Source of the DNA: Rhodocyclaceae bacterium
GTDB lineage: Bacteria; Pseudomonadota; Gammaproteobacteria; Burkholderiales; Rhodocyclaceae
Direction: 5' to 3'
NCBI GenBank assembly: GCA_020445745.1
Contig: JAGRGB010000029.1
Span: 222,165-286,164 of the forward strand
DNA: 64,000 bases
The notes beneath the pieces were generated by a model, which saw nothing but the letters and a program-made list of their open reading frames with translations, was not told the DNA's origin and searched no databases. The translations under genes were made by a program, and so were the position numbers. This document shows, piece by piece, positions 1-64,000 of this stretch (its first letter is position 1; every line of letters starts with the position of its first letter).

Positions 1-138
1 CAGATTGAGCACCACAGCCTGCTGGGTGCGCTTGTCATTTGCGAATGCATCGAAATTCATGCCTTCGACCTAACAAGACGCCAACCCGGCGGCCCTCTGC
101 ATCTGCTCCAGCCACAAGGCCAGGCGCTCGTCGGTCAA
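1..138 (-). pseudogene. hepT: HepT-like HEPN toxin, 5' part, interrupted by an in-frame TAG; runs off the window
   Basis: The frame opens with a TTG (136-138) that overlaps the TGA of the upstream antitoxin gene. It reads TDERLALWLEQMQRAAGLASC, then a TAG at 70-72, then VEGMNFDAFANDKRTQQAVV in the same frame up to the window edge. Both halves match the usual N-terminus of DUF86/HepT ribonucleases, where a tyrosine normally sits between Cys and Val-Glu-Gly-Met, so a TAC to TAG change explains the break. The HEPN active site (RX4-6H) would lie outside the window. Translation could restart at ATG 58-60, giving an N-truncated protein. The TTG start is inferred from the overlap; a sequencing error is also possible. 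Confidence 0.6.
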
Positions 139-425
139 AGTGGTCGCGCCACCGAGACGACCGACTCGCGAATGCGCGCCGGCAAATCGCCCGGTGTAAC
201 CACATCGACCGACACCCCGAGCATTTCCTCCAGCGCGAGCTGCAGGCCGCCGAGATCGAACAGCGTGGTTTCCGGCAGCGGATCGACCAGCAGATCGAGA
301 TCGCTTCCGTCCGAGTCGTCGCCATGCAGCACCGAGCCGAATACGCGCGGATTGCAGACCCGGAATCGCTGCACCGCGTCACGAATCGACTGCTCTCGAT
401 GCAGCAGTGCCGTTGAGGGCTTCAT
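135..425 (-). CDS. mntA: MntA-type minimal nucleotidyltransferase antitoxin
   Basis: This is a 96-residue protein with the pol-beta nucleotidyltransferase signature GSVLHGDDSDGSDLDLLVD (GSxxxG followed by SDxDxxVD) around residues 31-49; the aspartates bind metal. In characterised MntA/HepT pairs the antitoxin AMPylates a tyrosine of the HEPN toxin to neutralise it. Its stop codon overlaps the presumed toxin start, the usual order for the pair. All catalytic residues seem intact, although the neighbouring toxin frame carries a stop codon. Start is the ATG at 423-425. It could alternatively be an orphan MNT protein if the toxin is dead. Confidence 0.85.
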   Translation of the reverse strand: MKPSTALLHREQSIRDAVQRFRVCNPRVFGSVLHGDDSDGSDLDLLVDPLPETTLFDLGGLQLALEEMLGVSVDVVTPGDLPARIRESVVSVARPL

Positions 426-556
426 GTTTCACCTGACAACCGTTTCGTGGTCACCATGGCATTTGACCAAGGCGCAAGTCGGAACGCAATCGACTATTTA
501 GATCACCGTATCTTGGGAGGCAGCTCTACCTGAACGGATCAAAACCTGGGTGCGAC

Positions 557-902
557 ACCTTTCGCGCCGCAATCGATTCCTACTTGGTGGACCGGCTCGA
601 CGCCAAGCTAGCAAAGCTCGCTCCCGACGACCCCAAGCGCGAAGCGCTGGCCGCGCAACACCGACGCGAAACCTGGCTCGAAGATGCTGCCCGCCGTGTC
701 GCGCAGATTCAGGCCGTCACGCACACCCTTGGGCCTGTCCATCCGGACGCGCGCGGTACCAACCTGCTCTGCGCACCGGATTCGCTTTCGTTGCACGCGG
801 AAGCGGGCAGCCACGCGCTGCCTGATGATTTCGCCAGTGACGTCGTCGGCAACGCTGCCGCGCTCCACGTCTACAGGCTGCTCAAGCTCACCGTCGATGG
901 GC
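557..902 (+). pseudogene. csy1: Fragment of type I-F CRISPR Cascade gene csy1 (cas8f)
   Basis: Reading from TFRAAIDSYLVDRLDAKL through LAPDDPKREALAAQHRRETW and VHPDARGTNLL to NAAALHVYRLLKLTVDGR, about 115 residues match the N-terminal quarter of Csy1, the large subunit of the type I-F Csy complex (family length about 430). No ATG precedes the homology in frame. After residue 115 the sequence leaves the family. The full csy1 3' part and csy2, csy3 and cas6f are absent, and a single type I-F repeat follows 45 bp later on the same strand. The simplest reading is one deletion from inside csy1 into the array. A TTG at 584 could open a frame to 1045, but its C-terminal third is junk. Confidence 0.75.
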
Positions 903-947
903 GATTGTCAGAAACCCGCCCGGCCCGGTCGCGTTTCGGGTTTCGCT

Positions 948-975
948 GTTCACTGCCGCGCAGGCAGCTCAGAAA
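948..975 (+). CRISPR. Single type I-F CRISPR repeat remnant (28 nt)
   Basis: The 28 bases beginning gttcactgccgcgcaggcag and ending in ctcagaaa match the type I-F repeat family (GTTCACTGCCG, central inverted repeat CTGCC/GGCAG, terminal AGAAA), in the orientation expected downstream of csy genes. No second copy is found 32 bp later, so this is a lone repeat rather than an array. Confidence 0.75.
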
Positions 976-1453
976 TGCCCGCCCATGGCTGGGCGCTCAC
1001 GTATCGCGATCACTGGGGGTGTTCCCGCAATGGAGAACGGGATGACCGGCGCTACCCACCTTTTCTGGGGGCTGGCGGCGGGCAGCCAAACACCTATCCT
1101 GTCTCTTCGGCAGCCAGCGACTCCGGGTTGGCGTCGCTCGCGAGGCCGCGCGGAGCAGGCCCCTGGCGGGGCAGCGTGCGTATCGGCATGGCGTTTCTCG
1201 ACCCGAAGGGTCGTGCGGCGTCGCGCCCGCTGCCGGTCGTGGCGCAAGGTGGCCCGATGTCGCGTCGATTACTCCTCTCCCTCTCCAGCCGGAGTTTGAC
1301 GGCACCGTCGGGTGCCGTTTTTTTTTGGAACCGGGGACGCGTCGTCCCGAATTGGCGTGAGGCCGATGGGCGGCGACGAATCGTCACGGGAAAGGGGCGC
1401 GACATATGGCCGCCGCCGACGGTGAATACACATCCGCCGCGTGCGATCGACTG
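976..1453. other. Non-coding stretch after the CRISPR remnant
   Basis: I see no supportable gene here. The region holds a possible decayed spacer after the repeat, a weak type I-E-like palindrome near 1018-1047 (not accepted as a repeat), and one clear terminator hairpin at 1299-1326. Open frames through the region have no recognisable domain. Confidence 0.4.
1299..1326 (+). terminator. Rho-independent terminator
   Basis: The stem ACGGCACC / GGTGCCGT with loop GTCG is followed by nine T residues, a canonical intrinsic terminator reading rightwards. No intact gene lies directly upstream, so it probably belonged to the lost CRISPR-cas transcript or another deleted gene. Confidence 0.8.
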
Positions 1454-1888
1454 CTAGCTGCCGCAGTCTCCGTCGCCGGTGCTGCGGCGCGCCGATTTCA
1501 GCCGGCCGCGCCGGGCCTTGGCGTCGAGGCGGCGCTCGACGGCGGCCTTGCCGGGGCGGGTGGGACGGCGTTGCTTCGGGGTGCGGGCGGCGTCCGCGAT
1601 CAGTTCCTGCAGCCGCCGCAGGGCGTCTTCGCGGTTCCGGGCGGCGCTGCGGTAGTCCTGGGCCTTGATGACGATGACGCCGTCCCGGCTGATGCGCTGG
1701 TCGGTCCGTGCCAGCAGCCGCGCACGCAGTTCCTGCGGCAGCGAGGAGGCGCCGATGTCGAAGCGCAGATGCACCGCCGAGGAAACCTTGTTCACGTGCT
1801 GGCCGCCGGCACCCTGGGCGCGGATCGGCACGAACTCGACCTCGGCGGCGGGGATCGGGTAGCGGGGGCGGGGAATGCGGATGGTCAT
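1454..1888 (-). CDS. arfB: Alternative ribosome-rescue factor ArfB (YaeJ)
   Basis: This 144-residue peptidyl-tRNA hydrolase releases stalled ribosomes. It has the release-factor GGQ motif in RAQGAGGQHVNKVSSAVHLR near residues 16-36, and a basic, disordered C-terminal tail (KQRRPTRPGKAAVERRLDAK) that in the family enters the empty mRNA channel. Length matches E. coli ArfB (140). I take the ATG at 1886-1888 (MTIRIPRPR) rather than the upstream ATG that would add 12 residues, because family members begin there. It is transcribed divergently from the DUF3144 gene. Confidence 0.93.
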   Translation of the reverse strand: MTIRIPRPRYPIPAAEVEFVPIRAQGAGGQHVNKVSSAVHLRFDIGASSLPQELRARLLARTDQRISRDGVIVIKAQDYRSAARNREDALRRLQELIADAARTPKQRRPTRPGKAAVERRLDAKARRGRLKSARRSTGDGDCGS

Positions 1889-2007
1889 GGCGGCGGGTCT
1901 CGCGGTTGGCGGATGGTAGCGCACGCCGGTGCCGCCGGGGAGCGCTGCCGGGCTTCGCGGTATGCTTGCGCCACGGTTTTCGCGTCGTCACGACGCCAGG
2001 AGAGATC

Positions 2008-2271
2008 ATGAGCGGATACCAGCCGCTGTTCAGCGCAGCAGACCAGTTCATCGCCCTTGCCAACCAGCTCGCCCAGCAGGATCCGAACGGCACGGTGGGC
2101 GCCGCGCTGCGCTACGCGGCGGCGCGCTACAGCGCCTTCGAGGCGAGCACCGGCAATGCCGACCTGTCGGCGGTGCGCGGGCCGACGGTGGCGGCCATCG
2201 TCGAAGATTTTCGCAAGATGCTCGAGCACAACGTGGACGACTACAGCCGCCGGCTCGCGGCGGGGCGCTAG
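2008..2271 (+). CDS. DUF3144 family protein
   Basis: An 87-residue, mostly helical, soluble protein beginning MSGYQPLFSAADQFIALANQ, typical of the short DUF3144 family of proteobacteria, whose function is unknown. A good ribosome-binding site (AGGAGAG) lies about 8 bp before the ATG. The gene is convergent with the GGDEF-EAL gene, and their stop codons overlap within a CTAG tetranucleotide at 2268-2271. No membrane segment or signal peptide is visible. Confidence 0.85.
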   Translation: MSGYQPLFSAADQFIALANQLAQQDPNGTVGAALRYAAARYSAFEASTGNADLSAVRGPTVAAIVEDFRKMLEHNVDDYSRRLAAGR

Positions 2272-5200
2272 CCGGTCATCAAGGCCATGGCAGCGGGGCC
2301 GAGCTGGTCCGCGGGCAGCGGCCGCGAGAACAGATAGCCCTGCATCAGCCGGCAGCCCCGCCCGCGCAGAAAGTCCCGCTGGGCCACGGTTTCGACGCCC
2401 TCGGCGACGACTTCGACGCCGAGATCGCTGGCCATCGACAGGGTGGCCGACGCAATCGCCGCGTCCTCGGTGTCGCCGGGCAGATCGGAGACGAAGGAGC
2501 GATCGATCTTGAGCGTCTGGATCGGCAGGCGCTTGAGATAGGACAGGCTGGAATAGCCGGTGCCGAAGTCGTCGAGGGCGAGCCGGATGCCGAGCGCGCG
2601 AAGGTGATCGAGCCGATCCAGCAGCTCCGGCGTCGGATCCATCAGCGCGCTCTCGGTGATCTCGAATTCGATTTCGCCCGGTGCGACGCCGGTGGCGGCG
2701 ATCGCCTGCTCGACCCGGGACACGAAGTCGTCGCGCCGGAACTGGATCGCCGAGATGTTGATCGCCATGGCGCAGTCGTGACCGTCGGCGCGCAGTCGCA
2801 CGTGCTCGCGGAAGGCGGTGGTCATGACCCAGTCGCCGATCGGAACGATCAGTCCGGACGCTTCGGCCACCGGCACGAAGCGGTCCGGCGATACCAGGCC
2901 GAGCTCCGGATGCTGCCAGCGCAGCAGCGCCTCGTAGCCGACGATGCACTGCCGGACGACGTCCACCTGGGGCTGGTAGATCAGGTAGAACTGGTCCTCG
3001 TGGAGCGCATGGCGCAGTGCGTTGTCGAGGCGCAGGTGTTCCAGGGCGCGCTCGTTCATCTCCGGCACGAAGTGCTTCAGGGCGTTCCGGCCGGCGCCCT
3101 TGGCACCGTACATGGCCACGTCGGCGTTGCGCAGCAGGGTGTCCACATCGACGCCGTCGTCGGGGAATCTGGCGATGCCGATGCTCATCGACAGCGGCAG
3201 CGAATGGGTGCCGACGACGATCGGATGCTCGCGCAGCGCCAGCAGCTTGGCGGCCACCGCCGCGGCGTCCTCGGGGCCGCCCAGGCGGGGCAGCAACGCG
3301 ACGAACTCGTCGCCGCCGAGACGGGCCAGCAGGTCTTCTTCCCGCAGCGCCGAAGCCAGGCGTTCGGCGACCACCGACAGCATGCGGTCACCGGTCTGGT
3401 GACCGAGCGAATCGTTGACGTTCTTGAAGTTGTCGAGGTCGATGAACAGCACCGCGAGGTGATCGCCGTGGTGTCGCGCCGCGGCCAGCGCCCGTTGGGC
3501 GTGGTTGATGAAGTAGCTCCGGTTGGGCAGGCCGGTCAGGGTGTCGAAGTCGGCCAGCCTGCGGATGCGGGCCTCGGCATCGCGGGCGGCGGTGACGTCC
3601 TGCACAGTGCCGCGCAGCTGAACCCGGCCGTGGTCGTCACGGTGGGCTTCGACCACCAGGTGGGCGACGCGCCGGGCGCCGCCGTTGTCCAGCAGCGCGC
3701 AGTCGAGCATGCTGCGGCTTTCGGTGCGTCCCGGGGTCAGGGCGCGCGCCTCGTCGATCGCGTCGCGCAGCCGCGTCCGGTAGGCCGGGTCGAACGCCTC
3801 CAGCCAGGTTTCGAGGTCGAAATGCTGGCGCTCGTCGAGGCCGAGCAGCTTCCGGCATTGGGGAGAGCAGGAGACTTCGTCGCGGGCCTCGGCGATCTGC
3901 CAGCTGCCCAGACCGGCGATGCGCTGGGCGTCGGTCAATGCCTGCTGGTGCTCCATCAGCGTGCGCGAGGTCGCCGCCAGTTCTTCGGTGCGCTGCTCGA
4001 CCAGTTCCTCGATGCGCCGAGTGTGGCCGGTCATCAGCAGCAGGAAGCCGGTGAGCAGTGCCAGCGCGGCCAGGCCGAGCAACATCGTGGCGCGGCCGCC
4101 GGCAGACATCGCGCTGGCGACGTGCATCGGGTGTACCAGCAGTTGCCAGTTTCGTCCCGCGAAGGCGATCGGCTTGCGGAAGCTCGGCCCGGAGCGCGCC
4201 ACCCGGCTTTCGCAACCGCTGTCGCCGGCCACTCGCGTCGGTCCTGCGGTGCCGACGTCGATCAGGCACAACCGATAGGCTTCGCCAGTCTGGCCATACA
4301 GGGCGGCCTCGAGCAGATCGCCCATGCGCAGGGCCGACGAAACCAGGCCGATCGTGCGCAGTCTGCCGTCGATCGCCTTCTTCACGCGCAGGTAGAGCAC
4401 CACGCCGACCTGGTCGGCGACTTCCTGCGTCAGCCGGAACGGCTCGCTGGCCCGCACTTCGCCAAGCGCCAGGGTGTCGCGGATGGCGCCGGCGGTGCTG
4501 GCCACCGACAGCGGGTCGAGCCCGAACACGGCGGCATTGGGCGCGAACGGTTCGAGGTAGGTGATCGGCAGATAGAAGCCGCCGTGGCTGGCGGTGGCGC
4601 GCCGCAGCCGGCCTGCGGCGTCGCGATCCAGGATCTCGTAGTCGGGGAAGCCTTCGGCCCGGACTTCGGCGACGAAGGCCTCGCGCTCAGCCTCGGCGAC
4701 CAGCGGATTCCAGGTGAAGTTGAGCATGCCGGGGTAGCTGTCGAACCACGGCAGCACGAATTCGCGCCATTCCCGGCGGTCGACGAAGCGCGAGGCCAGG
4801 ATCATGCGCCGGGCGTTGTGCAGCATCTCGGACTGGCTCGCCAGGCGCTGCTCGAGCTGACGTGAGAGGATTCCGGCACCGCGGGCGAACTCGGCATCGA
4901 CCCGGCGGCGCTCGCCGTCGCCGAGCTGGTGCAGGATCGCCGCCAGCAGGCAGGTGGCCACTACCATCGGCAGGGCCAGGCTGAGGCGGCGTGGACGCCA
5001 GTCGCCGCGCGGCGCGCCGAATACGCTCAGGGCGAGCGGGGTGGCGACGATGACGCCGAGCATGTCGCCGAACCACCACACGAACCACTGTTCCAGCAGA
5101 CGTTCCGCTGCCATCTGTCCGACCAGGGTATGGAGCGGTGCCGCCAGCGACGCGTCGATCAGGGTGCTGAGAGGCGCGACGCCGACCACGAAGCGGAGGA

Positions 5201-5558
5201 TGTCGGGCGGGGCGTCGAGGGCGGTCGGATAGCCGATCCAGCGGCGCATCAGGACGCCGCCGATGACCGCCTGCAGCACGGCCAGCAGCGGGACCGTCAC
5301 CAGGATCAGCGGATGAGTCCCGGACGCGTTGCCCGCCAGCCATGTCACCACCAGCGAACCGACAAAGATGCCGGGCAGCATGCGCTTGCCGCCCACCAGT
5401 ACCGCCGCCAGCGCCAGGCCGGCCGACGGAAAGATCGGCAGCGCGTGGCCCGGGCTCAGGGCCAGCGCAATCGCCGCCCAGCCGATGACGGCGTAGACGG
5501 CAGCCAGGGCGAGATTGAGAAGCAGGGTTTTAGGATCGAGCAAGTCTACGGCCGCCAA
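2268..5558 (-). CDS. MASE1-CHASE-PAS-GGDEF-EAL cyclic-di-GMP signalling protein
   Basis: A 1096-residue membrane protein for turnover of cyclic di-GMP. In order it has a MASE1-like block of hydrophobic helices (about 10-215), a periplasmic CHASE-like sensor (about 225-450), a last membrane segment (about 490-515), a coiled linker, a PAS-like domain (about 545-650), GGDEF (motif GGDEF near 749, preceded by DTLTGLPNR) and EAL (YEALLRW near 876, with DDFGTGYSSLSYL later). Both catalytic motifs are intact, so either or both activities are possible. The only plausible start is a TTG at 5556-5558, since the first in-frame ATG is inside the membrane block. Ligand unknown. Confidence 0.9.
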   Translation of the reverse strand: MAAVDLLDPKTLLLNLALAAVYAVIGWAAIALALSPGHALPIFPSAGLALAAVLVGGKRMLPGIFVGSLVVTWLAGNASGTHPLILVTVPLLAVLQAVIGGVLMRRWIGYPTALDAPPDILRFVVGVAPLSTLIDASLAAPLHTLVGQMAAERLLEQWFVWWFGDMLGVIVATPLALSVFGAPRGDWRPRRLSLALPMVVATCLLAAILHQLGDGERRRVDAEFARGAGILSRQLEQRLASQSEMLHNARRMILASRFVDRREWREFVLPWFDSYPGMLNFTWNPLVAEAEREAFVAEVRAEGFPDYEILDRDAAGRLRRATASHGGFYLPITYLEPFAPNAAVFGLDPLSVASTAGAIRDTLALGEVRASEPFRLTQEVADQVGVVLYLRVKKAIDGRLRTIGLVSSALRMGDLLEAALYGQTGEAYRLCLIDVGTAGPTRVAGDSGCESRVARSGPSFRKPIAFAGRNWQLLVHPMHVASAMSAGGRATMLLGLAALALLTGFLLLMTGHTRRIEELVEQRTEELAATSRTLMEHQQALTDAQRIAGLGSWQIAEARDEVSCSPQCRKLLGLDERQHFDLETWLEAFDPAYRTRLRDAIDEARALTPGRTESRSMLDCALLDNGGARRVAHLVVEAHRDDHGRVQLRGTVQDVTAARDAEARIRRLADFDTLTGLPNRSYFINHAQRALAAARHHGDHLAVLFIDLDNFKNVNDSLGHQTGDRMLSVVAERLASALREEDLLARLGGDEFVALLPRLGGPEDAAAVAAKLLALREHPIVVGTHSLPLSMSIGIARFPDDGVDVDTLLRNADVAMYGAKGAGRNALKHFVPEMNERALEHLRLDNALRHALHEDQFYLIYQPQVDVVRQCIVGYEALLRWQHPELGLVSPDRFVPVAEASGLIVPIGDWVMTTAFREHVRLRADGHDCAMAINISAIQFRRDDFVSRVEQAIAATGVAPGEIEFEITESALMDPTPELLDRLDHLRALGIRLALDDFGTGYSSLSYLKRLPIQTLKIDRSFVSDLPGDTEDAAIASATLSMASDLGVEVVAEGVETVAQRDFLRGRGCRLMQGYLFSRPLPADQLGPAAMALMTG

Positions 5559-5636
5559 TCCAGGGTCGACCCCTGCATTAGCGGCCGATCGGGGGTCGGA
5601 CTTGATGCCCGACAGGCCCGGATTGGCGCGCGGGAC

Positions 5637-7262
5637 TCAGGCGGCTCGCGCCCGGCGGTCCTGGCGGATCAGCTCGGCGCCGCGGCTGGCGATCATGACG
5701 GTCGGCGAACTGGTGTTGCCCGAGGTGATGGTCGGCATGACCGAAGCATCGACGACGCGCAGACCGCCCACCCCGAGCACCCGGAGCCGGCTGTCGGTAA
5801 CCGCCGTCGGGTCGTCGCCGCGGCCCATCCTGCAGGTGCCGACCGGATGGAATATGGTCGTGCCGATGTTGCCGGCGGCGATCGCGAGGTCCTCGTCGGT
5901 CTCGAAGCCCGGGCCGGGCAGGTGCTCGACCGGCGCGAACGGTGCCAGCGCCGGCTGGGCGGCGATGCGGCGGGTCAGGCGGATGGCCTTGGCGGCCTTG
6001 GCACGATCTTCCGGATGGCTGAGGTACATCGGCGCGATGCGCGGCGCGCTGGCCGGATCCCGGTCGCGGATCACGACGTGCCCGCGGGACCTGGGCCGCA
6101 GGTCGCAGACGCTGGCGGTGAAGGCCGGGAACTCGTGCACCGGATCGCCGAACTTGTCGAGCGACAGGGGCTGCACGTGGTATTCCAGGTCCGGGCTCGC
6201 CACCGAGGGGTCCGAATGGGCGAACAGGCCGAGCTGGCTCGGCGCCATCGTCAGCGGACCGCGGCGGAACAGCGCGTATTCCAGGGCCATCATCGCTTTT
6301 CCCCACAGGCTGTTGGCCTGCTGGTTGAGGGTCTTGATGCCGCTCACCTTGAAGATGCTGCGCAGCTGCAGGTGGTCCTGCAGGTTGTTGCCGACGCCTT
6401 TCGATTCGTGGGCGAGCGGGATGCCCAGGGCCTGCAGCGTGGCGCCGTCACCGATGCCGGAGCGCTGCAGGATCGCCGGCGAGCCCAGCGAGCCGGCCGC
6501 CAGCACGGTCTCGATGCGGGCGCGGGCGAGGCATTGCTGGTTGCCCTGGCGGAACACGATGCCCTTCGCCTGACGGCCGTCCATCAGCAGACGGTCGGAC
6601 AGGGCGCCGGTGACGATGGTCAGGTTGGGCCGCCGGCGCACCGGGTCGAGGAAGCCCCGTGCCGCGCTCCAGCGCGTGCCGCGGCGCTGGTTCACCTCGA
6701 ACTGGCTGACGCCGAGGTTGTTGCCGCGGTTGAAGTCTTCGGTCATCGGGATGCCGGCCTCGGCGGTGGCCTCGGCGAAGCGGTCGAGGATGTCCCAGCG
6801 CAGGCGCTGCTGTTCGACGCGCCATTCGCCGCCGCTGCCGTGATGCTCGCCACCGCCGCGCCAGCTGTCCTCGACGCCCTTGAACAGCGGCAGCACGGAA
6901 TCCCAGCCCCAGCCGGCGTCGCCGGTCAGTTCCGCCCATTCGTCGTAGTCGCGGGCCTGGCCGCGCAGGTAGAGCATCGCGTTGATCAGCGTCGAGCCGC
7001 CCAGGCCCTTGCCGCGGGCGTAGATGATGCTGCGACCGTTCAGCCCGGGCTCGGGCTCGGTCTTGTAGCACCAGTCGGTGCGCGGGTTGTTGATGCAGTA
7101 GAGGTAGCCGACCGGGATCTTGGTCCAGATCCATTTCTCGTCGTTGCCGGCCTCGAGCAGCAGTACGCTGACCTCCGGGTCGGCCGACAGGCGATTGGCC
7201 AGCACGCAGCCGGCGGCGCCGCCGCCGACCACGACATAGTCGAATTCACCGATGTCTTTCAT
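5637..7262 (-). CDS. GMC-family FAD oxidoreductase (choline/alcohol dehydrogenase-like)
   Basis: A 541-residue flavoprotein. The N-terminal FDYVVVGGGAAGCVLANRL is the ADP-binding fold for FAD, followed by the GMC signature with GKGLGGSTLINAMLYLRG (about 83-100). Near the C-terminus HPVGTCRMG (about 464) carries the active-site His and SGNTSSPT (about 515) the partner Asn. Members oxidise alcohols such as choline, polyethylene glycol or long-chain alcohols; substrate cannot be read here. The gene lies downstream of mmsA on the same strand with a 152-bp gap, so co-transcription is possible. Start is ATG 7260-7262; the frame stays open upstream but without homology. Confidence 0.88.
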   Translation of the reverse strand: MKDIGEFDYVVVGGGAAGCVLANRLSADPEVSVLLLEAGNDEKWIWTKIPVGYLYCINNPRTDWCYKTEPEPGLNGRSIIYARGKGLGGSTLINAMLYLRGQARDYDEWAELTGDAGWGWDSVLPLFKGVEDSWRGGGEHHGSGGEWRVEQQRLRWDILDRFAEATAEAGIPMTEDFNRGNNLGVSQFEVNQRRGTRWSAARGFLDPVRRRPNLTIVTGALSDRLLMDGRQAKGIVFRQGNQQCLARARIETVLAAGSLGSPAILQRSGIGDGATLQALGIPLAHESKGVGNNLQDHLQLRSIFKVSGIKTLNQQANSLWGKAMMALEYALFRRGPLTMAPSQLGLFAHSDPSVASPDLEYHVQPLSLDKFGDPVHEFPAFTASVCDLRPRSRGHVVIRDRDPASAPRIAPMYLSHPEDRAKAAKAIRLTRRIAAQPALAPFAPVEHLPGPGFETDEDLAIAAGNIGTTIFHPVGTCRMGRGDDPTAVTDSRLRVLGVGGLRVVDASVMPTITSGNTSSPTVMIASRGAELIRQDRRARAA

Positions 7263-7414
7263 GAGCTTTGCCTGTTCTGTCTGAGTGGGGCCCGCAGGTC
7301 CGCTGTGGGACCGGCGCAGGAACCCCGTCGGGCCGGCGTCGGCCGGCCCGAGCCGTTCGATTGCTTCAGGGGGACGGGCCGAGACCCGCCCTGCGGTCTT
7401 CGCTTGGCCGGGAC

Positions 7415-8926
<1,512 letters not shown>

Positions 8927-9017
8927 GTCTCGTTCCTCGCCGTGTCGTCGTCGTTCCGATGATTTGCATTGAAAACCATCCGATGACCGGGGTCCAATGA
9001 GTTATTCTTGATTGCGT

Positions 9018-9034
9018 TATTAGAATTACTAATA
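9018..9034. promoter_or_regulatory. Candidate LysR operator overlapping the lysR leader
   Basis: TATTAG-AATTA-CTAATA is a perfect 6-bp inverted repeat of the T-N11-A form bound by LysR-type regulators, in an AT-rich patch within GC-rich DNA. It ends 4 bp before the lysR ATG, so bound protein would block its own expression. Confidence 0.55.
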
Positions 9035-9038
9035 TCTT

Positions 9039-9944
9039 ATGGACTATTCTGGCGTGCGCGCCTTCGTCACGGTGGCGCGCGAGGGCAACATCACGCGTGC
9101 CGCCGAGCGCCTGTTCGTGACCCAGCCGGCCCTGAGCCTGCAACTGAAGAAGCTGCAGGAGGTGCTCGGCGTGCGGCTGTTCGAGCGCATGCCGCGCGGC
9201 ATGCGCTTGACGGAGGCCGGCCACAAGCTGCTGCCGGCGGCCGAACGGGCGTTGACCGCGGCCGCCGAATTCCGTGCCGCGGCCACCGGGCTCGAAGGTT
9301 CGGTCACCGGCCGCCTGCGCCTCGGCACCATCGTCGATCCCGAGTTCCTGCGCATGGGCCCCTTCCTGCGCCTGCTGGTGGAGCGCCATCCGGGGCTGTC
9401 GTTCGAGTTGCAGCACGGCATGTCCGGTGCGGTAGCCCGTGAACTGGAGGCCGGCAATCTCGATGTCGCCTACGGGCTCGGTGCGCCGGGCATGGAAGAA
9501 CAGCGGCGCCGCTTCCACGTGGTATCGCTGACCGAGTTCGTCTATCGCGTGGTCGCGCCGCCGGGATGGGCGGCCCAGGTGCGCGGGCGTGGCTGGCGGG
9601 ATCTGGCGCGGCTGCCGTGGATCGGCACGCCGCCGGAGTCGGTGCACTCGCGTCTGCTGGGACGCATCTTCGCAGCCGAGGGCGTCGAGCAGCGGGTGGT
9701 CGCGCGGGTGGACCTGGAGCCGTCGATGATGGATCTCGTCCGTTCCGGCGTGGCGCTGGCCCTGGCGCGGGATTCGCTCGCGCTGCGCGCGGCCCATGCC
9801 GAGGGGGTGGCGATCGCCGACGCCGTGTCGGTGCCGGCCGAGCTGGGCCTGATGTGCCGGCCGGAGCGCCGCGAGGAGGCGCCGGTCGCCGCCGCGATGG
9901 CGATCGTCACCGAGATCTGGCGTGGCGGCGACGGCCTCGACTGA
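9039..9944 (+). CDS. LysR-family transcriptional regulator
   Basis: A 301-residue regulator. The N-terminal helix-turn-helix is in MDYSGVRAFVTVAREGNITR through AERLFVTQPALSLQLKKLQE (about 1-60), and the rest is a periplasmic-binding-protein-like effector domain. It is divergent from mmsA with only 112 bp between, so it probably controls mmsA and itself. No Shine-Dalgarno sequence precedes the ATG; the leader is an AT-rich palindrome, so translation may be leaderless or weak. The effector is unknown; a semialdehyde-pathway intermediate is a guess from context. Confidence 0.92.
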   Translation: MDYSGVRAFVTVAREGNITRAAERLFVTQPALSLQLKKLQEVLGVRLFERMPRGMRLTEAGHKLLPAAERALTAAAEFRAAATGLEGSVTGRLRLGTIVDPEFLRMGPFLRLLVERHPGLSFELQHGMSGAVARELEAGNLDVAYGLGAPGMEEQRRRFHVVSLTEFVYRVVAPPGWAAQVRGRGWRDLARLPWIGTPPESVHSRLLGRIFAAEGVEQRVVARVDLEPSMMDLVRSGVALALARDSLALRAAHAEGVAIADAVSVPAELGLMCRPERREEAPVAAAMAIVTEIWRGGDGLD

Positions 9945-9974
9945 GCGAGGCCGCCGTCGTCGCTCGGCGGATGC

Positions 9975-10331
9975 TCAGCGGCCGTGGATGCGCAGCTCGC
10001 CCTTTTCGCTGCGGCTGGCGTTGACCAGGACCTCGCTGATCTGCAGCTCGGGCTGCAGGTCGGTGTAGTTCGGGATGTCGCCGAGGATGTCGCTGGCGAC
10101 CGGCCCGAAGGCCTGGTTGAAGGCGTCGACCGACTCGAAGTAGAGGTGCGCGATGGCGATGTAGGGGGCGGCTGCGTCCGGGCTGCCGCCGGCAATGCCC
10201 TTGTCGGCCGCGATGCCCTCGCAGGCGCCGCCGAGCTTGTCGCGAACCAGCGGCAGGTGGGTGGCGGTGTAGTAGTCGAAATCGAACCGTGCGCCGGGCT
10301 TGTTCGGGTAGAACACGCTGACCTTGATCAT
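9975..10331 (-). CDS. EthD-family protein
   Basis: A 118-residue dimeric alpha/beta-barrel type protein starting MIKVSVFYPNKPGARFDFDY, with the family pattern YPN..GARFD..YY...H.PLV near the N-terminus. The family is named for a gene needed for ethyl-tert-butyl-ether degradation; most members have no known reaction. A Shine-Dalgarno (GGAGACGAG) precedes ATG 10329-10331. It is convergent with lysR (30 bp apart) and stands alone. No catalytic residue can be assigned. Confidence 0.8.
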   Translation of the reverse strand: MIKVSVFYPNKPGARFDFDYYTATHLPLVRDKLGGACEGIAADKGIAGGSPDAAAPYIAIAHLYFESVDAFNQAFGPVASDILGDIPNYTDLQPELQISEVLVNASRSEKGELRIHGR

Positions 10332-10489
10332 GCTCGTCTCCTTGAGGTGCGTTTTGCGTGCGGTCGGAGCGCAGCGATCGCCCGGGGCCGCCTCTGGATC
10401 GTAGCATCCGGGCCGCGTCTGCGGGGCATCGACGGGGGGCTCCGTGGGCGCCTGCCCGGCCTGCGCGAGGGCGTGGGCGCGGGCCGTGC

Positions 10490-10936
10490 CTACATCACGC
10501 TGACCACCAGCGAGGCATCGATCTTGTGCCAGCGAAACGGAATCACGTAGGCGCGCACGTCCTTCGGCACGCTGATGCGCTGGTCGCTGCCGTGCACCAC
10601 CACCGGAACGGAGATCAGGAACTCGTGGCCGAATTCGCGACGGGCGTTGCCGGAGATGGTGTTGGCGATCTCGCCGGCCAGGTCGGCCAGGTTTTCGTCG
10701 CAGACGTCGGTCTCGCCGGCGCGCAGCAGCATCTCGCGCAGGATCTCCCGGGGCGAACTGAAATAGACGCAGCCCTTGCGATTGCCGGAGATGCCGATCA
10801 CCCCGGTGAAGTCGTGCACCGGCAACTGGAGCGGGTCGCACAGGTAGGGCGAGCCGACCTCGGCGGGGCGGCCGGTCTCCTGCGCGAAGTAGTGCTGGAT
10901 GATGGCGACGAAGATGCGCAGCTGTTGCTCGTCCAT
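10490..10936 (-). CDS. cheX: CheX-type CheY-P phosphatase
   Basis: A 148-residue protein resembling CheX of the CheC/CheX/FliY phosphatases, which dephosphorylate response regulators. The family pattern, an acidic residue followed by xxN in a helix, fits ENLADLAGEIANTISGNARR around 87-106 (E and N separated by two residues within EIAN). The gene is 2 bp downstream of a CheY-like gene, which itself overlaps a sensor kinase gene, giving a kinase, regulator and phosphatase operon. It likely resets phosphorylated CheY. Start ATG 10934-10936. Confidence 0.85.
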   Translation of the reverse strand: MDEQQLRIFVAIIQHYFAQETGRPAEVGSPYLCDPLQLPVHDFTGVIGISGNRKGCVYFSSPREILREMLLRAGETDVCDENLADLAGEIANTISGNARREFGHEFLISVPVVVHGSDQRISVPKDVRAYVIPFRWHKIDASLVVSVM

Positions 10937-10938
10937 GG

Positions 10939-11304
10939 TCAATCCTCGGAAAACAGTTCGCCGATCGCTTCGGTCAGGTCGTGCTCGGTGAAGGGCTTGC
11001 AGACGAAGCCCTGGGCGCCTTCCTTGAGGGCCTGGATCGCGGTCGCCTTGTCGGCCAGCGCAGAGACCACCAGGATGCGCACCGTCGGGTTCACGGCCCG
11101 GATGCGGCGGATGCATTCGATGCCGTCCATGCCGGGCATCGTGATGTCCATCGTGATCACGTCCGGGCGGCTGCTGACGCAGCGCTCGACGGCGTCCTCG
11201 CCGTTCGGCGCCAGGCCCACCACTTCGAGGCCGTGCTCGCCGAGGGCGCGGGCGATCTTGCTGCGGATGATGTTCGAATCGTCCACGATCATCAGGCGTT
11301 TCAT
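10939..11304 (-). CDS. CheY-like single-domain response regulator
   Basis: A 121-residue receiver domain without an output domain. Acidic pocket residues are in MIVDDSN (DD at 8-9), the phospho-acceptor Asp in DVITMDITMPGMDG (about 53), the Thr/Ser switch in LVVSALAD and the conserved Lys in GFVCKPF (about 104). Its ATG overlaps the stop of the upstream kinase gene (ATGA), so the two are translationally coupled; CheX follows 2 bp later. It should receive phosphate from that kinase. The target (motor, pilus or an enzyme) is not visible. Confidence 0.92.
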   Translation of the reverse strand: MKRLMIVDDSNIIRSKIARALGEHGLEVVGLAPNGEDAVERCVSSRPDVITMDITMPGMDGIECIRRIRAVNPTVRILVVSALADKATAIQALKEGAQGFVCKPFTEHDLTEAIGELFSED

Positions 11305-13439
11305 GCGACCACCTCCTCTTGCGGCTGCACGCTGCGTTCGGCCTTCGCCCGGGGGGCGAGAGTGCCCAGGCTGAGGCGGAAATGGCAGTACTCGCCCGGC
11401 GTGCTGCCGATGCGGATCTGCCCGCCGAGCTGCATCACCAGCGCCTTGACGGTGTCCAGGCCGGCGCCGCGGCCGCCGTCCTCGTCCACGCTGTCGCGGG
11501 TGCTGAGGCCGGGCTCGAAGATCAGGCCGACGACGCGGCGCGAGTCCATCGCCGCGGCTTCCTCCTTGCTCAGGCGGCCGGCCCGGACCGCGGCCTCGCG
11601 TACCTTGGCGACCGAGATGCCTTCGCCGTCGTCGCGGAACGACAGATCCACCCCACCGTCCTCCCGCGAGGAAAGGTAGACCGACAGCCGGCCGGTCTCG
11701 GGCTTGCCCCGCAGCCGGCGCGTCTCGCGGTCTTCGATGCCATGCACGATGGCATTGCGAATGAACTGATTGACCATCGAATTGAGGGCGTCGCGCAGAG
11801 GATCCGGCAGCGTCTCGGCGTCGATGCCGTGGTAGCCGAGTTCCACCCGGCGGTCGTGCTCGGTGGCCAGCCGCGCCGCGAAGGCCTGCCAGCGCTGCAC
11901 GAAGGGCAGGGCCTGGACGCCCGGGTCGTGCTGCGGACGGGGCGCCTCGACCGACACCACACCACGGATCTGGGCCACCCGGCCGGCCGCCTGGTACAAG
12001 GCCTCGATTTCCTCGAACAGGCCTTTGACCCGCACCGTGACCGGCAGGAAATCCTCGCCGGCGAGGGCCGGACGTTCGCGCAGCCCGGAGAGGATGTCCT
12101 CCAGGCTGTGCAGCGAGGTCGCCAGGCCGGTCAGGCCCAGCGCAGAGGCATCGCCCTTGACGCGATGGGCGATGCGATAGATCGAATTGATCGTCTCCTT
12201 GCCGACCTCGCGGGCGCTGCCCTGTTCGCGCAGTTGCCGGTTGATGTGCTGCAGGCCGTCCTGGGCGGAGCGCAGGAACTGGTTCATCGTTGCCGGCTCG
12301 ACTTGCAGGATCTCGACCAGCAGGCCCATCTGCCCCTTGGCGCGCTCCTCGGATGCCTTGAGTTCGCGCTCGAGCAGCACGTTGCGGGTGATGTCGTTGG
12401 CGGTGACCAGCAGGTGGGTGACCTGGCCGGCCTCGAAGACGCGGTTGAAGCCGAACTGCAGGTAGCGGACCTCGGCCTCGCCCGGACCCTGTGCCAGGTT
12501 GACCTCGACGCACTCGAGCGGGTTGAGGCTCACCACCAGCTTTTCCTTGACGTCGTGGCGCAGCAGCAGGTCGATGTACTCGCGGGTGGTGTCGAGGGTC
12601 TTCGGCGTGACGGCCGGCGAGATGATCTCGTAGAAGCTTCGTCCGGCAAGCTGCGAAGTACCCAGCACCCGGGTCAGCGACGACGAGAACTGGGAGCCGA
12701 TACGTCCTTCGCCGTCGAGCAGGAACAGGCCGTCCTGGGTCGTGCGCAGGATGTCGTCGGTCTCGCGCCGCGCGCGCTCGAGTTCGCGGTCGGATTCGCG
12801 CAGGTGGCGAATGAAGTGGAACAGGATGATCAGGAAGTTCGCCGTCGCCAGCGAGATGCCGGCCACCTGCACGGCACGCAGCGTGGTCGCCTTGGACGCC
12901 GCCAGCTCCTCGACACGGGTGGTCAGATCGTTCATCAGCTTGAGCAGCGGCAGGTTCGCGGTCTCGGCCTGGCGGACCAGTTCGGAGGCTGTTTCGGGGT
13001 CGGCGCGGCCGCGCTCGATGACGGCTGCGATGCTTGCCTGGTAGGGATCCCACAGGCGGCGTGCCTCGGCGAGCACGGTGCGAGCCACTGGGTCGTCCAC
13101 GGCGGCGATGTGGATCGGCTGGCCGTCGCCGCCGGCCGTCTCGCCGCCTTGCTCGAAGGCCGCGAGGGTGCGGTCGAAGAGCGAGAAGGCGGCGATCAGT
13201 TCCTTCATCTCGGTGGCCTGCCCGGAGCCGGCGGCGGCACGGTTCTCGAGCTGCAGGGTGAGCTTGGCGGTGCGCTGGGTCAGCATCCGCTGGCGACCGG
13301 CCAGGTTCACGTTGACGGCGTCGCTGGCGATCTCGCTCGAGATGAAGAAGTTGAGGACCAGCACCCCCAGGTCGAAGATCAGGAACAGTGCGATCGAGAT
13401 GACGATGGTGCGATATTTGCCGAGGTCGATGCCGAACAT
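11301..13439 (-). CDS. PilJ/NIT-sensor, PAS, HPt and HATPase CheA-like hybrid kinase
   Basis: A 712-residue membrane kinase. A first membrane helix (about 11-33) precedes a PilJ-type sensor with GRQRMLTQRTAKLTLQLE (about 48-65), a second helix lies near 200-220, then a PAS-like domain, an HPt-type segment with IYRIAHRVKGDASALGLTGL (His near 423) and a CheA-like ATPase domain with N-box NQFIRNAIVHGIED (about 560), G1 DDGEGIS and G2 GRGAGLDTVKALV (about 657). No CheW-like C-terminus is seen. I use ATG 13437-13439 (MFGIDLGK); upstream in-frame starts would add a non-conserved tail. It overlaps the CheY gene and presumably phosphorylates it. Confidence 0.85.
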   Translation of the reverse strand: MFGIDLGKYRTIVISIALFLIFDLGVLVLNFFISSEIASDAVNVNLAGRQRMLTQRTAKLTLQLENRAAAGSGQATEMKELIAAFSLFDRTLAAFEQGGETAGGDGQPIHIAAVDDPVARTVLAEARRLWDPYQASIAAVIERGRADPETASELVRQAETANLPLLKLMNDLTTRVEELAASKATTLRAVQVAGISLATANFLIILFHFIRHLRESDRELERARRETDDILRTTQDGLFLLDGEGRIGSQFSSSLTRVLGTSQLAGRSFYEIISPAVTPKTLDTTREYIDLLLRHDVKEKLVVSLNPLECVEVNLAQGPGEAEVRYLQFGFNRVFEAGQVTHLLVTANDITRNVLLERELKASEERAKGQMGLLVEILQVEPATMNQFLRSAQDGLQHINRQLREQGSAREVGKETINSIYRIAHRVKGDASALGLTGLATSLHSLEDILSGLRERPALAGEDFLPVTVRVKGLFEEIEALYQAAGRVAQIRGVVSVEAPRPQHDPGVQALPFVQRWQAFAARLATEHDRRVELGYHGIDAETLPDPLRDALNSMVNQFIRNAIVHGIEDRETRRLRGKPETGRLSVYLSSREDGGVDLSFRDDGEGISVAKVREAAVRAGRLSKEEAAAMDSRRVVGLIFEPGLSTRDSVDEDGGRGAGLDTVKALVMQLGGQIRIGSTPGEYCHFRLSLGTLAPRAKAERSVQPQEEVVA

Positions 13440-14428
13440 GGTGGGCTCCAGCGCGGTGATGCGGTGTGTCCAGTGGATGTCGTTGGCATCGGCCCGAAGC
13501 GGCGCACCTTGAGCCGATTTATCCATTTCGGTTGAGCGCCGGGCGCGCGCCCGGGCCGCCGACGGTTCGATCGCTCCGGAACCGTGCCCCGGGATCCGCA
13601 TCGCCGACCGTGGCGACGGCGACGGCGCCGGCGCCGTTCGCCGACGTTTCCGCTCGGGGAACCGCGAGTCGGGGCATCGCCGGCAGCCGGCTCCCTGGAT
13701 CGAGGGCTGTCTGGATCAAGGCGCAACGGGGCGCAGCGGCCCGTTCCCGCACGCCGATTGCGCGGCGCAACCCGGCGGACATCGGCGCGATCGCGATGCG
13801 CCGGCGGAGCTTCCGGCGCGGGAGGAGCTGCGCGGCCAAGGTCTCATTTAACAAAATGTATAACTTTTCCCTGGATGGGACCGCGGCGTCCGGCGTCGCG
13901 CAAGGTTCGCCCGAATGTCGCGGGCTGCCGGCTTCGTGCGTCGTCATTGCTGCAAGCCAACGCGGGTGTCGCAGGCAACTGGCAGGGCGTCGTGGTGGTC
14001 GTCCGATGCCGGGCGTATGGCCTGCTCGGGCCGGCGGTCCAGCCGCCGCCCCGGGCACGGGCCGCTCCGCTGCTGGTCATCGAGCTCGCGCTGGCACGGC
14101 GCGGCGCGCATGCCGGCGACCCGGGGCGAAAATCCGGTTGATCGCCGCCCCTTTCCGGGCGGTGGGCGCTGCTCCTGCATTGCAGCATCGGCGCACCACG
14201 CCGGCCGCGATGACGTTGCCATCGGATGGCCGGCGCGATCGCCGCCGCGGCGCGGCTTCCGACATGCTGCTAACCCTTATGGACCGCTGCGGAATTCATG
14301 TACCAGAATCAGGAAGCAAGCGGTATCGGGGGTGTCCCGGTCAGCCAGGGGTGTCCCTAAGTTCGCCGCCGCAGGCCTTGCAGCGGCGTTTGTCCGAGCA
14401 CATCGGACGCTGAAACGGAGGAGACACC
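13440..14428. other. About 1 kb without a supportable gene
   Basis: Open frames occur on both strands, but none has a ribosome-binding site, family-like composition or neighbour support. The only notable feature is an AT-rich island at about 13846-13870 (TTTAACAAAATGTATAACTT), unlike the flanking DNA, which could be a promoter or regulator site. The last 20 bp before dctP contain its Shine-Dalgarno (GGAGGAG). Confidence 0.5.
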
Positions 14429-15598
14429 ATGACCAAAAACAAGACCCAGTCGCCACCCGACCCGTCGCTCACCGCGCCGCTGTCCGGGGCGGGGAGTGCG
14501 CGCAGGCGCTTCATCGGCCGGGCCGCTGCCGGCGCGGCGGGTGCGGCCGCGGCAGGCTTCCCGATGATCTCGGTGGCCCAGTCGCCGATCGTGATCAAGA
14601 TGCAGGGGGCGTGGGGCGCCAAGGACATCTTCAACGAGTTCGCCCAGGAATACGTGACGCGGGTCAATGACATGGCCGGTGGCCGCCTGCGCATCGACTA
14701 CCTGGTGGCCGGTTCGGTGGTCAAGCCGTTCGAGGTCATGGATGCGGTCAACAAGGGCGTGATCGATGCCGGACACCATGTGCCGGTGTACTGGTACGGC
14801 AAGTCGAAGGTGGCGTCGCTGTTCGGCTCCGGACCGATCAACGGCTGCAACGCCGAGCAGACGCTGGCCTGGATCTATCGCGGCGGCGGCTACGAGCTCT
14901 ATCAGGAACTGCTTAAGAAGCTGCAGCTAGACGTCGTCGGTTTCTTCTGTATGCCGATGCCGACCCAGCCGCTGGGCTGGTTCAAGAAGCCGGTCACCAG
15001 CGCGGACGACATGAAGGGCCTGAAATACCGCACCGTGGGTCTGGCCGCAGACGTCATGCAGGAGATGGGGCTGCGGGTCACGCAGTTGCCCGGCGGCGAG
15101 ATCGTGCCGGCCATGGAACGGGGTGTGATCGAGGCCTTCGAGTTCAACAACCCGACCTCGGACCGCCGCTTCGGTGCCCAGGACGTGGCCAAGAACTACA
15201 TGATGGGCTCCTACCACCAGGCGATGGAGTTCTTCGAGATCGTCTTCAATCGCAAGCTGTTCGATTCGCTGGCGCCGGACCTGCAGGCGATCCTGCGTTA
15301 CAGCGCCGAGGCCGCCAGCTCGGCCAACACCTGGACCGCCTACGACAATTACTCGAAGGATCTGCAGGAATTGATGGGCGCCGGTGTCCACGTCTTGCGT
15401 ACGCCGCCCAGCATCTTCGATGCCCAGCTCGCGGCCTGGGACAAGGTCACCAAGCGACTCTCCGACGAAGACCCGTTCTTCAAGAAGGTCGTCGAGTCGC
15501 AACGTGCGTGGTCGAAACGGGTGGCCTACTACCACTTCTTCAACGAAGCGGATTACAAGAAGGGATACGAGCACATCCACGGCAAGCTCGGCTTCTGA
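14429..15598 (+). CDS. dctP: TRAP transporter substrate-binding protein DctP, Tat-exported
   Basis: A 389-residue periplasmic binding protein. The N-terminus carries a twin-arginine signal (ARRRFIGRAAAG, then a hydrophobic Ala/Gly stretch, cleavage near VAQS). The mature part has DctP features such as the conserved GLKYRTVGLAADVMQEMG (Arg that binds the ligand carboxylate) and PAMERGVIEAFEFNNP. It resembles the alpha-keto-acid-binding branch (TakP-like), so a carboxylate or hydroxy/keto acid is likely. Strong GGAGGAG ribosome site. First gene of a dctPQM, amidase and dehydrogenase operon. Confidence 0.92.
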   Translation: MTKNKTQSPPDPSLTAPLSGAGSARRRFIGRAAAGAAGAAAAGFPMISVAQSPIVIKMQGAWGAKDIFNEFAQEYVTRVNDMAGGRLRIDYLVAGSVVKPFEVMDAVNKGVIDAGHHVPVYWYGKSKVASLFGSGPINGCNAEQTLAWIYRGGGYELYQELLKKLQLDVVGFFCMPMPTQPLGWFKKPVTSADDMKGLKYRTVGLAADVMQEMGLRVTQLPGGEIVPAMERGVIEAFEFNNPTSDRRFGAQDVAKNYMMGSYHQAMEFFEIVFNRKLFDSLAPDLQAILRYSAEAASSANTWTAYDNYSKDLQELMGAGVHVLRTPPSIFDAQLAAWDKVTKRLSDEDPFFKKVVESQRAWSKRVAYYHFFNEADYKKGYEHIHGKLGF

Positions 15599-15625
15599 GC
15601 CCGGCACCTTGTCGGCATTGACGGA

Positions 15626-15641
15626 CGGGGCTTCGGCCCCG
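15626..15641 (+). promoter_or_regulatory. UUCG-capped hairpin between dctP and dctQ
   Basis: CGGGGC-TTCG-GCCCCG forms a perfect stem with a stable UUCG tetraloop and no T-tract. Such intercistronic hairpins commonly protect the upstream message, which would raise DctP over the membrane subunits; partial termination is also possible. Confidence 0.6.
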
Positions 15642-15678
15642 CCCGGATCTCGCCCCCGGCGGGGCAGGGGAAGCCCAC

Positions 15679-16281
15679 ATGCTGAATCGATTCCTGCTGG
15701 CGATCGACCAGTTCAGCATGGCGGTGGGCCACGCCTTCGCGTGGTGCATCGTCGTGCTGACACTGGGGACCTCGTACGAGGTTTTCGTGCGCTACGTGCT
15801 GAACAGCCCGACCACCTGGGCGTTCGACATGAGCTATGTCCTGTACGGCGCCCTGTTCCTGATGTCGGGCGCCTATGCGCTGTCGCGCAATGCCCACGTC
15901 CGTGCCGACATGCTGTATCGCCTGTGGCCGCCGCGATGGCAGGCCGGTGTCGAACTGGTGCTGTATTTCATCTTCTTCTTTCCCGGCGTCACCGCATTGA
16001 TCTTCGCCGGCTGGGACTATGCATCGGACGCCTGGCGGCTCAAGGAGGTCAGCGTCAACAGCCCGGCCGGGGTGCCGATCTACCAGCTCAAGGCCCTGAT
16101 ACCGCTGGCCGGCGCCATTCTCTGGATCCAGGGCGTGGCCCAGGTCGTGCGCTGCGTCCTGTGCCTGCGGGACGGTGCATGGCCGGCGCAGCTCCATGAC
16201 GTCGAGGAGATGGAGCAGAAGGCCCTCGAACTCAAGCAGACGGGCATGCCGCAGGAAACGCGGCGGGGAGCAGGGTCATGA
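15679..16281 (+). CDS. dctQ: TRAP transporter small permease DctQ
   Basis: A 200-residue membrane protein with four hydrophobic helices (about 15-37, 50-72, 93-115 and 135-158), the DctQ pattern including RYVLNSPTTWAFDMSYVLYG. It forms the membrane complex with DctM. The C-terminal 35 residues are charged and cytoplasmic. Its stop overlaps an ATGA that opens a 150-codon frame through a repeat array, rather than dctM itself, which is unusual for this family. Confidence 0.92.
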   Translation: MLNRFLLAIDQFSMAVGHAFAWCIVVLTLGTSYEVFVRYVLNSPTTWAFDMSYVLYGALFLMSGAYALSRNAHVRADMLYRLWPPRWQAGVELVLYFIFFFPGVTALIFAGWDYASDAWRLKEVSVNSPAGVPIYQLKALIPLAGAILWIQGVAQVVRCVLCLRDGAWPAQLHDVEEMEQKALELKQTGMPQETRRGAGS

Positions 16282-16395
16282 GCGCGTCCGCACGGCCGTC
16301 CGAAGGACGCGCGGATCCTCCCGCGGGGAGGGTGTCGCGCAGCGACGGGAGGGTGGTGCCGAGCGCGTCCGCACGGCCGTCCGAAGGACGCGCGG
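16281..16395. repeat. Two copies of a palindromic ~34-bp REP-like element
   Basis: GCGCGTCC-GCACGGCCGTCC-GAAGGACGCGC occurs at about 16281-16314 and again at about 16359-16393, separated by 45 bp. Each copy can fold with GCGTCC pairing GGACGC. The copies are nearly identical and directly precede the 72-bp tandem array. Confidence 0.75.
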
Positions 16396-16410
16396 TTCCT
16401 CCGAAGGGGG

Positions 16411-16698
16411 TGAGGCGGGGGTTTCGCGAAGCACTGCTTCGCGCCCGCCGAACGGGCCGGCTGTGCAAAGCCGGCACTGGACTGAGGCGGGGGTTTCGCG
16501 AAGGACTGCTTCGCGCCCGCCGAACGGGCCGGCTGTGCAAAGCCGGCACTGGACTGGGGCGGGGGTTTCGCGAAGCACTGCTTCGCGCCCGCCGAACGGG
16601 CCGGCCGTGCAAAGCCGGCACCGGACTGGGGCAGGGGTTTCGCGAAGCACCGCTTCGCGCCCGCCGAACGGGCCGGCCGGGCAAAGCCGGACCTGAAC
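16411..16698. repeat. Four tandem copies of a 72-bp unit
   Basis: Units start at 16411, 16483, 16555 and 16627, a strict 72-bp period, with only a few substitutions. Each unit has two hairpins: CGCGAAGCA/TGCTTCGCG and GCCGGCT/AGCCGGC. Because 72 is a multiple of three, a frame from ATG 16278 stays open through the array and stops at the TGA overlapping the dctM ATG (16727-16730). The encoded peptide is Arg-rich with a 24-residue repeat (RRGFREALLRARRTGRLCKA). I do not annotate it as a protein gene. Confidence 0.85.
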
Positions 16699-16726
16699 GG
16701 GCGGCCAGCGAGGGGAGGGTGGCTCC

Positions 16727-18073
16727 ATGAGCGATCCCGAAATCGCCCTGCTGATGCTGGGCAGCTTCATCGTCATCATCATGCTCGGCTTTCCGGTGGC
16801 CTTCACGCTGATGGCGATGGGAGTCGGCTTCGGCTACTACGCCTACTTCCGGCCGGGTCAGGAAATCTTCGAGAGCCGGGTGTTCTACCTGCTGACCCAG
16901 AATACCTTCAGCGTGATGAACAACGACGTACTGACCGCGGTGCCGCTGTTCCTGTTCATGGGCTACGTGATAGAGCGCGCCAACATCCTCGACCGCCTGT
17001 TCTACTCGATGCAGGTGGCGTTCCGCGCGATACCGGGCTCGATGGCGGTCGCGGCGCTGGCGACCTGCGCCCTGTTCGCGACCGCCACCGGCATCGTCGG
17101 GGCGGTGGTGACGCTGATGGGATTGCTGGCCTTCCCGGCGATGCTGAAGGCCGGCTATGACCAGAAGCTGTCGGCAGGCGTGATCTGCGCCGGCGGCACG
17201 CTGGGCATCCTGATACCGCCCTCGATCATGCTGATCGTCTATGGCGCCACGGCCGCGGTCAGCGTCGTCAAGCTCTACGCGGCAGCGATGCTGCCCGGCT
17301 TCATGCTGGCCGGCCTGTACATCGTCTATGTGGTCGGCCGCGCGGCGATCAATCCGAAGCTGTGCCCGAAACTTCCGAAGAGCGAGACCGCGCTGCCGCT
17401 GTTGCGCGTGGTGGTGATGCTGCTCGAGTCCTTCGTGCCGCTGACCGTGCTGATCCTGTCGGTGCTCGGGGCGATCCTGTTCGGCCTGGCGACGCCGAGC
17501 GAGGCGGCGGCGATCGGTGCCCTGGGCGGGCTGGTGCTGGCGCTGGTCTACCGGGCACTGACCTGGGCGCGGATGAAGGAGGCGGTGTTCCTGACGGCTC
17601 GCACGTCGGCGATGGTGTGCTGGCTGTTCGTCGGCTCGTGGACCTTCTCGTCGGTGTTCTCCTACCTCGGCGGCGAGGGCCTGATCAAGGATTTCGTGCT
17701 CGGCCTCGACCTGTCGCCGCTGACCTTCCTGATCCTGTCGCAAATCATCATCTTCCTGCTCGGCTGGCCGCTGGAGTGGAGCGAGATCATCATCATCTTC
17801 GTGCCGATCTTCCTGCCGCTATTGCCGCACTTCGGTGTCGATCCGATGATGTTCGGCATCCTCGTCGCGCTCAACCTGCAGACCTCGTTCCTGACGCCGC
17901 CGATGGCGATGTCCGCCTACTACCTGAAGGGCGTGGCGCCGCCCCATGTACAGTTGTGGGAGATCTTCAAGGGCTGCTTCCCGTTCCTGGGCATGGTGAT
18001 CCTGTCGATCGTCATGGTGTACGTGTTCCCGCAGATCGTGACCTGGCTGCCGGACCTGTTCTATGGCCGCTGA
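16727..18073 (+). CDS. dctM: TRAP transporter large permease DctM
   Basis: A 448-residue protein with about 12 membrane helices, the ion-driven translocating subunit of the TRAP system. Typical segments are ATGIVGAVVTLMGLLAFPAM, CAGGTLGILIPPSIMLIVYG and LATPSEAAAIGALGGLVLAL. The start ATG 16727 follows GGGAGGG and matches the family N-terminus (MSDPEIALLMLGSF). The 3' end overlaps the amidase gene by 11 bp. The 445-bp repeat region separating it from dctQ is not normal, yet translation can be coupled through the frame that spans it. Confidence 0.93.
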   Translation: MSDPEIALLMLGSFIVIIMLGFPVAFTLMAMGVGFGYYAYFRPGQEIFESRVFYLLTQNTFSVMNNDVLTAVPLFLFMGYVIERANILDRLFYSMQVAFRAIPGSMAVAALATCALFATATGIVGAVVTLMGLLAFPAMLKAGYDQKLSAGVICAGGTLGILIPPSIMLIVYGATAAVSVVKLYAAAMLPGFMLAGLYIVYVVGRAAINPKLCPKLPKSETALPLLRVVVMLLESFVPLTVLILSVLGAILFGLATPSEAAAIGALGGLVLALVYRALTWARMKEAVFLTARTSAMVCWLFVGSWTFSSVFSYLGGEGLIKDFVLGLDLSPLTFLILSQIIIFLLGWPLEWSEIIIIFVPIFLPLLPHFGVDPMMFGILVALNLQTSFLTPPMAMSAYYLKGVAPPHVQLWEIFKGCFPFLGMVILSIVMVYVFPQIVTWLPDLFYGR

Positions 18074-19448
18074 TCCGGGGGCGACGATGGTTCAAGGGGG
18101 TCTGGCGGATGTCGGGCGGTGCGAGTCCGCGGCTGCGCTGCTCGCACTGATGACGGAAGGACGCATCAGTGCGGAAGAGGTGGCCCGGGCATTCCTCGCG
18201 CGGGTCGAAGAGGTCGAGGGCGAGGTCCGCGCGTGGGCTGCGATCGAGCCGGATCTGGTGTTGCGCCAGGCCAGGGCCTGCGACGAATACCGGCGCTGCG
18301 GCGGCGAGCCCGGCCCGCTGCACGGGCTGCCGGTGGGCGTCAAGGACATCATCGACACCGCCGACCTGCCGACCGAACTGGGCACGCCGCTGCACGCCGG
18401 CCGGCGACCGTCGCACGATGCCGTGGTGGTGACGCGCTTGCGCCAGGCCGGCGCGGTGATCATGGGCAAGACGGTGACCACCGAGATGGCGACCTACGCG
18501 CCGGGACCGACCCGCAATCCCCACGACCCGAGCCGTACTCCGGGTGGCTCGTCGAGCGGCTCGGCGGCGGCGGTGGCGGCCGGCATGGTGCCGCTGGCGC
18601 TCGGCACCCAGACCAACGGCAGCGTCATCCGCCCGGCCGCGTTCTGCGGGGTGGTCGGCTTCAAGCCGAGCTACGGACTGCTGCCACGAAGCGGAGTGCT
18701 GCGGCAGTCGCCGGCCCTCGACCAGCTCGGCGTGTTCGCTGCCAGCCTCGAGGATGCGGCGCTGCTGGTGGACGTTCTGGCCGGCTGCGACGACGGCGAT
18801 CCCGCGACCCGGCCACAGGCTCCGATGCGTCTGCACCGCGGCTGGGCGCGCCCGCTGCCGATGGCGCCACGCTTTGCGTTGGTGCGCACGGCCTACTGGG
18901 AGCACGCCGACGCCGACACCCGCGACGCCTTTGGCGAACTGCAGGCGCTGCTCGGCGACGCGGTCGAGGAGGTGCGCCTGCCGCCACTGTTGGACGATGC
19001 CTGGGCCTGGCATCGAAGCATCATGGAGGCCGACATCGCCCGCCACTACCGCCACGAGTACGAGCGCGGTGGCGACGTGCTGTCGGCCGGACTGCGGCGC
19101 CAGATCGAACGCGGGCGCGAGGTGCGGGCGGTGGATTACGCCGATGCGATCGACCGCATCGCGGCGGTCGTCGCCGGGCTCGACGAACTGCGGGAGCGCT
19201 TTGACGCGATCCTGACGCCGGCCGCGCCCGGCACCGCGCCGGCCGGCTGCGACAGCACCGGCGACCCCGGCTTCTGTACGTTGTGGACCCTGGCCGGCAT
19301 GCCGGCCGTGAACCTGCCGCTGATGCACGGCGCCGACGGCCTGCCGCTGGGCCTGCAGGTGGTCGGCTACCGCGGCGGCGACGCGCGCCTGCTGGCCGGC
19401 GCCCGCTGGCTCGAGCAGCGCATCTGCGCCGCGGAGGATCGCCCATGA
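18063..19448 (+). CDS. Amidase-signature family hydrolase
   Basis: A 461-residue amidase using the Ser-cisSer-Lys triad: the Lys in LPVGVKDIIDTAD (about 98), and the glycine/serine-rich signature GGSSSGSAAAVAAG (about 161-174) followed by TQTNGSVIRPAAFCG. Members hydrolyse amides such as allophanate, acetamide or Glu-tRNA-bound Gln; the GatA-specific context (gatB/gatC) is absent, so a catabolic amidase is likely. The overlap with dctM and the position before a 2-hydroxyacid dehydrogenase suggest that the imported compound is an amide or yields a hydroxy/keto acid. Substrate unknown. Confidence 0.88.
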   Translation: MAADPGATMVQGGLADVGRCESAAALLALMTEGRISAEEVARAFLARVEEVEGEVRAWAAIEPDLVLRQARACDEYRRCGGEPGPLHGLPVGVKDIIDTADLPTELGTPLHAGRRPSHDAVVVTRLRQAGAVIMGKTVTTEMATYAPGPTRNPHDPSRTPGGSSSGSAAAVAAGMVPLALGTQTNGSVIRPAAFCGVVGFKPSYGLLPRSGVLRQSPALDQLGVFAASLEDAALLVDVLAGCDDGDPATRPQAPMRLHRGWARPLPMAPRFALVRTAYWEHADADTRDAFGELQALLGDAVEEVRLPPLLDDAWAWHRSIMEADIARHYRHEYERGGDVLSAGLRRQIERGREVRAVDYADAIDRIAAVVAGLDELRERFDAILTPAAPGTAPAGCDSTGDPGFCTLWTLAGMPAVNLPLMHGADGLPLGLQVVGYRGGDARLLAGARWLEQRICAAEDRP

Positions 19449-19615
19449 TCGTCAAGACCGTCACCGGCCTGATCGCAACCGCGCTGGCGGTGGCCTTCTT
19501 CGCCATACCGTTACTCAAGCTCAAGGATCCGGCACTGATCGCGGTGGTCGTGATCGGCGTCGCACTGATGATCGTCGATCTGGTGCAGAAGATCCGCAAC
19601 AAGGACGACCGATGA
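19445..19615 (+). CDS. Small two-helix membrane protein
   Basis: A 56-residue protein (MIVKTVTGLIATALAVAFFA ...) with two hydrophobic segments at about 6-24 and 31-48 and a short charged tail (KIRNKDDR). Its ATG overlaps the amidase stop (ATGA) and its stop overlaps the dehydrogenase start (ATGA), so it is coupled on both sides and very probably translated. I do not recognise a family; it resembles small proteins sometimes found beside TRAP operons. Function unknown; it may assist the transporter. Confidence 0.75.
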   Translation: MIVKTVTGLIATALAVAFFAIPLLKLKDPALIAVVVIGVALMIVDLVQKIRNKDDR

Positions 19616-20607
19616 ACGACGCGTCAGCGAGGCGGGTGCTGGTCACCCGCCGTACCTTCGACGAGGTGCTGGCCGGTCTGCGGCTGCGTTTCGACGTGGA
19701 CGACAACCAGGGCGATCAGCCGCTGACCCCGGACGAGCTGGCCGCTCGTGCGGCGCCGTGCGAGGGCATCGTCGCCGCCGTCGCCGACGCCGTGACGCCG
19801 GCGCTGCTCGATGCCTGCCCGCGGCTGCGGGTGGTCGCGAACTGTGCGGTCGGCACCAACAACGTGGACATCCCGGCGTGCACCGCACGCGGGGTGATGG
19901 TCACCAACACGCCGGGGGTGCTCGACGACACCACCGCCGACCATGCCTGGGCGCTGATGTTCGCGGCCGCGCGGCGGGTCGTCAGTGCGGACCGCTGGCT
20001 GCGCGATGGCCACTGGCGGGCATGGGGCTTCATGGACTGGCACGGTGTCGACGTCCATCATGCGACGCTCGGCATCGTCGGCATGGGGCGGATCGGCCGG
20101 GCCATCGCCCGGCGTGCGGCGGGCTTCGACATGCGCGTGATCTACCACAACCGCAAGCCCCTTCCCGACGACCAGGCGCTGGCCTGCGGAGCGGGCTATG
20201 CGGGTCTCGACGAGCTGCTGTCGTCCGCCGACTTCGTCGTCGTGTCGGTGCCCTACGGCCCGGCGACGCACCATCTGATCGGAGCCCGGGAGCTCGCCTT
20301 GCTGAAGCCCTCCGCCGTTTTCGTCAATATCGCCCGCGGCGGCGTCGTGGACGACGCGGCGCTGGTCGAGGTGCTGCAGGAAGGGCGTATCGCGGCCGCC
20401 GGCATCGATGTCTTCGAAAACGAACCGAAGCTGCATCCGGGCTTCCCGGCCCTCGACAACGCGGTGTTGACACCGCACATCGCCAGCGCCAGCCGCGCGA
20501 CCCGCCTCGGCATGGCCGAACTGGCGGCGCGCAACCTGGTGGCGGCACTGGAAGGTGCGCGGCCGCCGAGCCTGGTGAATCCGGAGGTGCTGTCCCGCGC
20601 CGGCTGA
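19612..20607 (+). CDS. D-2-hydroxyacid dehydrogenase (glyoxylate/hydroxypyruvate reductase-like)
   Basis: A 331-residue NAD(P)-dependent oxidoreductase. The nucleotide-binding motif is LGIVGMGRIGRAIARRAAGF (about 152-171); catalytic residues are Arg in NIARGGVVDDAAL, Glu in DVFENEPKLHPGF and His in NAVLTPHIASAS. The N-terminal catalytic half has the usual VGTNNVDIPACTARGVMVTN. It interconverts 2-hydroxy and 2-keto acids. As the last gene of the TRAP operon it may process the product of the amidase. Substrate preference cannot be read. Confidence 0.92.
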   Translation: MNDASARRVLVTRRTFDEVLAGLRLRFDVDDNQGDQPLTPDELAARAAPCEGIVAAVADAVTPALLDACPRLRVVANCAVGTNNVDIPACTARGVMVTNTPGVLDDTTADHAWALMFAAARRVVSADRWLRDGHWRAWGFMDWHGVDVHHATLGIVGMGRIGRAIARRAAGFDMRVIYHNRKPLPDDQALACGAGYAGLDELLSSADFVVVSVPYGPATHHLIGARELALLKPSAVFVNIARGGVVDDAALVEVLQEGRIAAAGIDVFENEPKLHPGFPALDNAVLTPHIASASRATRLGMAELAARNLVAALEGARPPSLVNPEVLSRAG

Positions 20608-20701
20608 GGGGCATCCCGCCTGACCGGGACCGAGTCGTCGTGCCCAGCAGGTGATTGCGGCGCGCGTCGCCACGCGGGCCAGCGGGTGGACCGCGCGGCG
20701 G

Positions 20702-21145
20702 CTATTCGCTCATGCCGGCCCGCCACAGCTGGATGACCATGCTCGTCTCCTGCCAGTCGACATCCCGCGAGCAGGTGCCCGCCTGCTTGGCGAGCACCAG
20801 GATGGCATCCTTGCGCAGATACACTTCTTCGGTTCGGCGGTAGTGGTTGTGCTTGGCGCAGAACGGCACGATGTACCAGGTCTGGCTGGTTCGCCCGTCC
20901 ACCTGCAGGACGTGGGCCCCGCGATCGCCGCGATCCCCGCAACCGCGTACGTAGCAGGGTGGGTCGAGGACCACGGCCGGATGGATGTTCGGATAGTCCC
21001 GCAGCACCCCGGTACGCCAGTGGTTGATCCAACTGCTGCAGCCGCAGCGGCGGTGCCACTTGTTGCCGTCGCGAAAGACCCAGGTCGTGCCGGCAATGTT
21101 GCGGACGCAGAAATTGTCGTTCTTGTTCGCTCGCGTGTTCGCCAT
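20702..21145 (-). CDS. Cys/His-rich unknown protein, HNH-like zinc-binding pattern
   Basis: A 147-residue soluble protein I do not recognise as a named family. It has ten cysteines; clusters include RRCGCSSW (about 33-40), PPCYVRGCGDRGDRGAHVLQ (about 62-81) and WYIVPFCAKHNHYRR (about 90-104). A CxxxxC, then GAH, then PxCxxHN arrangement is like treble-clef/HNH-type zinc sites, but no endonuclease activity can be claimed. It stands alone on the minus strand between two plus-strand genes. Start ATG at 21143-21145, preceded by GGGAACCGATGGCG; codon use fits the neighbours. Real gene likely. Confidence 0.65.
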   Translation of the reverse strand: MANTRANKNDNFCVRNIAGTTWVFRDGNKWHRRCGCSSWINHWRTGVLRDYPNIHPAVVLDPPCYVRGCGDRGDRGAHVLQVDGRTSQTWYIVPFCAKHNHYRRTEEVYLRKDAILVLAKQAGTCSRDVDWQETSMVIQLWRAGMSE

Positions 21146-21405
21146 CGGTTCCCCGTCCGTGATCTTTTCTGGCGGCGTGGTACGGTCGAAGCGTTTGTGT
21201 GCGGGAGCTGTGCTCCGCGCGCTACGCCAGATGAATCATAGCGGCCGTCCCGCGCTCGCGGCAATGATCGAGATGCGCACGGCACGAGCGCTGCAGGTGT
21301 CACGCATTCCGGCCGAAGTCAACGGACAATGGCCTTCGATGGGGGGCCGTGGATGCAGCGCACCGACCGCGGTGCGACGGGACGATCGACGATCGGGAGT
21401 TTGGA

Positions 21406-22335
21406 ATGAGCGACGAAAGAGACAAGGCACGCGAGGAGTTCGAAGCCCAGATGCACGCCGAGATGAGCGATCGTCTCGACGAGGAACTGGAGATGGAATT
21501 CGACGACGCGCGCATGGACGAGATGCTCGCGTCGGCGGGGGTCGCGATCCCGGCGCCGCAGGACATGGAGCCGGGCCTGTATTTCCGCGAGCTGCTGCGG
21601 CTGCAGGGCGAGCTGGTCAAGCTGCAGGACTGGGTCGTACACAAGAAGCTGAAACTGGTGGTGCTGTTCGAGGGGCGCGACGCCGCGGGCAAGGGCGGCG
21701 TGATCAACCGCATCACCCAGCGCCTGAACCCGCGGGTGTGTCACGTCGCGGCGCTGCCGGCGCCGACCGAGCGCGAGAAGACCCAGTGGTACTTCCAGCG
21801 CTACGTCGCCCACCTGCCGGCCGGTGGCGAGATCGTGCTGTTCGACCGCAGCTGGTACAACCGCGCCGGCGTCGAGCGGGTGATGGGTTTCTGCACCAAC
21901 GCCGAGTACGAGGAATTCTTCCGCAGCGTGACCGAGTTCGAGAAGATGCTGGTGCGCTCCGGCATCATCCTCGTCAAGTACTGGTTCTCGATGACCGACG
22001 AGGAGCAGCACCGGCGATTCATGATGCGCATCCACGATCCGCTGAAGCAGTGGAAGCTGTCGCCGATGGACATGGAATCGCGCCGCCGCTGGGAGGCCTA
22101 CACCAAGGCCAAGGAGGTGATGATCGAGCGCTCCCACATCCCCGAGGCGCCGTGGTGGGTGGTCGAGGGTGTGCACAAGAAGCGCGCGCGCCTGAACTGC
22201 ATCGCCCACCTGCTCTCCCAGGTGCCCTATGGCGAGATCACCAATCCGCCAGTGCGACTGCCGCAGCGCGAGTTCCATCCCAACTACATCCGCCTGCCGA
22301 TTCCGGACTCGATGATCGTGCCGCGCCGCTACTGA
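21406..22335 (+). CDS. ppk2: Polyphosphate kinase 2
   Basis: A 309-residue PPK2 that transfers phosphate between polyphosphate and nucleotides. The P-loop is EGRDAAGKGGVINRITQRL (about 87-105) and the lid/Walker B region FDRSWYNRAGVERVMGFC (about 145-162), with conserved EAPWWVV near 245. One-domain class; nucleotide preference (ADP or AMP/GDP) cannot be decided by eye. The first 50 residues are acidic and unconserved. Start ATG 21406 is chosen because an upstream in-frame ATG at 21349 adds a non-conserved stretch. A GC hairpin follows the stop. Phosphate storage fits the nearby candidate Pho box and lipid genes. Confidence 0.93.
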   Translation: MSDERDKAREEFEAQMHAEMSDRLDEELEMEFDDARMDEMLASAGVAIPAPQDMEPGLYFRELLRLQGELVKLQDWVVHKKLKLVVLFEGRDAAGKGGVINRITQRLNPRVCHVAALPAPTEREKTQWYFQRYVAHLPAGGEIVLFDRSWYNRAGVERVMGFCTNAEYEEFFRSVTEFEKMLVRSGIILVKYWFSMTDEEQHRRFMMRIHDPLKQWKLSPMDMESRRRWEAYTKAKEVMIERSHIPEAPWWVVEGVHKKRARLNCIAHLLSQVPYGEITNPPVRLPQREFHPNYIRLPIPDSMIVPRRY

Positions 22336-22344
22336 CGCGGCGGG

Positions 22345-22367
22345 GCGGCCCCGGTCGGCGGGGCCGC
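22345..22367 (+). terminator. GC-rich stem-loop after ppk2
   Basis: GCGGCCCC pairs with GGGGCCGC around the loop GGTCGGC, 10 bp after the stop codon. There is no T-tract, so it is a weak terminator or a 3'-end stabiliser. Confidence 0.5.
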
Positions 22368-22457
22368 CGGTCGGCGCCGTCATCGGCACGCAACCGTGCT
22401 GCAACGCCGACGCAACGTGCCGGCCGCATGCTGCGCTCTGCCGCCGCCGGAGCACCC

Positions 22458-23666
22458 ATGCGCGTCCTGCAACTTTCCGATGTCTATTTTCCCCGCGTGA
22501 ATGGGGTGTCCACGTCGATCGAGACCTTTCGCCGGCGGCTGCGTGAACTCGATGTCGAAGTCCTGCTGGTGGCGCCACGCTACGGCAGCGAGGGGGACAC
22601 CGACGATGTCCTGCGGGTCGCCGGGAGGCCGGTCCCCGGTGATCCCGAGGACCGGTTGATGAGGCTGCGGGAGACTGCGGCGCGAGCCTCGGCGATCGCC
22701 GCGGGCGGTGTCGACCTGATCCACGTGCACACCCCCTTCGCGGCGCATCTGGCCGGAGTCCATGTGGCGCGGCGGCTGGACCTGCCAGTGCTCGTCAGCT
22801 ACCACACCCTGTTCGAGGAATACGCCCGGCACTATGTGCGCTGGCTGCCGCGCGCCCTGACCGCAGCTTGCGCCCGTGCCATCTCGCGCCACCAGTGTCA
22901 GCAGGCCGAGCGCGTGATCGCGCCGTCCGGGCAGATGCGCGAGCGCCTGCTGAGCTACGGCGTGACACGGCCGATCGACGTGCTGCCGACCGGCGTCGAA
23001 GGCGCGCATTTTGCCGCCGGCGATCGCCAGCGCTTCCGGCGCGCCCACGATATCCCGCCCGGCCGGCCGGTCGCGCTGACGGTCAGCCGCCTGGCCTTCG
23101 AAAAGAACATCGGCATGCTGGTCGAGGCGGTCGTGCATGCCCGCCGCGTCTGTCCGGACATGTTGCTGCTGATCGCCGGTCAGGGGCCGGCCGAAGGAGA
23201 CCTGAAGCGCCAGGTCGAACGCTGTGGCGTGGCGGATTCGATCCGCTTCCTGGGCTATCTCGACCGGGTGCAGATGCTGCCAGACTGCTACGCCGCCGCC
23301 GATCTGTTCGTGTTCGCGTCCCGCACCGAGACCCAGGGCCTGGTGCTGCTCGAGGCGATGGCCGCCGGCACGCCGGTACTGGCGCTGGCCAGCATGGGCG
23401 CGAGCTCGATCCTGGCGGGTGGTCGCGGTTGCCTGCGCGCTCCCGACGACGCCGGCGATTTCGGACGAATGATCGGCGACCTGCTGAACCATCCCGAACA
23501 CCTCGACGACATGTCGGCAGCCGCACGACAGGCCGCGACGGCATGGTCGGCAGTGGCGAAGGCCGGGCAGCTCTACGAGCTGTACATGAGGATCGGCGCC
23601 GGGGGGCGCCGCAAGGCAACGAGGAGACAAGCTTGGAAAGCCCGTACAAAGGGAAGAGCGGCCTGA
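22458..23666 (+). CDS. GT4-family glycosyltransferase
   Basis: A 402-residue GT-B fold enzyme. The acceptor half starts MRVLQLSDVYFPRVNGVSTS, and the donor half carries the EX7E motif in RTETQGLVLLEAMAAGTP (about 287-304) after VSRLAFEKNIGMLVEA. It resembles the MgtA/alpha-glycosyl and mannosyl transferases that act on diacylglycerol or sugar lipids. Two such enzymes flank dgkA here, suggesting glycolipid synthesis. The C-terminus is basic (RRKATRRQAWKARTKGRAA) and overlaps the start of dgkA by 34 bp, so translation of dgkA is probably coupled. Confidence 0.88.
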   Translation: MRVLQLSDVYFPRVNGVSTSIETFRRRLRELDVEVLLVAPRYGSEGDTDDVLRVAGRPVPGDPEDRLMRLRETAARASAIAAGGVDLIHVHTPFAAHLAGVHVARRLDLPVLVSYHTLFEEYARHYVRWLPRALTAACARAISRHQCQQAERVIAPSGQMRERLLSYGVTRPIDVLPTGVEGAHFAAGDRQRFRRAHDIPPGRPVALTVSRLAFEKNIGMLVEAVVHARRVCPDMLLLIAGQGPAEGDLKRQVERCGVADSIRFLGYLDRVQMLPDCYAAADLFVFASRTETQGLVLLEAMAAGTPVLALASMGASSILAGGRGCLRAPDDAGDFGRMIGDLLNHPEHLDDMSAAARQAATAWSAVAKAGQLYELYMRIGAGGRRKATRRQAWKARTKGRAA

Positions 23667-24019
23667 AGCGGCTGGCCAATGCGCTGCGCTACTCGGTCGA
23701 TGGCCTGCGCGCGGCTTATCGCTGCGAGGAGGCGTTTCGCCAGGAGGTGTGGCTGGCCGCGGTGCTGGTGCCGACCGCGCTGCTGGTGGATGTCTCCGAC
23801 AACTGGAAGGCGCTGATGATCGCCTCGGTGCTGCTCGTGGTCATCGTCGAACTGCTGAATTCGGCGGTCGAAGCGACCGTCGATCGCGTCTCGCTCGACG
23901 ACCACCGCCTCGCCAAGCGGGCCAAGGACATCGGCAGCGCGGCGGTACTGGTGGCGATCGGCAACCTGACCGTGGTCTGGGCCTTCGGGCTGACCGCCGC
24001 GCTATTCACGATGTCGTAA
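23633..24019 (+). CDS. dgkA: Diacylglycerol kinase DgkA
   Basis: A 128-residue integral membrane kinase that phosphorylates diacylglycerol to phosphatidate. It has the amphipathic N-terminus, three membrane helices and the conserved motif VELLNSAVEATVDRVS (about 79-94) with the catalytic Glu, plus EEAFRQE near 31-37. The start is a TTG (23633-23635) with a GAGGAG ribosome site 7 bp before it; no ATG is available in this stretch. Overlap with the glycosyltransferase gene implies a shared transcript and a role in lipid turnover. Confidence 0.92.
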   Translation: MESPYKGKSGLKRLANALRYSVDGLRAAYRCEEAFRQEVWLAAVLVPTALLVDVSDNWKALMIASVLLVVIVELLNSAVEATVDRVSLDDHRLAKRAKDIGSAAVLVAIGNLTVVWAFGLTAALFTMS

Positions 24020-24061
24020 CCGAAGCTTCATCGTCGTGACCCGATCGACGCCGACACTGCG

Positions 24062-24079
24062 GTGTCATGAAACGTTCAT
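24062..24079 (+). promoter_or_regulatory. Candidate Pho box
   Basis: GTGTCAT-GAAA-CGTTCAT matches the PhoB tandem consensus CTGTCAT-N4-CTGTCAT at 11 of 14 positions with the correct 4-bp AT-leaning spacer. It covers the ATG at 24067, supporting a downstream start (24115) for the glycosyltransferase. Confidence 0.5.
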
Positions 24080-24114
24080 CGGACAGAGCAGACCAGCACC
24101 GCGCCGCGCCGCCG

Positions 24115-25290
24115 ATGCGGATCGCGCTGGTCACCGAAACCTTTCCACCGGAGATCAACGGGGTTGCCATGACCCTGGGCAGGATGGTCGCCGGTCTGCG
24201 CGAGCGCGGACACCACGTTCAGCTGCTGCGGCCGGGCCAGCGCCGGGGCGAGCAGCCGGCGCAAGGTGCCGGGTTCGAGGAGCGCCTGCTGCGCGGCCTG
24301 CCGATTCCGGGCTATGGGGGCCTGCGCTTCGGTCTGCCGGCGGCCCGCCCGCTGACCCGGTTGTGGCGGGCGTGGCGTCCCGATGTCGTCCATGTCGCCA
24401 CCGAAGGGCCCCTCGGGTGGTCGGCGACGAGTGCCGCACGCCGACTCGGCCTGCCCCTGTGTTCGGACTTCCACACCAACTTCGACCACTACAGCCGACA
24501 CTACGGACTGGCCTGGCTCGATCGGGCGGTCAGCGTCTATCTGCGCCGTTTCCACAACCGGGGCGTCGCTACCTTCGTGCCGTCGCGCGAACTGGCGGCA
24601 CGGCTGAGCGGCGAGGGCTACCACGGCGTCGAAGTGATCTCCCGCGGCGTCGATTGCGAGCTGTTCTCGCCGGCGCGGCGCAGCGTCTCGCTGCGCAGCA
24701 GCTGGGGCCTCGCGGTCGGCACGCTGGCCGTGCTGTCGGTCGGCCGGCTGGCGCCCGAGAAGAACCTGCCGCTGCTGCTGCAGGCCTTCGACGCGATCGC
24801 CGAGCAGCGCCCCGACGCGCGACTGATCCTGGTCGGCGACGGGCCGATGCGTCAGCGCTTGCAGCGGGAGCGGCCCGACGTGGTGTTCGCCGGCCTGCGC
24901 CGCGGCGAAGATCTGGCGGCCCACTATGCCAGCGGCGACGTCTTCCTGTTTCCGAGCCAGACCGAGACCTACGGCAACGTCACGCTGGAGGCGATGGCCA
25001 GTGGGCTGCCGGTCGTGGCCTACGACTACGCGGCCGCCGGCGAACTGATCCGGCCCGGCCAGAACGGCCTGCTGGCGCCGTTCGGTGACGCCCGCGAGCT
25101 GATCCGCCAGGGCGTGCGGCTCGGCCGCGATCCGCAACTGGCGGCCGAACTGGGACAGGTGGCGCGGCAAACCGCGCAGCTGCAGGACTGGCACAGGATC
25201 CACGACGCCTTCGCGGCGGCGCTGGCAGCAGTGGCCGTTCGGCCGGCGTTGGCGATGACCGGCCGACTGAGTGCCCAGGCGCGCCCGTGA
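24115..25290 (+). CDS. GT4-family glycosyltransferase (Agt-like)
   Basis: A 391-residue GT-B enzyme starting MRIALVTETFPPEINGVAMT. The donor-binding EX7E is in SQTETYGNVTLEAMASGLPV (about 281-300), after VGRLAPEKNLPLLLQAF. An in-frame ATG at 24067 lies inside a Pho-box-like sequence and encodes a non-conserved hydrophilic leader, so I prefer 24115. The gene overlaps the metallophosphatase by 4 bp. In several marine bacteria a GT next to a PlcP metallophosphatase replaces phospholipids with glycolipids under phosphate limitation; this pair has that layout, which supports but does not prove the role. Confidence 0.88.
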   Translation: MRIALVTETFPPEINGVAMTLGRMVAGLRERGHHVQLLRPGQRRGEQPAQGAGFEERLLRGLPIPGYGGLRFGLPAARPLTRLWRAWRPDVVHVATEGPLGWSATSAARRLGLPLCSDFHTNFDHYSRHYGLAWLDRAVSVYLRRFHNRGVATFVPSRELAARLSGEGYHGVEVISRGVDCELFSPARRSVSLRSSWGLAVGTLAVLSVGRLAPEKNLPLLLQAFDAIAEQRPDARLILVGDGPMRQRLQRERPDVVFAGLRRGEDLAAHYASGDVFLFPSQTETYGNVTLEAMASGLPVVAYDYAAAGELIRPGQNGLLAPFGDARELIRQGVRLGRDPQLAAELGQVARQTAQLQDWHRIHDAFAAALAAVAVRPALAMTGRLSAQARP

Positions 25291-26117
25291 AGCGGGTGCG
25301 CACGGTTTTCCTGTCCGACATCCATCTCGGCACGCGCGCCTGCCAGGCGGAGCACCTGCTGGCCTTCCTGCGGGCCTTTTCGTCGGAGCGCCTGTTCCTG
25401 ATCGGAGACATCGTCGATTTCTGGGCGATGAGCCGCAGCGTCCATTGGGCACCCGCCCACAACACCGTGGTGCAGAAGATCCTGCGCCGCGCCCGGGGCG
25501 GCGATCTGGTGGTGTTCGTGCCCGGCAACCACGACGAGATCCTGCGCGAGCACGCCGGCACGGTGTTCGGCGACATCCGCGTCGAACGCGAGTGGATCCA
25601 CGACGCGGCCGATGGCCGTCGCTATCTGCTGGTGCATGGCGACGAGTTCGATCAGGTCACGCTCCACCATCGCTGGGTGGCGGTGCTCGGCGACATCGCC
25701 TACAACGCCCTGGTACGGATCAATCACTGGCTGTCGCGACTGCGGCGCTGGCTGCACGTGCCGGGCTACTGGTCGCTCGCCGGCTATGCCAAGCGCAAGG
25801 TCAAGGGCGCGGTCGGATTCATCTACGACTTCGAGGAGTCGGTGGCGCGGGCGACCCGCCAGCGCGGCCTCGACGGCGTGATCTGCGGCCACATCCACTG
25901 GGCGGCCGATCGCGACATCGACGGCGTGCGCTATCTCAACTGCGGTGACTGGGTCGACAGCTGCAGCGCGATCGTCGAACACTTCGATGGTCGCCTGGAG
26001 ATCGTCCACTGGCACGACACCGCAGCCGTGGCGGGCGCGGTCCCGCAGCCCGCCGGTCGGCAGCCGCCGGCGCGGGAGGCCGCGGGGCCGATGCCGGTGG
26101 CGCGCTGCGAGGATTGA
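25287..26117 (+). CDS. Calcineurin-like metallophosphatase (LpxH/PlcP-like)
   Basis: A 276-residue two-metal phosphoesterase with motifs VFLSDIHLGTR (about 7-17), FLIGDIVDFW (about 37-46), VPGNHDEILREH (about 73), LLVHGDEFD (about 112) and ICGHIHWA (about 193). It is annotated by homology with UDP-2,3-diacylglucosamine diphosphatase, but the same fold includes PlcP, a phospholipase C of lipid remodelling. The 4-bp overlap with a glycosyltransferase, dgkA upstream and the Pho-box candidate favour PlcP. The C-terminal 30 residues are low-complexity. Confidence 0.87.
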   Translation: MKRVRTVFLSDIHLGTRACQAEHLLAFLRAFSSERLFLIGDIVDFWAMSRSVHWAPAHNTVVQKILRRARGGDLVVFVPGNHDEILREHAGTVFGDIRVEREWIHDAADGRRYLLVHGDEFDQVTLHHRWVAVLGDIAYNALVRINHWLSRLRRWLHVPGYWSLAGYAKRKVKGAVGFIYDFEESVARATRQRGLDGVICGHIHWAADRDIDGVRYLNCGDWVDSCSAIVEHFDGRLEIVHWHDTAAVAGAVPQPAGRQPPAREAAGPMPVARCED

Positions 26118-26202
26118 TTTTCAGGGCCGCGACGTCGAGGATACCGGCATACTCGTCGTTGTCGCCCGGCTGCCAGCCCGGTGGCCGGCATCGGAGACCC
26201 CC

Positions 26203-27240
26203 ATGGCCAGACGGACGCGCGTGAGCTTCGCGAGCTTCAACCTCTACAACCTGAATCTGCCCGGCCAGGGCATCTATTCCGATCGGGATGGCTGGAGCGA
26301 AGCCGAGTTCGCAGCCAAGCGCGACTGGAGCGCGCGGATGGTCCGCGAGCTGGACGCCGACGTGTGGGGTTTCCAGGAGCTGTGGAGCGGCGACGCGCTT
26401 GCCGCGGTGTTCGATGCCGCAGGCCTCGCCGACGACTACCGGCTGCTGGTGCCGGCGGGCCATCGCGGCACCAGCATCGTCTGTGCCGCGGCGGTGCGGA
26501 AGGAGATCCTCGTCGGCGACGCCGAATGGATCTCCGACTTCCCGCCCGAGTTCGTGCTCGACAGCGGTGGCGACGACCCGCAGACGCCGGACATCGCGGT
26601 CAGGGTGCGGGGCTTCTCGCGGCCGCTGCTGCGCTTTCACGTCCGCCCGCGCTCGCGCGGCAAGGTGATCACGGTCTACGTCGCCCACCTCAAGTCCAAG
26701 TCGCCTTCCCGGCTGTACCGGGAAGACTGGTACAAGGCCCGGCCGGATTTCTACCAGGATCACGCCATCGCCCTGGGCAGCGCGGTCGCGACGATCCGCC
26801 GCACCGCCGAGGCTGCCGCGTTGCGCATGATGCTGACCGCCGACATGAAGGGCAACGACACCCCGCTGGTGGTGCTCGGCGATCTCAACGACGCGACCCA
26901 CAGCAACACCCTGAACATCGTCACCGGCCAGCCCAACTACCTGATGAGCGGGCTGGACCGGGGCGGCAGCGACGATGCGCTGTACACGGTCGGCATGCTG
27001 CAGCAATACCGCAGCTTCCGCGACGTCTATTACACCCACATCCACCAGAACGTGCGCGAATCGCTGGACCACATCCTGGTGTCGCAGGAGTTCTACGACA
27101 ATTCGCGCCGGCGGCTGTGGGCGTTCAAGGGCATGGACCTCTTCAACGACCATCTCAATACCGACGACCACAAGGCCGACGGCACTGGTGACCACGGTAT
27201 CGCGCGGGCGGTGTTCGAGTACCGCCCGGCGAAGGACTGA
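26203..27240 (+). CDS. Endonuclease/exonuclease/phosphatase-family protein
   Basis: A 345-residue EEP-fold protein. Conserved elements are SFASFNLYNLNLP (about 7-19), Glu in VWGFQELWSG (about 52-61), AHLKSKSPSR, PLVVLGDLNDATHS (Asp/Asn near 225-230) and LDHILVSQEF plus DHKADGTGDHG near the C-terminus. The family hydrolyses phosphodiesters in nucleic acids, lipids or small molecules, and substrate cannot be read. No signal peptide is visible. It lies 85 bp after the metallophosphatase and may be in the same transcript. The gene end abuts a 79-bp repeat array. Confidence 0.87.
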   Translation: MARRTRVSFASFNLYNLNLPGQGIYSDRDGWSEAEFAAKRDWSARMVRELDADVWGFQELWSGDALAAVFDAAGLADDYRLLVPAGHRGTSIVCAAAVRKEILVGDAEWISDFPPEFVLDSGGDDPQTPDIAVRVRGFSRPLLRFHVRPRSRGKVITVYVAHLKSKSPSRLYREDWYKARPDFYQDHAIALGSAVATIRRTAEAAALRMMLTADMKGNDTPLVVLGDLNDATHSNTLNIVTGQPNYLMSGLDRGGSDDALYTVGMLQQYRSFRDVYYTHIHQNVRESLDHILVSQEFYDNSRRRLWAFKGMDLFNDHLNTDDHKADGTGDHGIARAVFEYRPAKD

Positions 27241-27248
27241 AGCGGCGG

Positions 27249-27449
27249 CCCTCGGGGGCAGGCCGGGCAGGTCCCGGCCGTGGGGGTGGTCCAGGAAACG
27301 CCGGGCCGCCCCAAGTTTCCCCAGCCCCCTCGGGGGGCAGGCCGGGCAGGTCCCGGCCGTGGGGGTGGTCCGGGAAACGCCGGGCCGCCCCAAGTTTCCC
27401 CAGCCCCCTCGGGGGGCAGGCCGGGCAGGTCCCGGCCGTGGGGGTGGTC
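27249..27449. repeat. 79-bp tandem repeat, about 2.5 copies
   Basis: The core GGCAGGCCGGGCAGGTCCCG occurs at 27257, 27336 and 27415, a strict 79-bp period. Two intervening segments, each containing GCCGGGCCGCCCCAAGTTTC, are nearly identical. The array fills the space between two convergent genes; the unit contains short GC stems (GGCCGGG, CCCGGCC) that may end transcription from both sides. Confidence 0.85.
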
Positions 27450-27639
27450 AATACACGTCGGCCAGTTCCGGATCGGCGCCGATCATGCCGTTCAACTGGA
27501 TCATCCGAGCGACCTCGTCGTCCATCTCGGAGCGGTCGATGTGGCGGTCGTCGTTCCAGGCCATGTCGAGGATCAGGCGGGACAGACGGCGGGAAGAATC
27601 GGCAACGTTGTCGCGGCTGGTGATGAAGGTCGTTTTCAT
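27448..27639 (-). CDS. Small unknown protein
   Basis: A 63-residue, charged, soluble protein (MKTTFITSRDNVADSSRRLS ...). GGGAGACGATC precedes ATG 27637-27639, a good ribosome site. The frame is open farther upstream but without support. The stop codon lies at the edge of the 79-bp repeat array. I do not recognise a family; the small size, good ribosome site and typical codon use argue for a real gene. Nothing in the sequence indicates function. Confidence 0.55.
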   Translation of the reverse strand: MKTTFITSRDNVADSSRRLSRLILDMAWNDDRHIDRSEMDDEVARMIQLNGMIGADPELADVY

Positions 27640-27901
27640 GATCGTCTCCCTTTGGGGTTTGGGTTTGCCGTCGGACCGCGCCTGCTGGTGCGATCCGTCG
27701 GCTTCTGACCATGAGTGGCGTCGCGGGGGTGCTGCGGTTCTGAAGCCTTGCGGGGTGACGAGAACTAGTTGGCAGCCTGCTGCTCGTGCCGCCGGGGCCA
27801 TCTGTGCACGAGTACACCGGCTGGGTCCACCGGGTCGCCACGCGCTTGCGTAGTCGCCGGCAATTTCCGGGAACGGACCGGTGCCCGGCACCCGATGCCG
27901 T

Positions 27902-28453
27902 TCACGGCAGCCGGGTCCGTTGTGCATCGAGGGCCGCCAGCGAACCCAGCACGCTGTGCAGGCCGGTCTCGATGTCGCGGGCGGAGTCGGTGTTCTGGCG
28001 CCCCAGGTGGAGCAGGGCCAGGCCGGTCAGCGTGGCCTGCAGCGTCAGCGCTTCGGCTTCGCTGCCGCGATGGCCGAAGGCGCGCAGCACCCCGGCGAGC
28101 GCGTCGCGGAGACGGGCGACGAGCCGGTCGAGAACCGGACGCAAGGCCGGATCCTGGTCCGCAGCGAGCACCAGCGAAGCCAGCATCCGGACCCGTGGCA
28201 GGTAGGTGGCACCGTCGATGAGGGCGCCGGGGAGTTCGTCGCGGCGCGTTTCGACGCCGGCCAGCGCCTGGTCCACCGAGTGCTCGGCAAGCGCCAGCAG
28301 GAGGTCTGCGCGGGTCGGGAAGTAGTACGTGACATGGCTCTGGCGAAGTCCCGCCGCGCGGGCGATACGTGGCTGGGTGACGGCCGCCAGTCCTTCGTCG
28401 TTGAGAAGGCCGGCGCCGGCGTCGAGGATGCGCGAGCGAGTGTCGGTGGGCAC
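27902..28453 (-). CDS. TetR-family transcriptional regulator
   Basis: A 183-residue repressor-type protein. The helix-turn-helix is in RILDAGAGLLNDEGLAAVTQ (8-27) and RIARAAGLRQSHVTYYFPTR (29-48), standard for TetR. The C-terminal ligand domain is hydrophobic and unassigned. It lies 129 bp downstream of the last N-ATPase gene on the same strand, so it may be read from that operon or from its own promoter in the gap. Target unknown. Confidence 0.88.
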   Translation of the reverse strand: MPTDTRSRILDAGAGLLNDEGLAAVTQPRIARAAGLRQSHVTYYFPTRADLLLALAEHSVDQALAGVETRRDELPGALIDGATYLPRVRMLASLVLAADQDPALRPVLDRLVARLRDALAGVLRAFGHRGSEAEALTLQATLTGLALLHLGRQNTDSARDIETGLHSVLGSLAALDAQRTRLP

Positions 28454-28582
28454 GATGGCTTGGCGAGCCGGTGGGCTCCGAGTGGGGGGTTGGTAATGCT
28501 ACCAGTTCTGTCGCGGAGCCATTCGAGGGCGGCTGGATGCCGTCGGCCCGCGCCCGACGATCGATCCGCCGGCGGCGCGCGT

Positions 28583-29421
28583 TCAGTCGGCGGGGGTGGG
28601 GTCGGGCTGGCTGGCCAGCAGGATGACCTCGATCTCCTCGGTGATCTCCTCCTGGCGGGCGCGGTTCGCCCGCCGCGCGAGGGCATCGAGGTGCTCGTCC
28701 ACGTTGCGGCGGGCCTGCTCCATGTGAGCCAGGCGCTGTTCGTTCTCGTGCAGCAGGGCGTCGAGCAACACGCCGGCCAGCGATACGTCGAGGTAGGGGT
28801 CGAGCAGGGCGGTGAGCAGCCGATGGGGCGCCAGGTTGAGATCGACCGGATGGCCCGGGCGCGGCGGCGCGGCCGGTTCGTCCGGCATCGGCAGCAATGG
28901 CGTGCGGGTGATGCCGTCGGGTCCGGCGGCATGGACGATCAGGGCGGGCAGCGTGCCGGCGGCGGGTGCCAGCAGCGGGGTCAGGGCGGCGAACAGCGCG
29001 GCCTGGACGCCGAGCACCTCGTCCGCCATGCCGGCTCCCGCCAGGCGCACCACGGTCGCCGGAGCGTCGTCGGGCCAGGCATCGGCCAGTCGGCTGCCGA
29101 CCAGCAGCCAGCGGGTGCTGGAATCCTGCGCCGTGCGCAGCGCGTCTTCCGCCAGACGACGATTGAGGTCGCCGCAGAAGCCGCGTTCGGAGCCGATCAC
29201 GCAGACCACGCGGCCGGCCGGCGCCGGCAGCTCCAGGCGCTCGCCGTGATCGCGCAGCAGGCGGCCGTAGGCGGCGCGCACGATCGCGGAGGTCTCGCGC
29301 TGGGCATCGATGAACCCGGCGATGCGCCGGCTCTCGGCGAGCGCCAGGCTGCGCATCGCGCCGAGCAGATCGCCGATCTCGGTGAGACGGCCGATGTGCC
29401 GCAGCAGCTCGCGACGGCCGC

Positions 29422-29425
<4 letters not shown>
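28583..29425 (-). CDS. atpG: N-ATPase gamma subunit
   Basis: A 280-residue central stalk subunit. The N-terminal coiled helix contains the family pattern [20 protein letters not shown] (about 13-32), and the Rossmann-like middle [19 protein letters not shown] (about 98-116) matches F-type gamma. The last gene of the atpDCQBEFAG operon, overlapping atpA by 4 bp. As usual for N-ATPases, gamma is divergent compared with housekeeping F1, and no delta gene is present in the operon. Confidence 0.9.
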
Positions 29426-30856
<1,431 letters not shown>

Positions 30857-30867
<11 letters not shown>

Positions 30868-31606
30868 GGCGCGCGCCGTCGCTGAAGTAGGGCAGCTCGT
30901 CGGCGAGGCTGGCCGCCAGCAGCCACGGCCCGATGCCGACCCGCAGGCCGCCCAGCAGCGCCGCGTCGGTGTCGTAGTCGATCGGCAGGGCGCGGCCGAG
31001 CAGTTTTGCCAGCGCGCCTTCCAGTGCCCGCTGCGGCGGTGTGTCCAGCGGACGCGCGCTGCTCACCGCGATGCGCGCGGCGGGCGTCGCAGCGGCGGCG
31101 CGCAGCCCGTCGATCTGCTGGGGTGGCAAGGCCGGCAGGTCCTCGATCAGCAGTTCGAGCAGGCGGCCGTCGAGGTGGGCATCGCCCAAGCGCGCCAACA
31201 GCCGCGCGACGAAGGCGACCGCCTGGCGATGGGCGGCCGCCGCGGCCCGTCGCTCGCTCTCGGCCGCTTCGCGCGCCGCCAGGGCCGCCCGCTTCGCGCC
31301 CTCGGCGCGCATCTCGGCGTCCAGCCTGGCCAGGCGGTCGCGTCGCTCCGCGGCGATCTCCTCGGCCAGTTCGGCGAGCCGCGCGGCGTGGGCGGCATCC
31401 GTTGCGGCCAGCCTGGCCTCATAGTCGGCGCGCAGTTCGCCGGCGCGCTGCTCGGCCGCGCGCGCGTCGGCCACCGACTGGTCGATCGCCGCCTGGCGAC
31501 GCGCGATCACCGCCATCACCGGACGGTACAGGAAGCGCTTGAGCAACCACACCAGCACCAGGAAGTTCACGACCTGCAGTACGAATGTGGTCCAGTTCAG
31601 TTCCAT
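30857..31606 (-). CDS. atpF: N-ATPase b subunit (long form)
   Basis: A 249-residue peripheral stalk protein. One membrane helix near the N-terminus ([20 protein letters not shown], about 10-29) is followed by a long Ala/Arg/Glu-rich coiled coil to about residue 150 and a C-terminal extension that resembles the delta-like region, which in N-ATPases compensates for the lack of delta. About 90 residues longer than E. coli b. Located between atpE and atpA as expected. Confidence 0.9.
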
Positions 31607-31616
31607 CGCGCGCGCC

Positions 31617-31883
31617 TCAGCGGACCAGGTATTCGAGCAGCGGGTTGCGGAACAGCACGATCAGCACCACCACCAGCACGTAGATCGCCAGCGACTCGAT
31701 CATCGCCAGGCCGATGAACAGCAGGCGCGAGATCGATTTCTCCGCCTCCGGCTGGCGGGCGATGGCGTCCAGCGCCTGGCTGATCGCGCGCCCCATCGCC
31801 AGGGCTGGAAAGAACACCCCCAGCGCGATCGCGAACAGCGCGCCGACCGTGGACAGCGTGGTGAAAAGCGTCATGTCGCTCAT
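31617..31883 (-). CDS. atpE: N-ATPase c subunit (rotor ring)
   Basis: An 88-residue double-helix proteolipid. The hairpin loop is AIARQPEA (41-48), and the ion-binding Glu63 is in LAMIESLAIY. The neighbours Ser64 and Tyr68 resemble sodium-binding c subunits, but the first helix has Met30 where the sodium signature usually has Gln, so ion choice cannot be decided by eye. The ATG at 31881-31883 is preferred to the second ATG three codons later. Confidence 0.93.
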   Translation of the reverse strand: MSDMTLFTTLSTVGALFAIALGVFFPALAMGRAISQALDAIARQPEAEKSISRLLFIGLAMIESLAIYVLVVVLIVLFRNPLLEYLVR

Positions 31884-32575
31884 GAAGTGGCTCCGTCTGT
31901 GGATTCGAGTTGCCGGCCGAGTCGTTGCTGCGACTGGATGCCGCCGGAGATGTACACCAGCGCCAGCATGCCGAAGATGTAGGCCTGCACCAGGGCCTCG
32001 ACGACGTGCAGCGCGAGCACCGGCACCGGCACCAGGAAGCCGGCGACCAGCAGCACCAGCACCGCCGCGGTCTCGAGGCTCATGACGTTGCCGAACAGGC
32101 GCACCGCCAGCGCGACGGTGCGCGAGATCTCGCTGATCACGTGAAACGGCAGCATCACCGGGCTGGGCTGCAGATAGTGGCGCAGGTAGGGGCGCGGCCC
32201 CTCGCTGGTGAGCCCGTACCAATGAACCGATACGAACACCAGTGCGGCCAGCGCCGTGGTGGTGGACAGGTCGCCGGTGGGCGAGGCCATGGCCGGCAGG
32301 ATGCCCACCAGGTTGGCCATCACGAGGAAGATCCACAAGCTGCCGATGAAGGGCATCAGCCGGTCGCCGTGGCCGGGCAGGGTCTGCTCGATGGTGCCGT
32401 GGATCGCGCTGACGACGCCTTCGAGCACGGTCTGCCAGCGGCCCGGCTCGAGGCGCAGGTGGCGGGTGACGAGGGCGCAGGCCGCGGTCAGCGCCAGCAT
32501 CACCGCCCAGGTGGTGGCCACCGCCCGGCTGACCGCCAGCGGACCGATCGAGAACACCACGGCCTCGGCGTTCAT
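31880..32575 (-). CDS. atpB: N-ATPase a subunit
   Basis: A 231-residue membrane subunit with about five helices. The essential arginine is in SRTVALAVRLFGNVMSLETA (about 149-168), and the C-terminal helices include LALHVVEALVQAYIFGMLAL (about 190-209). Overlaps both atpE and atpQ by 4 bp. In most N-ATPase operons atpR sits directly upstream of this gene, but here atpQ abuts it. Confidence 0.92.
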   Translation of the reverse strand: MNAEAVVFSIGPLAVSRAVATTWAVMLALTAACALVTRHLRLEPGRWQTVLEGVVSAIHGTIEQTLPGHGDRLMPFIGSLWIFLVMANLVGILPAMASPTGDLSTTTALAALVFVSVHWYGLTSEGPRPYLRHYLQPSPVMLPFHVISEISRTVALAVRLFGNVMSLETAAVLVLLVAGFLVPVPVLALHVVEALVQAYIFGMLALVYISGGIQSQQRLGRQLESTDGATS

Positions 32576-32864
32576 TTGTGCTCCTGGATGAAGCGGTAGA
32601 CATTGATCGCGCCGAACACCACGCCGAGCACGATCAGGCTCACGGTCCAGCGCACCGAGTAGCCCTCGGCCATGCCGTCGAGCCAGTTGCCGAGGTAGGC
32701 TCCGGCGACCACCGGTACCACCAGCAGGCCGGCGATGCTGCCCAGGAAGACGGTGTAGCCGAGTACCGTGCGGCGCTCGCTCTCGGCATTCTCGAGTCGC
32801 TCGCAGTCATGGCGCACGGCCGCCTCCAGGCGGTCGCGATGGGCCCGTTCCGGTGCGCTGGCAT

Positions 32865-32883
<19 letters not shown>
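32572..32883 (-). CDS. atpQ: AtpQ (AtpI-like N-ATPase assembly protein)
   Basis: A 103-residue protein with a charged N-terminal third and two membrane helices (TVLGYTVFLGSIAGLLVVPV about 40-59 and SVRWTVSLIVLGVVFGAINV about 77-96), the AtpI/AtpQ pattern. It is thought to help assemble the c ring or move Mg2+. It overlaps atpC by 19 bp and atpB by 4 bp. The usual partner AtpR is not found on either side. Confidence 0.82.
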
Positions 32884-34663
<1,780 letters not shown>

Positions 34664-34904
34664 TCATCCTACGCCGGCCGTGGCGACCGGGCTTGAGAAA
34701 GGTCAGAAAGGCTCGCGGCCGCCAAGCAGCGACGGCGAACGGGATCGCCGACGCAGGCGCCAGCTGCCGGTGCCGCGAGCCGGGCCGGAATCGGATCTCG
34801 GCGGCTGGACTCGGGGTGCCGGCAGGGCGGCACGACGGCTCGCGAGACGCCCGGGCGGATTCTCGATCCCGGCCCGAATCGCGGGCGCGGGCCGGACCAC
34901 CGCG

Positions 34905-37900
34905 CTATGTCGCGTCGATGCGGGCCTGCAGGCGTGCCGCCAGTTCCTGGACCACCGGCGGCTTGACCATGTCGCCGTGCCGGCCCGGGAGATAGTTCAT
35001 CCGTGTGGTCCCGCTCATCCACCGGGACCAGCCGAGGCAATTGCGCTGTGCCGCCGGGGCCGAGGACTCGGCGACGAAGAACTCGACTGGGTCGGGATAG
35101 GGCTTCGGACGGTAGCTCCAGTGGGCCCAGCGGTGCGCCTCGCCGACGTCGCGCAGCCGACGCCAGCGGTCCAGCTTCAAGCCGTGAAGCAGCTTGAAAT
35201 ACACGCGTTCCTGCAGGAATCGAAGGGACCACCTGCCGCGCAGCAATGCGGCGGCGTTGGCAATCCGGAGCCGCGCATCGGCCGGCTGCGGCGAGTAGGT
35301 GTCGAGCAGTGCCAGCAGGGCGACGTGCCGTCCTTGTTCCCGGAGCTGCTGCGCGATCTCGTAGGCGACGACGCCGCCGCTCGAAAATCCGGCGATGCGA
35401 TAGGGCCCCTCCGGCTGCGCGAGGCGCATCGAGGCGATGCACTTCTCGGCGATCGCCTCGATGCTTCGATCAGGCTTGCCGGCGCCGAAGACGCCGTGCG
35501 CCTGCAGCCCGAACACGGTCTGTTCGGCGTCGAGATGGCGGGCCAGATGAAAATAGTGAAACAGGTTGCCGCCCATCGTGTGAACCACGAACAGTGGCGC
35601 GCGGCTGCCGCTCTTGATCGGTACCAGGGCTTCGCTGCCGGCGGGGTTGCCGCCGTCGCGAATCTGCCTTGCAAGGCCTGCCACCGTTGCGCTTCGCACC
35701 CACAGCGAGTCGAGGGGCAGGCGCTGGTGGAAGATCTTCTCGATCCCGTCCATCAGCTGCACGGCAAGCAGCGAGTTTCCACCGAGATCGAAGAAATTGT
35801 CGTGCAGGCCGACCGATTCGTGCCCGAGGACCATTTCCCAGATTCGCAGGAGATGTCGTTCGACGATGTCGCCGGGATTGGCCGCCGAAGCGCCGTGGCA
35901 GGTGCCACGGTGCGCCTCGGGCGTCGGGAGCCTGGCGCGATCGATCTTGCCGTTCGGTGTCAAGGGCAGTGCCTCCAGCGAGATCAGCGCCGAGGGGCAC
36001 ATCACCTCGGGGAGGCGCCCGCGCAGGTAGCTCCGCAACTCGCCCTCGTCCGGCGCGCCCTGCTGAACGGGCACGACGTAGGCGGTCAGGCACCGGGCGC
36101 CGGCCGGATCCCTGCCTGCGACGACCGCCGACTGGCGCACCCCGGGGTGTTCGCCGAGCACCGCTTCGATTTCCCCCGGCTCGATTCGTGTGCCGCGAAT
36201 CTTGACCTGATCGTCCATGCGGCCGAGATATTCGAGATTGCCGTCACTGCGCCAGCGGACGAGATCGCCGGTGCGGTAGATCCGTCCGCCGGCGGTCGGC
36301 GAAAACGGGTCCGAGAGGAACTTCTCGGCCGTCAGCGCCGGCCGATTCCAGTAGCCAGCGGCGAGCTGGGCGCCGCCGACCATCAACTCTCCGGCGACAC
36401 CGATCGGCACCAGTCGGAAGCCGGCATCGAGCACGTAGGCGCGCGTGTTGGGGAGCGGCCTGCCGATCGCCGGTGCGCTCGACGAGGAATCGCGATCGCG
36501 GACCTCGGCGCTGGTGCTGACCACGGCATTCTCGGTCGGACCGTAATGATTGACGACCCGGAACGGCAGGCCGCTCGCGGGGCGGACGCCGAGCTTGTCG
36601 CCTCCGGTCAGCAGCAGGCGCAGCGTGCAGTCGGCCGGCCAGGATTCGCAAAGCAGCGGTTCGGCCAACGGCGTCGGCAGGAACGTGACGGTGATCCGCC
36701 GGGTGTCGAGCCAGGCGACCAGGCGCCCGGCGTCGAGGCGGACCGCTTCGTCCGAGGCAATGTGCAAGCTGGCTCCAGCGGCGAGGCAGGGCCATATCTC
36801 CCATGCCGCGGCGTCGAATCCGGGCCCTGCCACCTGGGCCACCCGATCCGAGGGCGTCAGGGCATAGGCATGCAGATGCCAGGCAATCAGGTTGAACAGG
36901 TTCCGGTGGGCGATCGGCACGCCCTTGGGGCGCCCCGTTGAGCCGGATGTGAAGATCACATAGGCAAGATCGTCGGGCTCCGTCGAACCGTCCGGATCGC
37001 TCGCAGGCGAGGCGCCGGGCTCCTCGTCGCCGCGTGAGGTCGCGATCAGGATCCGCGCGGCGCCGCTGGGCGGCATCCCATCGCGGAGGCGCTCGTCGGT
37101 GATCACTGCCCCTGCTTCCGAGTCCTCGAGCATGAAGCGCACGCGTTCGCGGGGATAGGCGGGATCGACCGGCACGTAGGCAGCTCCCGCCTTGCATACC
37201 GCAATCATCGCGGCCACGAATTCGATCGAGCGCGGAAGAAGGATGGCCACCACCGAACCCCGGCCAATTCCGACGGACCGCAATTCGCTGGCCATCCGGC
37301 GTGCATGCTGGTCGAGTTCGCGGTAGCTGGCGGATCGTTCGCCGCAGGCCACGGCGAGCGCCTCGGGCGTGCGCGCCGCCTGTTCCTCGAACAGCCGGTG
37401 GGCGCAACGTACCGGGGAATACCGCGCGGCCGGGCTGCTCCATTGCGTCAGCAGCTGATGGCGCTCGCCAGCCGTGAGGAGCGGCAGCTCGGCGATGGGT
37501 CGCCCGGGATCGGCGGCGATGCCTTCGAGCAGGGTCAGCAGGTGGCCGGCAGTGCGCGCGATGGTCGCCGCATCGAACAGGTCGGTGGCGTAGTTCAGGG
37601 TGCCGCGCAGGCCCGCCGCGTCATCGTCGAATGCCAGGGAAAGATCGAACTTGGCGGTGCCGGGATCGAGTTCCTGGAGGCTCGTCTCGAGGCCGTCGAG
37701 CACCAGCCGTCCGGTCGGTGAATTCTGAAAGGCGAACATCACCTGGAAAAGGGGATTGCGGCTGGCGTCGCGCTCGGGCCCGAGCACCTCGACCAGCTTC
37801 TCGAATGGCACGTCCTGGTGCGCGAAGGCGGCCAGCGCCGTCTCACGCACCTGCGACAGCAGGTCCAGGAAGCACGGGTTTCCGGCCAGGTCGGCACGCA

Positions 37901-39506
37901 ACACCAAGGTGTTCACGAAAAATCCGACGAGGTCTTCCCATTCGGCGCGATTGCGCCCCGCAATCGGACTGCCCACTGCGATGTCCTGCTGCCCACTGTA
38001 GCGGCCGAGCAGCACCTGGAAGGCCGTGAGCAGCAGCATGTAGGGCGTGACGTTCTCGCGCTGGCAGAGCTTGCCGAGCTTCGTGCGCAACTCGGGTGGC
38101 ACCGAGAACGAGTGATGGGCACCGCGATAGCTCGGCTGGGCGGGACGGGGACGGTCGGTGGGCAGGTCGAGCGTGCCCAGATCGGCAAGCTGTCGGCGCC
38201 AGTATTCGATCTGCGGCTCGAGCTGGGCGTCCCGCGCCGTCGACCGCTGCCATTTCGCATAGGCTGCATGGCTCGTCGGCAGTGGCGGCAGTCCGGCACC
38301 GCGTCCTGCATAGAGCGCGGAGAGGTCGCGACAGAGCACCCCCATCGACCAGCCGTCCGAGACGATGTGATGCATCACCAGCACCATCAGATGGCTCGAC
38401 TCGGCAAGGCGATACAGCGTCGCGCGCAGCAATGGCGGTCGTCCCAGGTCGAATTGCCTGAGCGCCTCTGCCCGCGCCCGCGCGAGGGCTTCGCGACGGG
38501 CCTCGGGCGGCGCCAGGTCGGACAGGTCGGTGATCACCAGTGCGACCGCGGCGGCGTCCTTCACGCGCTGGCAGGGAACGCCGTGGCGCTCGATCAATGC
38601 GGTGCGCAGCGCGTCGTGTCGGCCACCCAGCCCGGTCAGCGCGTGTCGCAGTCGTTCCGGGTCCAGCGGGCCCTCGAGCCACCACGCCTGAAAGAAGTTG
38701 TACAGGGCGCCGCCACCAGTCCATCTCTCGAGGAACCACAGGCGCTGCTGCCCGAACGACAAGGGCACCTCGGTGGCCGCCGGCGGCGCCACGGCCAACC
38801 CGGGTGACTCTGGATCGGCGCGGTCCTCGGGCTTGGCCTGCCGCTGCGGGGCGACGGCCGGCTGAACGGCGGGGCGGCCTTCGCCGGCAAGCTCGCCGGC
38901 AGTGCCGCCAGCCGCTCGCTCCGGCGGCTCGGCCGTGGCGACGATGGCGGCCTGGGCCGCAACCGTGGGTCTGTCGAAGAATTGCTCGGGGCTGATGCGC
39001 AGCCCCTGCCTGCCGGCGCGCGACAGCACGCGGATGCTCAGCAGCGAATCACCGCCGAGCTCGAAGAAATCCTCGTCGATGCCGACCTCGTCGACGCCCA
39101 GCACCTCGGCCCAGATGCGCGCGAGCGCTGCCTCGGTGTCGTTTCGGGGCTTGCGCAGCACCGACCCGGCGACGTCGTCGGTGGCGGTGTCGACCGCAAC
39201 TCGACCCGCCAGCACGCCGCGGTCCAGCTTGCCGGACGCATTGCGCGGCAGCAGATCGAGTAGCACGACCTGTCGTGGAACCATGTGCTCGGGCAGGCGG
39301 GCGCGGACATGGCGCAGCAGATCCTCTTCGCTGGCGTATTCGTCCTCGCGCAGCGCGACATGGGCGACCAGCCGGGCTGCGGCCGCCGGGGGTCGGCACG
39401 CTTGCCCCCGGTCGAGCGTTGCCAGCCGGCGCGCGAGCAGCAGGCGTCGTGCCGGCGAAAGCTTCGACAGCCGCTCCCGCAGGGCGACGGTGAGTTCCGC
39501 GCCCAC
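34905..39506 (-). CDS. NRPS with an orphan A-domain C-terminal subdomain: A(C-term)-PCP-C-A-PCP-TE
   Basis: A 1533-residue synthetase. It does not start with a full domain: residues about 46-102 (LVAHVALREDEYASEEDLLR ... LPRNASGKLDRGVL) are only the C-terminal piece of an adenylation domain, with motif A10 and its Lys, then PCP (FFELGGDSLLSIRV, Ser about 153). Next come C (HHIVSDGWS about 379), a complete A (FTSGSTGRPKG about 852, NHYGPTEN, YRTGDLVRW, LTPNGKIDR about 1184), PCP (FFDLGGNSLLAVQL, about 1242) and thioesterase (AGFSSGGVVAYE, about 1374). Pocket residues read by eye, DAWFLGHVV, resemble the Leu code. Start is GTG 39504-39506, 1 bp after the methyltransferase stop. The missing A core is in the gene at 40296-43190. 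Confidence 0.92.
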   Translation of the reverse strand: MGAELTVALRERLSKLSPARRLLLARRLATLDRGQACRPPAAAARLVAHVALREDEYASEEDLLRHVRARLPEHMVPRQVVLLDLLPRNASGKLDRGVLAGRVAVDTATDDVAGSVLRKPRNDTEAALARIWAEVLGVDEVGIDEDFFELGGDSLLSIRVLSRAGRQGLRISPEQFFDRPTVAAQAAIVATAEPPERAAGGTAGELAGEGRPAVQPAVAPQRQAKPEDRADPESPGLAVAPPAATEVPLSFGQQRLWFLERWTGGGALYNFFQAWWLEGPLDPERLRHALTGLGGRHDALRTALIERHGVPCQRVKDAAAVALVITDLSDLAPPEARREALARARAEALRQFDLGRPPLLRATLYRLAESSHLMVLVMHHIVSDGWSMGVLCRDLSALYAGRGAGLPPLPTSHAAYAKWQRSTARDAQLEPQIEYWRRQLADLGTLDLPTDRPRPAQPSYRGAHHSFSVPPELRTKLGKLCQRENVTPYMLLLTAFQVLLGRYSGQQDIAVGSPIAGRNRAEWEDLVGFFVNTLVLRADLAGNPCFLDLLSQVRETALAAFAHQDVPFEKLVEVLGPERDASRNPLFQVMFAFQNSPTGRLVLDGLETSLQELDPGTAKFDLSLAFDDDAAGLRGTLNYATDLFDAATIARTAGHLLTLLEGIAADPGRPIAELPLLTAGERHQLLTQWSSPAARYSPVRCAHRLFEEQAARTPEALAVACGERSASYRELDQHARRMASELRSVGIGRGSVVAILLPRSIEFVAAMIAVCKAGAAYVPVDPAYPRERVRFMLEDSEAGAVITDERLRDGMPPSGAARILIATSRGDEEPGASPASDPDGSTEPDDLAYVIFTSGSTGRPKGVPIAHRNLFNLIAWHLHAYALTPSDRVAQVAGPGFDAAAWEIWPCLAAGASLHIASDEAVRLDAGRLVAWLDTRRITVTFLPTPLAEPLLCESWPADCTLRLLLTGGDKLGVRPASGLPFRVVNHYGPTENAVVSTSAEVRDRDSSSSAPAIGRPLPNTRAYVLDAGFRLVPIGVAGELMVGGAQLAAGYWNRPALTAEKFLSDPFSPTAGGRIYRTGDLVRWRSDGNLEYLGRMDDQVKIRGTRIEPGEIEAVLGEHPGVRQSAVVAGRDPAGARCLTAYVVPVQQGAPDEGELRSYLRGRLPEVMCPSALISLEALPLTPNGKIDRARLPTPEAHRGTCHGASAANPGDIVERHLLRIWEMVLGHESVGLHDNFFDLGGNSLLAVQLMDGIEKIFHQRLPLDSLWVRSATVAGLARQIRDGGNPAGSEALVPIKSGSRAPLFVVHTMGGNLFHYFHLARHLDAEQTVFGLQAHGVFGAGKPDRSIEAIAEKCIASMRLAQPEGPYRIAGFSSGGVVAYEIAQQLREQGRHVALLALLDTYSPQPADARLRIANAAALLRGRWSLRFLQERVYFKLLHGLKLDRWRRLRDVGEAHRWAHWSYRPKPYPDPVEFFVAESSAPAAQRNCLGWSRWMSGTTRMNYLPGRHGDMVKPPVVQELAARLQARIDAT

Positions 39507-39507
39507 G

Positions 39508-40299
39508 CTACTTGACCGCCCTGACCAGCATCATCGAGTCGGCCCACCAGGCGTCGCGAACGTCCGGCGGCAGATCGAGGCCATCGAAGCGCCGCAGCTC
39601 GATCGAGCGGAAGTGGTTCAGCAGAGCGCGCTGGTGCCCGCGCGACAGCGAATCGATCTCGTTGCTGAGGTAGGTGAAGATGCCGCCGTCGACCAGATGG
39701 GCCGCGGCGTGCTCGAAGAAGTGCTCGGCGAATGTCGTGCTGCCGGCGATGTGGTCGATGAATTCCTCCTCGTCGAGCGGGTAGGTGTGGAACAGCACGC
39801 CGTCGAAGCGGCCGAGCTCCGGCAATGCGTCCTGCCACAGCCCGGGCACCAGCCGGATCGTGCGCTCGGCATGCGTCGCACGCCAGCGCTCGAAGCGTTC
39901 GCAGATGCTCGCGTTGCACTCGATGATGGTGTGGGAGCGCGCGCCGAGCTGTTGGATGAAGCCGGCGGAGATGCCCCGTCCGAACCCGATCTCGAGGACG
40001 TCGCCGTGGTGCTCGCAGGCGATTTCGGCGAGTGCCTTCATCAGCGGGATCTGCCAGTCTTCCATGATCTCGTCGTCGGCCAGCGCAACCTGGCTGCGGT
40101 CGGCGAGGGGCAGCGACTCGCTGCCCGGCACGAGGCGCGCGGCAATCCGGTCGAGCGCCCGCAACTGATCGACGACCTCGGCCATCAGGCCGTTGAGCAA
40201 CCAGTTGCGCTGGCTGTCGCGCGGAGGCCGCACGAAACCGTCGCGGCGGATTTCCAGGTTCAGTTCGAAGTCCGCAGTGCGCTTGCGCTTTCTCGTCAT
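39508..40299 (-). CDS. SAM methyltransferase, guanidinoacetate-methyltransferase-like, between the halves of a split A domain
   Basis: A 263-residue class I methyltransferase. The SAM site is DVLEIGFGRGISAGFIQQLG (about 99-118); EIMEDWQIPLMKALAEIA before it, and HTIIECN, GLWQDALPEL and FDGVLFHTYPLDEEE after it, follow the guanidinoacetate N-methyltransferase pattern. Its ATG overlaps the stop of the upstream NRPS gene (ATGA), and the next NRPS gene begins 1 bp after its stop. In ordinary interrupted A domains a methyltransferase sits inside the protein after motif A8; here the same order is kept as three genes. It likely N-methylates the amino acid of module 2; methylation of a guanidino group is an alternative. 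Confidence 0.85.
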   Translation of the reverse strand: MTRKRKRTADFELNLEIRRDGFVRPPRDSQRNWLLNGLMAEVVDQLRALDRIAARLVPGSESLPLADRSQVALADDEIMEDWQIPLMKALAEIACEHHGDVLEIGFGRGISAGFIQQLGARSHTIIECNASICERFERWRATHAERTIRLVPGLWQDALPELGRFDGVLFHTYPLDEEEFIDHIAGSTTFAEHFFEHAAAHLVDGGIFTYLSNEIDSLSRGHQRALLNHFRSIELRRFDGLDLPPDVRDAWWADSMMLVRAVK

Positions 40300-43190
40300 C
40301 CGATCGCCCCCCCGCGGGCCTGCGGCTCGCCGGCCATCAGGCCCTGCAGCGCTTCGCCGACGCCCTGTTCCGGGAGCGCCTCGATTTCCGCGATCAGGCG
40401 CATCGCGGCGTCTTCGCCGATCGCGGCCAATGCCTCGGCGAGCGCGTCTGCGTCGCCGGACGCTGGCCCGGGATGCTGCCCGGCCGTCGCAGCGACGGTG
40501 ACTGCGGCCTCCCGGACCGCGGGATGGGCCGCCAGCACGGCCTCGATCTCTTCCGGCTCGATCCGGAAGCCGCGGATCTTCAGTTGCAGGTCGCTGCGGC
40601 CCAGGAATTCGAGGCTGCCGTCCCTTCGGCGGCGGGCGAGGTCACCGCTGCGGTACAGGCGGGCCTCTGCGGAAGCAGCGAACGGATCGGCGACGAAGCG
40701 CAGCGCGCTCGCCTGCGGGTCGTCGAGGTAGCCGTCGGCGAGCTTGTCGCCGCCGATGTAGATCTCGCCGCTGGCCAGCGCCGGCACCGGCCGCATCCGG
40801 CTGTCGAGCACGTGGATGCGGGTATTCGGAATCGGTCTGCCGATGCTCGCCCGGGCACCGTCGCTGGTCGCATCCAGGCGCGCGCAGCTTGCCCACACGG
40901 TGGCCTCGGAGGGGCCGTACTCGTTGTACAGCGCGACTTCGGGCAGTGCCTGGCGATGGCGTTCGACGACGGTCGGCGGACAGGCCTCGCCGGCGACGAT
41001 CACGGCTTCGAGCGGGGCCAGCGATCCTGCCGCGGCGTTGTCGAGGATCAGGTCGTACAGGGCGGGGACGCAAAGCAGATGGCTGATCGAGCGCTTGCCG
41101 ATCAAGGCGCACAGTTCCGACACGTCCTGCGCGAGCTGCGGGTGGCCGAGTACCAGCGTGGCGCCGGAGGTCAGGCACCAGTAGATGCCCGCCACCGAAC
41201 TGTCGGTCGTCAGGGGCGAGAGCATCAGGAAGCGGCGCGGCGCGGTCGGATAGAAACGCATTCGCGCGCGGGTCGAGTTGACCAGCGCGCGATGGGAGAT
41301 CATGACCCCCTTCGGGCGCCCGGTCGAGCCCGAGGTATGGATCACGTAGGCGAGCGCCCGGGGATCGACCGGCGGCAGGTTCGCCGTGTCGTCGCCCGGC
41401 GGCCAACTCGCCGGCTCGTCGATCCTCACCACCCGTGCGTGGCGGGCAGGCAGGCCGTCCGCACATTTCCTCGTCGTCAGGGCGATCCCGGGGCCGCGTC
41501 CGCGTTCGACACCGAATGTGCCGTCGAGCAACTGGCCGATGCGTGCGGCGGGCGCCTGCGGATCGATCGGGACGTAGCACGCGCCGGCCTTCAGGGCAGC
41601 GAGCATCGCGACGATCGCGTCGATCGAGCCCGCGGCGACCAGGGGCAGCATCGCCCCCGGCCGCACGCCGGAGGCAAGAAGTGCCCGGGCCAGCCGCTCG
41701 GCACGGCGTTCGAGGTCGCCGTAGCCGAACTCGACATCGCCCTCGACGATCGCCACCGCGTCCGGCAGCCGTTGGGCGGTGGCCGCGATCAGCTCGTGGA
41801 TCGCGCACGGCGGGCCGAGATCGACACCGGTATCGTTCCAGCGCGCGAGCCGCGCCTGCTCGGCGGCCGGCAGCGGCGGCAATTCGCCGACCGGCCGCCG
41901 GGCGTCAACCACCATCGCCTCCAGCGTCGCGACGAGTTGGGCGAGCAGCGCTTCGCTGGCGGCGCCGTCCAGCCGCGCGGGGTCGCGTACCGCGATCAGC
42001 CGCAGCTGGTCGGACGGTACGGCGAGGATCGCCAACGGATAGTGGCTGTACTCCGCGTACATCTCGTCGTCGATCGGCAACCGGCCCGCGTCGAAGTCGC
42101 CGCGCGCCGGAAAACTCTCGAACACGACGATGGTGTCGAACGGCGAGCGCGAGCCGGGCAGCGCGCAGAGACGCTGGAGCGCCGGCAACGGCGTCTGCGC
42201 ATGGGCCTGCATCGCCGCGAGCTCGCTCTGCAACACCCGCAGCCAGTCGGCGAGCGCTTGCGTCGCGGGCAGCCGGACCCGCAGGGGCAGGGTGTTGATC
42301 ATCAGTCCGGCGATCCGCTCGGCGCCGTCGAGCGGGATCGAGCGGCCCGACACGGTGACCCCCACGCAGATGTCGTCGTGCCCGACGTAGCGGCTCAGCG
42401 CGAGCGCCCAGGCACCCAGCACCAGGGTGTTCAGGGTCAGTCGATTGGCGCGGGCGAAGGCGCTCAGCGCCGCCAGGTCGCAGCTTCGCTCGCGTACCGG
42501 GCAGGGATCGTCGCGCGAGGGATGGTCGGGTGCGGGCAGCGCGTCGACGAGTGTCGTCGCGGCCGACAGGCCGCCGAGCCGCGCACGCCAGAAATCCTCG
42601 TCGATGGCGCCGCCCGCGTCGTCGAGCCAGCGGATGAAGCGCTGGTAGGGCACCGGCTGCGGCAGCTTCGCCACGCGTTCGTCACCGTCCGCCCGGTAGA
42701 GCGCGAGCGCTTCGTCGAACAGCAGCCGCATCGACCAGCCGTCGACCAGCAGGTGGTGGAAACTCCAGAGGAACCGGTAGGCGTGGTCGCCGATCCTGAC
42801 CAGCGTGAATCGCATCAGCGGTGCGCGCCCGAGGTCGAATCCATGTTCCCGGTCGCATCGCATCAGGGCTTGCCAATCGCGCTGCTGCGCATCCTCGCCG
42901 GCTGCCCGCCAGTCGAGCTGCCGCCACGGCAGCGCGACCTCGCGGCGCACCACCTGCAGCGGCTTCTCGCGGCCGCGCCACGAGATCAGCGTGCGCATCA
43001 CCGGATGACGGATCGCCACCTGCTGCCATGCGCGCTGGAACCGTTCGGCGTCGAGCGCCTGCCGGATCGTGCACGCGTACTGCTGAAAATAGGCACCGGC
43101 ACGGGCACGCTCGAGGGCGTGGAAGAGAATGCCCTCCTGCAGCGGTGACAGCCGGTAGATCGACGCGATATTCGGGTTGTCCATGGGCAT
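40296..43190 (-). CDS. NRPS C-A(core), A domain truncated after motif A8
   Basis: A 964-residue protein. The condensation domain (SPLQEGILFHAL start; FHHLLVDGWS near 147) is followed by an adenylation core with HTSGSTGRPKGV (about 623), YNEYGPSEATVW, YRSGDLARRR and the A8 motif GRSDLQLKIRGFRIEPEEIE (about 860-879). After HPAVREAAVTVAA comes a low-complexity helical tail, then the stop. Motif A10 with the catalytic Lys, and the PCP, are missing here and are found at the start of the gene at 34905-39506. Pocket residues read by eye, DSALIAEVW, match no code I know; Asp235 is present, so an alpha-amino acid is expected. As the C domain follows an epimerase, it should be of the D-accepting type. 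Confidence 0.92.
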   Translation of the reverse strand: MPMDNPNIASIYRLSPLQEGILFHALERARAGAYFQQYACTIRQALDAERFQRAWQQVAIRHPVMRTLISWRGREKPLQVVRREVALPWRQLDWRAAGEDAQQRDWQALMRCDREHGFDLGRAPLMRFTLVRIGDHAYRFLWSFHHLLVDGWSMRLLFDEALALYRADGDERVAKLPQPVPYQRFIRWLDDAGGAIDEDFWRARLGGLSAATTLVDALPAPDHPSRDDPCPVRERSCDLAALSAFARANRLTLNTLVLGAWALALSRYVGHDDICVGVTVSGRSIPLDGAERIAGLMINTLPLRVRLPATQALADWLRVLQSELAAMQAHAQTPLPALQRLCALPGSRSPFDTIVVFESFPARGDFDAGRLPIDDEMYAEYSHYPLAILAVPSDQLRLIAVRDPARLDGAASEALLAQLVATLEAMVVDARRPVGELPPLPAAEQARLARWNDTGVDLGPPCAIHELIAATAQRLPDAVAIVEGDVEFGYGDLERRAERLARALLASGVRPGAMLPLVAAGSIDAIVAMLAALKAGACYVPIDPQAPAARIGQLLDGTFGVERGRGPGIALTTRKCADGLPARHARVVRIDEPASWPPGDDTANLPPVDPRALAYVIHTSGSTGRPKGVMISHRALVNSTRARMRFYPTAPRRFLMLSPLTTDSSVAGIYWCLTSGATLVLGHPQLAQDVSELCALIGKRSISHLLCVPALYDLILDNAAAGSLAPLEAVIVAGEACPPTVVERHRQALPEVALYNEYGPSEATVWASCARLDATSDGARASIGRPIPNTRIHVLDSRMRPVPALASGEIYIGGDKLADGYLDDPQASALRFVADPFAASAEARLYRSGDLARRRRDGSLEFLGRSDLQLKIRGFRIEPEEIEAVLAAHPAVREAAVTVAATAGQHPGPASGDADALAEALAAIGEDAAMRLIAEIEALPEQGVGEALQGLMAGEPQARGGAIG

Positions 43191-46100
43191 CTATCCGCTG
43201 CCGTCGTCGAGGTCGGCGAGCAGATCGTCGAGCTCGTCCTGGCTCAGGTCGGCGTCCGGAAAGTCCTCGGCCAGCAGCGCGGCGGTGCCCTCGTCGCCGA
43301 TCGCGGCGAGCGCCTCGAGGCGCGCCAGCGTGGCCTGCGAGAGGGCGGCGATACCGGCCTCGTCGATGCGTTCGGCGGCATGCCATTCGATGCGCAATTC
43401 GCCGGCGAAGATCATCGCGTCGATCGCCACCGGGGCCAGCCAGCGCTCGGGCGGCACGCCACCGGCGGCGAGGGGGCGGGCGAGGCCGAAGCGGCTCGCG
43501 TCGCCTGCGTGTCGATCCCACTGGCCGAGGTAGTTGAAGAGGATGCCTGCCGGCGGCTGGGCGCGAAGCGAACCGGCCTCGCGATCGCCACAGAGCTCAC
43601 GCGCCACCCCGTAGCCGATGCCGTTGCGGGGAACCGCCTGCAATTGCGTCAGCAGTGCTTGCAGGTCGGATCGCAGCGCGCCGCTGGCGGGGCGCCGCAG
43701 CGTCAGCGGATGGATCGAGGTGAACCAGCCGACCGTCCGGGTCGGCGTCAGGTCGTCGTCGATCTGCTCACGGCCGTGACCCTCGACGTCGATTCGCACC
43801 GAGTCGCTGGCGAGCCAGTCGGCCAGCGGCTCGATCAACGCCCACAGCAGGAGATCCGGCATGCGCGCGCGCCGCCTGCCGGCGACGCCGCGTCGCAGCC
43901 GCGACGTGGCGTCGCGGCCGAGCTTGGTGGCCAGCGTGAAGCGACCGCGACGTGGATGCGGCTCGGCCGCTGCCGGCAGGCGCTGCTCGCCGGCACCGCT
44001 GGTGCTCCAGAACGGGATCTCCGCGCGCAGCGTGTTCGAAGCGGCGTGCGCTTCGAGTGCCTCGCCCCATTGCCGGACCGAACAGGTCTTCGGCGGCAGG
44101 CGGGGGGTGGCGCCACGCTCGATCGCCTCGCAGGCGGCCTCCAGGTCGTCGAGCAGGATCCACCACGACACGCTGTCCACCACCAGATGATGGATCGCGA
44201 CCGACAGCAACTGGTTGCGGTCGGCCCCGCCATCGAACAGGCAGGCAGCGACCAGCCGGCCGGCACCTGGTTCGAGGCGCCGCGTGAGTTCGTCGAGCCG
44301 ACGCTCGATGATCGTCTCGCGGTCGGCATCGGCGAGGCCGGAGAGGTCCGCGCGGACGAACTCGACGCTCGTCGAACCGGGCGCTGGGAGCCACTGGCGC
44401 CATTGTTCGCCGTGCCGCTCGAAGCGGCTGCGCAGCGCGTCGTGGTGGGCAAGCAGGACCTCGAATGCCCTGGCGAGCGTCTCCGGCCGGGTGTGCGACC
44501 GCAACTCGAGGAGAACCGACTGATGGTAGCTGCTGGCGTCGGTCCCGGCCGTCGCGAGGAATCGCCGTTGCACCGGGGTCATCGGCACGGCGCCGGTGAT
44601 CGCTCTCGCGTCGTGCCCGGCCGCGGTGCCGGGTCGCGCGACCCGGGCGAGTTCGGCGATCGTCGGGTAATCGAAGATCTGCTGCGGGCTCAGTCCGATG
44701 CCGGCCTTGGCGGCGCGCGCGACGATCTGGATGTTGAGGATCGAGTCGCCGCCCAGTTCGAAGAAGTCGTCGGTCGCGCCGACCCGTTCGACGCCGAGCA
44801 CCTGCGACCAGATCGCGGCGAGCGTCCCTTCCAGCTCGCCGGTCGGCGCCCGGAAGTCGCGCGCCTGCGCGTCGGCAGCGTCGTCCGGAGCGGGCAATGC
44901 ATCGCGGTCGAGCTTGCCGTTGGCGGTCAGCGGCAGCGCCGCGATGCGGACGAAGCGTCGCGGCACGAATTCGCTCGGCAGGCGTTCGGCGAGCCATTCC
45001 CTCAACTGCGCCGTGGCCACGTCGGCGCTGGCCGCGAAGTACGCGGTGAGACTGGTTTCGCCGAAGCTCGCGGCGTTCTCGACCGGTTCGTAGCCGACTT
45101 CGTGCAGGATCCGGCGGACCTTGTCCGCGTCGATCTCGTCGTCGAGCTCGGCGAGCGCCGCCGCGCGCGCCTTGTGACCGAGACGGACGTCCCAACTGTA
45201 GGGCAGGGCGTAGTTGTGGTAGCCGCGCTCGAGCTTGTGGACGTGGATGCCGACCTCGTTGATCAGGCAGTTGGTGGAGCGACCGGTGTCGATCGGCCGT
45301 GTCCAGCCGATGCGATCGCGCAGGTAGCGATAGACTTCGTCGAGTTCGACCTCGCAGTAGCGGTAGAAGTCGACGAAGCGGATCTCGTCGAAGATGTCGT
45401 CACGGTCGAAGATGCCGGTGTCGAGTCGGCGCGCGACCGTGTCGTCCATGCGGTGGTAGATCTTGCGTGCCTCGATCACCGCGCGGTCGATCGCTGCCGC
45501 ATCGCTGATGCCCTGGCGCAGCATCCCGGCGATTCGGGTCTCGAAGATCTGCCCGCGCGACAGACCGGTGAAGATTGCACCGATGCCCCGCTGGTGCGCG
45601 ATCTTGGTGCTCAGCGTGTAGATCACCTTGAAGCAGCCGTTGCAGACATTGCTGAAGCGTCGCAGGCTGTCCGCGAAGATTTCGTTCATCGCCTCGGTGG
45701 AGCCCTCGACGAGGTCGAGACCGAGCTGGTCGACGACGCGTCGGATGTTTGCCTTCGCGCCCTCGGCGATGTAGCCGTTGTCGAGTGTGAACACCAGCGG
45801 CCGCAGGCCGAGGTCGACCAGGCGGGCGAGGGCGTAGGTCGAATCCTTGCCGCCCGAGAGCAGCATCATCGCGTCGTGGGTACCCGTCGCTGCAGCCTTG
45901 ATGCGTGCCACCAGATCGCGCAGTTCGTCCAGGTCGCGGAAATAGGCCGCGGCCTGGCTGTGCTCGTGGTCGTAGTCGCGACAGACCCGACAGACGCCAT
46001 CGGCGTCGAGCATCGCGTCCGGGTGCCTGGACGAGAGGCCGCAGCGCACGCAGAAGCTCGTGCCTTCGTCTGCCGCGTTCAGTTCCCGGCGCGACGCCAG

Positions 46101-48770
46101 CACCGCGCATTCGTCGACCCGTGGGTGTTGCAGGAGGGCAGCCTCGACCTCGGCGGGTTCCACGCGCACGCCGCGGATCTTGACCTGCTGATCCGCCCTG
46201 CCGAGATATTCGAGCACGCCGTCCGCCCGCCAGCGGGCCCGGTCGCCGCTGCGGTAGAGGTGTCCGCCAGGATTGGACGGATCGGCCGCGAAGCGCTCGG
46301 CAGTGAGCTGCGGGCGGCCGAGATAGCCGCGTGCGACACCGGCGCCGGCGATGCACAGATCGCCGCTGACGCCGGGAGGCTGTGGATGCCCGCCGGCATC
46401 GAGGACATGGATCTGCAGTCCGTCGATCGCCCGCCCGATCGGCACCGAGACATCGGTATCGGCCAGCGGATCGAAGCGGTGGATCATGCAGCCCACGGTG
46501 GCCTCGGTCGGGCCGTATTCGTTGTAGATCGCGATCCGCTCGCCGAAGGAGCGGCTGATCGTGCGGGCGAGTCCGCTCTTCAGGTCCTCGCCGCCGAGGA
46601 TCAGCGCGCGAATTCTCGAAGTCGACAGATCCACGCCTTGCAGTGTCGCGAGGTGCGCCGGCGTGAGCTTGACGATGTCGACCGCGTCGTCCTCGACGAT
46701 GCGACGGATAGTCATTTCGCGGCCGCCGGAGGGCGGCTGGTAGACGACGATGTGACCGCCGGAAACCAGCGGCACGAAGATCGACGTGACGGTCAGATCG
46801 AAGGCCAGCGACGAGAACAGCGGGAAGGCCAGCGCTTCGCCGGCGGTATAGTGGCTTGCCGCCCAGCCGACGTAGTTGGCGAGGTTGTCATGGCCCACCA
46901 CCACGCCCTTGGGCGAGCCGGTCGAACCCGAGGTGTAGATCAGGTAGGCGACGTCGGCTGCCGACACCGCGGGCAAGGGCTTCGGCGCCGGCGCGATGCC
47001 GGTCAGCGACGACTGGTCGTCGAGCTGGACGACCCGCCTCGTCGGTGGCACCGAACGTTCCAGGCCGGGGCCACAGATCGTCACCGCGACGTCGGCATCA
47101 GCGACGATGAAGGCGATGCGCTGGGGCGGACATGCCGCGTCGATCGGCAGATAGGCGCAGCCAGTGCGCAGCGTGGCCAGGATCGCCACCACCGCATTGA
47201 TCGAATGCGGCATCAGCAATGCGATGCGCCCACCCGGACGCACGCCGAGCGAGATCAGCTGGCGGGCGAGATGCTCGCTGCGCCGGTCGAGCTCCTGGTA
47301 GCTCAGTTCGCTGCCGGCGCACAGCACTGCCCGTCGTCGCGGATCGGCCCGGGTCCGCGAGGCGATCATGTCGAGCACGGTCGCCGGGCGGGACGGTGGC
47401 GTCGGACGCGGGCTGAAGCGCGCGACCAGGTGCCTTGCCTGGTCGGGCGACAGCAGCGCGACCCGGTCGATGGCGCACGCCGGCTCGTCGAGGAAGGCGT
47501 CGAGCAGGCGCAGGAAGTGCTGCCCGGGCCATTGCCGCTCGTCACCGACGAAGCAGTCCTCGTTGAGGTCGAAGAACAGCTCGTAGTCGCCGCGGCGATC
47601 GAAATCGACGACCTGCAGGCGAAGCAGGTGGTTGCGGTCGCCGTGGCCGGCATGCACCCAGTGCGAGCGCGTCGGCAGTCCGTCGAAGTCGCCGAACGAC
47701 GCGGTGATGAAGTTGAGCACGACGTCGAAGGCGCGCTTCTGCGTGTAGCCGCCGGCACCCGCGACGGCGTGCAGCAGGAAGTCGCGGGTGGCGTCGGCGA
47801 CGCGCGCATACAGGGCCTCGAAGCTGTCGCCGGCCGTGACCTGCACGCGCAGGGGCAGCACCTCGATGAATGGCCCTGGCGTCTGCTTGAGGCGCCGGGA
47901 CGGTCGGTTGTGCGACGGCGTGCCGATCGCCAGCGCGTCGTTGCCGCTGATCCGATGGATGAAGGCGAACAAGGTCGTCGCGAAGATCTGGAACACCGAC
48001 AGGTCCCGGGTGAGGCTGCGAAGGCCTTCGCGTTCCGCGAGGGCGCGGATCCGCTCCGAGCGTGTCCTGCCGAGCGGGCACGGGACGCGCGTGGTCCGGC
48101 CGCCGTGGTCGCGGGGCGTACGGCGGTAGAAACGGGTCGGCACGAACGGTGCCGCCTGGCTTGACTGCCAGTACGCCCGGGCCTTGTCGCGCAGCCGCGC
48201 GTCGCCGGGTCCGATGCCGCCGCCCAGGTGCTCGAGGAATCCCGGTGGCGCCTCCGCGCAGGCGAGACGGCCCTCGCGGGCGAGTCGGTAGCAGCGCTGC
48301 AGGTGCTCGTAGAGCACTGCGACCGACCACGCGTCGGTCATCACGTGATGCTGGTTGAAGAACCACGCGTGCGAGTCCTCGCCCAGTTTCACCAGCACCG
48401 AGTCGAAGCTGCAGCGGCCGAGGTCCACCATGCGTCGCGCACGGGCCTCGACCCAGACGGCGAGCGCGGCATGCGGATCCGCTTCGCCGCTGAGATCGAT
48501 CCGCTGCAACGCGATGCCCGTTGCGCCGAGGCGCTGGCACGGCACTTCGGCCGAGCCATCGATCACCATGCGCAGGATGTCGCACGAGACGACCAGCCTG
48601 TCGAACGCGATCGCGAAGATCTCCTCGTCGAGCGGGCCGTCGATCTCGAAGCACAGCGCCATGTTGTACAGCGGCTCGCCGGCCTGCAGGCGCTGGCCGG
48701 TCCACATCGCGAGCTGGTTTGCGGCCAGCGCGAAGGATTCGCCGCTGCGGGCGCCGGTGTCACCCGCCAT
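43191..48770 (-). CDS. NRPS C-A-PCP-E with a zinc-ribbon/PP-loop ATPase inserted in the A domain
   Basis: An 1859-residue synthetase. Its C domain has HHVMTDAWS instead of HHxxxDG. The A core has YTSGSTGSPKG (about 612), YNEYGPTEATVG, YRSGDRARW and A8 GRADQQVKIRGVRVEPAEVE (about 855-874). At residues about 895-1240 an unrelated domain is inserted: a zinc ribbon (CVRCG about 906, CRVC about 926), the PP-loop MLLSGGKDSTYAL (about 963-975), a CNGC pair (about 1041) and GYHNYALPYSWDVRLGHK (about 1180). The A domain then resumes (LTAYFA ... LPLTANGKLDR about 1283), followed by PCP (FFELGGDSILNIQI, about 1342) and an epimerisation domain (HHLVVDSVSW about 1530, DVEGHGRE). Pocket residues DLTKIGEVG match the Asn code. 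The inserted domain resembles N-acetyl-sugar amidotransferase-type and other adenine-nucleotide alpha-hydrolases. Confidence 0.93.
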   Translation of the reverse strand: MAGDTGARSGESFALAANQLAMWTGQRLQAGEPLYNMALCFEIDGPLDEEIFAIAFDRLVVSCDILRMVIDGSAEVPCQRLGATGIALQRIDLSGEADPHAALAVWVEARARRMVDLGRCSFDSVLVKLGEDSHAWFFNQHHVMTDAWSVAVLYEHLQRCYRLAREGRLACAEAPPGFLEHLGGGIGPGDARLRDKARAYWQSSQAAPFVPTRFYRRTPRDHGGRTTRVPCPLGRTRSERIRALAEREGLRSLTRDLSVFQIFATTLFAFIHRISGNDALAIGTPSHNRPSRRLKQTPGPFIEVLPLRVQVTAGDSFEALYARVADATRDFLLHAVAGAGGYTQKRAFDVVLNFITASFGDFDGLPTRSHWVHAGHGDRNHLLRLQVVDFDRRGDYELFFDLNEDCFVGDERQWPGQHFLRLLDAFLDEPACAIDRVALLSPDQARHLVARFSPRPTPPSRPATVLDMIASRTRADPRRRAVLCAGSELSYQELDRRSEHLARQLISLGVRPGGRIALLMPHSINAVVAILATLRTGCAYLPIDAACPPQRIAFIVADADVAVTICGPGLERSVPPTRRVVQLDDQSSLTGIAPAPKPLPAVSAADVAYLIYTSGSTGSPKGVVVGHDNLANYVGWAASHYTAGEALAFPLFSSLAFDLTVTSIFVPLVSGGHIVVYQPPSGGREMTIRRIVEDDAVDIVKLTPAHLATLQGVDLSTSRIRALILGGEDLKSGLARTISRSFGERIAIYNEYGPTEATVGCMIHRFDPLADTDVSVPIGRAIDGLQIHVLDAGGHPQPPGVSGDLCIAGAGVARGYLGRPQLTAERFAADPSNPGGHLYRSGDRARWRADGVLEYLGRADQQVKIRGVRVEPAEVEAALLQHPRVDECAVLASRRELNAADEGTSFCVRCGLSSRHPDAMLDADGVCRVCRDYDHEHSQAAAYFRDLDELRDLVARIKAAATGTHDAMMLLSGGKDSTYALARLVDLGLRPLVFTLDNGYIAEGAKANIRRVVDQLGLDLVEGSTEAMNEIFADSLRRFSNVCNGCFKVIYTLSTKIAHQRGIGAIFTGLSRGQIFETRIAGMLRQGISDAAAIDRAVIEARKIYHRMDDTVARRLDTGIFDRDDIFDEIRFVDFYRYCEVELDEVYRYLRDRIGWTRPIDTGRSTNCLINEVGIHVHKLERGYHNYALPYSWDVRLGHKARAAALAELDDEIDADKVRRILHEVGYEPVENAASFGETSLTAYFAASADVATAQLREWLAERLPSEFVPRRFVRIAALPLTANGKLDRDALPAPDDAADAQARDFRAPTGELEGTLAAIWSQVLGVERVGATDDFFELGGDSILNIQIVARAAKAGIGLSPQQIFDYPTIAELARVARPGTAAGHDARAITGAVPMTPVQRRFLATAGTDASSYHQSVLLELRSHTRPETLARAFEVLLAHHDALRSRFERHGEQWRQWLPAPGSTSVEFVRADLSGLADADRETIIERRLDELTRRLEPGAGRLVAACLFDGGADRNQLLSVAIHHLVVDSVSWWILLDDLEAACEAIERGATPRLPPKTCSVRQWGEALEAHAASNTLRAEIPFWSTSGAGEQRLPAAAEPHPRRGRFTLATKLGRDATSRLRRGVAGRRRARMPDLLLWALIEPLADWLASDSVRIDVEGHGREQIDDDLTPTRTVGWFTSIHPLTLRRPASGALRSDLQALLTQLQAVPRNGIGYGVARELCGDREAGSLRAQPPAGILFNYLGQWDRHAGDASRFGLARPLAAGGVPPERWLAPVAIDAMIFAGELRIEWHAAERIDEAGIAALSQATLARLEALAAIGDEGTAALLAEDFPDADLSQDELDDLLADLDDGSG

Positions 48771-49023
48771 GGCCCGGGCCCCGATCGTCCATCAGCCGTC
48801 GCAGGTAGCTGCCCAGCGCGTTGATGTCGCGGAAATTCTCGACCGTGAAATCGGTCGGCGGGATCTTCCTGCCGGCCAGCTCCTCCATGTGCGAGACCAG
48901 CCGCAACATGCCGAGCGAGTCCACCATGCCGTCCCTGAGCAGGTTGTCGTCGTCCGTGATCTGGTCGTCGCCGCTCAGCAGCTCGTCGACGATGAAGCGC
49001 CTGATGGCCTGTTTGCTGTCCAT
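48760..49023 (-). CDS. Free-standing peptidyl/acyl carrier protein (starter unit)
   Basis: An 87-residue four-helix carrier. The phosphopantetheine Ser is in RDGMVDSLGMLRLVSHMEEL (about 36); the acidic start MDSKQAIRRFIVDELLSGDD is typical of PltL/RedO/PigG-type carriers. It lies 2 bp after a stand-alone adenylation gene and overlaps the NRPS by 11 bp, so all three are coupled. It should carry the amino acid that the acyl-CoA-dehydrogenase-like enzyme then oxidises, and pass it to the first C domain. Confidence 0.92.
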   Translation of the reverse strand: MDSKQAIRRFIVDELLSGDDQITDDDNLLRDGMVDSLGMLRLVSHMEELAGRKIPPTDFTVENFRDINALGSYLRRLMDDRGPGHGG

Positions 49024-49025
49024 GC

Positions 49026-50621
49026 TCAACCTGCCTGGGTGGTCGGGATTGCGGTCGCGGCCATCAGTTCGGCGCGCAGCGCGCGGCGGTCGATCTTGCC
49101 GGTACTGGTTCGCGGCAGCTCGGCCCGGATCTCGAGCCTCGCCGGCACCGCGTACCACGGCAGCCGCCCGCGTGCGTGCCGTGCAATTTCCCGCGCCCTG
49201 GCCGACGCTCCGTCGCGCAGGCGCAGCGCAGCGGCGATGCACTGGCTCGCTGCCCCGTCCGGGATGGTGACCGCCCCGGCCTCGGCCACGGCCGGGTGTG
49301 CGGCGAGCGCCGCCTCGACCTCGTCGAGCTCCACGCGGTAGCCGCGCACCTTGACCTGGCGATCCTTGCGGCCGACGAAGTGGAACATGCCGTCGTCGTC
49401 GACACGTACCAGATCCCCGCTACGGTAAAAGACATCGGCATGGGAGCCGCCGACCGGGCGGCGGAAGAATGCGGCGGCGTCGAGATCCGGACGCCGCCAG
49501 TAGCCCTGCATCATCGTCGCGCTGCGGATCAGCAGCTCGCCGACCTCGCCGGGGGCGACCGGCTGGTCTGCACCGTCGACGACCAGCGCTTCGGCGTTGG
49601 CGCTCAGCCGGCCGATCGGGATCGACTCCTGGTCGGCCCGCAGCGAGCCCACGGTGTAATGGGTGACTCCGTTGGTTTCGGCCGGCCCGTACATGTTGTC
49701 GAAGCGGACGTGGGGCAGTGCCTCGATCAGCGCGCGCAGTTGCGGCAGCGGAAACGGCTCGCCGCCGAAGACCGCCCAGCGCAGCGCCGACAGGTCGCGT
49801 TGCTCGAGCGCACCGTGGTGCAGCAGCTGGATCAGGGCGAACGGCACGGCAAACAGCACGGTGACCCGCTGCTCGGCGAGCAGCGCCGAGTAGCTCGCCG
49901 GCACGCGGGCGTGTTCTTCGGGGATGATCGACGTCGCGGCGCCGGCCAGCGCGCCGGCGAAATAATCGAAGATCGACAGGTCGAAGTGCAGCGGGGCGTG
50001 ATTGCTGAGGCGATCGTGCTCGCCGAGGCCGTATTCGGACACTGCCCAGCGGGCGAAGCTCAGCCCGCTGTGATGGGTATGCATGATGCCCTTTGGCTTG
50101 CCGGTCGATCCCGAGGTGTAGATGATGTAGGCGAGATCGCTGTCGACGATGGTCCGTCGCGGCGGCGCGTCGGCCGCAGCGTTGCAGACTTCGGCCCAGC
50201 CGATCGACGGCACCGCCAGCGTGCCCGCCTCGATTCCGACCACCGAGGCGATGTCGGCGCCAGCCTCGAGCACGGCATCGAGCCGGCGACGCATCGTGTC
50301 CGCGCTGAGCAGGCGGCGGATGCCGCTGTCCGCGATGACGCCGGCGGTGCGCCCGGCAGGCGCCGACGGGTCGAGCGGCACGAACGCCGCGCCGGCCTTC
50401 ATGATGCCGTACATCGCCAACGGCACTTCGAGCGACTTGTCCAGGTAGATGCCGACCGGTTCGCGGCGGCAGACGCCTTGGGCGACGAGGCAATGGGCGA
50501 GTCCGTTGGCGCGGGTGGACAACTCGACGTAGCTCAGCGCCCGATCGAGAAAGCGCACCGCTTCGCGCCGTGGATCGCGCCTGGCGACATCGTCGATCAG
50601 GTGGGGGATGAGGTGGATCAT
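49026..50621 (-). CDS. Stand-alone adenylation enzyme (L-prolyl-AMP ligase-like, PltF/PigI type)
   Basis: A 531-residue ANL-fold ligase: IIYTSGSTGKPKGIMHTHHS (about 168-187), DNMYGPAETNGVTHY, FYRSGDLVRVDDDG, GRKDRQVKVRGYRVELDEVE and ELPRTSTGKIDR (Lys near the C-terminus), a complete enzyme without PCP. Placed next to a free carrier and a PigA/PltE-like dehydrogenase, it matches the three-gene set that makes pyrrole-2-carboxyl starters from proline. Pocket residues read by eye (DLFFVGMGV) differ from the proline code of PltF, so another amino acid is possible. An ornithine-cyclodeaminase-like gene in the cluster could supply proline. Start ATG 50619-50621. Confidence 0.88.
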   Translation of the reverse strand: MIHLIPHLIDDVARRDPRREAVRFLDRALSYVELSTRANGLAHCLVAQGVCRREPVGIYLDKSLEVPLAMYGIMKAGAAFVPLDPSAPAGRTAGVIADSGIRRLLSADTMRRRLDAVLEAGADIASVVGIEAGTLAVPSIGWAEVCNAAADAPPRRTIVDSDLAYIIYTSGSTGKPKGIMHTHHSGLSFARWAVSEYGLGEHDRLSNHAPLHFDLSIFDYFAGALAGAATSIIPEEHARVPASYSALLAEQRVTVLFAVPFALIQLLHHGALEQRDLSALRWAVFGGEPFPLPQLRALIEALPHVRFDNMYGPAETNGVTHYTVGSLRADQESIPIGRLSANAEALVVDGADQPVAPGEVGELLIRSATMMQGYWRRPDLDAAAFFRRPVGGSHADVFYRSGDLVRVDDDGMFHFVGRKDRQVKVRGYRVELDEVEAALAAHPAVAEAGAVTIPDGAASQCIAAALRLRDGASARAREIARHARGRLPWYAVPARLEIRAELPRTSTGKIDRRALRAELMAATAIPTTQAG

Positions 50622-50637
50622 CTCGTCTCGTCCGTGC

Positions 50638-51786
50638 TCACAGCCCGAGCAGGCCGGCGATGATGTTGCGCTGGATGTCGGAGGTGCCGGCGTAGATCGT
50701 GCCGCCGATCGCGTCGCGCAGGTCGCGTTCGATGCCCGACTCGCTCATGTAGCCATGCGCACCGTGCACGCGAATCGCGTCCATGCTCGAAGCGGTGAAG
50801 CATTCCGACAGGTGCAGCTTGAGCATCGCCGTCTCGAGCAGCGCCGGTCGGTCCTGCATCTTCAGCCAGGCGGTGCGGTAGAGCAGCAGGCGCGAGGTCT
50901 CCAACCGCAGCCTCATGTCCGCGATACGGTTGGAGACCGACTGGAACTTGCCGATCGGCTGGCCGAACTGCTCGCGGCGCCGGGCGTGGTCGATGCAATC
51001 CTCGAGCTGTCTTTGCATCGCGCCGAGCTGGCTGGCCAGGATGCAGCAGCGTTCCCATTCGAGAAATCCGGTCGACAATGCGACGCCGGCCCCCTCCGCG
51101 CCGAGCCGTTCGTCGTCGGCGACGAAGCAGTCGTCGAAATGGATCTCGCCCAGCGGCGCGGTGCGCAGGCCCATCTTGTCGCGTGCGGGCCCGCAGCGGA
51201 ACCCCTCGCGCCGGCGGTCGACGAGGAATGCGCTGATGCCCCACTTGCCGAGGGACGGGTCGGCATTGGCGAACACCAGCGCGACATCGGCGACCGGCGC
51301 CAGCGACACGAACTGCTTGATGCCGTCGAGGCGATAGCCGCCGTCGACCCGGCGCGCCCGTGTACGCAGGCTGAACACGTCGGAGCCGGACTCCGGCTCG
51401 GTGATCGCGTGCGCGCCGATCAGGCTGCCGTCGCACAGGCCGGGGAGGTAGCGCGCCTTCTGCGCGTCGCTGCCGAAGTGCACGATCGGCAGCTGCACCG
51501 TCCATATCTGCGCGTTGAGTGCGAACGCAAGGCCGTTGTCGCGGCAGCCGTAGCCGAGGCCTTCCATGATCAGGATCGCGGTAAGGAAATCGGTGTCGCT
51601 GGCGCCTCCCCAGCGTTCCGGCACGGACAGCCCCTGCAGGCCGAACTTCGCGCACCTGGCCCACAGCGCCCGACTGAACGTGCCGCTCTTGTCGCGTTCG
51701 CAGACGTCGTCCGCGAGTTCGCGACGGGCAAAGTCGATGACCCGTTCCTTCAGCGCGATCTGTTCTTCGCTCCAGTCGAAATCCAT
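50638..51786 (-). CDS. Acyl-CoA-dehydrogenase-like prolyl-carrier oxidase (PigA/PltE/RedW type)
   Basis: A 382-residue flavoprotein. QFGQPIGKFQSVSNRIADMR (about 292-311) and TIYAGTSDIQRNIIAGLLGL at the C-terminus follow PigA-type enzymes closely, as does LGYGCRDNGLAFALNAQI. Such enzymes oxidise carrier-bound proline by four electrons to pyrrole-2-carboxyl. I use ATG 51784-51786 (MDFDWSEEQ) with a GAGGAG ribosome site; an in-frame ATG at 51846 would add 20 unconserved residues and overlap the gene upstream. The adenylase follows 16 bp after the stop. Confidence 0.9.
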   Translation of the reverse strand: MDFDWSEEQIALKERVIDFARRELADDVCERDKSGTFSRALWARCAKFGLQGLSVPERWGGASDTDFLTAILIMEGLGYGCRDNGLAFALNAQIWTVQLPIVHFGSDAQKARYLPGLCDGSLIGAHAITEPESGSDVFSLRTRARRVDGGYRLDGIKQFVSLAPVADVALVFANADPSLGKWGISAFLVDRRREGFRCGPARDKMGLRTAPLGEIHFDDCFVADDERLGAEGAGVALSTGFLEWERCCILASQLGAMQRQLEDCIDHARRREQFGQPIGKFQSVSNRIADMRLRLETSRLLLYRTAWLKMQDRPALLETAMLKLHLSECFTASSMDAIRVHGAHGYMSESGIERDLRDAIGGTIYAGTSDIQRNIIAGLLGL

Positions 51787-51812
51787 CGCATCGCTCCTCG
51801 ATCGGCGCGCGA

Positions 51813-53009
51813 TCAGCTGATCGCCGCCAGCACGCGGTTCATCCATTCGCCGGCGGGCAGGTCGACCTCGAATGCGCGCTCGACGAACCAGTAGCTCGCG
51901 ATCGCGATCAGGCCGGCGGGACCCAATCGCAGTACCAGGCGCGGGTAGAACCAGGCGCTGCGCGACAGGTACAGAATCGGAAAGATTGCCGCGACCACCG
52001 CGATCTGTCCGACTTCGACGCCGATGTTGAAGGCGAGCAGCGAGTGCACCAGGTATTCCGGCGGAATGCCGATCGAGCCGAGCACGCTGGCGAAGCCGAA
52101 GCCGTGGAAAAGGCCGAAGGCGAACACGATCAACCAGATCCGGCTGCGGAAGATCGGGAACAGGACGTCCAGCGCGGCAATCGCTATCGAAAGCGCGATC
52201 ACCGACTCGACGATGCGCGGTGAAAGGTCGAGCGTTCCCAGCGCCGCCATGCTCAGCGTGATCGTGTGCGCGATCGTGAACACCGTGACGATCTTGATCA
52301 CGTGGATCAGCGAACCGCGGAAATCCGGCGCTGCGCGCCAGCCGTCGCGCCCGCGCCGGACGACCGACGGTAGCAGCAACGCGAACAGGAACAGCAGGTG
52401 ATCGATGCCGTCCCAGATGTGATGGACGCCCAGCTCGACCATGCCGACGAAGCCATCCACGGTCGTCGACGAGGACAGGTCGAGTTGCTGCGAGGTGTCG
52501 TCCGGGCCGAAGATCAGCGACACGACGCGCTCGTTGTTGAAGGTGCTGCTCTTCCAGTTGTTCTCGACCACCAGCAGGCCGCGGTGCTCGGGCAGGACGT
52601 CGAACGCGGCGCGATACTCGACATCCAGCCGTTCCGGCATCTGCGCGAATTCGCCGAGGTCGAAATCAACCGAGACGTACTGGGCAATCCGTACGTCGAC
52701 GAGATGAAAGCCGCGAATTCGCATCTCGCGGGCAGTGCCGTCAGGGGCGAAATGCGCCCGTTGGCGGAGATACGCATAGATGCGTTCGGCGTGGGGTTCG
52801 ACATCGGCTCGTGTGACCTGGTGGTCGGTGCGAAGGTCGAGACCGAAGACCCGGTTGAGATCGCTCATGTTGATCTCGATCCGCCCGGCGATCGCGTGCT
52901 CGCTGAAGCTCAGAAAGATGTGGCTGCGCTCCAGCTGGTGGGCCCAGCCCGTCAACGGGAGCAGGCATCCGAGGACCAGCAGAAGAATCGCCGTACGGCA
53001 CGCCGTCAT
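51813..53009 (-). CDS. HupE/UreJ-like membrane protein with a periplasmic N-domain
   Basis: A 398-residue protein. A signal peptide (TAILLLVLGCLLPLTGWAHQ) is followed by an extracytoplasmic domain of about 180 residues and then seven or so membrane helices bearing HupE/UreJ family motifs: GVHHIWDGIDHLLFLFALLL, FTIAHTITLSMAALG and FGLFHGFGFAS. The conserved His and Asp suggest metal handling; HupE/UreJ proteins have been linked to nickel. First gene of the NRPS operon, 26 bp before the dehydrogenase gene. It might export or take up a metal or a metal-bound product; this is inference. Start ATG 53007-53009; a longer frame upstream lacks support. Confidence 0.82.
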   Translation of the reverse strand: MTACRTAILLLVLGCLLPLTGWAHQLERSHIFLSFSEHAIAGRIEINMSDLNRVFGLDLRTDHQVTRADVEPHAERIYAYLRQRAHFAPDGTAREMRIRGFHLVDVRIAQYVSVDFDLGEFAQMPERLDVEYRAAFDVLPEHRGLLVVENNWKSSTFNNERVVSLIFGPDDTSQQLDLSSSTTVDGFVGMVELGVHHIWDGIDHLLFLFALLLPSVVRRGRDGWRAAPDFRGSLIHVIKIVTVFTIAHTITLSMAALGTLDLSPRIVESVIALSIAIAALDVLFPIFRSRIWLIVFAFGLFHGFGFASVLGSIGIPPEYLVHSLLAFNIGVEVGQIAVVAAIFPILYLSRSAWFYPRLVLRLGPAGLIAIASYWFVERAFEVDLPAGEWMNRVLAAIS

Positions 53010-53348
53010 GTGAGTCGCCTTCCGAGCTGTTTGCCGCCGCTGGAGCACAACACGAAAACGGCCCGCCAGAGCCTGCGATTGCACAACCGCGAAGGATCAC
53101 CTCTTAGGAAAGCACGGCCAGCTTCGATACTTGTGTGCAACTTTGCACGCTGTCGGGCCGACTTCCGCTATGGCTGCCTCCGCATTCGGCGGCAGTATAG
53201 GTGTCGCTGGCCGACGCGGCGAAGCGGCGGCTCCCGGACCGGGCCATGATTCTCCTTCGGCTGCCAGCACACGAGACACCGCACGCATCGGACGCCGGGA
53301 TTCATGCCTACGGCGCTCGATACGAAACACAGCCGAGTCCGAGCACCA
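53010..53348. promoter_or_regulatory. Divergent promoter region of the NRPS cluster
   Basis: The 339-bp gap must hold promoters for the long minus-strand operon and for the cyclodeaminase gene. It contains a perfect palindrome GTGCAA-CT-TTGCAC at 53135-53148 and another TTGCAC half-site at 53079-53084, a candidate operator. No gene is supported here. Confidence 0.55.
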
Positions 53349-54431
53349 ATGAGAACGAACGTATTCACCGTCGCGGACATCAGGACCATCGTGCGTGACG
53401 TGGGCATCGACGGATTGATGGACGAGGTGATCGCTCGCCTCACCGAGGTATGCAAGGATTTCGATCCCGACGCATACGCGATACCGGTCCGCGGCGGGTT
53501 CGACTATCGCTGCCCGGATCTCGGTCTGCTCGAGTGGATGCCGGCGCTCGAGATCTCGCGAAGCGCGACGCTGAAGGTGGTCGGCTACCATCCCGCCAAT
53601 CCGCGCCGCCGGGCTCTGCCGTCGATCCTGTCCACCACGCTGTCGTTCGATACCTCCAGCGGCCACCTCGCGGCGCTGATGGACGGGACGTTCGCGACCG
53701 CCCTGCGCACCGGCGCAGCGTCGGCAGTCGCGAGCCGCGTGCTGGCGGCGCGAGATTCCCGGGTGCTGGGCCTGGTCGGATGCGGCGCCCAGGCGGTCAC
53801 CCAGCTGCACGGGCTGTCGCGGGTGTTCGATCTCGACCAGGTGTTGGTGTACGACATCGAGGCCGGCGCCGCCGCGAGCTTCGCGGGCAGGGTGAAGCCG
53901 CTCGGTCTGGACTCGCTCGACATCCGGGTAGTGCCGTTGGCCGTGCTCGAAGCCTGCTCGGACATCATCTGTACGGCGACCTCGGTCGATCCCGGGATGG
54001 GGCCGGTGATGGGCGACGAATGTCTCAAGCCGGCCGTGCACGTCAATGCCGTCGGCTCGGATTTCCCGGGCAAGACGGAGCTTCCGCCGTCGCTGCTCAG
54101 GCGCAGCCTGGTATGTCCCGATTTTCCGCTGCAGGCGCTGCGGGAGGGTGAGTGCCAGCAGCTGCAGGCGGCGGAGATCGGACCGCAACTGGTCGAGCTG
54201 GTCACCGATGCCGCCCGCTACCGGCGAGCCCGGACCGAGAGTACGGTGTTCGATTCCACCGGGTGGGCCCTCGAGGATCACATCGTGCTCGAGATTCTCG
54301 CGCACCACGGCAGGCGGCTCGGCTGCGGCGCGTGGCTGGAGATCGAGTGCTGCCCGCATGATCCGCGCAGCCCCTATGAATTGGTCTACGGCGAACAGGC
54401 CGGGAAAGCGGCTTCCGGGCAGCCTCGGTAG
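53349..54431 (+). CDS. Ornithine cyclodeaminase / mu-crystallin family enzyme
   Basis: A 360-residue NAD-dependent enzyme. The nucleotide fold is VLGLVGCGAQAVTQLHGLSR (about 138-157), after RTGAASAVASR, and the active-site Asp is in HVNAVGSDFPGKTELP (about 236-251), the pattern of ornithine cyclodeaminases, which turn ornithine into proline plus ammonia. In this cluster it could feed proline to the adenylase; other members make lysine-derived pipecolate or act in diaminopropionate synthesis. I prefer ATG 53349 (MRTNVFTVADIR); 53304 is in frame but adds an unconserved leader. Confidence 0.85.
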   Translation: MRTNVFTVADIRTIVRDVGIDGLMDEVIARLTEVCKDFDPDAYAIPVRGGFDYRCPDLGLLEWMPALEISRSATLKVVGYHPANPRRRALPSILSTTLSFDTSSGHLAALMDGTFATALRTGAASAVASRVLAARDSRVLGLVGCGAQAVTQLHGLSRVFDLDQVLVYDIEAGAAASFAGRVKPLGLDSLDIRVVPLAVLEACSDIICTATSVDPGMGPVMGDECLKPAVHVNAVGSDFPGKTELPPSLLRRSLVCPDFPLQALREGECQQLQAAEIGPQLVELVTDAARYRRARTESTVFDSTGWALEDHIVLEILAHHGRRLGCGAWLEIECCPHDPRSPYELVYGEQAGKAASGQPR

Positions 54432-54438
54432 GGCGGCG

Positions 54439-55167
54439 GTGTCGGCGCGTGCGGATGTCTGGGTGATCGATCTCGACCGCTCGATGAGCGGGGCTGCGCG
54501 AGCCGATGCCGTGCTGACACCGGAGGAGCGTGCCCGCGCCGGGCGCTTCCGGCGGCGCGACGATGCCCTGCGCTGGAGCCTGTCCCGTGCCGCCCTGCGG
54601 CTGACCTTGGCGGATCGCCTGGGCGTCGCGCCGCAAGCCGTCGTTCTCGAGCATGGCAGCCATGGCAAGCCTCGCGTGCGCGTCGGCACGGGGATGCCAC
54701 CCTTGTTCTTCAATGTCTCGCATTCCGGCGGGCTCGCGGTGCTGTGCCTCTCGGCCGACGCACCGGTCGGGGTCGACGTCGAAGCGGTGCGCTCGATCGA
54801 CGGCCTCGACGCGATCGTCGGGCGCGTCGGTTCGGCCAGCGAGAGATCGGCGCTTCGCACCCTCGCCGGCGCTGCCAGGATGCGTGCGTTCTTCGCCCTG
54901 TGGACCCGCAAGGAAGCGGTCGTCAAGGCGCTCGGCAAGGGTCTGCACCTGCCGCTGGAGCGCTTCAGTGTCGCGCTGCTGCCCGGCGAGCCGGTGCGGG
55001 TGCTGGCAAGCGAGCTCGATGAACTGCCGCCGCAGTCCTGCTGCCTCCGCGACTTGCAGCTCGCCGACGGCTACGCCGGGGCCTTGGCGATGATCGGCGC
55101 CTCCGATCTGTCCGTGCGCGTCCGCGGCTTCGACCCCGGGCGCATCCTCGAACTGCCGGCGTCGTGA
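54439..55167 (+). CDS. Sfp-type 4'-phosphopantetheinyl transferase
   Basis: A 242-residue enzyme that converts apo carrier proteins to holo form. Motifs are FFNVSHSGGLAVLCLS (about 92-107), VGVDVEAVRS (metal-binding Asp/Glu, about 113-122) and FFALWTRKEAVVKALGKGL (about 152-170). The start is probably GTG 54439-54441, 7 bp after the upstream stop; ATG 54376 inside the cyclodeaminase gene is an alternative. It should activate the PCP domains and the free carrier of the cluster. Confidence 0.92.
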   Translation: MSARADVWVIDLDRSMSGAARADAVLTPEERARAGRFRRRDDALRWSLSRAALRLTLADRLGVAPQAVVLEHGSHGKPRVRVGTGMPPLFFNVSHSGGLAVLCLSADAPVGVDVEAVRSIDGLDAIVGRVGSASERSALRTLAGAARMRAFFALWTRKEAVVKALGKGLHLPLERFSVALLPGEPVRVLASELDELPPQSCCLRDLQLADGYAGALAMIGASDLSVRVRGFDPGRILELPAS

Positions 55168-55646
55168 GTCGATCCCGACGCCGGAGCGGGCGGACATGGC
55201 GTCGGCGAAGCGGGTCGGGGGGCGGTTCCCCACGGCGCGGATCCGTCGGTGAGTGACGCGCCGGACGATCGAGGCCGGTCGGGCGGTGCCGGCAGTTCGA
55301 GCCGGATCGCCCGCGGGCCGCCTCGTGGATGTTCCAGCGAATCGCAGCCGGGCTTGACGAGGCTCGGTCACCGCCGTTTTCGGAGCCGCCCGTCCGGCCG
55401 AAATGTCGGTCCGGCAAGTCTTCCCCATGCATGGGGAATTTCCGAGCCGGCCGTCCGGCAGTGACGATGATGTCGAAGGTGGCCGCGGAGCTATTCGGTG
55501 TGCTGTCACGAAGCGCCGGGCAAACCGCTCGAGACGGCGCTCGGAAGACTTTGCTGACGCGTATGCGGGGCGGCGCTCCAATCCTCGCGAGGATCGACGA
55601 CGCCTTTCTGAAGGCCCCGGTGCCGTGCGTGTGACGGGGGAGAAGC
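55168..55646. other. Non-coding gap between the NRPS cluster and the integrated element
   Basis: No gene is supported. It contains a perfect 18-bp palindrome at 55421-55438 and GC-rich stems (GCCGTCCGGC) near 55450. Short open frames have no ribosome site or domain. Confidence 0.5.
55421..55438. repeat. Perfect 18-bp palindrome
   Basis: TTCCCCATG-CATGGGGAA is a perfect inverted repeat without a spacer in a non-coding gap. It could be an operator or a transcription-end hairpin; there is no T-tract. Confidence 0.6.
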
Positions 55647-55696
55647 TGGTGGGCGGTACTGGGATCGAACCAGTGACCCCTGCCGTGTGAAGGCAG
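55647..55696 (-). other. attL: Left attachment site (3' tRNA-Val fragment)
   Basis: Fifty bases identical to 63866-63915. They hold the CCA end, acceptor strand, T arm and half of the anticodon stem of tRNA-Val(CAC), then the identity stops. This is the copy made by integration into the tRNA 3' end. Confidence 0.9.
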
Positions 55697-55788
55697 GGAA
55701 ATGCGTAAAATGGGGTTGTCTGAGGATTCGTAAACGTCGGAAAATCAACAAAACTAGCGGTTGCGCGTAAGCCGTCGTAAGCGTAAGA

Positions 55789-55808
55789 TTTTCACATCGT
55801 TTTCACAT
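55789..55808 (+). promoter_or_regulatory. Candidate integrase arm site (paired TTTTCACAT)
   Basis: TTTTCACAT-CG-TTTTCACAT lies 10 bp before the integrase ATG; a version with two changes lies near the right end (63790-63809). The match at both ends suggests binding sites of the element's recombinase or its regulator. Confidence 0.5.
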
Positions 55809-55818
55809 TTCCTCAGAG

Positions 55819-56952
55819 ATGGCAGATCGCATCGATACGAAATCGGGCCGCGCTGCGCTCAAGCCGAGGGCGGCGCCATACTTCCACCGGATCGCGGCGG
55901 GCAAGTTCCTGGGGTTCCGGAAGGTCGCGCAGGGGGAGGGCGCGTGGATTGCGCGGTGGCGTGATCCTGCGACCGGTAAGCAAGTCCATCAGGCCCTCGG
56001 GACTTTCGTGGGATTCGACGAAGCAGAAAGGGCGGCGCGCGCTTGGTTCGATCAGTGCGAACACGGTTCGGCCGAGGTTCTGGACGTGTCCGAGGCCTGC
56101 CGACGCTACGTCAAGGACCGCAAGCGCGAGAAGGGCGAGGCGACGGCCGCCGACGCGGAGGGGCGGTTTCGGAGGCACGTCTTTGACAAGCCTTTCGGGA
56201 GGATCCTGCTTTCCGATCTACGCGTTGCTCACATCACCGACTGGCGCAACGCGCTGGTTGATCTCGACGAGGAAGAAGACGACCCGGACGCTGAGCGCCG
56301 CGCCAAGGATTCCGCGAACCGAAACTTGGCGACGTTGAAAGCTGCCCTGAACCTGGCCTATCGCATGGGCCTTGTGGCTTCCACCGCGGCATGGGATCGC
56401 GTCGAGTCGTTCCAACGGGTCGCGCGCCGGCGCGAACGGTTCCTGACGGTCGCGGAACGCAAGAAGCTGCTCGCGGCAGCGTCCCCCGAGCTGACTCGCT
56501 TCGCGCGCACGTTGCTGCTGACGGCGGCGCGCCCAGGCGAAATGGCCGGCGCCGTAGTCGGGAACCTCGATAGCGAAGGCCTGCTGACGCTCGACGGCAA
56601 GACCGGCCGGCGAACCATCCCGCTGTCCCCTGCCGCGCTGTCGCACCTGATGGAGTGTGCGGGCGATCGACCGGAAGGCGATCCGCTTGTGATCCGTGAC
56701 GACGGACAGCCTTGGAGCCGCTACTACTGGCGCGACGCCATGCGCGAGGCGCGGGTGAGGGCGGAGCTGCCCGGCGATGTCGTGCTGTACAGCCTGCGGC
56801 ACGTTGCGATCTCAGAAATGCTCGTGGGCGGGATCGACCCCATGACCGTCGCCCGGATCGCCGGTACGAGCGTTGCGATGATTCAGCGGCACTACGGCCA
56901 CTTGATGAAGGACAAGATTGTCGCCAAGTTGGCGAAGGTGAAGATGCTGTGA
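55819..56952 (+). CDS. int: Tyrosine-recombinase integrase
   Basis: A 377-residue site-specific recombinase. The N-terminal SAM-like/arm-binding part is followed by a catalytic domain with Arg in LLTAARPGEMAG (about 237), Lys in LDGKTGRRTIPLS (about 258), YSLRHVAISEM (Arg/His near 326) and the nucleophile in IQRHYGHLMKDK (Tyr about 358). The usual leading His of HxLRH is Tyr here, a common variation. It lies 122 bp from attL, transcribed into the element. Confidence 0.93.
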   Translation: MADRIDTKSGRAALKPRAAPYFHRIAAGKFLGFRKVAQGEGAWIARWRDPATGKQVHQALGTFVGFDEAERAARAWFDQCEHGSAEVLDVSEACRRYVKDRKREKGEATAADAEGRFRRHVFDKPFGRILLSDLRVAHITDWRNALVDLDEEEDDPDAERRAKDSANRNLATLKAALNLAYRMGLVASTAAWDRVESFQRVARRRERFLTVAERKKLLAAASPELTRFARTLLLTAARPGEMAGAVVGNLDSEGLLTLDGKTGRRTIPLSPAALSHLMECAGDRPEGDPLVIRDDGQPWSRYYWRDAMREARVRAELPGDVVLYSLRHVAISEMLVGGIDPMTVARIAGTSVAMIQRHYGHLMKDKIVAKLAKVKML

Positions 56953-57048
56953 CCGCCGCCGGCCGGATGCCGGCAATGAAGCGGGGCAATCCCGGCGCTG
57001 CAACGCCGGGCGCCCCTAAGCAAACCCCGATCGTAGGAGGATCGAGAA

Positions 57049-57528
57049 ATGCCTAGTGCTGATTCTACCGACCAAGCCCGCCTTGAGCGGGAAGAGCGCA
57101 CCATCGCCCGCGCACTGAAGGTGTTCGAACGCAGGGCGCGATATGGTCGCCCGAAGTTCAATTGCCCGGCCGACGTCAGAACGTACCTTCGCCTACGCCT
57201 GGACGGCCTTGTGCGCGAGGAATTTTGGGCGGTGTGGCTCGACAACCAAATCGGCGTGATCGCCGACGAATGCTTGTTCGCTGGCACATTGAACCAGACC
57301 AGCGTCTACCCTCGTGAGGTGGTGAAGAAGGCTCTCGCGCACAACGCAGCATCGGTGATATTCGCCCACAACCACCCGTCGGGCTCAACGGAGCCAAGCG
57401 CCACAGACATCAGCCTGACGCGATGCCTGAAGAGCGCTCTTGCGCTGGTGGACGTCGGCGTGCTGGACCACTTCATCGTTGGCAGCGCCCCGCAGCCGAC
57501 TTCCCTGGCCGAACGCAGCCTGTTCTGA
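57049..57528 (+). CDS. RadC-like JAB-domain protein
   Basis: A 159-residue protein consisting mainly of an MPN/JAB domain: [20 protein letters not shown], then the metal motif [16 protein letters not shown] (His-x-His-Pro with later Ser and Asp, about 103-118) and [12 protein letters not shown]. Members are common on phages, ICEs and plasmids; the function of RadC itself is unsettled. The N-terminal helix-hairpin-helix of full RadC is absent. AGGAGGATCGAG precedes the ATG. Confidence 0.88.
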
Positions 57529-57547
57529 ACTGAATAGGAGACCGAGA

Positions 57548-57754
57548 ATGTCATATCTCCGAAAAGGCCTGAAGCTGGACTTTCCTGCGATTCTCTGCTC
57601 CAACGGTCGGGAGTACAGCGTGCGAGTCGTCAATGAGTCGTTCGACCGCTACACCATCGTCGCGGAGGAGCCCACCCCCTGGCTGCACGGACATGTGCTC
57701 CTTGCCGGTGCTCGCGGGAAGGTCGCAAAAGATCGCGTGAAGCCTGCGAATTGA
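57548..57754 (+). CDS. Small unknown element protein
   Basis: A 68-residue protein (MSYLRKGLKLDFPAILCSNG ...) with a predicted beta-rich, basic character (KVAKDRVKPAN end). A strong AGGAGACCGAG precedes the ATG, 19 bp after the RadC-like stop. The composition is like short Hfq/Sm-like or RNA-binding folds, but I cannot assign it. Probably co-transcribed with the RadC-like gene. Confidence 0.65.
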   Translation: MSYLRKGLKLDFPAILCSNGREYSVRVVNESFDRYTIVAEEPTPWLHGHVLLAGARGKVAKDRVKPAN

Positions 57755-57881
57755 ACCATTGCCCGGATTCGATCGGGCACCATCATGCCGCCCCTAGCCT
57801 TTGGCCGGGCGAAGAGCCGGGACACCCTGCCCGGCCTGGGGCGGCACCCAGCCTCAGGGTTCGCGGCATGGGTGCGCGAAC

Positions 57882-58472
57882 ATGGATGAAAGCGACAAAT
57901 CGGCTTACAAACAGGCTAGGAGGGAGCTCGCAGCGATCGCTGCCAGGGCGGCACAGGATGACCGTTCACGCGACGTGGGGGCGCGGAAGAAAGAACTCGA
58001 ACGCGCGCGCGAGAAGATCGCCTGGCTCTTGAACTGGATGGACTCAGAATGCTTGCTTGAGGCGGTCCATGATTCAAGAGCGGTAACGCCGCTGCTAGTC
58101 CACGAGAGGGGCAACTTCGCAAAGGACGTCCGCAACACAGAGTTTCCCACCATGAAGGTTGTTGTGGGTGGATTGCGGTGTCTCGACAGTACGTTGGAAG
58201 GCGAAATCGAGCGCCTTCCTGACCCCCGAAAGCGCTCTGCGCTCCCAGTTGCAGCCCTCGGGTACCTGCATCTTCGCTACCGTTTCCTGGGTGAGCCGCC
58301 TGCTCTTACATGTGGTGGCGCAGACGTTGTGGAATTCGGAAACATCTGCAGGGATGCAGGCATTCACGTCTCGGACGATCGCTTGCGGCAGGTGCTATCC
58401 GCGCAATTGAGGTTCTTCGATCTGCACTACCTTCCACCCAGACTGGAGGTACTGGCGCGCTTCCTGCCATAG
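57882..58472 (+). CDS. Unknown protein of the element (196 aa)
   Basis: I do not recognise this protein. It starts MDESDKSAYKQARRELAAIA, with a helical, charged N-terminal 55 residues (possible coiled coil) and a mixed C-terminal region (PVAALGYLHLRYRFLGEPPA, RQVLSAQLRFFDLHYLPPRL). No membrane segment or known motif. I choose ATG 57882; the frame is open from 57801, but that part reads a low-quality Gly/Pro-rich peptide. Its place between replication-associated genes suggests an accessory or cargo role. Confidence 0.6.
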   Translation: MDESDKSAYKQARRELAAIAARAAQDDRSRDVGARKKELERAREKIAWLLNWMDSECLLEAVHDSRAVTPLLVHERGNFAKDVRNTEFPTMKVVVGGLRCLDSTLEGEIERLPDPRKRSALPVAALGYLHLRYRFLGEPPALTCGGADVVEFGNICRDAGIHVSDDRLRQVLSAQLRFFDLHYLPPRLEVLARFLP

Positions 58473-58614
58473 GTAATCTTCAACCCACGATTCAGGCCCT
58501 GAACTCTCCCTAGATCGTCTTTATCGCAGGGGTCATTCTCGAATCCGTTGAGTTTTTCAGAGCGTTGCTTATCAACAGTAGCGACCTGCTTATCCCAACT
58601 TACGGAGCCGAGAA

Positions 58615-58878
58615 GTGAGCAATAAGTTGAATGCAGCAGCCATGCCGGTGAAGGTCGCGGATCTCGTTGCCGAGATCGTGAAGTCCCTTCCGGCGGCAAA
58701 TCCGGTCTACACGATCGAGGGCTTCTGTGAAGCCCACCACATCACCAAACCCCTGTACTACGAGCTCAAGCGCGCGGGGCTTGGTCCGCGCGAAATGGAG
58801 GTCGGGCGTCGCCGCTTGATCACTGTCGAGGCGGCGGCCGAGTGGCGGCGGGCGCGGGAGCGTCGCAATGGCGAATGA
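58615..58878 (+). CDS. AlpA-like winged-helix DNA-binding protein
   Basis: An 87-residue protein with an excisionase/MerR-type winged helix: YTIEGFCEAHHITKPLYYEL (about 32-51) followed by GLGPREMEVGRRRLITVEAA. AlpA/excisionase proteins control integrase expression or bend att DNA. The start is GTG 58615 with GGAG upstream. Overlaps the next gene by 11 bp. Confidence 0.8.
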   Translation: MSNKLNAAAMPVKVADLVAEIVKSLPAANPVYTIEGFCEAHHITKPLYYELKRAGLGPREMEVGRRRLITVEAAAEWRRARERRNGE

Positions 58879-59071
58879 TCACGACGTTGCATCGGCCGTG
58901 CGGCGAAAGGACATCGAGTTCGGCGACGCTCATCGACGCAACACCGCCGAGATCTCCGAACGGGAAGTTCTGCGTCAATTTCAGCGGATGCAGGGTCACT
59001 CCCGGGACAACACGGTTGCAGCGTTGCTGACGGTGGCGTGGGCGGCGCTGGTTTGCGGCGAGCGGCATTGA
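58868..59071 (+). CDS. Small unknown protein upstream of the primase
   Basis: A 67-residue protein (MANDHDVASAVRRKDIEFGD ...) with no recognised domain. It overlaps the AlpA-like gene by 11 bp and its stop shares a base with the primase start (TGATG), a coupled arrangement that supports translation. Function unknown. Confidence 0.6.
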   Translation: MANDHDVASAVRRKDIEFGDAHRRNTAEISEREVLRQFQRMQGHSRDNTVAALLTVAWAALVCGERH

Positions 59072-59898
59072 TGAGGCTCACGATCATCACTGCCATGGCA
59101 GCGGCCGGACTGGAACCCGCAAGGCCGATTGATCTGCCCGACGGTAAGCTGGTTCGCTTCCGTGTGGCGGGCGACAAGGCGGGCAGCCGCAATGGCTGGG
59201 TCGTGTACCACTCTCACCCGGTTCCGGGCGCCGCATTCGGTTCCTGGCGGACGGGCGAGTCGCACACTTGGCGCGATGACACGGCGGCGTCGCGACTCAA
59301 GCCGGCGCAGCGGCGGGTGGTAGTAGCGGCGCAACGCGAGCGGGAGCGCCTGCGCGGCGAGGAAGAGGCCCGCGTCCGGGAAACCGCCCGCAAGCGTGCG
59401 TCACGCCTGTGGGCGACTGCCAGGCCGGCGACCGACCACCATCCCTACCTGGAGGCCAAGCGTGTGTCCGCCTATGGCATCCGCCAGTTGCGGGACATGC
59501 TGGTGATACCGGCGCGGGACACCTCGGGCGAAATCCACACATTGCAGTTCATCGGTGCGGACGGAGCGAAGCGCTTCCTCTCGGGCGGGCGGATTTCGGG
59601 CTGCTACTACTCGATCGCGGGGCGTGGGGATGGTCTATTGATCTGCGAGGGCTACGCCACCGGAGCGACGATCCGACTCGCCACTGGGGCGGCCGTGGCG
59701 GTCGCATTCAATGCCGGCAACCTGCTGCCTGTCGCTAAAGCACTGCGCGCCAAGTTCCCGCATCTGCGCCTGGTGATCGCCGCCGACAACGATCGGACGA
59801 CCCCGGGCAATCCTGGCGTGCGGGAAGCTATGCGGGCGGCGAAGGCTGTCGGTGGCCGTATTGCCGTGCCGAGCTTCCCTGAGGCGGCCCATGGGTGA
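59071..59898 (+). CDS. Toprim-domain primase-like protein
   Basis: A 275-residue replication protein. The Toprim core is GDGLLICEGYATGATIRLAT (Glu about 192) and HLRLVIAADNDRTTPGNPGV (Asp pair about 235), after the phage-primase segment DMLVIPARDTSGEIHTLQFI and GRISGCYYSI. The N-terminal 100 residues resemble the family region but no zinc-finger cysteines are seen. Coupled to the small gene before it and overlapping the DUF3987 gene by 8 bp, giving a primase plus helicase-like pair. Confidence 0.85.
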   Translation: MRLTIITAMAAAGLEPARPIDLPDGKLVRFRVAGDKAGSRNGWVVYHSHPVPGAAFGSWRTGESHTWRDDTAASRLKPAQRRVVVAAQRERERLRGEEEARVRETARKRASRLWATARPATDHHPYLEAKRVSAYGIRQLRDMLVIPARDTSGEIHTLQFIGADGAKRFLSGGRISGCYYSIAGRGDGLLICEGYATGATIRLATGAAVAVAFNAGNLLPVAKALRAKFPHLRLVIAADNDRTTPGNPGVREAMRAAKAVGGRIAVPSFPEAAHG

Positions 59899-61441
59899 CG
59901 CGACGGACTTCAACGACCTTGGCACCGTAGTCGGCCTCGATGCCGTGCGGGAGCAGATTGGCAAGGCGGTGTCGCCGATCCCGGCCGAAGTCTGGCCCGA
60001 GATGATCCTCCCGGGGCAGACCCCAGCGCCGGATATTCCGGCCTCGATCTTGCCGACCTGGCTGGGCGCAATGGTCGGCGCCGTGGCCGACTCGACGCAG
60101 ACACCGCCCGCCCTCGCGACGATGATGGGGCTGTCGGTCCTGGCGACCGTGCTTCAGCGGCGCTTCGAGGTGTCGCCCTACGGCGACGACTATACCGAGC
60201 CGCTGGCGCTGTGGACGCTGACGGCGCTGCCGAGTGGCACGCGTAAGACCGCGGTCATCAAGGCCCTGACCGACCCCTTGCTGCACTGGGAGAAACTGCA
60301 GCGCGACCGGATGCGTGCCGAAATCGCGCGGGTGACATCGGCACGCGCGGTGGCGAAGAAGCGCATCGAGCGGCTTCTCGCCGAAGCAGCGAAGGCCAAG
60401 GACAGTGACGAGCGGGAGGAGATCCGCGCCGAGATCCAGCGCGAGGAAGAGGCGATGCCGATCGAAGTCCGGGCGCCCCGCCTCTTCACTGGTGACGTGA
60501 CCGGCGAACGCCTGCAGTCGATGCTTGTGGAGTATGGCGAGCGCATGGCTGTGCTGTCTGATGAATCCGGCATCTTCACCAACATGGCAGGGCTCTACTC
60601 GGGCGGAAGCGCGAACATCGACGTCTATCTGCAGGGGCACGCAGGCACCGCGCTACGCGTCGATCGTGCGGGCCGTGCGGCGCACGTGGATCGGCCCTCG
60701 CTGTCCTTCGGCCTGGCGCTCCAGCCTGGGGTATTGGGCGACGTGGCGGGCTCGCCGCGTTTCCGGGCCTCTGGCCTGCTCGCGCGATTCCTGTACGCCA
60801 TGCCGGCCAGCAACGTCGGCAAGCGAAACGTGCGGCGCAGGGTCCCGATTCCGGACGCGGTTCGCGAAGATTACGACACGTGTCTGTCGGCACTGCTGGA
60901 GACCGTCCCCGGCCATCCGGGCAAGCCGCGGGTGCTGACGATGACCGACCCGGCCCTGGAACTGTGGCTCGACTTCTCGCAAGAGATCGAGGATCACCAG
61001 GGCGAGGGCGGTCGGTACGAGGCGATTGCCGACTGGACATCCAAGCTGCCGGGCGCGGTCGCGCGGGTCGCGGCACTACTCGAGCTCGGCGAGGTGGGCG
61101 CGGGCGCGGAAGAGGTGTCGCAGGTGGCCATGGAGCGCGCACTCGACCTTGGTCGCCTGTTGATTCCGCACGCCCAGGCCGCCTTCGGTCTGCTTGGCAC
61201 CGATGCGGTCGACGCGGACGCCGATGCGGTCCTGAAGTGGGTTCGCGCCAATGAGCTACAGGAGTTCAGTCGCCCCCAGTGCCAGAAGGCATTGGAAGGT
61301 CGATTCCGAAACGTCGATCGCCTGATCAAGGCCCTCCAGCGGCTCGAACAGCACCATGTGATGCGCGGATTCAACCGGACCAACAAGGGGGCGCGACCAA
61401 CACCCATGTACCGCGTGAATCCGAAGGCTCATTCGACTTGA
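59891..61441 (+). CDS. DUF3987 replication-associated protein
   Basis: A 516-residue protein of the DUF3987 family, often fused or adjacent to primases on phages and islands. A degenerate P-loop is seen in LTALPSGTRKTAVIKAL (about 113-129), the family mark AVLSDESGIFTNMAGLYSGG (about 218-237) and SLSFGLALQPGVLGD. The C-terminal end may be a winged helix (FSRPQCQKALEGRFRNVDRL). ATG 59891 is used; a longer frame upstream is out of context. Confidence 0.85.
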   Translation: MGDATDFNDLGTVVGLDAVREQIGKAVSPIPAEVWPEMILPGQTPAPDIPASILPTWLGAMVGAVADSTQTPPALATMMGLSVLATVLQRRFEVSPYGDDYTEPLALWTLTALPSGTRKTAVIKALTDPLLHWEKLQRDRMRAEIARVTSARAVAKKRIERLLAEAAKAKDSDEREEIRAEIQREEEAMPIEVRAPRLFTGDVTGERLQSMLVEYGERMAVLSDESGIFTNMAGLYSGGSANIDVYLQGHAGTALRVDRAGRAAHVDRPSLSFGLALQPGVLGDVAGSPRFRASGLLARFLYAMPASNVGKRNVRRRVPIPDAVREDYDTCLSALLETVPGHPGKPRVLTMTDPALELWLDFSQEIEDHQGEGGRYEAIADWTSKLPGAVARVAALLELGEVGAGAEEVSQVAMERALDLGRLLIPHAQAAFGLLGTDAVDADADAVLKWVRANELQEFSRPQCQKALEGRFRNVDRLIKALQRLEQHHVMRGFNRTNKGARPTPMYRVNPKAHST

Positions 61442-61734
61442 TCGGTTATTCGCCAAGATGCGATTTCAACCTTTTTATTTATTTATGAATAACTTACACG
61501 TACACCCTGAAGGGGGTCGAATACGTCGAATAACTCGAAAGACTGGGGAGTTCGTCCAGGCAGTTATTCGAGTTATTCGAGTTATTCGACAGGGGTGTGT
61601 GTCCATGGGCGTGAGTGTGTTCGGACGGCTGCCCGATCTCGGTAGGGGGGGGCAAATCTCCGGGCGGGCCTTCCCCGGGACCGTATGCCCAGGCAAATTT
61701 TCTTCAGCGCAAGTTTTCAGATTTTTTTGAGGTG
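61442..61734. other. Non-coding region with iteron-like repeats
   Basis: A 293-bp gap downstream of the DUF3987 gene. An AT-rich patch at about 61465-61500 (TTTTTATTTATTTATGAATA) precedes three tandem 9-bp repeats and one inverted copy. It looks like an origin or regulator-binding region rather than coding DNA, although a 90-codon frame (61458-61730) crosses it. Confidence 0.55.
61562..61588. repeat. Three tandem 9-bp iterons, plus an inverted copy
   Basis: AGTTATTCG is repeated three times without spacer at 61562-61588; the reverse complement CGAATAACT lies at 61527-61535 and partial copies at 61444 and 61518. The arrangement next to replication genes suggests an origin or autorepressor site. 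Confidence 0.65.
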
Positions 61735-61905
61735 ATGATGAAGCTGCCATTGAAGCCCAGGTGGCGAGACGTAGACCCGCGGTGCCCAGGTTCCTTACGA
61801 AAACTGGCCGAGCAGAAGCGTACGCTTGAACAACAATTGCGCGGCGACGGCTGGAGTCGCGCTGCCGCTAAGGCTGAAGTCGCACGCCGATTTGCGGAAA
61901 TTTGA
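61735..61905 (+). CDS. Small basic unknown protein
   Basis: A 56-residue, helical, basic protein (MMKLPLKPRWRDVDPRCPGS ...; tail AAAKAEVARRFAEI). GAGGTG lies before two adjacent ATG codons (61735 and 61738). No family recognised; the C-terminal helix is amphipathic. Placed between the iteron region and the capsid module. Confidence 0.5.
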   Translation: MMKLPLKPRWRDVDPRCPGSLRKLAEQKRTLEQQLRGDGWSRAAAKAEVARRFAEI

Positions 61906-61923
61906 TTCGTGTATAATCTGCTC

Positions 61924-62085
61924 ATGAGCACTTGGGATTGTGAGAATCTCAGTGGGCTAGCCGGCTCGGTGAAAGTTGCGCGATGGGGTGAGAGATTCCC
62001 CCCAAAGTCGAAACCGGAACAGATCGGCGCACGTATTGCCAGTCTCAGGTTCGTGGCCCCTGCGAGAGGCGGGGCTTCAGGCTGA
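61924..62085 (+). CDS. Possible small protein before the capsid gene
   Basis: A 53-codon frame (MSTWDCENLSGLAGSVKVAR ...) opens at ATG 61924, 18 bp after the previous stop, and closes at TGA 62083-62085. There is no clear ribosome site and no family match, so this is a weak call; the space could also be the leader of the capsid transcript. Confidence 0.3.
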   Translation: MSTWDCENLSGLAGSVKVARWGERFPPKSKPEQIGARIASLRFVAPARGGASG

Positions 62086-62218
62086 TTCAGCGGTACGAAG
62101 AGCGCGACGTAACGACACGTCTGCATTTCCAGCGAGAGGCTGTGAAATTTGGATGTTCGGACGTAGCGAAGGCGCGGCCATGCCGCAGTCACTTTTCGAC
62201 TGTCTGGAGAATCAGACC

Positions 62219-63403
62219 ATGAACCACATCATTCCCCGCATGAATGCGGATTTCACCGCCTTCGTCGCCAAGCAGGCGGCTACCGGGCACTACGAAACCC
62301 GGAACGATCCGAGCATGTCGGAGCTCGCCTCCATGCTCGACAAGATTGGAAAGGAATTCGAGCGCCACAGGTCCATCAGCGACGAGAAGGCCAACGCCAT
62401 GCAAAGTCAGGTCGAGGACCTCGAAACCCGCCTGGCACGTCCTGGCGCCGCGGGGCAGACCACCACGATCGACTCAAGATCTGCGTACGAGATCGAGTTT
62501 AAGGGGCGCCGCTACCCGGTACTTACCAAGTCCGGCCGCCTCGCTGACTTCGCGTCTCGAGGCGGCGACTTTGACCTTGCCGATTATGTCCGCGCGGCGG
62601 TTCTCGGCGGCAGCGGACAGAAGGCCGCGAGCGGCCCCGCCCTGGTGCAGGACTACATTGTTGCAGGCCTGATCGACGCGATTCGCGCGCAGACAACCTT
62701 GATCGAGGCGGGCGCGGTGACCATTCCGGTCGATGCACCAGGCATCATGGCGCGCATCAACGGCGATCCGACCGTCTACCAGCACACCGAGGGCACTTCC
62801 GACATCAGCGAATCGGATGTTTCCGTTTCCGCTGTCACGCTCAATCCGAAGATCCTTGCGGCACTGGTGCCGCTGACGGAGGAGCTGGTTTCGGACTCCC
62901 TGAACCTCAATCGCGTGCTGAGCACGAGCATCGCCGCTGCCTTCGCGCAGAAGATCGACGCCCTCGGAATCGCCGCGATCCTAGCGGATGCGAACATCCC
63001 GTCTAGCTCGGTGGGCCAAGACCCGAACGCCTGGGCCAACTGCCTGACCGCCGTTGGAGAGGGCTTGGCGGCCGATCAGCAGATTCCGCGTTCGATGATC
63101 TGCAACACCGCCGACTTCATCGCTAGAGGTTCCCAGTTGGCGTCGACAGCCGGCACGTGGCTCGGCAAGCCGCCTGTCCTGACGAGCATGGTCGAGTATC
63201 CGACGACTTCGGTCTCGGCCGGCACGGCGATCTATGGCGGATTCGGCGGCATTGCGGTCTGTGTCCGTCAGGAGATGCGCATGGAGGTTGTCCGCTGGCA
63301 GGTTCCGGACAAGGCGACCCATCTGCTCGTTGCTCACCTGCGCGCGCAGCCGGTCGTGCTGCAGCCGGGATCGATGTTCATCCAGTTGAAGACCGTGGTG
63401 TAA
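62219..63403 (+). CDS. HK97-type major capsid protein
   Basis: A 394-residue phage capsid protein. A helical N-terminal scaffold-like part (about 1-90) is followed by the HK97 fold with IEAGAVTIPVDAPGIMARIN, STLNPKILAALVPLTEELVS-like wording (VTLNPKILAALVPLTEELV, about 223-241) and the C-terminal WQVPDKATHLLVAHLRAQPV. ATG 62219 has GGAGA before it and gives the expected length; the longer frame from 61976 is unconserved. It stands alone, without portal, protease or terminase genes, at the right end of the element. Confidence 0.87.
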   Translation: MNHIIPRMNADFTAFVAKQAATGHYETRNDPSMSELASMLDKIGKEFERHRSISDEKANAMQSQVEDLETRLARPGAAGQTTTIDSRSAYEIEFKGRRYPVLTKSGRLADFASRGGDFDLADYVRAAVLGGSGQKAASGPALVQDYIVAGLIDAIRAQTTLIEAGAVTIPVDAPGIMARINGDPTVYQHTEGTSDISESDVSVSAVTLNPKILAALVPLTEELVSDSLNLNRVLSTSIAAAFAQKIDALGIAAILADANIPSSSVGQDPNAWANCLTAVGEGLAADQQIPRSMICNTADFIARGSQLASTAGTWLGKPPVLTSMVEYPTTSVSAGTAIYGGFGGIAVCVRQEMRMEVVRWQVPDKATHLLVAHLRAQPVVLQPGSMFIQLKTVV

Positions 63404-63698
63404 CGAGCCGCCCCCGGCTGGCTGAAGTAGCATCTAGCCCTCGGGGGCCTATTGATGGGCACAGTTGATTCGACTGATGGCGCAGGTCCTAGACCACTTC
63501 ATTGACGGGCCTCTCAAAGGCAGGCGTTGTGCGAAGGCTTACGGATGTGACGACCCGCTCTACTGCACGCCCAGGCTTACCAACACGTGCCAGTGGTGGC
63601 GTCTGCAGTCCGCATTGCGGCGACAAAGCGAGTGACCTAGCCTTAGCGGACCACAACCTTGGGATTGCCCGGCGGAAGCTGGGCATTTTTTCGAGTCG
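63404..63698. other. Non-coding right end of the element
   Basis: About 295 bp without a supportable gene. A GC stem GCCCGGCGG..GCTGGGC followed by ATTTTTTC at about 63667-63692 may be a terminator for the capsid transcript. Nothing else was recognised. Confidence 0.4.
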
Positions 63699-63773
63699 TG
63701 GTGGGCGGTACTGGGATCGAACCAGTGACTTCCACCGTGTGAAGGTGGCACTCTACCGCTGAGTTAACCGCCC
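63699..63773 (-). tRNA. tRNA-Val (anticodon CAC), inside the element
   Basis: A complete cloverleaf: acceptor GGGCGGT/ACCGCCC, D arm, anticodon stem CCACC/GGTGG with loop TTCACAC (CAC), T arm GGTTCGATCC and encoded CCA. It differs from the neighbouring tRNA-Val in the anticodon stem and variable parts. It lies within the att-bounded element, so it may be carried by it or mark an older insertion. Confidence 0.93.
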
Positions 63774-63789
63774 GCGTCTGGTAGCACGG

Positions 63790-63809
63790 TTTTTACACCG
63801 TTTTCACAT
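63790..63809 (+). promoter_or_regulatory. Right-end copy of the paired TTTTCACAT motif
   Basis: TTTTTACAC-CG-TTTTCACAT differs from the left copy (55789-55808) at two positions. The same orientation and spacing at both ends of the element suggest integrase or excisionase arm sites. Confidence 0.45.
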
Positions 63810-63865
63810 CGCGGATTTTCTCTTTTTTGATTATTCAATAAAACACTAGAAAATCAATTGCTTAT

Positions 63866-63915
63866 TGGTGGGCGGTACTGGGATCGAACCAGTGACCCCT
63901 GCCGTGTGAAGGCAG
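63866..63915 (-). other. attR: Right attachment site
   Basis: The 50-bp repeat shared with 55647-55696, forming the 3' part of the intact tRNA-Val(CAC). The tRNA 5' half continues beyond it on the chromosome side. Confidence 0.9.
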
Positions 63916-63940
63916 TGCTCTACCGCTGAGCTAACCGCCC
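63866..63940 (-). tRNA. tRNA-Val (anticodon CAC), integration target
   Basis: A complete cloverleaf with encoded CCA: acceptor GGGCGGT/ACCGCCC, anticodon stem CTGCC/GGCAG, loop TTCACAC (CAC), T arm GGTTCGATCC. The gene remains functional because the element restores its 3' end. Confidence 0.95.
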
Positions 63941-64000
63941 CAGCCAAAAGAGCGGGGATTTTAGGGTTGGGCCGGAGTCGCGTCAAGGCGGCGTGGCGGG

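What the first reader, a model, noticed from the sequence alone, without database searches (positions are those of the whole stretch)
43191..48770. Adenylation domain interrupted by a zinc-ribbon plus PP-loop ATPase domain
After motif A8 (GRADQQVKIRGVRVEPAEVE) the chain leaves the A fold for about 345 residues, then returns to it (LTAYFA ... LPLTANGKLDR). The insert has CxxC pairs (CVRCG, CRVC, CNGC) and a perfect SGGKDS PP-loop. Known interrupted A domains mostly carry methyltransferases, ketoreductases or oxidases at this point. PP-loop enzymes activate a carbonyl or base with ATP for amidation or sulfur transfer. With an Asn-like pocket code, the insert may make Asn from Asp, or convert the amide to an amidine or thioamide while the residue is carrier-bound. 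I do not know a described example.
Basis: partly seen in the sequence, partly recalled or inferred. Interest (0 to 1): 0.93.

Follow-up and report, generated by a model that had tools for sequence, protein, structure and literature searches.

The report
Asparagine-modifying domain inside peptide synthetase
A peptide-making enzyme carries, spliced into its asparagine-loading domain, an ATP-using domain of a kind already known from the antibiotics albicidin and cystobactamid that probably turns the loaded asparagine's amide into a nitrile; less familiar are the widespread gene cluster it sits in and a hint that it holds an iron-sulfur cluster.

Summary
ORF 43191-48770 (-) is C-A-T-E with about 330 residues inserted late in the A domain, holding a Cys ribbon and a PP-loop. 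The claim of no described example is wrong: the insert belongs with the AMDH domain of CysH (cystobactamid) and AlbIV (albicidin). In vitro the CysH domain dehydrates carrier-bound L-Asn to beta-cyano-L-alanine; it also makes isoasparagine (PMC7966384 passages). The insert is 52.5% identical to that of a Xanthomonas albilineans A-insert-T protein, with the same specificity code DLTKIGEVGK. Best reading: ATP-driven dehydration of Asn; Asp-to-Asn, amidine and thioamide are less likely. Two things look new. First, all 83 aligned inserts keep seven Cys; three of them (CxxC...C) recall the [4Fe-4S] site of PP-loop enzymes such as LarE, which would explain the brown colour reported for CysH, whose mechanism was left open. 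Second, inserts occur in 15 phyla, and 67 of 82 sources have at least one of three neighbours (prolyl-type A protein, prolyl-carrier dehydrogenase, HupE/UreJ permease), often with a His-type second module: a cluster type I found no description of, perhaps for a metallophore.

The parts
43191..48770 (-). NRPS protein C-A(AMDH-type insert)-T-E, 1859 aa
47427..48728 (-). condensation domain, residues 15-448
   Evidence: Pfam PF00668
46089..47354 (-). adenylation core, residues 473-894, code DLTKIGEVGK (Asn type)
   Evidence: code positions placed by recalled GrsA numbering
45087..46058 (-). inserted PP-loop domain (AMDH type), residues 905-1228
   Evidence: TIGR03573 E 2.5e-32; 52.5% identity to the X. 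albilineans insert
45981..46052 (-). N-terminal Cys ribbon CVRC...CRVC, residues 907-930, presumed Zn site
   Evidence: 83 of 83 inserts; similar CxxC pairs in stand-alone relatives
45840..45857 (-). PP-loop SGGKDS, residues 972-977
   Evidence: 83 of 83
45633..45644 (-). CNGC, residues 1043-1046, two of three presumed [4Fe-4S] ligands
   Evidence: both Cys in 83 of 83; aligns with CxxC of LarE and of TtcA-type proteins
45267..45269 (-). Cys1168, third presumed [4Fe-4S] ligand
   Evidence: 83 of 83; role inferred
44901..45050 (-). rest of adenylation C-terminal subdomain with LPLTANGKLDR
44643..44825 (-). carrier (T) domain, residues 1316-1376
   Evidence: Pfam PF00550
43221..44588 (-). epimerization-type domain, about residues 1395-1850
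   Evidence: second Condensation stretch; called E by recalled motifs (HHLVVDS, NYLGQWD)
49026..50621 (-). stand-alone adenylation protein, presumed proline-activating
   Evidence: substrate inferred from neighbours
48760..49023 (-). stand-alone carrier protein (start at inner ATG, 87 aa)
   Evidence: PF00550; frame read
50638..51846 (-). dehydrogenase like PigA/RedW prolyl-carrier dehydrogenases (pyrrole-2-carboxyl starter inferred)
   Evidence: NF053553 E 5.6e-123, NF045652 E 1.9e-111, both below cut-off
51813..53084 (-). HupE/UreJ-type permease
   Evidence: PF13795 E 6.2e-46
53304..54431 (+). ornithine cyclodeaminase family protein (possible proline supply)
   Evidence: PF02423; NF005762 below cut-off
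54046..55167 (+). 4'-phosphopantetheinyl transferase; ORF as listed overlaps the gene before it, true start probably later
   Evidence: PF01648 E 1.2e-18, residues 240-323
40296..43190 (-). module 2 C-A core, code DSALIAEVW (His type)
   Evidence: code in the His paragraph of PMC12283262
39508..40299 (-). methyltransferase-like protein between the two parts of the module 2 A domain
   Evidence: no Pfam family; called methyltransferase by eye and a weak NCBIfam match, E 0.085
34905..39506 (-). rest of module 2 A domain, T, module 3 C-A-T (Leu-like code, recalled), thioesterase

Best explanation
The insert is an AMDH-type domain (aminomutase / amide dehydratase) in the A domain of an Asn-activating NRPS module. 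The A domain loads L-Asn on the T domain; the PP-loop of the insert spends ATP to activate the side-chain amide oxygen, and loss of the activated oxygen gives carrier-bound beta-cyanoalanine (isoasparagine as by-product or alternative). I infer that Cys1043, Cys1046 and Cys1168 hold a [4Fe-4S] cluster with one open iron site near the PP-loop that binds or polarises the amide, and that the N-terminal Cys ribbon holds structural zinc. The module sits in an assembly line that probably starts with pyrrole-2-carboxylate made from proline and goes on with a His-type module. Shown here: sequence, insertion site, conservation, Asn-type code, homology to an AlbIV-type protein, neighbours. Shown by others: the reactions of CysH. 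Inferred: the reaction of this protein, the metal cluster, the product.
For: Insert 170 of 324 residues (52.5%) identical to that of the 941-aa A-insert-T protein of Xanthomonas albilineans (L105), which keeps SGGKDS and all seven Cys; code DLTKIGEVGK in both; AMP-binding_C broken at the same profile position, 29, in both. The L105 protein passes Pfam's gathering score for QueC, a nitrile-forming family (25 bits, cut-off 22). PMC7966384 (abstract, passages, section 3 part 2): CysH with its 38-kDa insert (69% identical to AlbIV's) turned loaded Asn (+114) into +96, CysH without the insert did not; purified CysH is dark brown, no CxxCxxxC motif was found, mechanism open; an earlier proposal for albicidin was phosphorylation of the amide oxygen. 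PMC12283262 (passages): the AlbIV A domain has a 342-aa insertion, probably of the nucleotide alpha-hydrolase type; DLTKIGEVGK is compatible with cyanoalanine. No TauD protein (PF02668; CysJ type by recall) in the own genome, two in that of X. albilineans, so the dehydratase branch is expected. Fe-S: first Cys of CxxC at +71 from SGGKDS in 79 of 83 inserts, +68 to +70 in 5 of 5 LarE; of 24 PF01171 proteins the 20 best-scoring (E 2.7e-48 or better, TilS-like) have no CxxC, the 4 weaker (TtcA-like) have one at +74 or +75 (the names are recalled). Profile match to [4Fe-4S] LarE 8cnz E 1e-9 with CNGC on its CxxC. PMC9283937 passages: Thermotoga LarE binds [4Fe-4S] by CXXC-C.
Against: CysH itself could not be fetched, so its Cys were not checked. 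That L105 is AlbIV rests on species, architecture and recall. The window module has a C domain before A and an E-type domain after T, unlike stand-alone CysH and AlbIV, so the substrate may be pyrrolyl-Asn rather than Asn. Without CysJ the cystobactamid line gave Asn, isoAsn and cyanoAla products (PMC7966384), so the nitrile is not certain. A stand-alone homologue beside an Asn synthase gene (L160) has the same seven Cys, and 2 of 22 stand-alone WbuX-like rows have a CxxC after the PP-loop, so the pattern is not special to AMDH. The third Cys is at +196 or +197 in 78 of 83 inserts against +147 or +148 in LarE and +163 or +164 in TtcA-like proteins, and no LarE or TtcA alignment reached it. No model coordinates were available to measure Cys distances.
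Confidence: 0.8

Rival explanations
1. Sulfur insertion: the tri-Cys [4Fe-4S] PP-loop domain replaces the Asn amide oxygen by sulfur (thioamide), giving a soft metal ligand in a metallophore.
For: CxxC...C plus PP-loop as in LarE, TtcA, TtuA; Foldseek neighbours after the sugar amidotransferase 8wex are YcfA, TtuA, LarE; HupE/UreJ and, in 11 of 49 loci of at least 18 kb, TonB receptor neighbours.
Against: In the passages read, the characterised family member CysH makes nitrile or isoasparagine, no sulfur product; no sulfur donor among the 20 neighbour-family representatives scanned with Pfam, which do not cover rarer neighbours.
Confidence: 0.08
2. Aminomutase outcome: in this cluster the domain makes isoasparagine, so that the chain runs through a beta-amino acid.
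For: CysH does this in vivo, also without CysJ (isoAsn linker in the cysJ deletion).
Against: No TauD-type protein in the own genome, and without CysJ the CysH domain dehydrates Asn in vitro; no albicidin with isoAsn is known according to PMC7966384.
Confidence: 0.15
3. Amidine formation, as sugar amidotransferases of the WbuX type do, with ammonia from a glutaminase.
For: Best family match is TIGR03573; full-length profile match to 18 stand-alone relatives, E 7.5e-39; first-reader idea.
Against: Below the family cut-off; CxxC after the PP-loop in only 2 of 22 stand-alone rows; HisF/HisH in the fetched DNA of 1 of 82 loci and not in the window.
Confidence: 0.04
4. Inactive or structural insert.
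For: None beyond the lack of an assay.
Against: 83 of 83 inserts keep PP-loop and seven Cys, 80 of them at 51-67% identity to the query over 15 phyla.
Confidence: 0.02

Closest known systems
AMDH domain of CysH (cystobactamid, Cystobacter velatus)
   Same: about 38 kDa domain inserted in an Asn-activating NRPS module, acts on carrier-bound Asn (PMC7966384)
   Different: CysH is a stand-alone module working with CysJ, CysQ, CysB; the window module is C-A-T-E inside an assembly line, with no TauD-type protein in the genome. CysH sequence not compared here.
AlbIV (albicidin, Xanthomonas albilineans), taken to be L105 6333-9155
   Same: 52.5% identical insert, same insertion point, same Asn code, same seven Cys and PP-loop
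   Different: stand-alone A-T module; no prolyl-A, dehydrogenase or HupE/UreJ seen in its 18.7-kb locus
N-acetyl sugar amidotransferases WbuX (TIGR03573; 8wex of Legionella)
   Same: N-terminal CxxC pairs, PP-loop, full-length profile match, best fold match
   Different: 20 of 22 rows lack a CxxC after the PP-loop; no Cys opposite Cys1168 in the printed row of the profile alignment; insert scores below cut-off
[4Fe-4S] PP-loop sulfur transferases LarE, TtcA, TtuA
   Same: SGGxDS, CxxC at nearly the same distance, third Cys downstream
   Different: insert sulfur in nucleotides or cofactors; only partial profile match; third Cys further away here
QueC and PesC nitrile synthetases
   Same: ATP-driven amide to nitrile step (PMC13060819 passages)
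   Different: weak sequence match (QueC E 0.028 to the insert; 1.6e-5 to the L105 protein)

Membership tests
AMDH domain (CysH/AlbIV) | inserted in the A domain of an NRPS module | tested here: met
AMDH domain (CysH/AlbIV) | close sequence homology to the AlbIV or CysH insert | tested here: met
   52.5% to L105 of X. albilineans; CysH not fetched
AMDH domain (CysH/AlbIV) | A domain activates Asn | tested here: met
   by code only: DLTKIGEVGK, given for cyanoalanine in the Asp/Asn section of PMC12283262
AMDH domain (CysH/AlbIV) | dehydrates or isomerises carrier-bound Asn | not testable with these tools
   needs intact-protein mass spectrometry
TIGR03573 WbuX sugar amidotransferase | score over the curated cut-off of 203.2 bits | tested here: not met
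   112.7 and 117.9 bits
TIGR03573 WbuX sugar amidotransferase | HisH/HisF-type ammonia partner nearby (recalled feature) | tested here: not met
   tblastn: none in the window, 1 of 82 loci
[4Fe-4S] PP-loop enzymes (LarE, TtcA, TtuA) | SGGxDS plus CXXC-C motif | tested here: met
   83 of 83; definition for LarE in PMC9283937; third Cys further away
[4Fe-4S] PP-loop enzymes (LarE, TtcA, TtuA) | bound [4Fe-4S] cluster | not testable with these tools
   brown CysH reported by others (PMC7966384)
[4Fe-4S] PP-loop enzymes (LarE, TtcA, TtuA) | LarE family model TIGR00268 over cut-off | tested here: not met
   16.4 bits against 150

The most novel reading that the evidence does not exclude
AMDH domains are [4Fe-4S] PP-loop enzymes in which an iron with an open site and an ATP-activated amide give nitriles, a catalytic type not described for NRPS domains in anything I read; and the window belongs to a gene cluster family spread over many phyla that makes pyrrole-carbonyl-(cyanoalanine or other Asn product)-histidine peptides, a square-planar metal chelator handled together with the HupE/UreJ permease.
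Probability: 0.35. Interest if true: 0.72.

Novelty: new member of a known kind. Interest (0 to 1): 0.48.

Why it matters
The domain type was described in 2021 with its mechanism open and its cofactor unknown (PMC7966384). The invariant CxxC...C after the PP-loop gives a direct, testable cofactor proposal. The wide spread of one cluster type built round this domain, with a metal-permease-like gene in 37 of 49 loci of at least 18 kb, points to a product family with a common, perhaps metal-related, role; my ten literature searches found no description of it.

Tried and rejected
Thioamide as first choice: I held it after because of the tri-Cys pattern, and dropped it when PMC12283262 tied DLTKIGEVGK to cyanoalanine and PMC7966384 gave the measured reaction. 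Amidine: rejected for lack of an ammonia partner and Cys differences. Asp to Asn: rejected (Asn pocket; CysH does not load Asp). Chalkophomycin as relative: the terms HupE, PP-loop, adenylation domain, asparagine and amidotransferase do not occur in PMC10849742.

Literature: 10 searches. One search, with the specificity codes, found PMC12283262, which mentions AlbIV's insertion; the other nine listed no paper that I recognised as describing it (I read listings, and passages of few papers). I reached the CysH paper through the albicidin link and recall of its DOI. No search was left for later work on AMDH by name or on pyrrole-Asn-His products, so 'not in print' is not shown. PMC8341866 (review of interrupted A domains) and the albicidin structure paper are not held. 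CysH could not be reached: a search of 347 genomes of the phylum of L066 gave matches in 6 (L066's own among them), best 55% identical to the L105 domain; 6 of the 7 places lie in ORFs of 1471-2573 aa and one in a 369-aa ORF.

Weak or failed: tree has 37 of 84 inner branches open, L024 and outgroups are long branches, L105 is not placed; not used as evidence beyond the neighbour tally. One search found no input files and crashed; redone. The site table printed was off by some columns (my offset) and is not used; one search replaces it. The split of PF01171 proteins into TilS-like and TtcA-like was made with the Cys pattern in view; their Pfam scores split the same way.

Rows dropped: L101 (same record as L023) from the neighbour and tree counts; L022 and L024 from the structure alignments; L016, L025 and the NRPS and plasmid rows from the 18-row WbuX profile. 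The 83 inserts include near-copies (L091/L092, L101/L022). Gene calls in the loci were longest-ORF picks, so neighbours are undercounted (the window's dehydrogenase was missed). Label 'Apro' means best hit to the window's stand-alone A protein, not proven proline.

Full report
Observation. The 1859-aa ORF at 43191-48770 (minus) is intact. Pfam and NCBIfam see C, A, T and a second condensation-like (epimerization-type) part; the A domain's C-terminal subdomain is broken between residues about 900 and 1232. With the insert removed, AMP-binding_C matches over its whole length at 44.5 bits against 34.3 with it. The AlphaFold2 model of the A-insert-A-T stretch (72 aligned rows) has mean pLDDT 88.4 and pTM 0.70; its best Foldseek matches are NRPS modules, EntF and LgrA first, and rank 14 is 5wmm, an A domain interrupted by a methyltransferase. 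So the insert appears to leave the A fold together.

The insert. TIGR03573 (WbuX sugar amidotransferase) matches 905-1222 almost end to end, below the curated cut-off. Profile against 18 stand-alone relatives: E 7.5e-39. The model of the insert alone (58 rows, pLDDT 91.5, pTM 0.89) finds 8wex (TM 0.62 by query length), then YcfA, TtuA, LarE. The profile's best solved-structure sequence match is [4Fe-4S] LarE 8cnz (E 1e-9), then 8wex (2e-7); nitrile synthetase 9leh/9lei only at 0.085.

Relatives. One scan of genome contigs found 160 places; the best 80 were kept (51-67% identity). They lie in 15 named phyla (2 of 80 unplaced). In 77 of 82 sources (81 loci and the window) the domain scan sees A, insert and T in one ORF; the others are L024, L049 (contig end), L076 (frame broken), L088 and L104 (missed by the ORF pick; L104 is open). 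Plasmid records gave Roseovarius, Pseudohalocynthiibacter and, with the domain on a separate protein after an A-T protein that looks uninterrupted, Streptomyces sp. NBC_01216. It is rare near the window: only the window's own genome of 6 in the genus (E up to 1e-20) and of 398 in the phylum sample (E up to 1e-40).

Conservation. Over 83 aligned inserts (window, L022, L024, L026-L105; not all independent), SGGKDS and seven Cys are invariant: four in the N-terminal ribbon and C1043, C1046, C1168. C1043 is at +71 from SGGKDS in 79 of 83. In LarE (5 of 5 over the cut-off of TIGR00268) the CxxC is at +68 or +70. Of 24 PF01171 proteins, the 20 with E 2.7e-48 or better have no CxxC and the 4 weaker have one at +74 or +75. 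Among 22 stand-alone WbuX-like rows, 2 have a CxxC after the PP-loop; a further stand-alone protein, L160, next to an asparagine synthase gene, has the full pattern. The third Cys lies further off (+196 or +197 in 78 of 83) than in LarE or the TtcA-like proteins, so its role is inferred.

What it is. All 72 A domains in alignment A5 carry DLTKIGEVGK (46) or a near variant. PMC12283262 (passages) calls DLTKIGEVGK compatible with beta-cyanoalanine in its Asp/Asn section, and notes AlbIV's 342-aa insertion. L105 is Xanthomonas albilineans and holds a 941-aa A-insert-T protein with that same code, 52.5% identical in the insert, which I take to be AlbIV. PMC7966384 (abstract, passages and one part of the text) names the domain AMDH in CysH, shows loaded Asn losing 18 Da only when the domain is present, infers isoasparagine formation from domain deletion in vivo, reports many homologous domains in unknown clusters, a dark brown protein, and an open mechanism. 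The finding is therefore, by sequence, a member of that family.

Mechanism. [quoted passage not shown] The Fe-S part is my inference from the alignment with LarE (PMC9283937 passages) and the reported colour of CysH; its authors looked for CxxCxxxC and found none. No TauD-type protein is in the own genome, which favours dehydration over hydroxylation-linked isomerisation; that CysJ falls in this Pfam family is recalled.

Setting. Next to the NRPS gene lie a stand-alone A protein, a carrier protein and a PigA/RedW-like dehydrogenase (pyrrole-2-carboxyl starter by analogy), a HupE/UreJ-type permease, an ornithine cyclodeaminase family protein and a Ppant transferase. Module 2 has code DSALIAEVW; 55 of 68 A domains of this label across the sources read DS[AV]L[IVM]AEVW, and PMC12283262 has DSALIAEVWK in its His paragraph. 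Of 49 loci of at least 18 kb, 37 hold HupE/UreJ, 34 the A protein, 30 a thioesterase, 27 the dehydrogenase, 25 the carrier protein, 12 the methyltransferase, 11 a TonB receptor. By the tally, 35 of 82 sources have both a starter gene and HupE/UreJ, 18 only a starter gene, 14 only HupE/UreJ, 15 (many on short contigs) none. Forty-eight HupE/UreJ proteins share H222, G226, D228, H229, H273 and H327, metal-binding-like residues. A pyrrole-Asn-His chain recalls the amino-terminal Cu/Ni site of albumin (recalled), so a metallophore is a fair guess, not shown. In the window the chain would go on with an epimerised Asn product, a perhaps methylated His and a Leu-like residue.

Novelty. The interrupted A domain with a PP-loop is known; the cluster family and the cofactor proposal are, as far as my ten searches reach, undescribed. 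Those searches did not look for later papers on AMDH by that name.

Noticed in passing
window 34905-43190: The module 2 A domain is split over three ORFs: C-A core, a methyltransferase-like ORF with 4-base overlap, then an ORF starting with the A C-terminal part. The methyltransferase is a separate ORF in 13 sources and fused behind the A core in L029, L032, L038, L043 and L061 (in L086 behind a thioesterase label); no form with A C-terminal part and T fused on was seen.
   Followed up: partly
L024:16089-20139: Streptomyces sp. NBC_01216 plasmid: AMDH-like domain at the N terminus of a separate protein, after an A-T protein that looks uninterrupted and an asnB gene, in a locus with tyrosine aminomutase and other genes that recall enediyne clusters (the likeness is recalled).
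   Followed up: partly
L160:1441-2520: Stand-alone PP-loop protein with the same seven-Cys pattern beside an asparagine synthase gene and a gene with a weak GNAT match; a possible ancestor type of the inserted domain.
   Followed up: partly
window 51813-53084: HupE_UreJ_2 permease recurs in 48 of 82 sources (81 loci and window), a link between this permease family and an NRPS cluster.
   Followed up: partly
window 29425-34667: ORFs with ATP synthase Pfam domains (alpha/beta, B, delta, C, delta/epsilon) directly downstream of the NRPS genes.
   Followed up: no
window 55819-56952: Phage-integrase family gene next to the cluster; two tRNA-Val genes at 63699-63940. The insert was not found in 5 other genomes of the genus, so the cluster may be mobile; the rest of the cluster was not searched there.
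   Followed up: no
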